Shown: piece after piece, positions 1 to 41,769 of the stretch
Numbering within the stretch: position 1 is the first letter of the stretch
Layout: each line of letters opens with the position of its first letter
From: Actinomycetota bacterium
GTDB lineage: Bacteria > Actinomycetota > Aquicultoria > Aquicultorales > Aquicultoraceae
NCBI GenBank assembly: GCA_018333515.1
Contig: JAGXSZ010000025.1
Span: 1-41,769 of the forward strand
Direction: 5' to 3'
Length of the DNA stretch: 41,769 bases
Made by a program: the position numbers and the translations under genes
The notes under the pieces: generated by a model
What the model was told of the DNA's origin: nothing
The model's database searches: none
Seen by the model: the letters and a program-made list of their open reading frames with translations, nothing else

Positions 1-1512
1 CCGATCACGGTTGCAGCGGGTGAGACGATCCAGATCAGAGGTTGTGATTGTTATGGAGGTAACTGCGGTTCAGGGGGGTGTGCTAACCCGCATGTGGGTT
101 GGAAAACGCCTCATCACGATTACTTTTGTCCAAATTACTTCTATTCGCAAAACTACAACCCAAGCGCTGGTGGTAGAGACTTTACCAGTTTAATGGCAGC
201 ATTCCTCGCTTCCGGGGATACCATAATTGGCACTCCACAATGTTGGGGAGATTGGGATGAAGATAATAGTAATGGCGGTTATGACCACGACTTTGAAGAT
301 TTTGTCTTAATCTGGGCTTATCGAGATACCTTTACTGGCTACCATGACGGAGCCTCTGGAACAGTACCTCAATCCCAATGTCGGGCTTACGGTTGGGTGA
401 TGCAAGATGCCGCTCCAGGGTTGGATATTAATTACCGCATCCTGGTAGATGGCAATTTGGTAGCGAATGGAGTCGCTAACCAGTACAGGGCGGATCTGAC
501 TGGAACCTGTACAGGTGGCACGTGTGGATATAGCCAGGATTTATGGGGGTTAATATCGCCCAATGTTCAACACACCATACGCGTTCAGGGTCAAAATCCC
601 TATAATTCCTCCTGGTTTGATTTGTCAGGAACATATAAAACGATTCGGTGCTCACTCCCGCCCAGCGTGGATTTGAAAGTGAATAACCAGGATGGGACAA
701 TCCGACTGACTTCTCCCGCTCAATATCTGTTGAGCAGGACTTCCAGCAATGCAGATACTTGTACTGCCTCAGGAAGCTGGACTGGAACGAAGGGTCAGTC
801 CGGCTCGACGAATTATGCTGGCATCACAACCGGAAGTTACACCTATACGTTGACATGTTCCAATCCCATTGGCTCCGCTTCAGATAGTGTCACGGTGATT
901 GTCTACAATCCACCCGCTGTGGATTTGAAGGTTAACAACACAGATGGTCCTCTGACTTTAATTTCTCCCGCAAACTTTACCCTGAGTTGGATCAGTCGCG
1001 ATGCAACCAATTGTTCAGCAGCTAGCTCAAATGGCAGCTGGGTTGGGAATGTGGTCGTAGCTGGAAATCAATCTATGAGTGGAGTTTCGACTGGAACTCA
1101 CACCTACACAATCACCTGTTCAAATCAGTATGAAAGTGCCAGCGATTCAGTCACGGTTATTGTGATTGCACCACTTCGTGGGACAATAGCGGTAACCTAT
1201 GCGCGTTTATTGTTGTTTGCTCCTAGCCTAGATCAACCCGCACAGACCCTAACTGGCGAGGTAACAGGTGGTGTTCCACCTTATTCTATTTTGGTACGAG
1301 TTCGGGCACCATCGGGAGCCCAATTTTCTTTGAACAGGAACGGCTCGGCCTGGTCGGTGACTCCTGAGAACTCAGGAGATCTCAATTTTGGAACCACAGA
1401 AGAAGGTATCTGGACCGCATGGGCTGATTTGACGGATGATTTTGGCCAGATATATCGAACACCCAGCGTAGTTTGGGAGGTGGCATGGCATCCCGTGCGT
1501 GGTCGCCCGTAA
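1..1512 (+). CDS. Large exported Ig-repeat protein, 3' part of gene
   Basis: The reading frame is open from the first base of the window, so this is the C-terminal 503 residues of a longer protein; the GTG at 94 is not a credible start. The visible part is rich in Cys, Ser, Thr, Gly and aromatic residues, as in secreted disulfide-bonded surface proteins. An acidic stretch, GGYDHDFEDFVL, recalls calcium-binding or adhesin segments. Two Ig-like repeats follow (nt 664-1167), then a further beta-rich domain with PPYSILVRV. No membrane anchor or sortase motif is seen at the C-terminus. The next gene overlaps the last 28 bases, so the two are translationally linked. Likely role: surface or cell-contact protein of the pilus module. 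The function is inferred from composition only. Confidence 0.55.
   Translation, partial: PITVAAGETIQIRGCDCYGGNCGSGGCANPHVGWKTPHHDYFCPNYFYSQNYNPSAGGRDFTSLMAAFLASGDTIIGTPQCWGDWDEDNSNGGYDHDFEDFVLIWAYRDTFTGYHDGASGTVPQSQCRAYGWVMQDAAPGLDINYRILVDGNLVANGVANQYRADLTGTCTGGTCGYSQDLWGLISPNVQHTIRVQGQNPYNSSWFDLSGTYKTIRCSLPPSVDLKVNNQDGTIRLTSPAQYLLSRTSSNADTCTASGSWTGTKGQSGSTNYAGITTGSYTYTLTCSNPIGSASDSVTVIVYNPPAVDLKVNNTDGPLTLISPANFTLSWISRDATNCSAASSNGSWVGNVVVAGNQSMSGVSTGTHTYTITCSNQYESASDSVTVIVIAPLRGTIAVTYARLLLFAPSLDQPAQTLTGEVTGGVPPYSILVRVRAPSGAQFSLNRNGSAWSVTPENSGDLNFGTTEEGIWTAWADLTDDFGQIYRTPSVVWEVAWHPVRGRP
664..1167 (+). repeat. Two tandem Ig-like protein repeats
   Basis: Each unit of about 83 residues opens with VDLKVNN-DG and closes with a YT-TCSN...SASDSVTVIV strand pair, and each carries two cysteines. 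Units start near 664 and 916. The protein repeat is clear while the DNA is diverged, so the duplication is old. Confidence 0.75.
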
Positions 1513-2453
1513 TTCGAATTCTACTTGCCGCCCTTACCGTGATGACCACTGCCAGTTGGGAAACAACATCTGTGAAGGCTGACAGTGGTGGAACCTGCCA
1601 GATGGCTTATGGCTTAACCCCAACAGCAATTCCTGATTGGTTAATGCCCGTGAGCGGGAACTCGAACCTAGCCACTGCCAACCGTTATGATGTTTTGGCT
1701 GCTGAGTTATTGACCTCCGGATTAGTCGATGGTGCTATCTGCCCAGCACAAGGGTTGAATCCTGATGGCTCTGCTAATGGTTGTGGAATCGAACTTACGA
1801 AAGACCAGGTGCTCACCTGGCAGAATCAATTTGACTCGGTGATTCTCTCTTCTTCTCAGGCTGCAGAGTTACCCCCAAAGGTAGTTAAAGCTGTCATTGC
1901 CGTTGAATCGCAATTCTGGCCAGTGGCAAATTGGACTCTAGGTGAGATTGGATTGGGTCAGATGACCACATATGGCGCAGACCTTGTTTTGATGTGGCGA
2001 CCGGCTTATTTCCAAACCATCTGCCGGCAAACATACGGTGAAGTAGGATGTACCACCCAATATCAATTCCTGGATTCTTCAACGCAATACCTATTACGCG
2101 GAATGGTTTTACGAGATATCGAGGCCACCTGCCCGAATTGTCCAGGGGGTGTTGATCTTGAAAAAGGAAACCAAGCGATACGAGTTCTGGCTGAAACCCT
2201 CAATGCAAGTTGTTTGCAGTCAGCCCGAATTTTCAATCTGGCAACCGGAAGACAACCAGCTGCGTTTTTAAGTTATGACGATTACTGGCGTCTGGTTCTC
2301 GCAAATTACCATGCCGGCGCTGGGTGTGTTTATCAGGCTCTTCGAAAAACCGGAAATCCGAACAGTTGGAATAGCATTGCTGTTAATTTTTCCAGCGGGT
2401 GTGCCAGTGGTGCAGAATACATCCGACGTATTGAAGGGCAGATCAAGCCGTAG
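1485..2453 (+). CDS. Secreted lytic transglycosylase (SLT/VirB1-like)
   Basis: A 322-aa protein. The N-terminus (RILLAALTVMTTAS) is a signal peptide, so it acts outside the membrane on peptidoglycan. The SLT fold is shown by AVESQFWP, with the likely catalytic Glu at residue 141, then GEIGLGQM (the GLMQ-type motif) and NYHAGAG (the NYNAG-type motif). Several Cys residues suggest disulfides. ATG 1485 was chosen over the TTG at 1473 because GGAGG lies just before it (1476-1480). It overlaps the end of the exported-protein gene and is 13 bases from the prepilin peptidase. In conjugative elements such enzymes open the wall for a secretion or pilus channel, which fits its neighbours. Confidence 0.8.
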   Translation: MASRAWSPVIRILLAALTVMTTASWETTSVKADSGGTCQMAYGLTPTAIPDWLMPVSGNSNLATANRYDVLAAELLTSGLVDGAICPAQGLNPDGSANGCGIELTKDQVLTWQNQFDSVILSSSQAAELPPKVVKAVIAVESQFWPVANWTLGEIGLGQMTTYGADLVLMWRPAYFQTICRQTYGEVGCTTQYQFLDSSTQYLLRGMVLRDIEATCPNCPGGVDLEKGNQAIRVLAETLNASCLQSARIFNLATGRQPAAFLSYDDYWRLVLANYHAGAGCVYQALRKTGNPNSWNSIAVNFSSGCASGAEYIRRIEGQIKP

Positions 2454-2466
2454 AAAAAGAGGTGTT

Positions 2467-3033
2467 ATGGATTGGATTATTTTTGGTCTTGTTGTAACCT
2501 GGTTGGGAATCGTATCTTGGTTCGATATTCGAAAAAATGAAATACCACACAGCGCCTGGGTGGTTATTCCTCTCATTGGTGCAGGTCTTTATCGGATCTG
2601 GCAGGGAGACTGGACATTAGTCCTACTTGCTGCTGTAGTTGCAGCTGTTAGTGAACGGGATAGGATGTCTCAAGCATTTGGCTGGGAAGAGTTAAGCCGA
2701 ATAATCACCTGGCTCCCATTGCTATTTTTGGGAGCATTCCTCTCGATTCAATCTTCTCCACTTTCAGCTCTGGCAATCATGGGCTTCTGGGCTGCCTGGG
2801 AATTGAAGTGGTGGGGTGGTGCGGATGCAGTGAGTGCAATTACAGTTTGTCTAATCTGGCCAGGGATGTCCTTTATTGTATCGTTTTTGGTTATTCACTT
2901 TATCGTTGTGATTGCTTCAGGATTGGTTTCAATGAAACGGGAACAGAAAATCAAGTTTCACCGATTACCGGGATTGCCGATATTGTTAGCCTCGGTATTG
3001 ATCTTGAAAGTAGGGAATATCTTTTTAGGTTAA
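2467..3033 (+). CDS. A24 prepilin peptidase, copy 1
   Basis: A 188-aa integral membrane protein, mostly hydrophobic helices. The two aspartates of A24 aspartyl prepilin peptidases are visible: D20 in SWFDIRKNEIP and D120 in WWGGAD. The family cleaves the short positively charged leader of type IV and Flp pilins; this short form without an N-methyltransferase domain is the CpaA/TadV kind. ATG 2467 is preferred because AAAGAGGTG precedes it; the open frame upstream to 2275 overlaps the transglycosylase gene and is a shadow. The substrate is likely the Flp pilin at 5186. Confidence 0.8.
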   Translation: MDWIIFGLVVTWLGIVSWFDIRKNEIPHSAWVVIPLIGAGLYRIWQGDWTLVLLAAVVAAVSERDRMSQAFGWEELSRIITWLPLLFLGAFLSIQSSPLSALAIMGFWAAWELKWWGGADAVSAITVCLIWPGMSFIVSFLVIHFIVVIASGLVSMKREQKIKFHRLPGLPILLASVLILKVGNIFLG

Positions 3034-3186
3034 TCCGCAATGTCTGGATTATGCTTATATTATCATAGCCAAACTTGCGAGGCCTCCCTCTCGTACACCG
3101 TGGCGAAACACTTGAGTACACACTACTAAACGCCTGGGACAAGGAGTGTAATGGTTTTGTTCTCTGAGGGCTTAAGGGGGACTGGT

Positions 3187-4332
3187 CTACCCAAATTTAT
3201 TCGCCAGTTCATTAAGCCCATTTTCATCAAACGCTATATCAGCTCGATGAACTACCTCTCGAACAAAGGCTAATTCAGTATCTGAAGGTTTGTCATCAAC
3301 CACAACAGCAATGCATATTGCTTTAAATATAGTTTGCCTTTCCTCAATAGAACAGTTCGCTAATAGGTTGAGAATTTCTTCTTTATCGAAGTTTACTTGT
3401 TTTGAAAAGTTCTCGATATCTGGAATACTCCCAATTTCCTGGATTCGCGTGGTAAATGCTCGAAGAAACCATGCTTCCGGACGCGTGACTTTTTTGTCAG
3501 AATAAATGGCTAGCCAGATCAGGTTCAGGAAAAGGCATTTATTCTGTATTCCTTCAAGGGGGAAATCGCGCACAGCCTCATCAATGGCGGCGCGTCTCCG
3601 ATATTTTGTCTTGGCACGTTTCCCAATTTGGCTGGTATTGTAATAGTTCAGACCTACTCCAAGGGGGATATTGATGCCAGGGATGGCTCCCTTAATAATC
3701 TTATTTTGAAGAAGGTATTTACCAACGACAGGCAGGGCTTTGAGTGCTTGTAGACTACTGCCCGTAAGTGTTTTTTTTATGAATACTCGTATAAATTCAG
3801 GAGCGAGTTGTTGTAAGCTTTTATTTAGTGCCTCTCCTGCTTTAACGCCGAAAGCAAGATCGATAAGATCAGTGAGGTCTTGCGGATCTTCATAATCCAG
3901 CGGATGTCCGTATAGGATACCGATATCGTACGCAAGGCGTAGTTGGAGCAGACTGGTGTATCCCAAATCTGCCACAAGAGTCGTAATGGCAGCAGGTATT
4001 ATAACCTTCGAGGCTCCACCACGTTTACCAATAGTTGCTACTATTGCTCCTGAATAAGCTAAACTTGTCATGCCACCACTGATTGCTGCAAACTTTTTCG
4101 CTAATGCTATCCTTAAGTCGACGATTGCATCTGGTGGCAAACCAGGATACTCCTTCTGAAAGTATTCTGCCGTTACCTTTTTCTGATAATTGCTCAAAGC
4201 GAGATATAACAACTTCTCAAACCAGGCACCTTTATAAATATCTTCTGGCATCATATTTCTAAAAAAGGTTTTGATCTCTTCAAGCGTTTTCTTTGAGGAT
4301 TCTTCGGTACCATCTAGCAATTGATCAACCAT
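3187..4332 (-). CDS. EcsC-like protein with TerB-like C-terminus
   Basis: A 381-aa protein on the strand opposite to its neighbours, splitting the pilus cluster. The middle part (LQLRLAYDIGILYGHPLD, then IPLGVGLNYYNTSQIGKRA) has the layout of EcsC-family proteins, whose molecular role is not established. The last 120 residues are helical and acidic, with IWLAIYSDKKVTRPEAW, as in TerB-like domains. There is no signal peptide; two moderately hydrophobic Gly/Ala-rich segments lie at about residues 85-125. It is probably an independent accessory gene, and its link to the pilus genes is not supported. The family call is by pattern only. Confidence 0.5.
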   Translation of the reverse strand: MVDQLLDGTEESSKKTLEEIKTFFRNMMPEDIYKGAWFEKLLYLALSNYQKKVTAEYFQKEYPGLPPDAIVDLRIALAKKFAAISGGMTSLAYSGAIVATIGKRGGASKVIIPAAITTLVADLGYTSLLQLRLAYDIGILYGHPLDYEDPQDLTDLIDLAFGVKAGEALNKSLQQLAPEFIRVFIKKTLTGSSLQALKALPVVGKYLLQNKIIKGAIPGINIPLGVGLNYYNTSQIGKRAKTKYRRRAAIDEAVRDFPLEGIQNKCLFLNLIWLAIYSDKKVTRPEAWFLRAFTTRIQEIGSIPDIENFSKQVNFDKEEILNLLANCSIEERQTIFKAICIAVVVDDKPSDTELAFVREVVHRADIAFDENGLNELANKFG

Positions 4333-4564
4333 GTAACTCCCTTTTGCGGTCTGGGCTTGCTGTTGAAATAGATTCTTCTATTTGTTTAGGAAGAGGAAGG
4401 ACAAGTTATTCACAAATCTTGATGAAATGAGAAATGGTTTACCCTTTAGAAATCAGTATATACGAATTCTAATAAAACTTGGTAAATAAACCTTTCAGAT
4501 ATGATTCTATTGGCCACCTTGGATAACTTCATTCCATCATTATAATTATTAATAGACAATCTTT

Positions 4565-4627
4565 GATTAATCGTTGGCTGGACAGAACCTTCTGGGCGCA
4601 GAAGTGAGTCCAGCTTTAATTTTTAAG
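4565..4627 (+). promoter_or_regulatory. Hairpin leader element, copy A
   Basis: In the 330-base gap before the second prepilin peptidase, TTAATCGTTGG precedes a stem GCTGGAC (4577-4583) with GTCCAGC (4608-4614). Inside it is a second stem CTTCT (4589-4593) with AGAAG (4600-4604), and a T-rich run follows. The same layout recurs at 6365-6420 with a compensatory base-pair change. It may be an attenuator or small RNA leader. The rest of 4333-4560 is AT-rich and holds no gene that I can see. Confidence 0.5.
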
Positions 4628-4662
4628 CACTTGCACTGATGCAGAATGGATAGGAGCGCCTT

Positions 4663-5163
4663 CTGATTGCTACTTTCGCCGTTTTAGCCCTGTTTTTTGC
4701 CTGTATGGTCTACGATCTCCGCAACTACCAGGTCCCCACACCATTAACCGTTGGTGGGATGGTTGGTGCAGGTGTGTATGCCCTTCTCAATGGCTTATGG
4801 GCTCCAGTATTGTTGATGATTGCACTAACTCACGTATCAGATTTCAACCCCCGAGAAAAACGTCTGGCATTCGCCCTCACGCTGTCCGCATTTTCTGCAA
4901 TTTTTCAACCTTTAGCGGCGTTGATTTGTCTTCTCATCCTTGTCGTGTGGGTACTTTGGGAATTTGGTGTTTTGGGAGGTGCGGATGTCAAGTTGATCAT
5001 TACTGCTACCCTGGTTCTTGGAAATCCAATTTTTCTGATCCCGATAACAGTTGTCGGTGGAGTGCAGGGCGTAATCGCGAGCCTTCAGAAAAAGAGGGAA
5101 ATTCCTTTTGTCGTATCAATTTTTTGTGGGACATTGTTGTTCGTTCTCTATCCGTATTTCTAA
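4663..5163 (+). CDS. A24 prepilin peptidase, copy 2, probable non-ATG start
   Basis: The catalytic pair is seen in VYDLRNYQVP and VLGGADVK, with hydrophobic helices between and after, as in copy 1. The first in-frame ATG (4705) would start the protein three residues before the first catalytic Asp and remove the membrane helix that normally precedes it. The frame stays open back to a stop at 4651 and encodes LLIATFAVLALFFACMVYD, a proper helix, with AGGAG at 4652-4656. The only fitting starts are CTG 4663 or ATT 4666. The CTG is used here, giving 166 aa. It is followed closely by the Flp pilin, its likely substrate. The start is uncertain; the family is clear. Confidence 0.7.
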   Translation: MIATFAVLALFFACMVYDLRNYQVPTPLTVGGMVGAGVYALLNGLWAPVLLMIALTHVSDFNPREKRLAFALTLSAFSAIFQPLAALICLLILVVWVLWEFGVLGGADVKLIITATLVLGNPIFLIPITVVGGVQGVIASLQKKREIPFVVSIFCGTLLFVLYPYF

Positions 5164-5185
5164 AGAAGGAAGGAGGTGATTGGCA

Positions 5186-5332
5186 TTGCGTTTCCTGAAT
5201 GATAACCGGGGAATCGAGTCGACTGAGGTCGCATTGATCATTGCAGTAGTTGTTCTGGTGGCTTATGGTGCATACCGGTTGCTGGGCCAAAATATCGCTG
5301 CCATCGTGACTGATATTGCTGGAAAAATTTAG
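5186..5332 (+). CDS. Flp/Fap-type pilin
   Basis: A 48-aa gene with a TTG start. An exceptionally good ribosome site, AGGAGGTGAT (5171-5180), ends five bases before it and decides the start. The product begins MRFLNDNRG, a short leader ending in Gly; mature residue 5 is Glu (IESTE), then comes one long hydrophobic helix and a short tail. That is the plan of Flp major pilins, cleaved after Gly by A24 peptidases such as the two encoded nearby. The usual Glu-Tyr pair is Glu-Val here. It lies 22 bases after copy 2 of the peptidase and ahead of the TadE and TadG-like genes. It assembles, by family knowledge, into a thin adhesive pilus. Confidence 0.8.
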   Translation: MRFLNDNRGIESTEVALIIAVVVLVAYGAYRLLGQNIAAIVTDIAGKI

Positions 5333-5412
5333 TCAAATCAATGGTCTGCCAGCAATGTTCCCTTCGGGGATGTTCCATAAACTGGCAGATCAATTATTCC
5401 TCAAGGAGGATT

Positions 5413-5823
5413 ATGAGGTTTATTAAAGACACACGTGGGATGGAATTGCTTGAGGCTGCAATTACAACTCCAATTGCGATTATGGTGATGTTGGCGATTG
5501 TCAACCTGGGGATGTTAGTCTATGCCCAACAGGCAGTGCAAGCCGCTGCCAGGCATGGTGCGCGTATGGGAAGTGTGGCGCAGCAATGCCCAGCCTGTTA
5601 TGCCATGAGTGGAGCAAGAGACGCAATCGCCCAGGCTGGGATTCTGGAAAATACATCGGTCAGTGTCTTGGCTCCTGGAGGAAGTGCCGGCAGCATTTTA
5701 AAGATTCAAGTCAGCGGCAGTGTACCCAACTTTATGGCTCCTCTGACCAGCCTGTTTCCAGGTTTGCCAGGGCAGACGTTTACTGTCCGTGCTGATTCAA
5801 CATTTCGGCAAGAAGGCTGGTAA
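5413..5823 (+). CDS. TadE-like pseudopilin
   Basis: A 136-aa protein beginning MRFIKDTRGMELLEAAITTP. It has a short charged leader with Gly followed by Glu at position 5 of the mature part and a single N-terminal helix, then a beta-rich exported domain with two Cys (QQCPACY). This is the TadE pattern; TadE-like minor pilins are processed by the same peptidases and needed for Flp pilus assembly. AAGGAGGA just before ATG 5413 fixes the start; the open frame from 5341 has no ribosome site. The next gene starts one base after its stop. Confidence 0.8.
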   Translation: MRFIKDTRGMELLEAAITTPIAIMVMLAIVNLGMLVYAQQAVQAAARHGARMGSVAQQCPACYAMSGARDAIAQAGILENTSVSVLAPGGSAGSILKIQVSGSVPNFMAPLTSLFPGLPGQTFTVRADSTFRQEGW

Positions 5824-5824
5824 T

Positions 5825-6259
5825 ATGCTGTGGCGAGATCGACGTGGCTATTCAATGACTTTCTGGGCGGTATTCATTGGGTTGGTGATGATACCTGCCC
5901 TGGCATTGGCTATTGAACTCGGACGGTATTTTTATGCCATTTCAGAAGTGGCAAAGGCAGCGGATGCTGCAGCAGTTGCCGCTTCCGCTGAGATCAATCA
6001 GCAAGTTTTTCAAGATACCGGAAGTCTTGTCCCTACTTCAAGAACCTGGGGGAACGCCCAGGCTTATGTGACGTCAAATACAGCCAGCTTATCCGCTAAA
6101 GGGGTGCATGCCTTTGTTACAGGAATTCAGGTCAGTGGGGGAGACAACACTGTACGGGTTTCTGTATCCGCAGATTTATCTATCCTGTTTCCATCAGTAG
6201 TTCCCAAGGTGCTAGTAACTCAAACTGGCGTGGCCAAACTACGTGTCTTCACACATTGA
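5825..6259 (+). CDS. TadG-like / TadE-family pilus protein
   Basis: A 144-aa protein, MLWRDRRGYSMTFWAVFIGL, with a leader-like N-terminus, one membrane helix, then ELGRYFYAISEVAKAADAAA, the helix typical of the Tad-like/TadG N-terminal domain, and a beta-rich exported part. It lacks the von Willebrand A domain of full TadG. ATG 5825 starts one base after the TadE stop, so translation is coupled. It is the last gene of the pilus set; no TadA ATPase or TadB/C platform gene is in the window, and these may lie to the left. Confidence 0.65.
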   Translation: MLWRDRRGYSMTFWAVFIGLVMIPALALAIELGRYFYAISEVAKAADAAAVAASAEINQQVFQDTGSLVPTSRTWGNAQAYVTSNTASLSAKGVHAFVTGIQVSGGDNTVRVSVSADLSILFPSVVPKVLVTQTGVAKLRVFTH

Positions 6260-6364
6260 TCGTTTCTTACCCATAAAGGAGCGTGGGCATTATTAAAAAG
6301 AAATTGACCATCTAGGATAAGCCCCTTGTAATTGATATACTCTGATTGACAACTCAATAATTCT

Positions 6365-6420
6365 TAATCAATCGTTGGCCGGACAAAACCCACTGGGATC
6401 TGTTCGGCATTTTCTTTTTA
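6365..6420 (+). promoter_or_regulatory. Hairpin leader element, copy B
   Basis: TTAATCAATCGTTGG leads into the stem GCCGGAC (6378-6384) with GTTCGGC (6402-6408), an inner CCC/GGG hairpin (6389-6397), then ATTTTCTTTTTA. It matches copy A in order and spacing. The third pair of the outer stem is T-A in A and C-G in B. A possible -35 TTGACA lies upstream near 6349. The AGGAGG of the OB-fold gene follows after about 40 bases, so this sits in its leader. Confidence 0.5.
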
Positions 6421-6458
6421 ACCATAGATGACGAAGGTTTTATAAACAAGGAGGTCAG

Positions 6459-6983
6459 ATGATAAACGATGTAGTTCTAGAAGGAATCGTGGTACGTGAT
6501 CCATGGAAATTTATGGATGACCTGTTCTTCCGGTTGGCGATCTATAGAGACAGTGATCTGCCTGCCAAGAAATTGGATCTGGAACGTGATGCAGGCGATT
6601 ACATCAACGTCCGGGTCAATGGCGGAGCCAATGGGTTGATCCATATTCGCCGCGGCATGCGATTGCGAGTGCATGGTTTCCTCCAGTCTCGAGATTTCCG
6701 CGAAAGCTTGGAAGAGTTTATCAACAAAGCGCGGAAATCCAAGAATTGTACTGACCTGACGGTGGATATCAAAGCATGCGATTTGAAACAAAACCAGGTA
6801 TTCATTGATCGAAACGTGGTAGAGGCAGTCGCCAGGCGCATTATTGTGTTGGATTCTGCCACACCGAACGAGAAAAAAGCCAGATCAATTGAGAGAGTTA
6901 CGACTGGCAAGCACGCTGAAGCGGAAAACAATTCACGTGAGATGGAATCTACTTCTGGAGAAATTGACGCAACTGCTGAATAA
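6459..6983 (+). CDS. OB-fold single-strand DNA-binding-like protein
   Basis: A 174-aa protein. Residues 1-75 read like an SSB/PriB OB fold: INDVVLEGIVVRDPWKF..LFFRLAIYRD, then YINVRV and IRRGMRLRVHGFL, in the strand order of SSB. The remainder is charged and ends in an acidic, low-complexity tail (SGEIDATAE) without the usual IPF tip. AGGAGG precedes ATG 6459. It is the first gene of the DNA-processing module, which has a second, canonical SSB at 8697. It probably binds ssDNA during transfer or replication; a diverged accessory SSB is the best reading. Confidence 0.6.
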   Translation: MINDVVLEGIVVRDPWKFMDDLFFRLAIYRDSDLPAKKLDLERDAGDYINVRVNGGANGLIHIRRGMRLRVHGFLQSRDFRESLEEFINKARKSKNCTDLTVDIKACDLKQNQVFIDRNVVEAVARRIIVLDSATPNEKKARSIERVTTGKHAEAENNSREMESTSGEIDATAE

Positions 6984-7124
6984 CTCATCCTATCAACAAA
7001 CCGAAGGTGAGCATGGGTAATTATCTTTTTGGATTACCTGCAAAAGGTCTAAGAGTGTAAAAAAAATAGAGAGATGGATGAGTTCAGACCTGAAGCGAAT
7101 TCTTAATACTTCAGGGTACGTGGA

Positions 7125-7234
7125 GGATCACAAGATGACGTCCGAATCCCTTGCATAAAGCAAGCTGGATTTCGAGAACTGTCATCGTAAGCTCCCATTG
7201 GTATTGGGAGTGTGTGATCCTTCTTTTTATTTCC
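7125..7234 (+). ncRNA. Candidate structured RNA with branched fold and U-run
   Basis: Within the 583-base gap 6984-7566, an outer 8-bp helix GGATCACA (7125-7132) with TGTGATCC (7213-7220) encloses two arms. Arm one is GATGAC (7134-7139) with GTCATC (7181-7186), extended by AATCC/GGATT (7145-7149 with 7167-7171) and CTTGC/GCAAG (7150-7154 with 7160-7164). Arm two is CTCCCA (7192-7197) with TGGGAG (7205-7210). TTCTTTTTATTT follows at once, as in an intrinsic terminator. It matches no riboswitch I know. All pairing was read by eye. Confidence 0.45.
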
Positions 7235-7350
7235 GGGAGTCCCCGGATAGTGGGCTTGCACTTTAACAAACAACCTTTTCCTCCCAGGAGGCGTCATGGC
7301 GTGCTGAGAAGCAGAAAGGTTCATATCACAAGGAGAAAACAATACTGTGT

Positions 7351-7377
7351 GGGTGGGATGAATGACTCATCCCACCC
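7351..7377 (+). terminator. Perfect 11-bp hairpin in the gap before the Rad52 gene
   Basis: GGGTGGGATGA (7351-7361) pairs perfectly with 7367-7377 across a 5-base loop, followed by ATATATTTTC. It may be a terminator or mRNA-stabilising hairpin. Nearer the gene, GTTGAT...ATCGAC followed by TTTTT (about 7508-7531) is a second, weaker terminator-like hairpin. I see no protein gene in 6984-7566; a 108-codon open frame there runs through these hairpins and lacks a ribosome site. Confidence 0.45.
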
Positions 7378-7566
7378 ATATATTTTCACATCCATAGGGC
7401 TGCAAATGTCAGCGATGAAGAAAAAGTCTTCACCATTGTCGTTTTCTGCCCTGTGTTTATTCACGGGTAGCAAATAACGTCGGAACACTCCTGGTACTTA
7501 GCCATGAGTTGATCTCTCGAATCGACTTTTTATTAATCAACGTCGGATATTTCCACAAGGAGGATT

Positions 7567-8664
7567 ATGCAAAAAACACAAGACCTTACCCAAGCACAAG
7601 TTGAACGTACTGAACGTGCACAATCTGCGATTCTCGCTGGCAAGTTCCAGGTCACCCGAACCAATCCCCACCAATGGACGGTCAAAAATGGCGACAAGCT
7701 ACCGTATGTAGTCTCATTGAGACCATCTCAAGGTGATTCTGAAGAGGTCAATTGGGCGTGTACCTGTATGGACTATCAGCAGCGGGGACCTCAGATTCTC
7801 TGCAAACACATTGAAGGTGTCCGCCTTTTAGAAGCGGCGCAACCACAAATTCACATAATTCAAGAAAAGGAGAGTCACATGAATGAAACCATCCCTTCAA
7901 ATGATGGGAACCTGAGCGACCGGCTGAGCCGCATCCTCTGGGAACTTCGCCAGCCATTGGACATGTCTCGCGTCAAACGCCGCCAAGCGCCAGGTATGGG
8001 ATCCGTCCCATATCTGGAAGGATACGACGTTATTGATCGAGCCAACAGTATCTTCGGATTTACCTGGTCATTTGACTTGATTGGTGACCCGGTCATCGTG
8101 CGTTGGCAAAAAAAGGTGCTGATCTGGAATCAACAGGAAAAACGCAAGGTTCCTGCCCTGGATGCCAATGGGAATGTTCAGACCGAGGAAGTCGGTTTAG
8201 TGTATATCACTGGCAAAGTATCTGTCGATCTGGACGGAAAAACATACAGTCACGCCGATCTTGGTCGTTGTGTCTTCACTGGTGATACACCCGAAGCTCT
8301 TGATATGGCCTTGGCAGGTTCAGCCACAGACTGTCTGAAGCGCTGCTTCCGCCAGTTGGGTGAACAGTTCGGCAATCTGCTGTATGACAAGGAAATTGCT
8401 CAGAACGCAGGCCTTGATCAAAACCGATCCAATGGCACCTCATCTACGGCAATTCCAACTTCGAAAGCAAATTCAATGCCTCCCACCACCTCTATCGTAC
8501 GCAAGTATGGGGATAGTGTCTCCGTGAATGGTAATGTCTCTGAACAGGAGGCATTTGACCAATTCAAAGAGAAAACCGGGAGAGTTCCTGCTTCAAAGGA
8601 TGAATTGCGTAATTGGCTAGCCAGTCAACGCGCCACACCGACGCCTGCATCCGTTGCAGCGTAA
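7567..8664 (+). CDS. SWIM zinc finger - Rad52/22 fusion, strand-annealing protein
   Basis: A 365-aa protein. Residues 59-82 form a SWIM-type zinc site (C65, C67, C79, H81). Residues about 114-275 match Rad52/Rad22-type annealing proteins: LEGYDVIDRANSIFGFTW, then YSHADLGRCVFTG and ALAGSATDCLKRCFRQLG. The tail is Ser/Thr-rich. Rad52-family proteins anneal complementary ssDNA and are common in phages and conjugative elements, next to SSB as here. AAGGAGGA precedes ATG 7567. There is also a strong internal ribosome site (AAAAGGAGA) before an in-frame ATG at 7879 (M105), which would yield a Rad52-only product. The ssb gene begins 32 bases downstream. Confidence 0.75.
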   Translation: MQKTQDLTQAQVERTERAQSAILAGKFQVTRTNPHQWTVKNGDKLPYVVSLRPSQGDSEEVNWACTCMDYQQRGPQILCKHIEGVRLLEAAQPQIHIIQEKESHMNETIPSNDGNLSDRLSRILWELRQPLDMSRVKRRQAPGMGSVPYLEGYDVIDRANSIFGFTWSFDLIGDPVIVRWQKKVLIWNQQEKRKVPALDANGNVQTEEVGLVYITGKVSVDLDGKTYSHADLGRCVFTGDTPEALDMALAGSATDCLKRCFRQLGEQFGNLLYDKEIAQNAGLDQNRSNGTSSTAIPTSKANSMPPTTSIVRKYGDSVSVNGNVSEQEAFDQFKEKTGRVPASKDELRNWLASQRATPTPASVAA

Positions 8665-8696
8665 AAATCACATACCAAAGAGAAAGGAAAAACACC

Positions 8697-9116
8697 ATGT
8701 ACCAAACGATTATCCTCATCGGTAATTTGGGAAAAGATCCCGAAATGCGCTTTACCCCTGGCGGACAACCGGTGACTACCTTATCGGTAGCCACAAATCG
8801 CCGTTACAACGGTCAGAATGGACAGCCAGTCAAAGAAACAACCTGGTTCCGTGTCACTGTGTGGGGAAAACAAGCAGAGTCCTGCAATGAATTCCTACAC
8901 AAAGGAAGCAAGGTGTTAGTGGAAGGGCGTCTAACCCCCGATCCTGAAACTGGTGGGCCACATATCTGGGAAAACAATGGAAAAGTTGGCGCTTCATTCG
9001 AAGTAACCGCCTCAACCGTACGTTTTCTTTCTGGACGTGAAGACCAGGAGGAAGCAGAACCCGCAGTAAATACTCAGGTCCCGCCAAATGTAGACCCAAG
9101 CGAAATTCCATTCTAG
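8697..9116 (+). CDS. ssb: Single-stranded DNA-binding protein
   Basis: A 139-aa canonical SSB: MYQTIILIGNLGKDPEMRFT, TLSVATNR, TTWFRVTVWGKQAE and LVEGRLTPD cover the OB fold, and the C-terminus DPSEIPF is the acidic tip that recruits partner enzymes. ATG 8697 is used; AGAAAGGAAA precedes it, and the longer open frame from 8613 overlaps the Rad52 gene. It coats ssDNA in replication and repair and probably works with the Rad52-like annealer just upstream. A perfect hairpin follows the stop. Confidence 0.93.
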   Translation: MYQTIILIGNLGKDPEMRFTPGGQPVTTLSVATNRRYNGQNGQPVKETTWFRVTVWGKQAESCNEFLHKGSKVLVEGRLTPDPETGGPHIWENNGKVGASFEVTASTVRFLSGREDQEEAEPAVNTQVPPNVDPSEIPF

Positions 9117-9148
9117 CCAGAGTCAGAACGCACCGGTGAATCACAACG

Positions 9149-9176
9149 AAGGACATGCCATTCAGGGCATGTCCTT
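9149..9176 (+). terminator. Hairpin after ssb
   Basis: AAGGACATGCC (9149-9159) pairs perfectly with 9166-9176 over a 6-base loop, followed by TCTCATTCC. It may be a weak intrinsic terminator or an intercistronic stabilising hairpin, since an AGGAGG and the next gene follow within 35 bases. Confidence 0.5.
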
Positions 9177-9210
9177 TCTCATTCCTATTGAAAGAATACA
9201 GGAGGAACAC

Positions 9211-9555
9211 ATGGTAAAAGCTGAAATCACAATCGGTACATGTTATGGAGATGCGATCATACCCGTTGAGGTAGTGGGAAAAGGCCCGAGACCTGGAACA
9301 GTATGGGTACGCGCGCTCAATGGACTGGAGCCATTTACCAAGAACAGCCACGGTGGCCCTTATCAGGACAGCACAACGGTGGTTCATATCCCTCACTTGA
9401 GGGATGTCCGTGTTGAGAATGATCCTGAAGTAGCACCAATCTGTGAAACGATTGCACCAGGAGAACTAGAAGTTCAAATCTCTCCGCAGGATCACTTGCT
9501 TCCAGCGGATTGGTTTCTGGAGAGTGCTTATGAAGACCAAACTTGCTCCGAGTAG
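9211..9555 (+). CDS. Hypothetical 114-aa element protein
   Basis: Not recognised. ATG 9211 is placed by CAGGAGGAACAC just upstream. The product (MVKAEITIGTCYGDAIIPVE) is acidic, with a run of short beta-strand-like segments, no membrane segment and no Cys pair motif. Its 3' end overlaps the next gene by 26 bases, so both are real and probably co-translated. Its place in the ssb-radC stretch suggests a DNA-metabolism or translation-linked accessory role, which cannot be shown. Confidence 0.5.
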   Translation: MVKAEITIGTCYGDAIIPVEVVGKGPRPGTVWVRALNGLEPFTKNSHGGPYQDSTTVVHIPHLRDVRVENDPEVAPICETIAPGELEVQISPQDHLLPADWFLESAYEDQTCSE

Positions 9556-10102
9556 AACCGCAGGTACGGTTAGAAGCAGTCAGGGGATCCCAAAAGCGCA
9601 TGACAGTGCAATGATCCGGGAAGACTTTACGGTGTTCACGCCATCCGTTTCCGTCCAGGGATATCAATACCTGGTTGATTTTGGTTCGGGTAGTGAACCT
9701 CGTTTTCACAGGGTCAATAAAAACAAGGAGTGCTCTTGTGGTGCAGCTTATTGCGAAGCGATTGATGCTGTTCGTTTTTATCTTCAAGCTGGTGGTGCAC
9801 GAGCGCCTGATCCAGAAGGGATGCCACCTTGTCCTATCTGTGGCAGCAAGACTTTCCGCGATCGAAATTGGGATGGCAAGTACACCAAGGAATTGGGGTG
9901 GCGCTGCACAAAAGGCGACCTGCGTCATTTCCTGGATGCAAAAGCTGAAAGGATAAAAAAGAACCTTGCAGAAAACCCCTGGCTCATACCTCCCGCACCT
10001 GGATACCCTGGTGTGCGGCGCGATGAATTGATGACCTGGGAAGAATGCGAAGCTATCAGCCGCAAGGTATTTCTTGAAACCGGATACGATCCGACCGCCT
10101 AA
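9530..10102 (+). CDS. Zinc-ribbon-like protein, unknown role
   Basis: A 190-aa protein. It carries CSCGAAYC followed 50 residues later by CPICGSKTF and WRC, giving one or two treble-clef or ribbon zinc sites. The first part (VQGYQYLVDFGSG, CSCGAAYC) recalls a degenerate SWIM-like module as in the Rad52 fusion upstream. The C-terminus is helical with many Trp, Pro and charged residues. ATG 9530 has GGAG at 9519-9522; the GTG at 9524 is too close to that site. It overlaps the preceding gene and is followed by a strong hairpin. A nucleic-acid-binding role is inferred from the zinc motifs only. Confidence 0.5.
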   Translation: MKTKLAPSRTAGTVRSSQGIPKAHDSAMIREDFTVFTPSVSVQGYQYLVDFGSGSEPRFHRVNKNKECSCGAAYCEAIDAVRFYLQAGGARAPDPEGMPPCPICGSKTFRDRNWDGKYTKELGWRCTKGDLRHFLDAKAERIKKNLAENPWLIPPAPGYPGVRRDELMTWEECEAISRKVFLETGYDPTA

Positions 10103-10118
10103 GGACATAACCCTATCG

Positions 10119-10156
10119 GAGGGGACACCACCCCTCCAGGGGTGGTCTGTCCCCTC
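10119..10156 (+). other. Long intercistronic hairpin before radC
   Basis: GAGGGGACA (10119-10127) and CCACCCCT (10128-10135) pair with AGGGGTGG (10138-10145) and TGTCCCCTC (10148-10156), leaving a 2-base loop and one 2-base bulge. It ends just before AACAGGAG of the next gene and has no T-run, so processing or translational control is likelier than termination. Confidence 0.6.
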
Positions 10157-10173
10157 AATAACAGGAGACAGAC

Positions 10174-10893
10174 ATGAACAACCTACAACCGTACCTTATA
10201 GAAAGTGCACACCCTCAAACTTACAACTTTCCCCGGCTCAAGCACCTGCCCGTTCGAGAGCAGCCGGCTTTCCGGGTAAGCAAGGATTCAGATGCATGCA
10301 GTCTGGCTGAATTGCTGGCAGTCATCATTGGTGGTTCAAATCAAATTGAGTCCGCTGAACAACTGCTGGCACAATTTGGCACGATCCAGAAAATTGCCCA
10401 GGCACATGTGAATGAGATTGCCAAAGTGCCGGGTATAAGCAACTTGACTGCACTGCGACTCAAAGCAGCTTTAGCACTTGGACGTAAGCTCCTTCAACCA
10501 GAAGATGAACGCCCAACAATTCATTCACCTGGAGATGCTGCTCAAATCTTGATGCCGATGCTGGCGCATCGTGAACAAGAATTCATGGTCGTGATGCCGC
10601 TTGACACACGCAACCGCATGTTGGATGTGATTGAGATATATCACGGCTCGCTTAATTCCTCGATGGTGCGGGTTGGCGAGTTATTCAAACCAGCACTGCA
10701 GCGGAACGCGGCGGCTATCCTGATCGCACATAACCATCCCAGCACAGATCCCACACCCAGTCCCGAAGATGTCAGCGTGACTCGTGCCATTGTCCAAGCC
10801 GGCAAACTTTTGGATGTGTCAGTCCTGGACCATTTGGTCATTGGATTATCACGATGGGTGTCCCTGAAGGAAAAAGGGTTGGGATTTTCATAA
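10174..10893 (+). CDS. radC: RadC-family JAB/MPN domain protein
   Basis: A 239-aa protein. A helix-hairpin-helix part (KVPGISNLTALRLKAALALG, about residues 84-103) is followed by the JAMM-type metal site: E135, then IAHNHPSTDPTPSPED with H186, H188 and D199. RadC-like proteins are frequent in mobile elements and phages. The biochemical role is unsettled, although the JAB fold is that of a metalloprotease or nuclease-like hydrolase. ACAGGAG precedes ATG 10174. It lies in the DNA-processing operon, 16 bases before the next gene. Confidence 0.85.
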   Translation: MNNLQPYLIESAHPQTYNFPRLKHLPVREQPAFRVSKDSDACSLAELLAVIIGGSNQIESAEQLLAQFGTIQKIAQAHVNEIAKVPGISNLTALRLKAALALGRKLLQPEDERPTIHSPGDAAQILMPMLAHREQEFMVVMPLDTRNRMLDVIEIYHGSLNSSMVRVGELFKPALQRNAAAILIAHNHPSTDPTPSPEDVSVTRAIVQAGKLLDVSVLDHLVIGLSRWVSLKEKGLGFS

Positions 10894-10909
10894 TCCACAG
10901 GAGATAAAA

Positions 10910-11344
10910 ATGGATCAACTACCTACACTACAACAACTTGAATACCTTGAATCTGGTTTCGAGGTGTCCAAAATTCTGGCGCATGCTGGGTTTTCAATGG
11001 AAAAGCCGGCGTTTTCAATCACATGGGGACAAATCGCTGAAGAAATTGCTCACACACTGGCCGATCATGGTTTACCTCCAGATCGATTTGAAGAAGACTT
11101 TTTAATCGACTTGGTGCAAGGAATCCAGAAAGTTCTTCAGAACGATGATGTACTTTTCTGGCGCAATTGCATTCGTGCCTATACCTCGGATCAACCCATT
11201 CTCAGAGCTTTGATGAACTCGCAGAACGAGGATGATGACGAAGGCTCCCTCACTGAGCAATACGAAAATGCAATTCGCTTAGGGGATGAAGAGGCATATT
11301 GGCCAGATGGTGGTGCATCAGCCGATTTATTCGACGAATTCTAG
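10910..11344 (+). CDS. Acidic hypothetical protein
   Basis: Not recognised. It is 144 aa, very acidic (NEDDDEGS near residue 105), largely helical, with no membrane segment. ACAGGAGATAAAA precedes ATG 10910, 16 bases after radC, so it is in the same operon. Such acidic small proteins in elements can be DNA mimics or partners of the clamp or SSB, but nothing in the sequence decides this. A perfect 12-bp hairpin separates it from dnaN. Confidence 0.5.
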   Translation: MDQLPTLQQLEYLESGFEVSKILAHAGFSMEKPAFSITWGQIAEEIAHTLADHGLPPDRFEEDFLIDLVQGIQKVLQNDDVLFWRNCIRAYTSDQPILRALMNSQNEDDDEGSLTEQYENAIRLGDEEAYWPDGGASADLFDEF

Positions 11345-11350
11345 ACAGAC

Positions 11351-11385
11351 TCAGACACGCAGCTTTTTAAAACCTGCGTGTCTGA
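11351..11385 (+). other. Perfect 12-bp hairpin before dnaN
   Basis: TCAGACACGCAG (11351-11362) pairs perfectly with 11374-11385, loop CTTTTTAAAAC. The downstream arm is followed by ATACTACAACAAGGAG and the dnaN start, so the hairpin sits directly above the ribosome site. No T-run follows the stem. Confidence 0.6.
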
Positions 11386-11407
11386 TACTACAACAAGGAG
11401 ATACAGA

Positions 11408-12544
11408 ATGACCTGCAAAGTGACTGTTCAAAAGAATACTTTTTCTGAAAGCCTGGTAATTGTTGGGCGAGCGGTAGGTTCTCACTCCCATCTACCGATC
11501 TTATCGAACATTTTGCTCAGTAAGGATGAGGATCAGCTTCGCCTTTCGGCTACCGACTTGACCGTGGGTGTCACGGTTTGGATGGATGCCAATTTGGATG
11601 GTGACCTGGGTTTGACCTTACCTGCCAAAACACTGACCGATGTGATCAATAGTCTAACAGATCCCGAGGTTGTTTTTTCAGTAAATGGGAAACCGGAAGT
11701 TTCACTGAAGTGCGGAACTTATAAAGGGATCGTCAAGGGAATTGATGCATCCGAGTTTCCAACCATCCCGGAGTACCCTATCACCAATGGGGTTTCAATG
11801 GACGCAAGTATGTTCAAAGATATGATCCAAAAGGTTGCGTTCGCTGCCTCCATGGATGATACCCGACCTGTTCTGACTGGAGTCTTGATGAGCATGGAAG
11901 GAAAGACCGTATCCATGGTCGGAACGGATGGATTCCGTCTCGCTATCTGTAAAGCGATCCTTCCAGAACCGTTCACCAAGAAGCAGTTAATCATACCGGC
12001 TGCCGCATTGAAAGAGGTGGTGCGAATCCTGAACGCGACAAAAACAGCCAGGATCACTTTTGTTTTACCTCCGAATGGTAGCCAGGTGGTGTTCCGTTGT
12101 GAAAATGTGCAGATGGTCTCACAATTGATCGATGGGAAATTCCCCGATTACCAGGCGATTCTACCCAAAGGTCACAAGACCAAAGCAGTCCTTGACGCGG
12201 GAGACCTGCTCAAAGCCTGCAAACAGGCCAGCATCATTGCTCGCGAAGGGAGCAATGTGGTGCGCTTTCATCTTCAACCCGGAGCTGATCAAACAGGGAG
12301 GGTCAAACTGTTGGCTGAATCCGATGAGACCGGCGCCAGTGAGATAGAGCTTGAAGCCACGGTTGAAGGACAGGAATTGGAGATCGCATTCAATGTGAAA
12401 TTCTTGCAAGATGGTTTGGAAGCCATTACTACCAAAAATGTGACCATTGAGGCGAATGCCCACAACACACCGGCGGTTCTCCATTCGACAGGAGATGAGG
12501 AGAATTTATACGTATTAATGCCCATGCATATCGATGGAAGGTAG
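11408..12544 (+). CDS. dnaN: DNA polymerase III beta sliding clamp
   Basis: A 378-aa protein, full length for the three-domain beta clamp: HLPILSNILL near the N-terminus, GTDGFRLA in domain 2, MVSQLIDGKFPDYQ, then EIAFNVKFLQDGLEAI and the C-terminal YVLMPMHIDGR, close to the family's usual MP(M/V)R ending. The clamp encircles DNA and tethers polymerases. ATG 11408 is set by CAAGGAGATACAG; the longer frame from 11378 runs through the hairpin. A clamp gene away from dnaA and among SSB, Rad52 and RadC is an element copy, probably used for the element's own replication. A terminator follows. Confidence 0.92.
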   Translation: MTCKVTVQKNTFSESLVIVGRAVGSHSHLPILSNILLSKDEDQLRLSATDLTVGVTVWMDANLDGDLGLTLPAKTLTDVINSLTDPEVVFSVNGKPEVSLKCGTYKGIVKGIDASEFPTIPEYPITNGVSMDASMFKDMIQKVAFAASMDDTRPVLTGVLMSMEGKTVSMVGTDGFRLAICKAILPEPFTKKQLIIPAAALKEVVRILNATKTARITFVLPPNGSQVVFRCENVQMVSQLIDGKFPDYQAILPKGHKTKAVLDAGDLLKACKQASIIAREGSNVVRFHLQPGADQTGRVKLLAESDETGASEIELEATVEGQELEIAFNVKFLQDGLEAITTKNVTIEANAHNTPAVLHSTGDEENLYVLMPMHIDGR

Positions 12545-12549
12545 ATAAT

Positions 12550-12576
12550 CACGGGGAAGCATTGGGCTTCCCCGTG
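12550..12576. terminator. Bidirectional terminator between convergent genes
   Basis: CACGGGGAAGC (12550-12560) pairs perfectly with GCTTCCCCGTG (12566-12576), 5-base loop, lying between dnaN (plus) and the nuclease gene (minus). The T-run on the plus side is short (CCTTTCC). Confidence 0.7.
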
Positions 12577-12606
12577 AACCTTTCCAATGAAACTACAGAT
12601 TCTTGG

Positions 12607-13629
12607 TTAGAAATAATAGAGCTCTTGATACCAGCGTACCCATTCAGATAAAGCTGGCTCATTTATCTCTTTAGCGCGGTTTATCAATTTTTCCGATGAA
12701 AACGCAAAGAACCGGTCGTTGTAACCAATCAATTTTTGAAATTCATCAATGGATGGCCGTAAGGAATCATTTCGAGGATGATATACCACCGAAAAATACA
12801 CTTTCTTGTAGGGCCACTTGGGTGAAGGCGATATTTCAAGGCTTGTGGCAAGCAGTTGATTCCGCCACAACTGATTCATGCCACCTTTGAATGGGCATTC
12901 GTCATATTCTCTAATACGGTCGGCAGTAAACGGTGAAGTATCTTGCACCGTAATCTCCCAATAACGAAATTTACATTTGCTGTGGTAATAACAAAGATTT
13001 TTATTATCCAGGATTGCGGATGCTGGTGCGCAGGCATGAGAGGGAGTACGGCCAAGGCTTTTAAAGCCTCCGCAAGTTGTAAACTCCACTTCCGTCAGTT
13101 TATGTTCAATCATCCATAGGTTGAGATTGCCCAGATTGTCATAGTATGCAATGGCAATATCTGCGTCGGTTCCGCTCACATTTGTATGGTCATTAAGCAC
13201 ATTGTCAGGTTCATCCCAAAACTCAATCCGAAATCCTCGGTCTAGATGATCCGTCGCAATTGACTTGAGGTCTGTTTTTACAGCACGTAGAACCTTGGCA
13301 GCGATCAGCGGATCCTCGAGGAGAGGCAAGAACAAATTTGCGCATGCAGCCTGAGAACTCGCCATATGTCCAAGAAACTTATGGGATTTGAAGGGGAATC
13401 GTTGTTGATGATCCAGGAAACGTTCTTTTATTGGGCGATACAGCGGATAACCCTGTGATTTCAATTCATCCGGTAGCAACGCATCATAAGGAGAGTTCTT
13501 GAAAAATCCCGATTCTTGAGTCAGATGAGCCCATTTCCAATTTATCAAGTGAACGTACATTTGTAACTGAAAATCGGTAAGTTCATTGGGTAGCCGATAT
13601 TTATTTCTATCGATTTCATAAATTTTCAT
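12607..13629 (-). CDS. PD-(D/E)XK nuclease-like protein (PGN_0703-like)
   Basis: A 340-aa protein, alone on the minus strand inside the plus-strand module, so likely cargo. The nuclease core is GTDADIAIAYYD (D155/D157), then LWMIEHKLTE with E175 and K177: the D...ExK layout. A segment HMASSQAACANLFLPLL (about 88-104) before the core resembles the SSQ-x-x-x-N-x-F signature I associate with PGN_0703-type putative restriction endonucleases. Several Cys and His residues (C186, C200, YYHSKC, DECPF) may bind metal. It has no adjacent methyltransferase. It ends at the shared terminator. Either a defence nuclease or an element nuclease; the fold call is fairly firm, the role is not. Confidence 0.55.
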   Translation of the reverse strand: MKIYEIDRNKYRLPNELTDFQLQMYVHLINWKWAHLTQESGFFKNSPYDALLPDELKSQGYPLYRPIKERFLDHQQRFPFKSHKFLGHMASSQAACANLFLPLLEDPLIAAKVLRAVKTDLKSIATDHLDRGFRIEFWDEPDNVLNDHTNVSGTDADIAIAYYDNLGNLNLWMIEHKLTEVEFTTCGGFKSLGRTPSHACAPASAILDNKNLCYYHSKCKFRYWEITVQDTSPFTADRIREYDECPFKGGMNQLWRNQLLATSLEISPSPKWPYKKVYFSVVYHPRNDSLRPSIDEFQKLIGYNDRFFAFSSEKLINRAKEINEPALSEWVRWYQELYYF

Positions 13630-13852
13630 AATATAGTCCGGCTTTCGTTTTTGTGGCGAATATAAAAAAGACCTTCTTCATTTTACTTGCGAATGGACAG
13701 GGCATGAAACCTGGTTGCTGAAACAATATTCAAGTTTCAGGCACCTGGTTTGATGTTCTGTTATGCAGTGCATGCAGAAACGCAAGAACGTTGGCTATTT
13801 TTACAATTCAACGTTGGTTATTCAATCCATATCTAATCCAAAGGAGGATCAC

Positions 13853-14920
13853 ATGAATGTATACGAAGACAAATACCTGCGCGAAAAAGTGAACCGCATT
13901 ATTGCCAGGCAGAAGGAGGGCAAGATCATCATTGCTGCTTATAAGGATGGCAGTGGTTTACCTGCGAGAGAAGACCTTGGTCAGGAACTGACACGGGCAG
14001 CTTACCCATACGATTATGCAGTTGGTAAAGCCGGTTTCCTTAAGTACGATTCGGAACTCGGAGCTTACCTGTTTACCGCAAAATCAGGCGAGAAACTACC
14101 TCAAGTATTAGCTAACTACCGAGTTCTATCTTTAGGTGAAGCAATCCTCGATGTAAAGGACAGGAGTATCCGTATTCAATGCGGCGAAACCAGCGTTACC
14201 TTTACCGGAGCACAACCCTGGAAAGGTCTGTACGAAGTTCTGAGAGAGGTCAACGAAGAACTGGCTCGAGTCAATTCTGGGATTGTTGTTTGGAAGATTG
14301 TTCCGAAGGAAAGCGGGGATTCCAAATCGGGTGATCGTCTATTTCCTGAAGCGGTACCAAAGCTTCGGAACGGGCAAGCAATGGCACATGCCGCCGGCTA
14401 TGCCTATGACACCGATCACAACCTGGCGTATATTGGCCTTGTAGGTTACAAGACCAGCCTGGAGTCACTACGAGTGACCCTTATGTGCGGGAAATCCCTA
14501 CAAATGACTCAGGACGGCCTAAGCGATGTGTCCCTGATTCCCACTGATAAGTATGAACAAGCCTGGCAAGCCATGCCTGAATACACCAGTCATCATGTCG
14601 GGTTTGTATCTCGGCTTGCGCTTCCTGGAAAATGGGAACCAGAAGACCTCAGTGCATATCTGCTTATTTTTCGAGGAACACCTGATCCAGGAAAGGAATT
14701 GATACAGCTTTTCGTTGAACGAATCAAAGAAGCTCTGGAGGTGCCGATCCTGGATGAATGGTCAGTAGCCCTTTGGAAACAAGCTCGCAGTCGTAAGTTG
14801 GTTCAAGATCTGACCACAGGTGGCGATTGTATCCTTGGTGCCAGAATTGACCTGCAAGCTGACTGGAAAGACCTGTTATCTGAGTTATTAGCTCAGGAGG
14901 AAATCTCACTGACCATCTGA
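13853..14920 (+). CDS. Hypothetical element protein, 355 aa
   Basis: Not recognised. ATG 13853 is placed by AAAGGAGGATCAC; the open frame upstream to 13763 is non-coding leader, which contains the hairpin CTGAAAC/GTTTCAG at 13718-13740. The protein is soluble, mixed alpha/beta and without Cys motifs. Its two halves look alike in style (YGFLKYDSELGAYLF-type and YIGLVGYKTS segments) but I cannot prove duplication. It is followed after 110 bases, including small hairpins around CCCCTCAAGGGG (14972-14983), by the helicase fusion, and probably serves the same DNA-processing step. Confidence 0.45.
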   Translation: MNVYEDKYLREKVNRIIARQKEGKIIIAAYKDGSGLPAREDLGQELTRAAYPYDYAVGKAGFLKYDSELGAYLFTAKSGEKLPQVLANYRVLSLGEAILDVKDRSIRIQCGETSVTFTGAQPWKGLYEVLREVNEELARVNSGIVVWKIVPKESGDSKSGDRLFPEAVPKLRNGQAMAHAAGYAYDTDHNLAYIGLVGYKTSLESLRVTLMCGKSLQMTQDGLSDVSLIPTDKYEQAWQAMPEYTSHHVGFVSRLALPGKWEPEDLSAYLLIFRGTPDPGKELIQLFVERIKEALEVPILDEWSVALWKQARSRKLVQDLTTGGDCILGARIDLQADWKDLLSELLAQEEISLTI

Positions 14921-15030
14921 GAGAACAAGTAAAACTACTCGCAACATCACCCTGGAGGGGGCGCTTTTCATCCCCTCAAGGGGTTGGACGCGTCTCCTGC
15001 GGGGATTTTATTATCGCAAAGGAGTGAACA

Positions 15031-18000
15031 ATGCGTCCACCAGCAATCGAAAGAATGGGGTATTACCCCACGGATGAACCGGTTGTCGAGATCATCCGCA
15101 CTTACCTGAAACCGCCCAGCGAAAGAGGGCGGTTATTTGATCCCTGCGCAGGGGAAGGAAAAGCTGTTTCTTCCTTGGGCAACGCGCTCAACTGCGAAAC
15201 CTGGGGTGTAGAACTCTCACCAGAACGAGCAGGGAAAGCTCAAAACGTGATGGATAAGGTTTTCCAGGCTCCCTGGCAGGCTTGTGTTCTGAGCGATGAA
15301 AGCATTTCCTGGCTCTATCTGAATCCGCCCTATGAATTTGACCGTTTTGAGGGTCAAAAGAGGCTCGAATGGGATTTTCTCAAGACGACCTCCTCCAAGT
15401 TGATGCGTGGCGGGCTGCTAACCTATATCATCCCTCAGAAAATTCTGGGAATGATTGAAGTTGCTCGGCTGTTAGCCGGACATTATGAAGCCATCACAGT
15501 CTATCGGTTTCCGGACGGATTGTACGAGAAATTCAAGCAAGTGGTGGTGTTAGCCTATAAGCGCAAGCTCTACCAGCTACCCACGGACAAGGAGATTCTT
15601 TCGCTTCAAAGCCTGGCATCAACTGAACTGGAGCCCATCCATTCCGCTGTTGAACCGATCTATGATCTGTTGCCTGCGCCATTACGAGGTGCAAATGGCA
15701 AACCAGTAGTGTTCAAACGAACGGATTGGGAACCGGAAGAGGTGGTTGAAGCCACGAAGGAAGCAGGTGTCCATAAGACCAGTGATTGGCTCGACCTGAT
15801 TCGCCCAACGCGTGGTTTGGCTCAACTCTCCCAACCGGTCATGCCCTTGAAGAAAGGACATATCGCTATGCTCATGGCCTCTGGCATGATGGGCACGGTG
15901 AAGTTGACTGATGAAGAGGGTAGGCCAATGCTGATCAAGGGAAGGGTAATCAAGGTGGTCGAAAAGACTGAGCAGCCGGATGCCAAAGAAGCGGATACAG
16001 TCGTAGAAATCTACAAGGATCGTTTTGTTACTACGGTGGCTGTGCTGAAACAGGATGGTATCCAGGTGATCCAGGACGTTAAAGGTCTTTCAGAGTTTAT
16101 GAAAGTTCACGGCGAGATGATCGCTGCGCATGTCCTGGAAACCTATAAACCCATCTACAATCTGGACCCGACTGCAACCGAAATTAAAGTCCTCGATAGT
16201 CTTGGTACGCAACGAAAAGCCCTTCCCGGACAAGAGCGTGCTGGATTGCTTCCTGCCCAAAGACATGCGGCAGCGGCGTTAGCTCGTTCAATTCGCAGAA
16301 ATGGCGTGGCCAACTGCCAAGCAGAAATGGGGACCGGGAAGACGACAATATCAACTGGGGTGATAGAGCTGCTGGATTCTTATCCTGCAATCGTGCTTTG
16401 TCCTCCACACCTCGTACCCAAATGGATCCGCGAAATCGAGGAAGTGATCCCAGGAGCATATGCACGAGAAATCCGTCGCATCGGTCGGAATAGTGACGAA
16501 GTTTATGATGTGAACGATGTCCGTGAATTCCTGGATCAATATAAGGAAGCTTATGACACTGCTCAAAAGAAAGGAGGTTCAAAGCCCAAATGGGTGGCAG
16601 TAGTAGCACACACCTCTGCCAAGTTTGGGGCAGGATGGCAGCCGGCAGTCATCACCAGGAGAGCGAGAGACCCACTGACTGGAAAGATTGTGGATGCCTG
16701 TGCTTGTCCTGGTTGTGGTAAGGTCGTGATGGTCGAAAAGGACGGATTTGTGGTTCCGGTAACTGACGCCTCTGAATTGGCAGAAAAACGCCAATTCTGT
16801 CACAATCGAATCCCTGGTTGGGAGTTGGATGCAGACGGGAGGACGAAACTTGATGCCAACGGTGACTCGGTATGGGGCACACGTCCATGTGGGACACCCT
16901 TGTTTGAGTTCAATGGGGCGAGGCGACATAGCATTTCGGAGTACATCACCAAACATGCGAAGGGCGCTTTCAAGCTTCTGATAGCCGATGAGGTCCATCA
17001 GTTTAAATCCAAGTCGTCAGATCGAGGTGTCGCGTTCCATCAACTGGTAACAGCTGTGAAGTGGACGCTAACGCTCACCGGGACATTCTTTGGTGGCAAA
17101 AGCACTTCAATTTTCTGGCTGCTGCATCGCTTGAACCATGGCGTCCGTCGTGATTTTGCTTTCCACGACGAGAAGCGCTGGGCGCGGTTGTATGGTGTGC
17201 TTGAAACCACCCGAAGACGAAGACGCGATGATGATGCGGACGAAGATGGGGTGTACACAGGAAACCGGCGCTATCGCAATCAAGCGAAGGAACAACCGGG
17301 CGTCAGTCCGGCCATCGTGAGTCGGTTATTGGATACCACCATATTCCTGAGCCTGAAGGATCTGAACCTGGCTCTACCATCGTATAAGGAAGAGGTGGTT
17401 GCCCTGGATATGCTCGATGACCAGGGACAGCAATACCACAGCATGGACAGCGTCTTGAAACAACTGGCTATCCAATCCAGTCGCTATCTATCCACCTGGC
17501 TTCAATGGACACTGGCGCGACCGAATTCAGCTTTTCGGGATGAGGTCGTCGTTGTGGATGAGGTGGATGGTGAGGATGGCAAGTCAGTCCGCAAGGTGCC
17601 GCTGATGGAACTGCCGGCTATCAACCCAAATGGTCACAAGTGGCTGCCAAAAGAAAACTGGCTGGCCGACTTCTGCAAACTGGAGAAGCAGCAAGGGCGT
17701 AAAGTGCTGGTCTATGTTCGTCAGACCGGCACACGCGACATTCAAGATCGGGTGATGATGCCGCTGCAAGCCAACGGACTGAGAGTTTCCATCCTGAGTG
17801 GAAATGTTGACCCACGCAAGCGTGAAGAATGGATCGCCAAACGTGTGAATACAATCGATGTTTTGATATGTAACCCCCGGCTTGTGGAAACGGGTCTTGA
17901 CCTGGTGCAGTTTTCTACCGTGGTGTTTTTCGAGATCGAGTATAGCTTGTACACGTTGTGGCAAAGCGTCCGGCGTGTATGGCGGTTGGGGCAGACCCAG

Positions 18001-18387
18001 CCGGTCAAGGCAATTTTCTCGGTCTACTCCACGGCGATGGAAGCAACTGCCTTGGCCCTCATGGGAAGGAAGATGAAGGCTGCGCAGCTCGTCTACGGCG
18101 ATGAAGTCGGAGGAGCAATTGTACCTGAAGAGGAAGGCGACTTCTTGACTCAGCTAGCGCGTGATGTGCTGGATGGGGCGAAGCTATCCGACTTACAGAC
18201 CCTGTTTGCGGATGACCTGCAAGTCAGCCACAATCCGATGGGCAGTTTGACGACCCCGAGCGCGGTAATTGTTCCGGGTCCGAAGGTGATGACCTGGGAT
18301 GACTGGGTTAGCCAAAAGACCGTGGTTGTCAGACGGACAAGGAGAAAGGAGGTGGTTCCGGAAGGACAGATGGGATTTGGAATTTAG
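15031..18387 (+). CDS. DUF6094-type methylase-like / SF2 helicase fusion
   Basis: An 1118-aa protein. Residues 34-101 carry methyltransferase motifs: FDPCAGEG (SAM-binding motif I, 36-43) and LNPPY (motif IV, 97-101). A helicase follows: EMGTGKTT (Walker A, 432-439), DEVH (653-656) and a motif VI-like RRVWRLGQ (981-988) in a SNF2-like C-terminal half. Between Walker A and DEVH is an insertion with C557, C559, C562 and later Cys, probably a zinc ribbon. Segment 715-760 is Arg/Asp-rich. Fusions of this kind occur in plasmids and integrative elements; a role in remodelling or modifying element DNA is inferred. AAAGGAGTG precedes ATG 15031. A strong terminator follows. Confidence 0.7.
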   Translation: MRPPAIERMGYYPTDEPVVEIIRTYLKPPSERGRLFDPCAGEGKAVSSLGNALNCETWGVELSPERAGKAQNVMDKVFQAPWQACVLSDESISWLYLNPPYEFDRFEGQKRLEWDFLKTTSSKLMRGGLLTYIIPQKILGMIEVARLLAGHYEAITVYRFPDGLYEKFKQVVVLAYKRKLYQLPTDKEILSLQSLASTELEPIHSAVEPIYDLLPAPLRGANGKPVVFKRTDWEPEEVVEATKEAGVHKTSDWLDLIRPTRGLAQLSQPVMPLKKGHIAMLMASGMMGTVKLTDEEGRPMLIKGRVIKVVEKTEQPDAKEADTVVEIYKDRFVTTVAVLKQDGIQVIQDVKGLSEFMKVHGEMIAAHVLETYKPIYNLDPTATEIKVLDSLGTQRKALPGQERAGLLPAQRHAAAALARSIRRNGVANCQAEMGTGKTTISTGVIELLDSYPAIVLCPPHLVPKWIREIEEVIPGAYAREIRRIGRNSDEVYDVNDVREFLDQYKEAYDTAQKKGGSKPKWVAVVAHTSAKFGAGWQPAVITRRARDPLTGKIVDACACPGCGKVVMVEKDGFVVPVTDASELAEKRQFCHNRIPGWELDADGRTKLDANGDSVWGTRPCGTPLFEFNGARRHSISEYITKHAKGAFKLLIADEVHQFKSKSSDRGVAFHQLVTAVKWTLTLTGTFFGGKSTSIFWLLHRLNHGVRRDFAFHDEKRWARLYGVLETTRRRRRDDDADEDGVYTGNRRYRNQAKEQPGVSPAIVSRLLDTTIFLSLKDLNLALPSYKEEVVALDMLDDQGQQYHSMDSVLKQLAIQSSRYLSTWLQWTLARPNSAFRDEVVVVDEVDGEDGKSVRKVPLMELPAINPNGHKWLPKENWLADFCKLEKQQGRKVLVYVRQTGTRDIQDRVMMPLQANGLRVSILSGNVDPRKREEWIAKRVNTIDVLICNPRLVETGLDLVQFSTVVFFEIEYSLYTLWQSVRRVWRLGQTQPVKAIFSVYSTAMEATALALMGRKMKAAQLVYGDEVGGAIVPEEEGDFLTQLARDVLDGAKLSDLQTLFADDLQVSHNPMGSLTTPSAVIVPGPKVMTWDDWVSQKTVVVRRTRRKEVVPEGQMGFGI

Positions 18388-18396
18388 ATGGACATT

Positions 18397-18431
18397 AAAA
18401 AGCCTTGGGAGATTATTACCCAAGGCTTTTT
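18397..18431. terminator. Strong bidirectional terminator
   Basis: AAAAAGCCTTGGG (18397-18409) pairs perfectly with CCCAAGGCTTTTT (18419-18431), loop of 9. Runs of A and T on either side make it work in both directions: it ends the plus-strand helicase gene and the minus-strand defence operon. Confidence 0.9.
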
Positions 18432-18451
18432 AATAAAATCTAATAATTAGC

Positions 18452-19309
18452 CTATTCCTGAAATGGTTTAGGATCAAAATCGATCCACTCTATGTTATTG
18501 ACAAATTTAAACCTTCTAGCCATCACTTCAAGTGCGGAAGGATTATTATCAATTAATATAAAATGCCTTCCCAATTCTTGTGCAGCTGCACCGGTGGTGC
18601 CACTGCCTGCGAAAAAGTCTAATACCTTCCCATTTTCGGGTGAAGAAATCTGAATAATGCGTTTTAAAATACCAAGTGGTTTCTGCGTAGGATAACCAGT
18701 CTTCTCTTTACCATTCGTTGGGACGATTGTATGCCACCAAGTATCAGTCGGCGTTTTCCCGCGAGCAGTTTTTTCCGGTCCTACAAGACCTGGAGACATA
18801 TAAGGTATACGCTCCATATCATCATAATTAAACACATAATCTTCTGGGTCCTTTACGTAAACAAGGATGTTGTCATGCTTGGTGGGCCATTTCTTTTTTG
18901 ACCGAGCTCCATAGTCATATGCCCAGATTATTTCGTTTAGAAAGCTATCTCTTCCAAAGATCTTATCTAGTAAAATTTTACAATAGTGGACTTCCCGATA
19001 ATCAATGTGAAAGTATAAAGAGCCGTTAGGCGCTAATAATCGATAAGCCTCCAGCAATCTCGGCTCCAAAAAATCCAAATAATCATCAAATAAATCCGAG
19101 TATGATCTTGCTCCGATTTTTATTGTCTCGTATCTTTGGCCTTGAAAACCCACTCGGTCACCATTTTCTGACCGTACAGTCTTAATTTGTGTGCGCTGTT
19201 GAACTTTACCAGTGTTAAACGGTGGATCTATATAAATTAAATCAACAGATCCGGAAGCAATATCTTGCATGATTTTTAAATTGTCGCCAAAAATAATTTT
19301 GTTTTCCAT
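18452..19309 (-). CDS. Beta-class site-specific DNA methyltransferase (N6-A or N4-C)
   Basis: A 285-aa protein. Motif IV IDPPFNTGK comes first (DPPF at 28-31) and the SAM-binding motif I LDFFAGSGTT last (231-239), after GYPTQKPL; this order defines beta-class enzymes such as the RsrI type. Target recognition is probably in the middle (residues 110-205). It transfers methyl groups to an adenine or cytosine amino group within a specific site. It is the last gene of the minus-strand operon, 68 bases after a small nuclease gene, and the pair looks like a restriction-modification unit. The ribosome site (TTGAGAG) is weak. The terminator follows. Confidence 0.85.
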   Translation of the reverse strand: MENKIIFGDNLKIMQDIASGSVDLIYIDPPFNTGKVQQRTQIKTVRSENGDRVGFQGQRYETIKIGARSYSDLFDDYLDFLEPRLLEAYRLLAPNGSLYFHIDYREVHYCKILLDKIFGRDSFLNEIIWAYDYGARSKKKWPTKHDNILVYVKDPEDYVFNYDDMERIPYMSPGLVGPEKTARGKTPTDTWWHTIVPTNGKEKTGYPTQKPLGILKRIIQISSPENGKVLDFFAGSGTTGAAAQELGRHFILIDNNPSALEVMARRFKFVNNIEWIDFDPKPFQE

Positions 19310-19377
19310 ATAACTCTCAAAAATTCCTAATCAGTGGTTAATAACTTCAGAGTTGTCTACACTTGTCTTGATACTAA

Positions 19378-19878
19378 TTACTCAAGGATCGCTGTAACTG
19401 ACGATTTCGTGTGCTCCCTTAGTTTAATTAGATCGGTATACAAATCATCCATTATTTTCTTAACTTCTTTGAATTGTTCTTGTTGTCCCATTCTGATCGC
19501 AGCATATACTCTCTCGGCTAGTTGAGAATCAGAACATCTATATACGTTTTCGATTTGATTAAGGGTTAAAGCAGCACATTCAAATGGGATTTCTGTGTGT
19601 TGCCCACGTGTTCTTTGCCCGACTAAATGGACAACCTCTTGGGGAGGAATAACGTACCAAACACCATCATAATAGATAACCAGTGTTTGGTATCTTATCG
19701 CACGAATTTGGTTAATCGTATTTGAGGTGCAATCCTTGACGTCAACATGATACCAAACTCCATCGATATTTACCTCAGTGTCACCTGAAGAAAAGTCATT
19801 GGAACGACGAACATTAGTTACTAATTTTATAAATCTATCCTTAGCTTTTTGACCCTTTTGACGTAATGACTCGGCCAT
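19378..19878 (-). CDS. Small PD-(D/E)XK nuclease, candidate restriction endonuclease
   Basis: A 166-aa protein. The core reads SSGDTEVNIDGVWYHVDVKDC: D33, then D46-V-K48, the D...(D/E)xK pattern of the fold shared by Holliday-junction resolvases and many type II enzymes, preceded by a basic helix (QKGQKAKDRFIKLV). The C-terminal half is helical and charged. AAGGAGGAG precedes ATG 19878. It sits directly before the DNA methyltransferase and 87 bases after brxL. Small size and pairing suggest a type II restriction enzyme whose DNA is protected by the partner methylase; a BREX accessory nuclease is the alternative. The core is read by eye. Confidence 0.6.
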   Translation of the reverse strand: MAESLRQKGQKAKDRFIKLVTNVRRSNDFSSGDTEVNIDGVWYHVDVKDCTSNTINQIRAIRYQTLVIYYDGVWYVIPPQEVVHLVGQRTRGQHTEIPFECAALTLNQIENVYRCSDSQLAERVYAAIRMGQQEQFKEVKKIMDDLYTDLIKLREHTKSSVTAILE

Positions 19879-19965
19879 TTTTACTCCTCCTTATCCAAGA
19901 AATCTCCAGTTCTTTTTTGGTCTCAATGGAAAAAACTAATAGGATACTAGACTTATTCCTTGAAA

Positions 19966-22032
19966 CTATGAATTATCTGTTTGGATGTAAATAATCTCTG
20001 TCTCTCGACAAAGACGTTTGGTCTGGTCGATTTCACTTAATTCATATTTTGAGTCGGGTTTTTGAAAAATATCCAAACCGCGGTCACTTATGATCTTCCA
20101 CCCATTATCTGCTTCGATACCACGCCGATGCACAGTCGTGCTAAAGTCGTAACTGAGAATTACGCCGTGTTTGATCACACTAGTTTTTATTTCATCTAGT
20201 TTTTTGCTTACTTCTCTCTCTTGATAGGCATCTTCTGCAGATGTTGTCAGATTAAGTTGGACAGGCCCCCCCGATGTGTCAATGATCCCGATGAAAGTGA
20301 TTAAATTTCGAATTTGATATTCTAACCTAACATAAGGGTCAATAATTTGGATTGACTTTGCACCGCTAAGGTATGGCCCAAATAGATTCTTATAACTATG
20401 CCCTGTCTCTTCTTCATGGATGTGAATTGTTTTAGGTACTAGAACATTTTCACTGATATCTAAAGGGCTGGAAGTCATACGGATAGGCAAATCTGTTTTT
20501 TCTTCAGGTTGATCTTCATCATCTGATGAAATCGGCACTTGCAGGTGAGTCTGGTACTGAGGTAAATCGTTAGGATCTATATATTTAGCAGGCCGGTGAT
20601 ATTTTTGAAATTCATCAGGATATGATGTTTTCATAGTTATGGGTGCATATTCCCTGTCAAGTTTACAAAGCTCGTCTCGCACGCGCTGGCGGAACTCTAC
20701 CGCAGGATTCACGCAATAACTATAAAAATCCTGTTCGGAAGGTTGTTTGTCGGGGAAGAGTATTTTTAATAGACCAGTTGCACCTGCTTCAACATTCTTA
20801 CTGTCTCGCATATCGTCGCAGTTTTCAACCTGCATATTAGTTTTTACAAAATCTCGAAAACTTATATCTGCCCGTAGCATGTGGAGAATTTCACCAAAGA
20901 TATCTCCCTTCAGGCCAAAGCAAATAGAGGGTGTATCTTTACTAATTCTTGGCAAATCCCATCCCGGCAATAATCCAGAAAAGCGATCTAGAAATGCTGT
21001 TTCTCGCAGAAAATTAGGGAAATCTCGGAACAAACCAATGACTTCGTGAAGGGGGCGTTTATTTTCGTCAAGATCGATATTTGCCAGAATTACGATTCCA
21101 GCTTCAGCAGTAATTGAACCAGCACTACCTCTCCCGAAACGACCTGCTTCCAAATAGGATTTTAGAAGTGCAGTTAATTCTCCCGACTTATCTCCTTTAA
21201 CTTTCTGCGCCTCATCAATTACAACGCTGTCAAAACGCGTAATTAATCCTGGAGTCTTGCGTGCATCATTGTAAAAAAGCACAGGGGCAGAGATTGCTCC
21301 AGATCGGACAGAAACATATCTGGACATATTCTCATAAACAAAGCTTTTACCCGTTCCCTTAGGCGCAAGCTCAATTAAATTGAATCTGGGTTCCACCATC
21401 GGAATCAATCGGCTAATTAAAAGCAGCTTTTGTCGTTCACTGTAAATATGGTGGTTAAAACCCATCGAATTGACAATAAAGTTAATCCATTCTTGAGTGG
21501 TAAATTCCTTGCGCCGTGCAATGAAGAAATCTAAATCAAGACTGGCGAGTTGGAATGGTGTAAATGCCCGCATGATCACCTGGCCGGGACCATCATCGGT
21601 CGGGGGGGCATATGAAAGCGTACCCACCCCCCATATTCCACTGCTTAGTAACATTTCATTGTCCCGAACAATGTTGGGCGGTACAGAGCCTTTACTCTCA
21701 TCTAAAAAAGGGATAATCAAATGACGATCACCCTTTGCCAGGTCAACATACACTGAAAAATCATCTAGTAGTTTCACGTCATTTTGTTCGTAAAGACGGT
21801 TCTTGATTGTTTCCCGTTCACTTTTATCAGGAACAAACCTCCGAACAAAATCAGCAATTTTGGAGCGCGATTCATCGGTCAGATCAGGAGAGTCCCCCAC
21901 ATAATTTGCCACAATCCATTCTCGAACATAAACCGGGATAGCCCGACTACCGAATCCTGCTTTCCGTGCAAAGGATTTATTGATAATCAATGACCCAAAG
22001 TTGTCTAATGCTTTTTGCTCAAATGTTTCCAT
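19966..22032 (-). CDS. brxL: BrxL-type AAA+ ATPase with C-terminal MIT_C-like domain
   Basis: A 688-aa protein. The N-terminal part and ATPase match BrxL: Walker A LAPKGTGKS (222-230) and Walker B SVVIDEAQ (269-276), followed by AEAGIVILANID. Typical BrxL ends in a Lon-type protease region; here no Ser-Lys protease motif is visible. Residues about 545-688 instead match the MIT_C domain, known from eukaryotic MITD1: SYKNLFGPYL, IIDPYVRLEYQ, NGWKIISDRGLDIFQKPDS. That domain has a phospholipase D-like fold, though the HKD motif is absent. BrxL assembles on DNA and is needed for BREX phage defence in types 1 and 4. It starts 9 bases after pglZ, with AGGAGCAAGCT before ATG. Confidence 0.8.
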   Translation of the reverse strand: METFEQKALDNFGSLIINKSFARKAGFGSRAIPVYVREWIVANYVGDSPDLTDESRSKIADFVRRFVPDKSERETIKNRLYEQNDVKLLDDFSVYVDLAKGDRHLIIPFLDESKGSVPPNIVRDNEMLLSSGIWGVGTLSYAPPTDDGPGQVIMRAFTPFQLASLDLDFFIARRKEFTTQEWINFIVNSMGFNHHIYSERQKLLLISRLIPMVEPRFNLIELAPKGTGKSFVYENMSRYVSVRSGAISAPVLFYNDARKTPGLITRFDSVVIDEAQKVKGDKSGELTALLKSYLEAGRFGRGSAGSITAEAGIVILANIDLDENKRPLHEVIGLFRDFPNFLRETAFLDRFSGLLPGWDLPRISKDTPSICFGLKGDIFGEILHMLRADISFRDFVKTNMQVENCDDMRDSKNVEAGATGLLKILFPDKQPSEQDFYSYCVNPAVEFRQRVRDELCKLDREYAPITMKTSYPDEFQKYHRPAKYIDPNDLPQYQTHLQVPISSDDEDQPEEKTDLPIRMTSSPLDISENVLVPKTIHIHEEETGHSYKNLFGPYLSGAKSIQIIDPYVRLEYQIRNLITFIGIIDTSGGPVQLNLTTSAEDAYQEREVSKKLDEIKTSVIKHGVILSYDFSTTVHRRGIEADNGWKIISDRGLDIFQKPDSKYELSEIDQTKRLCRETEIIYIQTDNS

Positions 22033-22041
22033 AGCTTGCTC

Positions 22042-24402
22042 CTAAAGGTTATCCAAGTCGAACTTTGGCTTTGCAGGCTCGATGATTTCTATCGGTACCA
22101 TGATATCGTTTATACAAGGCTGCCCAAGAAATTCGTATGTAAGTCTGATGTGTAGTTTTCGAAGACCAGTCTCTGCATTCCGGACACATCGAGATGGAAT
22201 AGCAACTGGGAGCCGGACTAATTTTTCAAGACTTCCAAGTTTGAGTTTACTGGTTTCAAGGTTAACATCCATGATTTCTATTTGACATTCATCGCATGAA
22301 TAATTATTTAAGTTGGTAATTTCGAGTAAAAGGTCAAATTTCGTACCAACATAAATTTTGTTACCTCCTGTGATTGCAATTGCCAATTGTTTGGGCGACA
22401 CAATGACAGGTCGATATACTGCGGATGGGATGAGTGTTTCTTCGGGTGTTAGTCCACCGTGAATATATGCATTTTCATCTGTTGGCAAGAAACGGTAAAG
22501 CCGGCGAGCAACCAGGTAATTGGTTTCTAATTCCAATAAATCCCTTTTCAATAGATAACAATCGTATTTATAATTTTCAGGCAGTTTCTTTATTTCTTCA
22601 TCCGAAATAGAAATATAGCGATGATGTTCATCGTCCGCGCGTTTTCGATAGTAATCCCCTTGAATTACGTTAATGGTTCCCTTAGGGATGCGTGTGGATC
22701 CGTGATCCGAAATAATCACTACAGTTAGATCTCGTTCCGCTCCAATTCTTTCAGCAAAAGCCCGAATGTCTTGCGATAAGGAAACTAGATAATTGCGAAT
22801 AGCTTGAGGGTGTGATAGGCCGGTTTGGTTCTCATCTTGGTGGAGAGTAATATCCAATGGTAAATAATTTAAGAAATAGATATCATGTTCTCTAGTAGAA
22901 ATTGATCGAAATTCACCAATACTGCCCACATAAAGAACTTTCTTTTGTAATCGTGCTTTCCAAGTACTTTCCACTTGGTTCTTATACGATGTTTCTTTGA
23001 ATGGTTGATAATGACCTGTAATAATACATTTTTTACTTACCTCAGTACAAGAAGGCAACATCGAGAAGCAATAATCCATTTGTTGCTCGTAAAAGCCTTG
23101 TACTTGTAATTGATGCAACAAATCTGGATAAAATTTGGCATTTAAATTGTCTGCCATAACAACCAATACCGGACTATCCAGCTGTTTCCATGCATTACTG
23201 AGGTCTAATAACCATTTCCATGCCATTCTCTTTGAATGATATTTTAAGCTGCCATAATTTGAATTCAGCCAATCAGAATAACAACCAGCAAATTCTGCAA
23301 TTTCGTCATTCAGTTGACCTGTATTTTCTAACCAGAATCGATATGGTAAGTAAGACTCTACTGCCCAAAGAACCCATTCTTCCTCCGTCCAGTTGGATTG
23401 TGGCTGGACAGGTTGAGGGCGAGTGATTAGTAAATCAAGAGCATTAAGGATTTGTGAAACATTCGGGATTTCTTGGATAGGTTTAAATTTCGCCCTAATT
23501 TTTTCCACCAAGGGTGCATCAATATTTAATTGACCTTTTTGAAGTATCTGATAAATCGTATTAAATTCGATTTCCAACAAGCCACTCATCTGATCAACAA
23601 GGTGATTTAATTCCTCTACATTGCCCGGTGTGTTTTTGCCGGAAAGATAAACTCTAATTTCATCAAGCACCCTTTCGTTGCCTCGTAGAAGAATTGGAAC
23701 TTTTCGGTAATCAAGCTTGCTTTCTCGTAGATGTAAAAATGCAGTTCCAAAAAGACGTTTTCCTATGGCTTCCGGGTAGCCAATCAACATTTTCATGGCA
23801 GACAGATTACGAATTAATACTTGTGGCGATTCTTCTAACCAGCCTAAAAGGACTTTTTCACCATTTCTTTTCTCAGATTCTAAGAGAACACGAAGATCCC
23901 TAAGTCTTTTTAAATACAAATCTCTAACGATTGGACGATTAAGCGCTGCATCCCATTGGTCAGTCTCGTAATTGGTAATAAAATCTCCGATCCTTTTCAA
24001 GCCTCCATCAGATATGAGAAAATTTCCAAAAAATACTTCCAACAAGTATTCTTCAAAAGTTGCATTTGCTGATGCGGGAATGCTTAGATCAAGTAGAGAA
24101 GACTCTTTGATTTGTTGATCAGTAATTGATTCAGGAATTGAGATTCCTATTTGTTTGGCCAGCTGTTTTCGGAAATTTATTTCCTCAACAGTGATGGTTT
24201 CTTTTCCATATCGTTTTTGTAGGATGCTTAACCATTTCCCAACTTGATTATTGGTTATTACAACATGAAGGTCTCTCTGAGAATGAATTGTACTTACGAT
24301 GCGATCATATCCTGAAACGTATTGATCAATATCGTTCAGGGTTACATCCGCATCTGGAACATGAACATCTAGGGAAAGGTCAAGAATTGTAAGTTTAATC
24401 AC
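22042..24402 (-). CDS. pglZ: PglZ-domain protein, BREX core
   Basis: A 786-aa protein. It has the alkaline-phosphatase-like PglZ fold: LVVMADNLNAKFYPDL (D418), the conserved MLPSCTEVSKKCIITGHYQP, and TVVIISDHGS (D566, H567), which supply metal-binding residues. The N-terminal 400 residues are helical; the C-terminal 90 form an Ig-like beta domain. PglZ is the marker protein of all BREX types. The start is a GTG (24402) with GGGGTAATC before it, 14 bases after brxC. All signature residues look intact. Confidence 0.88.
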   Translation of the reverse strand: MIKLTILDLSLDVHVPDADVTLNDIDQYVSGYDRIVSTIHSQRDLHVVITNNQVGKWLSILQKRYGKETITVEEINFRKQLAKQIGISIPESITDQQIKESSLLDLSIPASANATFEEYLLEVFFGNFLISDGGLKRIGDFITNYETDQWDAALNRPIVRDLYLKRLRDLRVLLESEKRNGEKVLLGWLEESPQVLIRNLSAMKMLIGYPEAIGKRLFGTAFLHLRESKLDYRKVPILLRGNERVLDEIRVYLSGKNTPGNVEELNHLVDQMSGLLEIEFNTIYQILQKGQLNIDAPLVEKIRAKFKPIQEIPNVSQILNALDLLITRPQPVQPQSNWTEEEWVLWAVESYLPYRFWLENTGQLNDEIAEFAGCYSDWLNSNYGSLKYHSKRMAWKWLLDLSNAWKQLDSPVLVVMADNLNAKFYPDLLHQLQVQGFYEQQMDYCFSMLPSCTEVSKKCIITGHYQPFKETSYKNQVESTWKARLQKKVLYVGSIGEFRSISTREHDIYFLNYLPLDITLHQDENQTGLSHPQAIRNYLVSLSQDIRAFAERIGAERDLTVVIISDHGSTRIPKGTINVIQGDYYRKRADDEHHRYISISDEEIKKLPENYKYDCYLLKRDLLELETNYLVARRLYRFLPTDENAYIHGGLTPEETLIPSAVYRPVIVSPKQLAIAITGGNKIYVGTKFDLLLEITNLNNYSCDECQIEIMDVNLETSKLKLGSLEKLVRLPVAIPSRCVRNAETGLRKLHIRLTYEFLGQPCINDIMVPIEIIEPAKPKFDLDNL

Positions 24403-24416
24403 TCGATTACCCCGGT

Positions 24417-27400
24417 TTACTTTTTGAACTCATCTCGGATTGTCTCCTCTATGGCAGCCAAAATATCCGCATCCGTAATGATATGATCTTGTTTGATGTG
24501 AGAAATAATATCTCTTAAGAGGACGATTAGACCCACCTTATCTCCGGGATTCTTGAACCTGTAAATCCTTTCTTTGGGATCTAACTTGGGTGCTGGCTCG
24601 GGGATTAATTTGCTTTCATCGTCAAGGTTGGTAAATGCAATGCGCTCAACCTTGCTTGCTTCGTTCTGGCCGTTCGTCGTTACCAGATAATAGGTGCAGC
24701 TCTCAGCAATTTCAATTTCCTGGGGAAGAGAATCAACTGTTATGAACTGTTTTGCAGTCAATGGGTCTTCATTCTTTGTAACACGTACTTTCACCCCAGC
24801 TTCAGGAAGTGAAACTGTTAACTTAGTCGAGCCATGATATTTTACTGCCCAGGTTCCCTGATAGCTCTGAGTTAATTCAGACGTACAGGTAAAAACAGGT
24901 GCCGGTACTTTAGGTAGACTGGTTTCAATCTTTATAAGTGCATCCTGGAATTTGTTGACATAACCAGTCGTTTGATCATAAGACCAGTCATCTACCTTAC
25001 CAAGGGTGAATCCATAAGCGTTCGGGATCACTTCCAAGAAGGTTTTCTCAATATCAACCAATTTCTGCAAAGCTTCAAGCACTGTCTTTGTTGAAGGAGT
25101 TTGCCAATCTGAAGTTAGAAGTTTCTGCTCAGGATGTAAACTTTTCAACCAGGTATTAATGGCGTTGGTGTAATCCTGATACGTTTCTCCTTCTGGATGG
25201 AATAATTTCGATAATTGGGAAACAATGTTCGTTTTTATTGTAGTAGCTCGTGTTTCAATTTCTTGCTTGTCTTTTAGCAGCTCCTTAATGATTTCACTTG
25301 CTTCATCATCGCCCAATTCGGCATCTGGATTGTAGCCATAAGTTTGTTTGATTTGCTCCAATAGAATCTGGCTACCTGAATTACCCTCAGCGTTTTTCGT
25401 CAAAAAATCTACCAAGCTTTGAGCACTACTGTCATCGTTATAAACTCCTACTGCCCGCTCAAGCCGAGTCCGCTCTTTCCACCACCCTTGTAATGCACGC
25501 CATGCTTCAGCAAGAGTTTGTTGAGTGCCGGCAGCGGCTGGTTCGCTCGCAAAAAGGTTATAAATTTCATTAATCAGTTTCGCGGTTGCGGGCGTTAATG
25601 GACGTCGTTCAAGTGTCGCTAATGGGAACTTGCCAGTTGCTACATCAATGATAGTTTCAGGATCGCTGGTATCTGAATACCCTAATCCGGCAGGGTTGAC
25701 TTTCAATCGAATTTCATCACCAAAATGACGTATTGCACAGGCCAGGAATAAGGCTAAGGCATATGGTCCAAGACCATATGGAGCTTCAGTCATTTCTGAT
25801 AGGAGTGACCATATATTTAGAGTATCACCGCGTTTTAAGCCCTTGATATTATCGATTAAGCCAACCAGACCTGGAAATTTGATCTGGTACTTAGAAGGAT
25901 TGCTTTCCAATTCATATGTGGCAATATTACCTGAGTAATCCCCCTCCTGAATCAAAACTCCGTTGTTTGCCAAAGCAAGTTTCAAATATCGTATTTCACC
26001 ACGATTTTCTTTCTCTCCGTGATCAATCTGCACTGGCTTGTCCAGCTGAACGAGTTTTCCAACTGCATCGCGGAGGGCAGCGTCTTTTGATGCTGAAAAA
26101 CTCTTGGGATGAGCCTTACTAAGATATTCATGGCTGGTCGTGCTACGGCTGGTGAATAACCGATTCATCAAAACGTCGGCCGGATCATATTCATTCACTG
26201 GGTCGGCTACCAGGGTTTTTCCATCCTCACGGTACCAAAGTAATCCTTTGGCTTCCAGGTATCGTTCGCGAGCATGAATAAAATCACCTACCCGACCAGT
26301 CTTTTGGTTTTCTTTACCTAGCATGTCGTCAGCTAAAGCTTTTTCCTGGAACTCCATCTTATTGTATTCGTCTGTCAACATGAATTGCTGGACCGCGATT
26401 AAATTAATGACGGCTTCCCGAATCGGAATCGCTGTTCTGGGAACGCCGGCAATTACAGTGGCCAAATGATTGGACTTCACAGCTTGTTGTGCTTGTTGTA
26501 TCTCCTGATCGTTTTCACATAAAACATAAACCATCGTGCCGTCGTATCGCTCACTCCAAGTGTTTTGTGAAGCACGCTTCTGTTCTTGAAACTCCCAAAA
26601 ATCGATCTCTGCTCCATCTGGCTGCTTATATTTGGCAGCCAATTCTTGAGGGGTCGCGAACACGCGAATTAGGCGCTTATCACCCAAATAATCCTGGTTA
26701 TGGCCTTTGGCGTCCGTCCAGATTTCCCATCTTTTTTCTGCTAATTTACCCACCTTTTCTGATAGGTTTAAAGGTTGGTTAAGGATATCTTGCTTAATCC
26801 CGTTGACCAGAGTGTCTAAGTCAGCCATATTGCTTCGGCGGAACTCGTATTCACCTGATGGGGATTGGAACAAGATTTTATTTGACATCAGGCTTTTTAG
26901 TTCGCTGCCTAACATCTTCTTGTCATTCCCTGATACGAGGTTCAAACCGAATTCCAATGTCTGTTGGGTCACATTCACATTGCATACTCGATAGACAAAG
27001 ATCAGGTCTAGGACTCTTTTTGTAAAAGCATCAATTTCACGGCTCAGCGTGTTTTTATAAGCGAACCGTCGTGCTTCTTCTACAGCAGCCAGATAATTTC
27101 GGATATGGTCACGGATATCTGGACGTACCATCAACGTGGTATCTGTGAAACTGGGTTTGAAATAGGTGGCAAGATATTCTGGTGTGTATATTTCCAGCTC
27201 ACCATTCGGTCTGGTCACATCGTAATTCCGCACAAACCAGGAGTATCCACCTTCCGGAGGATTCTCACCAAAACGCCGGAAAAACGAGAAGACTGATCGT
27301 GCATCCGATCCCAATTCTTTCGACATCTTCGTAAGGCAAAATGTCGTCATCGGGTGAGCCGGATAAATATTCTTCACAATTTGATCCAGGAGTTGAGGTT

Positions 27401-28541
27401 CATCCAAATAATCAAAGATTTTCATGCGCTTGGCATCGCCGGCCATTTTAGTCAGCAGCCAGGAATTCTTTTTTATAACCTCATCCTGCCAGGTCGTATT
27501 TTCAGTTTTTGGCGATACCAACGCAGCGATAATTTGTTCCAGTTCTTCGGACTCAAGGCTGACTTCAGTAACTCGGTCCCTTACCACTCGAAAATCCATT
27601 TGAAGCGGTGTGTTCGCTCCATATGCTTCAAAACGTCGATGCCCTGTTCCAATGAATATTAATTGCATCCCATCAATGCCATCTTTAGACATTTCTGCAA
27701 AACCCTGGAAGATGCTCATGCTGACACGACCCTCGGATAGGGCATACCCAAATTCATCAGCTAAAAACACCAACCCCTTATAACGCTTTTGGAAATCATG
27801 ATTCGCTAGAAGATCTTTGAGAATATCCAAAAGGCTGTCGTTCTTAAATTTCATCTTGCTCTTGGTAGCCTTTTGGTAGGCTTCCTGGAATTGATCCATG
27901 GCTGAGTTTTGATTTAATCGGAGATTGGATTTGAGCTGTTCCAATGATTGACGTGGATCATCGCCTCCTAAATGACTCAGGAAGTCATTGAAAGTGCCGA
28001 CCAGATGGCCAGCCTGTTCATCATGCTCATATTCTTCAATCCATTTCAATGCGCCTTTAAACTGGGTATCTAAAACGATACTTTCTGCGCCTTCATTTTG
28101 CAGGGCTTTTTCCAGAGCGCTGATCAGCATTTCATCAAATAGTTTTGCCTCTCCAAAATCACAAGGAGCGACCAAATAACGACCATCACCACGCATGTTG
28201 CGAATTTTTTCAGAACCAGTTCGGTCGCGTTTAGCCCAGTTATCAAAGAAAGCTGTCATCTCCAGATCGGTTGGCTTGGAGGAAAAGTAATTTGCCAGCA
28301 TGAGACACAAATGGCTTTTACCTGTACCATAACTGCCCGTCAGCATGAATACTTTTTCTTTATTCTCTTTACTGGGTAATTGCGCCTGTGCTAAGGATAT
28401 AAACGCTTCGCGGTGAGAGCGAATCGGGACATAACCCCGCATATGATCGCGGTTTTCATTGTCGTTGTAGTAATAATCAAGCAAACGAACTTGATCGCCG
28501 TAGGCTGTGTGGAAGTTTACAAGATCAAATATTTTCGTCAT
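24417..28541 (-). CDS. brxC: BrxC/PglY-type ATPase, BREX core
   Basis: A 1374-aa protein, the usual size class of BrxC/PglY (about 1200 aa) or slightly larger. It begins TKIFDLVNFHTAYGDQVRLL, has Walker A LTGSYGTGKSH (67-77) and Walker B GLVFLADEFGYAL (256-268), then long helical regions and a C-terminal beta domain (about 1180-1330). BrxC is an ATPase required for BREX modification and defence. CAAGGGGAGGATCACT precedes ATG 28541. It is 20 bases after brxF and directly before pglZ, the pairing seen in BREX clusters. Confidence 0.88.
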   Translation of the reverse strand: MTKIFDLVNFHTAYGDQVRLLDYYYNDNENRDHMRGYVPIRSHREAFISLAQAQLPSKENKEKVFMLTGSYGTGKSHLCLMLANYFSSKPTDLEMTAFFDNWAKRDRTGSEKIRNMRGDGRYLVAPCDFGEAKLFDEMLISALEKALQNEGAESIVLDTQFKGALKWIEEYEHDEQAGHLVGTFNDFLSHLGGDDPRQSLEQLKSNLRLNQNSAMDQFQEAYQKATKSKMKFKNDSLLDILKDLLANHDFQKRYKGLVFLADEFGYALSEGRVSMSIFQGFAEMSKDGIDGMQLIFIGTGHRRFEAYGANTPLQMDFRVVRDRVTEVSLESEELEQIIAALVSPKTENTTWQDEVIKKNSWLLTKMAGDAKRMKIFDYLDEPQLLDQIVKNIYPAHPMTTFCLTKMSKELGSDARSVFSFFRRFGENPPEGGYSWFVRNYDVTRPNGELEIYTPEYLATYFKPSFTDTTLMVRPDIRDHIRNYLAAVEEARRFAYKNTLSREIDAFTKRVLDLIFVYRVCNVNVTQQTLEFGLNLVSGNDKKMLGSELKSLMSNKILFQSPSGEYEFRRSNMADLDTLVNGIKQDILNQPLNLSEKVGKLAEKRWEIWTDAKGHNQDYLGDKRLIRVFATPQELAAKYKQPDGAEIDFWEFQEQKRASQNTWSERYDGTMVYVLCENDQEIQQAQQAVKSNHLATVIAGVPRTAIPIREAVINLIAVQQFMLTDEYNKMEFQEKALADDMLGKENQKTGRVGDFIHARERYLEAKGLLWYREDGKTLVADPVNEYDPADVLMNRLFTSRSTTSHEYLSKAHPKSFSASKDAALRDAVGKLVQLDKPVQIDHGEKENRGEIRYLKLALANNGVLIQEGDYSGNIATYELESNPSKYQIKFPGLVGLIDNIKGLKRGDTLNIWSLLSEMTEAPYGLGPYALALFLACAIRHFGDEIRLKVNPAGLGYSDTSDPETIIDVATGKFPLATLERRPLTPATAKLINEIYNLFASEPAAAGTQQTLAEAWRALQGWWKERTRLERAVGVYNDDSSAQSLVDFLTKNAEGNSGSQILLEQIKQTYGYNPDAELGDDEASEIIKELLKDKQEIETRATTIKTNIVSQLSKLFHPEGETYQDYTNAINTWLKSLHPEQKLLTSDWQTPSTKTVLEALQKLVDIEKTFLEVIPNAYGFTLGKVDDWSYDQTTGYVNKFQDALIKIETSLPKVPAPVFTCTSELTQSYQGTWAVKYHGSTKLTVSLPEAGVKVRVTKNEDPLTAKQFITVDSLPQEIEIAESCTYYLVTTNGQNEASKVERIAFTNLDDESKLIPEPAPKLDPKERIYRFKNPGDKVGLIVLLRDIISHIKQDHIITDADILAAIEETIRDEFKK

Positions 28542-28561
28542 AGTGATCCTCCCCTTGGGGT

Positions 28562-29026
28562 TTAGATTGCTTCGAACTCGTTGAGCGGCAGAATGCGTGG
28601 TTGGCCGCTGGAATTGTTGAATTGGGCTGTTGCCAGAATTTCATCGCTCTGAATGAAAAAGGCAAAGGTTTTTTCAGTTACTCCTGGAGAACGCAACTGA
28701 ACTTTCATCCAGTGCAGCAATGCCTGTTTATCTTCAGGTTTCCAGGTGTTGAAAAGGAAGTCTGGATTATCAATCAGAATAAACTCTTCTGTCACTTGCA
28801 ATCCCAACAAATATTCCTTCAAAAAACCGAAACCGCATTGAGTAATTTTTGGCAGGTCGGGTTGTTTTATAAATGCCTGTTGAAGGTCAAGATAATAAAT
28901 GCCGGCGCGTTGTGCTGCTGCTCGTTTTGCGAACGAAGTTTTCCCTGATTTTGCTGGATAATGCACAATAAATGCCCGCTTATCTTCGCTGCTTTGTTGG
29001 TCCAGATACTTAAAAAAGTTGATCAT
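28562..29026 (-). CDS. brxF: BrxF-like small P-loop protein
   Basis: A 154-aa protein. It has a P-loop-like YPAKSGKTSFAKRAAA (Gly-Lys-Thr at 28-30) whose first Gly/Ala is replaced, and a Walker B-like EFILIDNPDF (81-90). Size, motif style and position directly before brxC fit BrxF, the small ATPase that marks BREX type 3. The ATG overlaps the stop of the DUF4007-like gene (ATGA), so the two are translationally coupled, with AAAGGTG as ribosome site. The partner is probably BrxC. Confidence 0.72.
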   Translation of the reverse strand: MINFFKYLDQQSSEDKRAFIVHYPAKSGKTSFAKRAAAQRAGIYYLDLQQAFIKQPDLPKITQCGFGFLKEYLLGLQVTEEFILIDNPDFLFNTWKPEDKQALLHWMKVQLRSPGVTEKTFAFFIQSDEILATAQFNNSSGQPRILPLNEFEAI

Positions 29027-29973
29027 CGGGATTCACCTTTCAAGTATTGGGTTGCTGCAGATAACCAGGTGGTGTCTCGTTTAAACCGTACCTGATCCAA
29101 CCCCGACCGAACTTCTACAGATAATAGTCCAGCGTTATGTAATTCGTCTAAAGCCTTGCGAACTGAAGCCTGGTTCTGCCGGAAGATACGACCGGGGCTG
29201 AAATTCCCATCCACAATGAGCGGAATTTCAAGGGAAGGCGCGCCAGGATAATATTGATCACGATAAACCAGGAGGCTGCTGAGCCAAACCAGCGGCGGAA
29301 TAACAGCTGTATTTGAATTGAACTCGTATTTTGGGCCGCCAACATGAGTAATCAGGTCAAGCGGCGAAAAGATTTCCTCGGTATAACAACGGATTGCGCC
29401 ACGCAATTCAGCCGGTGCTTTCTTTTTCAGCGTTTGTTCAGACCACTTGTCCGAAGCGCTGGTTAACACTTGGGTGATTTCACCAAGATCCACTTCCGCT
29501 TTTCGAACCGGTAATTCATTAAACGCGATACTCCAGATCACCAGACTGGCGTTCGAGGCCAACATGTAATGGAATAACCACAAAAGACCTTTATTATCCA
29601 GGTAGGGGGATTGAGCAAGCACCCGCGTACCAAATGGTGTCAAAATGTTTTCGGAATTTATCAAATAGATTTTACGGCCAAAGGATAAAGTGGCTTCCGT
29701 TCGGGCTGAAGGGATTGAAAGAAGCTGGGCGATCTGTTCAATCGTGAGTTTACTGGCTTTCAAATCACTGAGCTGATGCAGGATACGGCTGAGATGGATG
29801 CTGTGGATCTCATAATGACGGGTCAATTCCAAGCGCGCATTCGCCGGAAGTAACCCGGAAAGAGTCAGTCCAGGAATATCTTTTTGTAACGGGATAAATT
29901 CAATCGTCTGTTCAATGGCGACGGTTTTTTGCGGTTTTGGAGGATCATCAAATAAATTAGGCTGTATGGGCAT
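29023..29973 (-). CDS. DUF4007-like winged-helix protein
   Basis: A 316-aa protein. Residues 109-153 (ENILTPFGTRVLAQSPYLDN, LLWLFHYMLASN, VIWSIAFNEL) match the core signature of DUF4007 as I know it: L-T-P-x-G, DPYLED, LWLLHY, WYWFFN. A helical bundle precedes and winged-helix-like segments follow. DUF4007 proteins are best known beside DNA phosphorothioation or PAPS-reductase genes, including some BREX type 4 clusters; none of those partners is here. TAGGAGGAACTTAT precedes ATG 29973. It is 11 bases after pglX and overlaps brxF. Its role may be DNA binding or modification control, which is not established. Confidence 0.65.
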   Translation of the reverse strand: MPIQPNLFDDPPKPQKTVAIEQTIEFIPLQKDIPGLTLSGLLPANARLELTRHYEIHSIHLSRILHQLSDLKASKLTIEQIAQLLSIPSARTEATLSFGRKIYLINSENILTPFGTRVLAQSPYLDNKGLLWLFHYMLASNASLVIWSIAFNELPVRKAEVDLGEITQVLTSASDKWSEQTLKKKAPAELRGAIRCYTEEIFSPLDLITHVGGPKYEFNSNTAVIPPLVWLSSLLVYRDQYYPGAPSLEIPLIVDGNFSPGRIFRQNQASVRKALDELHNAGLLSVEVRSGLDQVRFKRDTTWLSAATQYLKGESR

Positions 29974-29984
29974 ATAAGTTCCTC

Positions 29985-32900
29985 CTAGGCTTCCGTTTCT
30001 TCATCAATTTCATCTTCTTCTCCTGGTTCTACAACCAACCCCTGGGCAGCTTCTTGCGCAGCGATTTCCTGGTTGAGCGCGACCAGCCGTGTAAAGATTT
30101 CGCGTTGGGCTGCCGGTGAAGGCATGAAGCGGATCTTCTTGCGGTCATTGGGGTAAAAATCGTGCTGCAAATTAATATCTTCCCAGCCATAGCAAGCTAT
30201 AACGGAGTTATCCATATCGATTTGTAGATTACGTATATACTGAATATCTCCATCATTAACCTTTGGATTATTGAACAAGTTGTAAATTTTTGTCAGACCA
30301 AGAATTCGTTGTTGCATAATTTGTTGTCTGTAATTATAGAAATTCTTACCTGTTTCGTCAGTTTTTTCAATTTCCTTCTTACCAATAGATTGAGGGAATG
30401 GAAAAGTCTGATAACAATAAGCAAGAGTATAAGAGTTTCTTGCTTCGAGAGTTGAAGCAAGGCGTTTTTGCCAAATTTCATGAGTACTAGATTGCAGAAG
30501 TGCAAAATGATAATAATCATCAAAAGTGAATATCCCTAATTTGCATGATAGTATTTGGTTCGGGTCTGTAAATGACAATATATGATGTTCACTAACTAGA
30601 CTTCGAACCAATATTCGTGAAAGGTCACTTATGGCAATTCGTAACCCTTTTCGATATTCTCCATAGAGCCACCACTTCAGTCTATTTCGTTCCCTATTTA
30701 CTTTATCTCTTTGGGGTTTTACTTTCTCTTGGACAATACTCATTAAATCTGGGTACTCACTTGCCTTTTTGAAATCATAGTCATGAAAACAGATCGCATA
30801 TCTTTTTGATTTTTGACCCAAGTTTGCATTAACATCTTCTCCAGTAAGATATGGAAACAAACACTCCGAATTATTGGGATCTTTCGTTATCAGGTTCTTC
30901 GCAGTTTGCTCATCCAGAATAAAACCTATGCCGTAGGGAATATCACCTTGAAATGAAGTGCCAAGATTTTGGATTAATTTATGTGGGGTCGTTTCGGGTA
31001 CATCATCTAAATATGACGAAATAAAGGGTACATTAGTATTATCCAAATAACGAAGATTTTCTCTTGTAGATCTTATTGATTTTGATTTAAACATAGCAAC
31101 TAAATTAACTTCTACATTTGCGTCCCCTCGCCATTTAACATATCTATCTGCAAAGTAAATTTCAAAACCTTTTTCTAATAAGTATGAAATCCCTGTTCGT
31201 CTAGTATCTCCTTGTGCAATTGAATTTGTTGCAACAAATCCTGAGCAACCCCACTCGTTGAGTATTTTTTCTGCAAGTCGAAAAAAGTAAGAACATAAAT
31301 CAGCTGCGCCAATACTAGGAATAAAGGTGGATTTTAAATATTGTAGGAAATAATCTCCCAGCTCTCCACTTATTTTCAATCCACCGAGAAACGGGGGATT
31401 TCCGACGATTACATCAAACCCTTTGGCTTCTTCCTTCCAAAAAATTCCGGGGAATTCTAATCCCCAATGAAGGGAGTAAGCATTACCTAATGAAATTTGT
31501 ACTTTGTTTTGCAATATATTTTGAGCTTCGTTGAGTTCGGATCCATTTTGATATACTTTTGCCAAGATGTGTAACTCATTGGCAGTGATCTTCACCCCCA
31601 TTTTTTGTGCCACAACTAAGTTTCCTATTTGTTTATAAGGCGTTAGAATTTTCTCTACTTCTTCCAAATTTAATTCTTGCTGGTGAACGTCCTCAGCACG
31701 ACTCACAATCTGGTTAGCAATTTTTTGAAGTAAAGTATTGGCTTCACCCATCTTCTGTTGTAGTGAGTGAACTTGTTGCAATAACAGATACTGGCCTCTG
31801 GCTTCAGCCACTTCTGACTTTGCCGTAGACTTACTAAAATCGTCTTGCTTTAGTAAGGTTTCAATTTCCTCCAGGCTGGCACCCAGCAGGCTGTTGCCCT
31901 GTTTAAGGTGATGATCTAAAAATGAAAGTGGCTGTCCTAACTGCATTGTAGCCAACCACAACGAGAGCTTGGCAAGCTCGACGGCCATCTGGTTGATATC
32001 CACACCATACAGGCAATTCTCCACGATGCGTTTACGCCAGAGATCAGCGTCCAGGTTGATGTTGTCATTTGTCCAGGGGGTTCGGGTGAATACCCAGAGG
32101 ATAAAGTTGGTCATCTGATGGGCGATGTGCACCAAAAAATGTCCGCTGCCCATGGCGGGATCACAGGCGCGCAGGTTGAGCACCTGGCTCTCGACAAATT
32201 GTTCCAACTCGCTGTCAACCCGCTCCTGCAGCCGGCGGCGTTGTGCTTCACCGGGCGTTGCATCGATTTCGGCCAGCCATTGGGTGAAATTGGGCTCAAA
32301 TTCCTGCCAGCGCTCATTCAGCAGGCGCAGTACTGTCTGCTTGACCAGACGTTCCACCAGGTCTTCGGCGGTGTAATGCGTGCCGGTGGCTTTGCGCTCA
32401 TGCGGGCTTTGGGCGAAATAAACCTTCCCCTTTTTCAGGAGCTCATCATTCGGTTTGCGCTCCGTCTTCTCAGCGCTCAGATATTTGACTTTACCGTCTT
32501 TATCCCGCCGCGCCAGCAGCTCTTCTTCGGCAATAAACAAGCGATACTCGATCATGCCTTCATACAGGCTGCCTAAATGCCGCACCGACAGATCACGGTA
32601 ATCGATGCGCTCCGGATCCGTTTCATCATTGGGATCTGAAAGGTAAGCCAGTTCGACCAGTGCTTCCGCCAAAAATCGGTTGGCGATCTTGCATTCCTTC
32701 AAATAAACTTTGTCGTCATTCTCAAACAGGCCGCCATTATACGGCGGGATACCCATATATTCGTCGCTGTACTGAATGGCATTGAACAGTGTGTTAAGTT
32801 GATCCCAAAGATTGGTCTGCTGGATAGCGTTATTACCGGGGTTGAGGTGAACGGCATAGGCATCTTCCACCAACCGGTTCAGGCTGATAGCCTGGTAATC

Positions 32901-33770
32901 CTCTCGGTCCATTGGCAGAAGGTTGCGCGATTCGGCGTAAAAAATGAATAACAGTCGATACAGCAAATAGGTTGCATTGCGGTAAATCTCATCCCGCTCC
33001 GCGTCGGTGAAAGCCCGTGTTCCACTGGGGTCGATGGCATGCACCAACCCCATGCAGAGCTGCGCCATAATTCCATCCCCGCCACCGGGGGTATTCAGAT
33101 TATCGCTGACACTGGTCTTTAGATATTTTTCTGTGGCCTCAGTCGCTTGAATCGATTGCTCAAAAAATGCATCCAGTTTATTTTTGCCAGTGGATTCATC
33201 CTTTTCCAACGAATCTTCAAGCCGGACAATATGATGAAAGAGATAGGCTGCCAGCCGGTCATCCTGCCCTTTGAGCAAATCGATCAGATCAATTTCTAAA
33301 AAGGATTCATATTTTCGAAGGTTTTTGGCATCCAGCAAGCGCCATTGATCCCCGTTGGTTAAAATGATCCAACGAAGATCGTGTTCCTGTTTTTGCAGCG
33401 CCAGGTTCACCGCCTGGATCATCCAGTGCTGACCTTTAGGCAGCGTGCCATCTGGCGCATGCCCATCCAACTTTTGGCGCTCACCAACCACATAACAGAT
33501 CGCGAGCGGACTCTCACGTTCCCACGGCGCGACCAGATACCAGGCTTCAGGAAATTCAGATCCCACTTCGACCAAATCCAAAGTTTGTTGATTCAGCAGG
33601 GGGCGAATCCAGGTTTCGACCAGACTATGTGGAGAAGAGAAATCAGCATTTCGATACCAATCCCGGGCACTTTCGTGGACGAGATAGTTGGCAGAAGCGA
33701 TTTCTTCTTCTGTGGGATGAAGATTTCTCAGGAAAATATTGTTAAAAAGGAGATGGTTGGTGTATGCCAT
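29985..33770 (-). CDS. pglX: PglX-like adenine-specific DNA methyltransferase
   Basis: A 1261-aa protein of the Eco57I/PglX group. ATGTHYTAEDLV (462-472) leads into SAM motif I, ACDPAMGSGHF (535-545), and motif IV, VGNPPFLGG (789-797), the gamma-class N6-adenine signature. Residues 800-1200 probably recognise DNA. The N-terminal region (70-150) resembles a type IIG nuclease domain (TNGDQWRLL), but where the E-x-K would be expected the sequence is LAICYVVGE, so cleavage activity looks lost. In BREX this enzyme methylates host DNA so the system can tell self from phage. It starts 9 bases after the PHP-ATPase gene. The C-terminus is acidic. Confidence 0.82.
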   Translation of the reverse strand: MAYTNHLLFNNIFLRNLHPTEEEIASANYLVHESARDWYRNADFSSPHSLVETWIRPLLNQQTLDLVEVGSEFPEAWYLVAPWERESPLAICYVVGERQKLDGHAPDGTLPKGQHWMIQAVNLALQKQEHDLRWIILTNGDQWRLLDAKNLRKYESFLEIDLIDLLKGQDDRLAAYLFHHIVRLEDSLEKDESTGKNKLDAFFEQSIQATEATEKYLKTSVSDNLNTPGGGDGIMAQLCMGLVHAIDPSGTRAFTDAERDEIYRNATYLLYRLLFIFYAESRNLLPMDREDYQAISLNRLVEDAYAVHLNPGNNAIQQTNLWDQLNTLFNAIQYSDEYMGIPPYNGGLFENDDKVYLKECKIANRFLAEALVELAYLSDPNDETDPERIDYRDLSVRHLGSLYEGMIEYRLFIAEEELLARRDKDGKVKYLSAEKTERKPNDELLKKGKVYFAQSPHERKATGTHYTAEDLVERLVKQTVLRLLNERWQEFEPNFTQWLAEIDATPGEAQRRRLQERVDSELEQFVESQVLNLRACDPAMGSGHFLVHIAHQMTNFILWVFTRTPWTNDNINLDADLWRKRIVENCLYGVDINQMAVELAKLSLWLATMQLGQPLSFLDHHLKQGNSLLGASLEEIETLLKQDDFSKSTAKSEVAEARGQYLLLQQVHSLQQKMGEANTLLQKIANQIVSRAEDVHQQELNLEEVEKILTPYKQIGNLVVAQKMGVKITANELHILAKVYQNGSELNEAQNILQNKVQISLGNAYSLHWGLEFPGIFWKEEAKGFDVIVGNPPFLGGLKISGELGDYFLQYLKSTFIPSIGAADLCSYFFRLAEKILNEWGCSGFVATNSIAQGDTRRTGISYLLEKGFEIYFADRYVKWRGDANVEVNLVAMFKSKSIRSTRENLRYLDNTNVPFISSYLDDVPETTPHKLIQNLGTSFQGDIPYGIGFILDEQTAKNLITKDPNNSECLFPYLTGEDVNANLGQKSKRYAICFHDYDFKKASEYPDLMSIVQEKVKPQRDKVNRERNRLKWWLYGEYRKGLRIAISDLSRILVRSLVSEHHILSFTDPNQILSCKLGIFTFDDYYHFALLQSSTHEIWQKRLASTLEARNSYTLAYCYQTFPFPQSIGKKEIEKTDETGKNFYNYRQQIMQQRILGLTKIYNLFNNPKVNDGDIQYIRNLQIDMDNSVIACYGWEDINLQHDFYPNDRKKIRFMPSPAAQREIFTRLVALNQEIAAQEAAQGLVVEPGEEDEIDEETEA

Positions 33771-33779
33771 AGTAAAGTT

Positions 33780-36458
33780 TTACTTTTGCTCCGGATGGAT
33801 GTTGTATTTCTTGGATCGCAGAATATAAGGATCCTCGCCACCTTCCAGGTGGTCTATAACCGCTTTCTTTACTTCCGGGCGGTCAATCGCGCCAGAGGCA
33901 ACTACACGCCCAGATGTCGCGCCGGCCTTAAGCACAATAAATTGATCTGAATCGGATGCCACGGCCACGCTGGAATTATGGGTTGTCAGAATAAATTGGC
34001 GTGAGTTCTTACCACGACGCAGCTTCTTAGCGATATCCTCCCAGACTGAAATGATATCTAATGCATCTTCGGGTTGATCAATTACAACCGGCATTGTGCC
34101 ATCACATAATGCAATGATGAGCAGGGCAGTGCATTTCTGGCCAATCGAGAGCTCGGTCAGATCATCGTAAACTCCGCCTTCTTTGCGGAAACGAATGGAG
34201 GGTACATCAGCAGGGAAGCAATTATGTTGCAATGCCAATACTCTGGTGAAATCATCGGTTGACCAAGCCTTTTCAATCACTCTTTTTGCCCAAGTCTCTG
34301 TCAAACCAGCCTCAGCTGCTAGGTGAGCATCATTGCGGTCAAGAATAAGTTGTACAAATCGTCTCGGTAGAATGCCGTTTGCAATCTTGGTTCGATCCGC
34401 AACAGAGGGGGCATTCTGACCGCCCTTTAGTAGTTCTGAAAGGTTGTTTTCGTAATCAGTTCGGTCAGCAGCATGATTAAGAATAAGCTGCAGCTTCTCA
34501 TCCGATAATCTTGTTAATTCATCATATTTTTCTTTGCGGATATCGAATTTTCTGCGGTAAGCTCGTTCAAGTTGGTCTAAATATGCATTTCGGTTGCTCA
34601 ATAATCCAGCCAGGTTTTCACTCAGAGAACGGCAATCGCGTTCTTCCTTTTCTTGGGTAGCTAGTTGCTTTTGCAACCGCCTGCGCTCACGCTCTTTGGC
34701 TTCACGATCTCCGCCAATCTCCTTGAGTAGGGCAGCATATGCCTCTGATACTTTAGTAAATTCGGGCATCCAGGTTTCGTACGATTTGGTGATCTGCTCT
34801 TTTGTGGAGATTAATTGGGGTATTGAATTTGCTAATGCTTGACTGACGATGGCTTTAGCCTGGCCTGCACTAGCATGTTGTTCTTTGAGTACAGGATCAT
34901 TCGCAAGTTCTTGAGGGAGATCCTCGAGAGAATGATTGCCTAAATCTACTTGCCACTCCCGAACCTTATCGATAAGCTCGTTTACATAATTAATCTTTTC
35001 TTCGAAAGTTTCTTTTTTCTTTTCAACTGCCTTCACTTCATCGAACAGTGGATCTGCTAAGTACCGGTTTATCGATTCTATTTGCTCCTTGAGTGTGCGT
35101 ATCTCACGCTGGCAATTTTCCAATCGCCCTCGAGCTTGAATAGCTTGATTTAGGGTTGCGTCATTTTCTAACAACCTGGTTCGAACATCAGTAATCTCAG
35201 CTTCTGTGGGTCTGGTGTCAATAAATCGATCCATCAATTGCAATTGTGCATTTTTATCTTCAGCAATCTTGATGACTTCGGTTTGACTGTATGCGAGGAT
35301 TGGGAATAAGCGGGTGATGTCCCCTTTGTACTCATCGTCTGTTGATAAATTCACACAGCTTAATGTACTATTGCATTCTAAGCTGCGAGGACCATTCGCT
35401 CGTCCTTCAAAGACTCGACGAATTCGATACTGAGTTCCATCTGCAACCTGGTAAATTACTTCAACTGGATTCCCAGCTTCGAGACGTTTTTCAAGTTTCT
35501 TAATATGGTCTTCCAGCAGGTTTTCGTCAGATGAAGGTGCCTGGTCTAATGCAAAACGTAGAATTTCAATTGCCAATGATTTTCCGACACCTTTACCACC
35601 AATTAAACAATTAAGCCCTTCATGAAAATCAAATCTCTGGTTTCGCAAGAAACCTGTTGGACCAACCTTCATCCCAATGATCTTTGAATAACCATTCTCT
35701 CCGTGCATTCCCATTAACTGAATGCGAACTTCTGGATCTGCAAAGCATTGGCGAAGACCTTCAATATCTAATTGATCAAGCTTAAACCAGGAATGCCGGC
35801 TTCCAATGCCAGCCGCCGAATGTTTCGTTGGTTCTTGTGGATCTGAATTATCTGATGCCTGGTAAAAAGCTGGTATACGTTTGATGTGGTGTGCTTCATC
35901 AAACCCAGCAGGTAATCTTCCACTAGCACATTCGACTGCATCAAACTGGGCCTCATTGATAATTTTCAGCAGAGGAGCGGGAACATTTATGCTGCCGTCC
36001 TCTTTGATTTTAAGGTTGTCGTTGAAAACACCTTTTAGCTGATCGATATGTGCCAGAACTGCCAACCCACCTCTAGAATGTATCGTATCAACTACTTCAT
36101 AGACACTTTTTGTGCAAACCGTCTCTGATTTTCCAAACTCATCAGGCTTTAAATCTAGTTTCCCGAGTAAACCTTCCACGTCTTTTTGAGTTGCACTTGG
36201 ATCAAATATAGCAACGAGGTGGCCGAGTTCCAGGGATAGCTCCACACCTGGGAAAATCACAAGGTCTCTGCCCGCAGCAGCTTTTTTCATCTCATCGATC
36301 CATGCCGCATTGTTGTGATCGGTTACTGCAATCCCTTGCAATCCCATGTCTAATGCTGCTTGGATAATTTGCTCAGCGGTTTGTTTTTTATCTAAATAAC
36401 ACCTGGATGCCGGTGTGTGTACATGAAGATCGAGTTTGTAAAAATGGAGACCTGACAT
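33780..36458 (-). CDS. PHP phosphoesterase - SMC-like ATPase fusion (TrlF-like)
   Basis: An 892-aa protein. The PHP domain has LHVHTPAS (H12, H14), VTDHNN (D47, H48), GVELS (E73), AHID (H137) and SDNSDP (D203), covering the metal ligands of PHP phosphoesterases. Then comes an SMC/RecN-like ATPase: LIGGKGVGKS (285-294), a long coiled coil (about 425-700), LSIGQK signature, VVIDQPED (791-798) and LTTHNS (825-830). Proteins of this build are, as I recall, named TrlF family. A nuclease or phosphatase gated by DNA-dependent ATPase activity is plausible. GGGAGGAAAT precedes ATG 36458. It is the first large gene of the BREX-like operon and 9 bases from pglX. Confidence 0.78.
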   Translation of the reverse strand: MSGLHFYKLDLHVHTPASRCYLDKKQTAEQIIQAALDMGLQGIAVTDHNNAAWIDEMKKAAAGRDLVIFPGVELSLELGHLVAIFDPSATQKDVEGLLGKLDLKPDEFGKSETVCTKSVYEVVDTIHSRGGLAVLAHIDQLKGVFNDNLKIKEDGSINVPAPLLKIINEAQFDAVECASGRLPAGFDEAHHIKRIPAFYQASDNSDPQEPTKHSAAGIGSRHSWFKLDQLDIEGLRQCFADPEVRIQLMGMHGENGYSKIIGMKVGPTGFLRNQRFDFHEGLNCLIGGKGVGKSLAIEILRFALDQAPSSDENLLEDHIKKLEKRLEAGNPVEVIYQVADGTQYRIRRVFEGRANGPRSLECNSTLSCVNLSTDDEYKGDITRLFPILAYSQTEVIKIAEDKNAQLQLMDRFIDTRPTEAEITDVRTRLLENDATLNQAIQARGRLENCQREIRTLKEQIESINRYLADPLFDEVKAVEKKKETFEEKINYVNELIDKVREWQVDLGNHSLEDLPQELANDPVLKEQHASAGQAKAIVSQALANSIPQLISTKEQITKSYETWMPEFTKVSEAYAALLKEIGGDREAKERERRRLQKQLATQEKEERDCRSLSENLAGLLSNRNAYLDQLERAYRRKFDIRKEKYDELTRLSDEKLQLILNHAADRTDYENNLSELLKGGQNAPSVADRTKIANGILPRRFVQLILDRNDAHLAAEAGLTETWAKRVIEKAWSTDDFTRVLALQHNCFPADVPSIRFRKEGGVYDDLTELSIGQKCTALLIIALCDGTMPVVIDQPEDALDIISVWEDIAKKLRRGKNSRQFILTTHNSSVAVASDSDQFIVLKAGATSGRVVASGAIDRPEVKKAVIDHLEGGEDPYILRSKKYNIHPEQK

Positions 36459-36526
36459 ATTTCCTCCCTAACTTCCTTGATCTGACATTTGTGAAAAAGG
36501 GTGTGATATTTCTTTACGCATTCTTT

Positions 36527-36757
36527 TCATTGTCCCTTCTTCTGAGGTGTTACATCTTCTGGATCAGAGCCAGGGACCCTAAGGGCGTCTTTTTCTTGAT
36601 CCTTGGTCCATTGAATAATCGTCTCTTTTCTGAAGCGCCAATGCTTTCCCACTTTGAAGCCAGGTAACCGTTTATCTTGAACAAATTTATAAACAGTCGA
36701 TAATGGGAGTCGTAAATATTCAGCTACTTCCTCTGCCGTCAGGAATTCGGAGTCCAT
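36527..36757 (-). CDS. Excisionase/MerR-like small HTH protein
   Basis: A 76-aa protein: FLTAEEVAEYLRLPLSTVYK, then VGKHWRFRKETIIQW, the helix-turn-helix plus wing of excisionase-family (HTH_17) proteins. ATG 36757 is chosen because GGGAGG lies 5 bases before it; the longer frame from 36787 has none. The basic, polar tail is not conserved in the family. As first gene after the operon promoter it may autoregulate the defence genes; a role as recombination directionality factor is the alternative. Confidence 0.75.
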   Translation of the reverse strand: MDSEFLTAEEVAEYLRLPLSTVYKFVQDKRLPGFKVGKHWRFRKETIIQWTKDQEKDALRVPGSDPEDVTPQKKGQ

Positions 36758-36801
36758 AAGAGCCTCCCAAGTATATTGTTTAAACACAGTTGCTTGAGAT
36801 T

Positions 36802-36810
36802 ATTATAGCA
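36802..36810 (-). promoter_or_regulatory. Extended -10 promoter of the defence operon
   Basis: Reading the minus strand, TGCTATAAT is an extended -10 element (TGn plus a perfect TATAAT). The -35 region is poor, as expected for extended -10 promoters. It lies 45 bases upstream of the small HTH gene and downstream of the XRE gene's terminator, so the island has its own promoter. Confidence 0.6.
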
Positions 36811-36830
36811 TCGCAAGGGAAAAGAGAAAC

Positions 36831-36865
36831 AAAAAAACGCCCCTCAGTTTATTTTTGAGCGTTTT
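36831..36865 (-). terminator. Terminator after the XRE regulator
   Basis: On the minus strand, AAAACG...CTCA pairs with TGAG-CGTTTT (36834-36846 with 36856-36865, 3-base bulge), followed by TTTTTTTGTTTC. It separates the regulator gene from the defence operon promoter. Confidence 0.6.
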
Positions 36866-36895
36866 ATCGTTTGACGAAACCTACTTCGGATCGAA

Positions 36896-37300
36896 TTACT
36901 TGTTCAATCCGTATTTTTCAAACACATTCTTTATTATTTCTGTAGCCTCTGGAGAACTGGTTGAAATGTTGTCTTCCTTTAGAAGTCTTTCAACCTCAAA
37001 AATGGCTAACACTAACCTAGAGCGATCCTGTCCTTGTAAATGTGAAAATCGATAATATAGTTTCAGTAACTTGGGCTCAGGTTTCGGAAGATCTAATACT
37101 TTGTAAACATCAATTCCGAGTGTCCCCGCAATGCTCAGAATTTCTGGTCCTTCAGGTAAAAACTCGCCATGCAACCAGCCCAATACCTTGGAAGGTGGAT
37201 AGCATAACAGATCGCAAAAGGCTATGAAATCTTCCTCACCCGCCTGGGATCGGCTCCATCGTTTGTACGCTCTGTTAAACCAGGCCGGAAAGTTGGACAT
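36896..37300 (-). CDS. XRE-like regulator
   Basis: A 134-aa protein. Residues 22-72 have the Cro/C1-type layout: EDFIAFCDLLCYPPSKVLGW as helices 1-3, then a helix with ILSIAGTLGIDVYKVLDLP, the usual last helix and closing hydrophobic stretch of XRE domains. The C-terminal half is helical (YRFSHLQGQDRSRLVLAIFE), probably for dimerisation. It is transcribed toward the defence operon but is cut off by a terminator, so it may regulate the operon in trans or control element transfer. The ribosome site is weak. Confidence 0.65.
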   Translation of the reverse strand: MSNFPAWFNRAYKRWSRSQAGEEDFIAFCDLLCYPPSKVLGWLHGEFLPEGPEILSIAGTLGIDVYKVLDLPKPEPKLLKLYYRFSHLQGQDRSRLVLAIFEVERLLKEDNISTSSPEATEIIKNVFEKYGLNK

Positions 37301-37409
37301 GTGGTTTTACTTTTCAAGGATTACGATGTGGAATATGAAAAATATGTTCGCCTCTAATCATATAATATTTTCTTCAATCTGACAACGAATCCCCCTTCAT
37401 TTCATCAGA

Positions 37410-37853
37410 TCATCTTGAGAGTATTTGATCCTCTTGTTGATCATGGACCGGGCTTGTTTTAAAAGGATCGCACAATCCTAATTGACCCGCCATCGCCATC
37501 ATCTGGTCACGGCTATCTGTGCCAAATTTCTTTTTCAAAGCACTTATATGTAATCGAATGGTCGCTTCGGTTAACCCTAGTTTTAGCGCAATTTGTTCTG
37601 GCGTATATGCCCTTGCCAGTAATTGCAAAACACTGATTTGCCGCTCTGATAATGCCGGCGCTTTTCTTTTCGGTTTAGGTGGCTGACCCGCGAGAACAAT
37701 CAAGCCATTAACTTGCACTTCTGGGCAATCATCCAAAGCGTAACCAGGCACATTTCTGCCATCCCGGATGATCTTTACCAAATCCTGAACATCGTCGACC
37801 ACATTTTGGTAAAGAACAGACCCTTCATCATTGAAAACCACGATGGATGGCAT
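37410..37853 (-). CDS. LuxR-type HTH regulator
   Basis: A 147-aa protein. The C-terminal part is a clear LuxR/GerE domain (about residues 66-125): LSERQISVLQLLARAYTPEQ, LGLTEATIRLHISALKKKFG. The N-terminal 60 residues are a short domain (IVVFNDEGSVLYQNV...) that is not a receiver with the usual phospho-acceptor set. It is divergent from the 38208 gene group; the shared region contains the SOS box and an inverted repeat. It probably controls integration/excision genes or its own promoter. Confidence 0.75.
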   Translation of the reverse strand: MPSIVVFNDEGSVLYQNVVDDVQDLVKIIRDGRNVPGYALDDCPEVQVNGLIVLAGQPPKPKRKAPALSERQISVLQLLARAYTPEQIALKLGLTEATIRLHISALKKKFGTDSRDQMMAMAGQLGLCDPFKTSPVHDQQEDQILSR

Positions 37854-38031
37854 CGAAGAAATCCTCCCCTATGTTGACCTGAAATAATGGCTCATAACGC
37901 ATAAATCCCCCCTGAACAAGCATGCATCTATCCAGAGAGGACCTTGTAGTTGATGGTATAGGTGGGAGTTGGTCATTCTAGAGTCGTATGCGCAAGTGAG
38001 GTAACAGTAGAAAATTTGAGGGTTTATATTA

Positions 38032-38043
38032 GAACATCTGTTC
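38032..38043. promoter_or_regulatory. SOS (LexA) box, GAAC-N4-GTTC
   Basis: GAACATCTGTTC is a perfect match to the palindromic Gram-positive-type LexA box. It overlaps AT-rich promoter-like sequence (TTTATATTA) in the 354-base divergent gap between the LuxR-like gene and the gene at 38208. Repression lifted by DNA damage would switch on the integration genes. Whether this host's LexA uses this motif is assumed. Confidence 0.55.
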
Positions 38044-38104
38044 AGTAAAATTATAGGCGAGATTATCTTATTGTGCAAGTAGATGAAGGAAAAATCTATA
38101 TATC

Positions 38105-38143
38105 AATTTCGATAGGTATCAAGGCAAATACCCTATCGAAATT
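38105..38143. repeat. Perfect 12-bp inverted repeat
   Basis: AATTTCGATAGG (38105-38116) is perfectly inverted at 38132-38143; the arms extend by GTAT/ATAC with a single bulge. It lies 65 bases before the 38208 gene. There is no T-run, so an operator, recombination-accessory site or mRNA hairpin is likelier than a terminator. Beyond this and the SOS box, 37854-38207 contains no gene I can support. Confidence 0.6.
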
Positions 38144-38207
38144 AATAGATTGAGGTAGCTCAGCCTGGGTGTTATCCTACTCGTAACTCTTTTAGAAAGG
38201 ATCGCCA

Positions 38208-38702
38208 ATGAACACATGCTTTCTGACAAAATCAGTCAAAACGCAGAATACCAGGCTTGTCTCGCAGCTAGACACCATTCATGATGACTTAACCCGCTTA
38301 TTCGGATACGTATCTCAGCTTTCGGATTTATCAATTGAACAGTTGGAAACCCTTGATATTGAAGATCAAGTAGACGAGATCCACAACAGTTTGAGACGAT
38401 TTGAAGCTCGCTGCATGGCAAACAGGGTAATGATAAATGAAAATGAGTTTGCACAGATGGCAAGCGATGTGACTGAAATTACATCACCAAAATCAACTGG
38501 CGATTGGTACACCGTGCGACGCGAAGCCAAACGCGCCAATAAACTGGCCAGCCAGTTGACTGACTCGATCAGAAAAATTCGCACGGGCTTAGGCGAAAAT
38601 CAAGATGCCGGCGTAATTCCAGAAGATATCCTTCAGATCAAACAAGCTTTTGGAAATCCTGTCAACGATTTCGGGTCGGATGACCTGCTGATGCATGGAT
38701 AA
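38208..38702 (+). CDS. Hypothetical helical protein
   Basis: Not recognised. It is 164 aa, almost entirely helical and polar with likely coiled-coil stretches (residues 18-70 and 100-130), no Cys motif and no membrane segment. AGAAAGGATCGCC precedes ATG 38208. It leads a three-gene plus-strand group with the HTH/zinc-ribbon protein and a tyrosine recombinase, so a role in recombination control is possible but unproven. Confidence 0.5.
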   Translation: MNTCFLTKSVKTQNTRLVSQLDTIHDDLTRLFGYVSQLSDLSIEQLETLDIEDQVDEIHNSLRRFEARCMANRVMINENEFAQMASDVTEITSPKSTGDWYTVRREAKRANKLASQLTDSIRKIRTGLGENQDAGVIPEDILQIKQAFGNPVNDFGSDDLLMHG

Positions 38703-38736
38703 AGTACAAAACACTATTTCTTAGGAGTATCGTTGG

Positions 38737-39153
38737 ATGGAAGTAAGAATTCACCGGACCAAATTACCTCATAACGTCATCATCAAAGCACCAGGGTTAT
38801 TGCCGATGTTGTATACCCCGCGTGAAATTTGTGAAGAACTGGATATTGCCGAAAGTACATTGCGGGATTGGTTACAAATAGATGTTCCCCACCAAAGAGA
38901 CAACCGTAACAGGATTTGGATCAACGGAGAAGAGTTTGCCAGATGGGTAAACAACCAACGTAAACCTAAAGTGACCAATAAGCTAAATGAAGATGAAGCG
39001 TATTGTTTGCGTTGTAACCAGGTATCCAAATTACTTTCTCCTCAGATTCAACCGATCAAGGGAAACCTGGTCTTAATCAAAGGCACTTGTGCAAATTGTG
39101 GAGCCGTTATTAATCGTGGAGCCCATCGTGATCGAACGCCAGAACTATCTTAA
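38737..39153 (+). CDS. MerR-like HTH plus zinc-ribbon protein
   Basis: A 138-aa protein. Residues 27-70 (TPREICEELDIAESTLRDWL, then RNRIWINGEEFARWV) form a MerR/excisionase-like DNA-binding domain; residues 87-127 hold CLRC and CANC, a zinc ribbon. AGGAG lies 9 bases before ATG 38737. The last 26 bases overlap the recombinase gene, so they are translated together. This pairing fits a recombination directionality factor or a DNA-binding partner of the recombinase. Confidence 0.65.
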   Translation: MEVRIHRTKLPHNVIIKAPGLLPMLYTPREICEELDIAESTLRDWLQIDVPHQRDNRNRIWINGEEFARWVNNQRKPKVTNKLNEDEAYCLRCNQVSKLLSPQIQPIKGNLVLIKGTCANCGAVINRGAHRDRTPELS

Positions 39154-40222
39154 GGTCAAAGAACATCTCAAATACCTCGATGAGGTTCTACAGTTGAACC
39201 AAGCTTCTGTTGAACGCTATCGATTCTATTTGCGTCATCTACTCCTGTGGGCGGATGATCAAAATTTCCGCCATGTCCAGACTATTCGGCCGACCCTACC
39301 GTCCTATCTGGCTTCATTACCAGGTAAGGAAGGAAAAAGAACCCTGGCCAGCGCATCCCAAAAGAAGATCATTGACTCAAGTAAGCGCTTTTTCCGTTGG
39401 GCAAAAGTAACATATCCTCGTGAAATGAACAGCCTTCCTGTTTCATGGATTGATACTTTACGCCGACCTCGCCAACCGCAGTTATCTTCAGAGAATGTTT
39501 TTGTTTCTTTGGATGAGGTACAAGAATTAATCAATACCCCTGTACCCGAAAATAACCTGGCCTTATTACGCGATAAAGCAGCTGCTGCCATGCTCTTCCT
39601 TTCAGGTATGCGTGCCAGTGCCTTCACCACATTGCCGATTGAGGCGGTTGATCTTGAAAATCTGAGACTTCGCCAATGGCCAGAACTGGGCGTTCATACC
39701 AAGAATGGAAAGAAGGCGACTACTTTTCTGTTGAACATTCCTGAAATTCTTGCGCCGGTTCGCCAATGGGATGAATTTGTCCGTAAGTCACTTCCTGGCT
39801 CAAGTCCCTGGTATGCACCGATCGCGCATTCCTGGGGGGATCAGTTTCTTTCACAGGATGAACCGGGAAAGACGCGCTCCCAGGCGCTTCAAAAACGCTT
39901 GGAGTTATTGTTCTCCTCGGCGCACCTTGAATTTAAATCTCCTCACAAATTCCGGCATGGACACGCCGTCTACGGGTTACTTCATGCCCAGACCATGGCG
40001 GATTATAAAGCAGTCTCCATGAACCTGATGCACGAGAGTATCGAGATCACTGACAGCACTTACGCTCCCATGTTATCTTCCGATGTTCAAGAGCGGATTG
40101 CAGGGCTGTCAGGGAAGGCGATGTCCACGCCGGGTGATGAGCTTGAGGTCTTCCTTAATAAGCTTGACCGAGAAAGCCAGAAAAAGGCATTGATGTTTAT
40201 CGCAGGGAAGTTAGCTCAATGA
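39128..40222 (+). CDS. Tyrosine recombinase 1
   Basis: A 364-aa protein from GTG 39128, chosen because GGAG (39118-39121) sits 6 bases upstream. The N-terminal SAM-like DNA-binding domain (KYLDEVLQLNQASVERYRFY) is followed by the catalytic domain: R162 in FLSGMRASAF, K192 in HTKNGKK, H273 and R276 in SPHKFRHG, H302 in LMHESI, and nucleophile Y312 in STYAPM. The set is complete. It lacks close similarity to XerC/D in its C-terminal tail. It overlaps the HTH/zinc gene and converges on recombinase 2 with 11 bases between stops. Its target is unknown. Confidence 0.85.
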   Translation: MIERQNYLKVKEHLKYLDEVLQLNQASVERYRFYLRHLLLWADDQNFRHVQTIRPTLPSYLASLPGKEGKRTLASASQKKIIDSSKRFFRWAKVTYPREMNSLPVSWIDTLRRPRQPQLSSENVFVSLDEVQELINTPVPENNLALLRDKAAAAMLFLSGMRASAFTTLPIEAVDLENLRLRQWPELGVHTKNGKKATTFLLNIPEILAPVRQWDEFVRKSLPGSSPWYAPIAHSWGDQFLSQDEPGKTRSQALQKRLELLFSSAHLEFKSPHKFRHGHAVYGLLHAQTMADYKAVSMNLMHESIEITDSTYAPMLSSDVQERIAGLSGKAMSTPGDELEVFLNKLDRESQKKALMFIAGKLAQ

Positions 40223-40233
40223 AGATTTCTTGG

Positions 40234-41247
40234 TTACAGACGCATGTTATCAGCTGGGCTGGCTTTGCGATGCGCTTGCTCCACATCCACTTCGGCTATC
40301 TGGGCATAATGACGTACCATATCAAGCGATCCATGACCCAGAAGCGATTGGAGGGTAAAAACATCTCCTCCAGAACGCAGGTAGGTGATGGCGAAGGTAT
40401 GCCTGAATTTATGCGGATAAGCTTTCCTGATTTCTGCCCTGTCTCCCAACCGATTGATCAAGACACGCAAACTATCCTTGTTGAAAGCTCGGTCCGCATG
40501 GCTGATGAAGAGGGGGGCGTCGGGATCGTCCCCATCCTCTCGGCTGGCAAGATAACGCCAAACCGCTTTTCGCGCAACTTTACCCAGGTACACAGTGCGT
40601 CCTTTACCGCCTTTCGCGCCACCTGCCACTCCATGACGAATGGTGACTTTTCCGGTTTTAAGATCTACATCGTTGATGATCAGAGAACACAACTCAGTTG
40701 CTCGCAATCCAGTATCCAGCAACATCAACACAATCGCCTGGTCACGGTTGGAACTCGGCCGGCGCATTACAAATTTCTTCCTTTCCTCAGTCTGCGATTC
40801 ACGGGAATAAACACACGCCTTGAGAATTTTTTCAACGTCTTCTTTGGAAAATGTTTCAACAGGATGTTTTTGAAACTTCGGGGCAGTGATTTCTTTTGCG
40901 GGATTGGGAAACTTGAACTCCACCTGCAGCCATCCGAAAAAGGATCGAAACGTTACCCACACATTTCGGATGGATTTAGCGGACAGCGGCTCGGAGCTTC
41001 CGTTCCAACGGCTCGGTTTATATTCGGTTCTCAACCAGGCCATGTAGCCGGTCAGGTCGGAAGATTGAATTTCCGATACCTCTCGATCTCCGATGTATTT
41101 CAACCAATGACCGAGAGTGAACTCATAGGAGGTAATTGTGCGTTGGCTTAATCCCTCTGCTGTTTTAAATTTTAGGAAGCCGTCGATGGCTTTGGCTAAG
41201 GAAAGTGAAACTTTGGATTTTGACGTACCCGGCGAACTGCGGTTCAT
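40234..41247 (-). CDS. int: Tyrosine recombinase 2, probable tRNA-site integrase
   Basis: A 337-aa protein. The catalytic set is complete: R182 in LLDTGLRATEL, K215 in GGKGRTVYL, H279 and R282 in YPHKFRHTFA, H305 in LLGHGSL, and Y314 in VRHYAQ. The N-terminal SAM-like domain (LSQRTITSYEFTLGHWLKYI) is XerD-like. ATG 41247 has GGAGGAATTTCTT before it; the frame open to 41361 would run into the tRNA gene. It reads away from the 3' end of tRNA-fMet, 90 bases off, the usual position of the integrase that made the insertion. Confidence 0.87.
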   Translation of the reverse strand: MNRSSPGTSKSKVSLSLAKAIDGFLKFKTAEGLSQRTITSYEFTLGHWLKYIGDREVSEIQSSDLTGYMAWLRTEYKPSRWNGSSEPLSAKSIRNVWVTFRSFFGWLQVEFKFPNPAKEITAPKFQKHPVETFSKEDVEKILKACVYSRESQTEERKKFVMRRPSSNRDQAIVLMLLDTGLRATELCSLIINDVDLKTGKVTIRHGVAGGAKGGKGRTVYLGKVARKAVWRYLASREDGDDPDAPLFISHADRAFNKDSLRVLINRLGDRAEIRKAYPHKFRHTFAITYLRSGGDVFTLQSLLGHGSLDMVRHYAQIAEVDVEQAHRKASPADNMRL

Positions 41248-41300
41248 AAGAAATTCCTCCATTTTTGGAAAAATGTCTACCGCTGTGCGCCAGGCTAACG

Positions 41301-41329
41301 AAAAACCAGAGCCCGACGGACTCTGGTTT
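41301..41329 (-). terminator. Terminator of the tRNA gene
   Basis: On the minus strand, AAACCAGAG (41329-41321) pairs with CTCTGGTTT (41311-41303), loop of 9, ending in TTTTT. It follows the tRNA 3' end by 8 bases. Confidence 0.8.
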
Positions 41330-41337
41330 GACTTTAG

Positions 41338-41409
<72 letters not shown>

Positions 41410-41532
41410 TCAATGGGCGTATTGTACTCGCTCCCCATCCATCCGTCAAGGGCATTGACAGGCTAACAGGCTGGCCGCCAAAAAGGATTTCAACAGAATA
41501 CGCGACTCACCGTCGGGTATTCTACGGAGCCA

Positions 41533-41769
41533 TTACTCGTAGCGCAGGGCTTCTACCGGTTCCAGGTTGGCCGCCCGGTTAGCCGGGTACAACCCAAAGA
41601 ACAAACCGATGGCGGTTGAAAACATGGTCGCCAATAAAATCGCATCCAAATCGACCCGTGGGTGGAAGGGAGTGCCCGATTGAACCGCCACTTGTCCAAC
41701 GATAAAAGAGATCAACCAGCCAAAACCAATTCCGATCAGCCCACCGAATAAAGAGAGCAGCGATGACTC
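41533..41769 (-). CDS. FtsX/MacB-type ABC permease, C-terminal part
   Basis: The frame is open to the window edge. The last 78 residues include SLLSLFGGLIGIGFGWLISF and FSTAIGLFFGLYPANRAANL, ending LEPVEALRYE, which is the C-terminal signature of FtsX-like permeases of the MacB group (two last membrane helices and the P-A...A-L-R-Y-E end). Such proteins are ATP-driven transporters of lipoproteins, peptides or drugs. It is chromosomal, beyond the tRNA; the 123 bases between hold no gene. Confidence 0.85.
   Translation of the reverse strand, partial: ESSLLSLFGGLIGIGFGWLISFIVGQVAVQSGTPFHPRVDLDAILLATMFSTAIGLFFGLYPANRAANLEPVEALRYE

Follow-up and report, generated by a model that had tools for sequence, protein, structure and literature searches.

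A BrxL protein that ends in a domain like that of human MITD1, an ESCRT-linked protein, raises the question of what such a tail does, and in what kind of BREX system. The protein is encoded in a stretch of 41,769 nucleotides (the window) from an Actinomycetota bacterium of the Aquicultoraceae (GenBank assembly GCA_018333515.1, contig JAGXSZ010000025.1, positions 1–41,769).

The brxL gene and its C-terminal domain

The gene, at 19966–22032, lies on the minus strand and reads from 22032 to 19966; the plus strand has stops throughout. Its product of 688 residues consists of BrxL_N, an AAA+ ATPase, a linker and MIT_C, and the peptides by which it was originally recognised, SYKNLFGPYL, DPYVRLEYQ and NGWKIISDRGLDIFQKP, are all found in the translation. 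The ATPase half is BrxL-like, as had been predicted. With the BrxL pair of Pfam models (PF20442/PF13337), the N-terminal DNA-binding region (residues 11–141; 21610–22002, minus) matched BrxL_N with E 1e-25, and the ATPase domain (residues 153–464; 20641–21576, minus; Walker A APKGTGKS, Walker B VVIDEA) matched BrxL_ATPase with E 7e-93. The NCBIfam equivalog for BrxL, TIGR02688, gave 419.5 bits against a cut-off of 329.3. The Walker residues G228–S230, D273 and E274 are invariant across the BrxL alignment. In a PDB sequence search the two entries of Acinetobacter BrxL (8EMC and 8EMH, PMC10164562) aligned over residues 6–459 with E 1e-53, which covers the N-terminal and ATPase domains; the Acinetobacter protein then continues into a Lon-like domain, whereas the window protein has a PLD-fold MIT_C.

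The tail (residues 544–683; 19984–20403, minus) matched the Pfam family MIT_C, PF16565, with E 2.2e-39 and 135 bits against a gathering cut-off of 25. The PDB sequence search matched residues 533–680 to MITD1 (2ymb and 4a5z, E about 7e-24), and gave no match to Lon. An AlphaFold (AF2) model of residues 520–688, built as a monomer from 23 aligned copies, had a pLDDT of 90.6, and its best solved matches in Foldseek were five MITD1 chains (E 7e-19 to 2e-17, TM 0.76–0.81, 0.8 to 4a5z). They were followed by PLD-superfamily enzymes, namely phosphatidylserine synthase, Zucchini, Tdp1, phospholipases D and PLD3, and these include a nuclease (Zucchini) and a DNA exonuclease (PLD3). Neither a Lon nor a RadA C-terminal fold was among the 50 fold matches listed. 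The model of the full-length protein was poor in the ATPase, probably because of a shallow alignment, and nothing beyond its MIT_C and linker was considered. About 75 residues, partly of low confidence in the model, separate the ATPase from MIT_C, so a Lon domain cannot fit between them. BrxL thus has a MITD1-type PLD-fold tail. A chance match or a misalignment is ruled out by Pfam, the PDB sequence search and the fold match together, and a Lon fold at the C-terminus by the MITD1 and PLD fold matches. The original prediction could have fallen on an insignificant MIT_C match or on a C-terminus that modelled as Lon, and neither was the outcome.

Two of its statements have to be narrowed. The tail was said to stand in place of the Lon part, which is true in comparison with Type-1 BrxL, but in its own branch the alternative is no C-terminal domain at all. 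The lack of a Lon Ser-Lys motif says little, since Lon-type BrxLs are also without the dyad (PMC10164562, PMC12839542).

The sequence HRRGIEAD (20107–20130, minus) contains H635, R637 and D642, in the pattern HxRx4D. These three residues are invariant in all 23 MIT_C copies of the window's system, which come from many phyla and are 40–65% identical. Among Type-1 copies, 18 rows have the column filled; 17 of them retain H and R, and at the D position there are 10 D, 6 N, 1 S and 1 V, some of these rows being partial. Compared with the HKD half-site, HxKx4D, the lysine is an arginine in the window BrxL, and GSxN, the second part of the classical PLD motif, is absent from BrxL MIT_C. Another genome of the genus encodes a genuine HKD protein (HQKFAIID) that matches the MIT_C model weakly. 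When it is aligned to the profile, its three HKD residues coincide exactly with the H, R and D of MIT_C. This alignment supports taking HxRx4D for a PLD half-site in which the lysine is replaced by arginine, as PMC12839542 proposes for "BrxL-HKD". The net charge of MIT_C is near neutral or acidic in nearly all copies.

The architecture itself is already known. The PADLOC model PDLC02508 (BrxL, 698 positions) matches residues 1–686 end to end (E 8e-133), and gives no domain function or subtype. PMC12839542 (Rakesh and Krishnan 2026) describes BrxL with a C-terminal HKD-endoDNase, with an HRD motif, which in 1,030 of 2,913 Type-1 taxa occupies the place of the Lon-like domain. The names MIT_C and MITD1 do not appear in its text, but judging from position, motif and fold, the HKD-endoDNase is almost certainly the MIT_C domain; it follows the ATPase and has HRD for HKD, and the Type-1 plasmid BrxLs that we recovered carry MIT_C at that place. 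A difference is that the published form is confined to Type-1, with Type-4 BrxL lacking a C-terminal extension, whereas the window operon is of neither type. Literature on BrxL with MITD1, and on DUF4007 with BREX and a methyltransferase, yielded nothing beyond this paper. New relative to the literature covered are the subtype and its distribution, the strict HRD within its clade, the finding that BrxL is exchanged, and the connection drawn explicitly to MITD1.

The operon and its BREX type

On the minus strand the genes are ordered as a Ppl-like gene, methyltransferase, DUF4007, a 154-aa P-loop protein, SspC-like BrxC, PglZ and BrxL. The last six form a coherent BREX variant. The methyltransferase (29985–33770, minus; Pfam, PADLOC) is of the N6-adenine type and of the DrmMI/MmeI/Eco57I family; its NPPF motif is conserved, and no ExK is conserved in the N-terminal part of the family alignment. 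The DUF4007 protein (29023–29973, minus; Pfam, PADLOC) is SspB-like, and BrxA-like according to PMC12839542. The 154-aa protein (28562–29026, minus; locus comparison) belongs to a family in which many members have an eroded Walker A, and we infer it to be BrxB/BrxF (iSTAND)-like, for which an eroded Walker A has been described. BrxC (24417–28541, minus; 1374 aa) is an ATPase found by PADLOC and placed by its tree in a clade of its own beside SspC. In PglZ (22042–24402, minus; 786 aa; Pfam, locus comparison), the residues D418, T453, D517, H521, D566, H567 and H648 are shared by at least 90% of the 29 copies, and brxL begins nine bases past the end of its gene. The Ppl-like protein (33780–36458, minus), a PHP domain with an SMC-like ATPase by profile matches, is an accessory upstream in the same gene run, and was found at just one other locus of the system; in a Planctomycetota locus (L028:18527–20425) a match to it, 26% identical, comes after brxL.

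Scanning genome contigs with BrxC gave 77 loci, 43 of which are related to the window's system, and with an Abditibacteriota plasmid (L005) they make 44. All six core genes are present at 21 of the 44, many of the others being cut by contig ends, and there are three gene orders. The hosts belong to more than 10 phyla: Chloroflexota, Thermodesulfobacteriota, Myxococcota, Acidobacteriota, Planctomycetota, Verrucomicrobiota, Kiritimatiellota, Hydrogenedentota, Bacteroidota, Ignavibacteriota, Bacillota, Actinomycetota and Spirochaetota, together with one archaeal MAG. In the BrxC tree the system loci form one fully supported clade, apart from Type-4 and Type-1, which joins SspC with a moderate support of 83.

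The operon does not fall into the known types. Neither DUF1819 (BrxA) nor DUF1788 (BrxB) was among its Pfam matches, and its BrxC is outside the Type-1 clade. The Type-3 arrangement, with a BrxHII helicase replacing BrxL, does not apply as BrxL is present; the nearest SNF2-type helicase (15031–18387, plus) is outside the operon and was not found at related loci. With Type-4 and SspBCD the system has in common the SspB-like DUF4007 protein and the SspC-like BrxC, and with Type-4 also PglZ and BrxL, so that these four Type-4 components are present. However, the BrxC clade is separate, the small P-loop protein has its own gene, most BrxLs carry MIT_C, and a methyltransferase is found instead of the PAPS reductase of phosphorothioation. 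PAPS reductase is missing from all 44 system loci, whereas all Type-4 loci recovered, and almost all of the Ssp loci, have it; in PMC12839542, 51 of 457 taxa with the Type-4 set are without it and may include loci of this kind. The methyltransferase, the lack of PAPS reductase and the BrxC clade together make this a methyltransferase-bearing BREX variant with recognition parts otherwise found in phosphorothioate systems.

Other genes were observed at these loci. In one gene-order class, accessory genes lie between the methyltransferase and brxC (L018:8435–9892, L022:7718–9076, L028:7884–9892) and encode Schlafen AlbA_2 proteins, GmrSD_N and a possible HEPN protein. Directly upstream of the methyltransferase at L024:1688–4663 is a 991-aa protein that combines repeats of the RNA polymerase alpha CTD with sigma-70 region 4 and HARE-HTH, and L005 has an RpoD-annotated gene at the same position. 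In the window itself, two genes follow brxL directly at 18452–19878, one for a CcrM-like adenine methyltransferase, the other for a protein of 166 aa that has a weak match of the REase type; both are absent from related loci and are possibly a small restriction-modification pair. A REase-ARP protein (minus), a 385-aa protein of unknown kind and a DUF6094 methylase-helicase (plus) at 12607–18387 probably make up a restriction-like system of their own next to the BREX operon. The island looks mobile from the genes at 37410–40222, whose products are a LuxR-type HTH protein, a protein of 138 aa that weakly matches mad1 (MADS regulator) and a phage-type integrase.

Distribution of the tail and probable exchange of BrxL

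Among 31 BrxLs of the system, MIT_C is present in 23, and 8 end after the ATPase; the domain is thus not essential to the system. The MIT_C carriers form two supported clades in the ATPase tree with a clade of short BrxLs beside them, a pattern that may reflect loss or repeated gain. A single clade of system MIT_C against Type-1 had a p-AU of 0.43. The copies from four Anaerolineaceae share 73–74% identity with the window BrxL, but the BrxC and PglZ of these bacteria share only 27–29% with their window counterparts. The other five proteins of the window are closest (29–60%) to those of L010, L041 and L024, and the first two of these loci have a short BrxL. The simplest reading of these identities is that brxL, tail included, would have been swapped in as a unit from another branch.

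Following the proposal to search other BREX loci, we found the architecture to be widespread in Type-1 BREX and not a single case. Some twenty plasmids, from Pseudomonadota, Bacteroidota and Actinomycetota, encode a full-length BrxL with MIT_C, and several of these, where neighbours were examined, are Type-1 BREX with DUF1819, DUF1788, brxC, pglX and pglZ. The gene tables of the plasmids carry the label "MIT C-terminal domain-containing protein". In two phyla searched by whole genome, a match was found in 5 of 396 and 7 of 297 genomes, most in BrxL-sized frames. MIT_C frames are either BrxL-sized or pieces at contig ends, except for one degenerate plasmid copy and one dynamin fusion. The latter, plasmid-borne in Ca. 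Thiodictyon syntrophicum (L097:3616–6459), is a 947-aa dynamin-family GTPase with a C-terminal MIT_C in which HxRx4D is kept. Eukaryotic contamination is ruled out by the presence of MIT_C in complete plasmids and a complete chromosome. That MIT_C is a phage protein was rejected, as it was found in 0 of 50,697 phage records; one viral contig has a BrxL-like frame of 693 aa.

Human MITD1 shares with these tails the Pfam family and the fold, and is 35% identical to the window tail. The closest is the BrxL tail from a Thioflavicoccus mobilis plasmid (L095:13636–14097), with 46% identity over 137 residues. MITD1 differs in having an N-terminal MIT domain for ESCRT-III and the motif HDREIRFN, that is HxRx4N, whereas the D is kept in BrxL and Pfam found no MIT domain in the window protein, which is therefore not a MITD1-like ESCRT-associated protein. 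In a small tree MITD1 was placed near the Thioflavicoccus tail and L009 with support 90/83, but in a larger tree, which included three fragment rows, the placement lost its resolution. We take the origin of MITD1 as a lead, with transfer possible in either direction.

Possible function of the tail

The original prediction saw the tail as a membrane- or nucleic-acid-binding end. The nucleic acid part is what we retain, and a catalytic effector is better supported than an anchor to membrane or DNA, because HxRx4D is kept in every system copy as compared to HxRx4N in MITD1. We believe, with a probability of roughly 0.58, that BrxL is the effector of a methylation-based BREX variant and that paired HRD half-sites at its end process DNA. 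PLD half-site proteins act as dimers, and MITD1 is a dimer. In Acinetobacter, two BrxL rings on DNA are joined tail to tail by the Lon-like domain (PMC10164562). On these two grounds, dimerising half-sites and double rings, we propose that the MIT_C domains pair at the corresponding place. In the scheme as a whole, the methyltransferase would mark the host DNA, BrxC, the DUF4007 protein and the small P-loop protein would recognise unmarked sites, and PglZ and BrxL would restrict. The N-terminal and ATPase domains of BrxL would assemble as a ring on phage DNA, and each MIT_C, with its PLD fold and one half-site per subunit, would pair with a second copy, probably at the interface made by the Lon-like domain in Acinetobacter. 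Two half-sites would then make a composite active site that cuts or processes the DNA in the chamber, a second cutting activity beside PglZ.

This reading is favoured by the BrxL and MIT_C matches, the PLD fold, the invariance of H, R and D, the alignment with the HKD protein, and the occurrence of MIT_C within PglZ-bearing BREX operons, both at Type-1 loci and among the 44 system loci. Further points for it are the single BrxC clade, the distribution of PAPS reductase and the apparent swap of BrxL as a whole. HRD-type BrxL has also been described as a likely endoDNase (PMC12839542). Against it are the arginine for lysine, the absent GSxN, the D that is often N or S in Type-1, the eight system BrxLs that lack the domain, a literature in which no BrxL-MIT_C with demonstrated catalytic activity was found, and the fact that the closest solved homologue is known as a membrane binder.

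It is conceivable that MIT_C is instead a non-catalytic pairing or docking module which links a pair of BrxL rings, or links BrxL with a different BREX protein, with the conserved residues being structural or ligand-binding. Exactly such a role belongs to the Acinetobacter Lon-like domain, which likewise lacks a catalytic dyad (PMC10164562), and the substitutions of D in several Type-1 copies, as well as the system BrxLs that manage without a C-terminal domain, point the same way. In a purely structural domain, however, three invariant residues across 23 such divergent copies are unexpected, and we hold this explanation to be possible but on the whole unlikely.

A tether to the inner membrane, which would place BrxL where phage DNA enters, is improbable. 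MITD1 is by far the nearest solved relative, and its PLD domain binds membranes according to the title of Hadders et al. 2012, as cited in PMC9477494; the best point for a tether is the MIT_C at the end of a dynamin-like GTPase. But that very copy keeps HxRx4D, which makes the motif and not the membrane the common element, the near-neutral or acidic charge gives no hint of an affinity for acidic lipids, BrxL acts on DNA, and a tether does not account for the invariant HRD. That the tail is a lipid hydrolase by which activated BrxL damages the host membrane and aborts the infection is very improbable: a PLD fold with an HRD motif, and phosphatidylserine synthase as the second-ranked kind of fold match, speak for it, but BrxL is a ring loaded on DNA, which is also the target of the known BREX effectors (PMC10164562, PMC12839542).

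Returning to the catalytic reading, a conserved and exchangeable active site at the end of BrxL would make the question of how BrxL stops phages directly testable. BREX would then possess another nuclease in addition to PglZ. The operon also joins the methylation and phosphorothioation branches of defence, which are treated as separate types, and an immune domain of bacteria that is up to 46% identical to a human ESCRT-linked protein leads to the question of where that part of the cell division machinery came from. A bolder proposal, unlikely to hold in full, is that the system is a separate and undescribed BREX type, methylation-marked, with SspB/SspC-like recognition and a BrxL cutting through paired HRD sites, and that the PLD domain of MITD1 descended from such an effector and lost the catalytic aspartate as it became an ESCRT membrane module. 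If true, this type would be a link between methylation-based BREX and the phosphorothioate-based Ssp and Type-4 systems.
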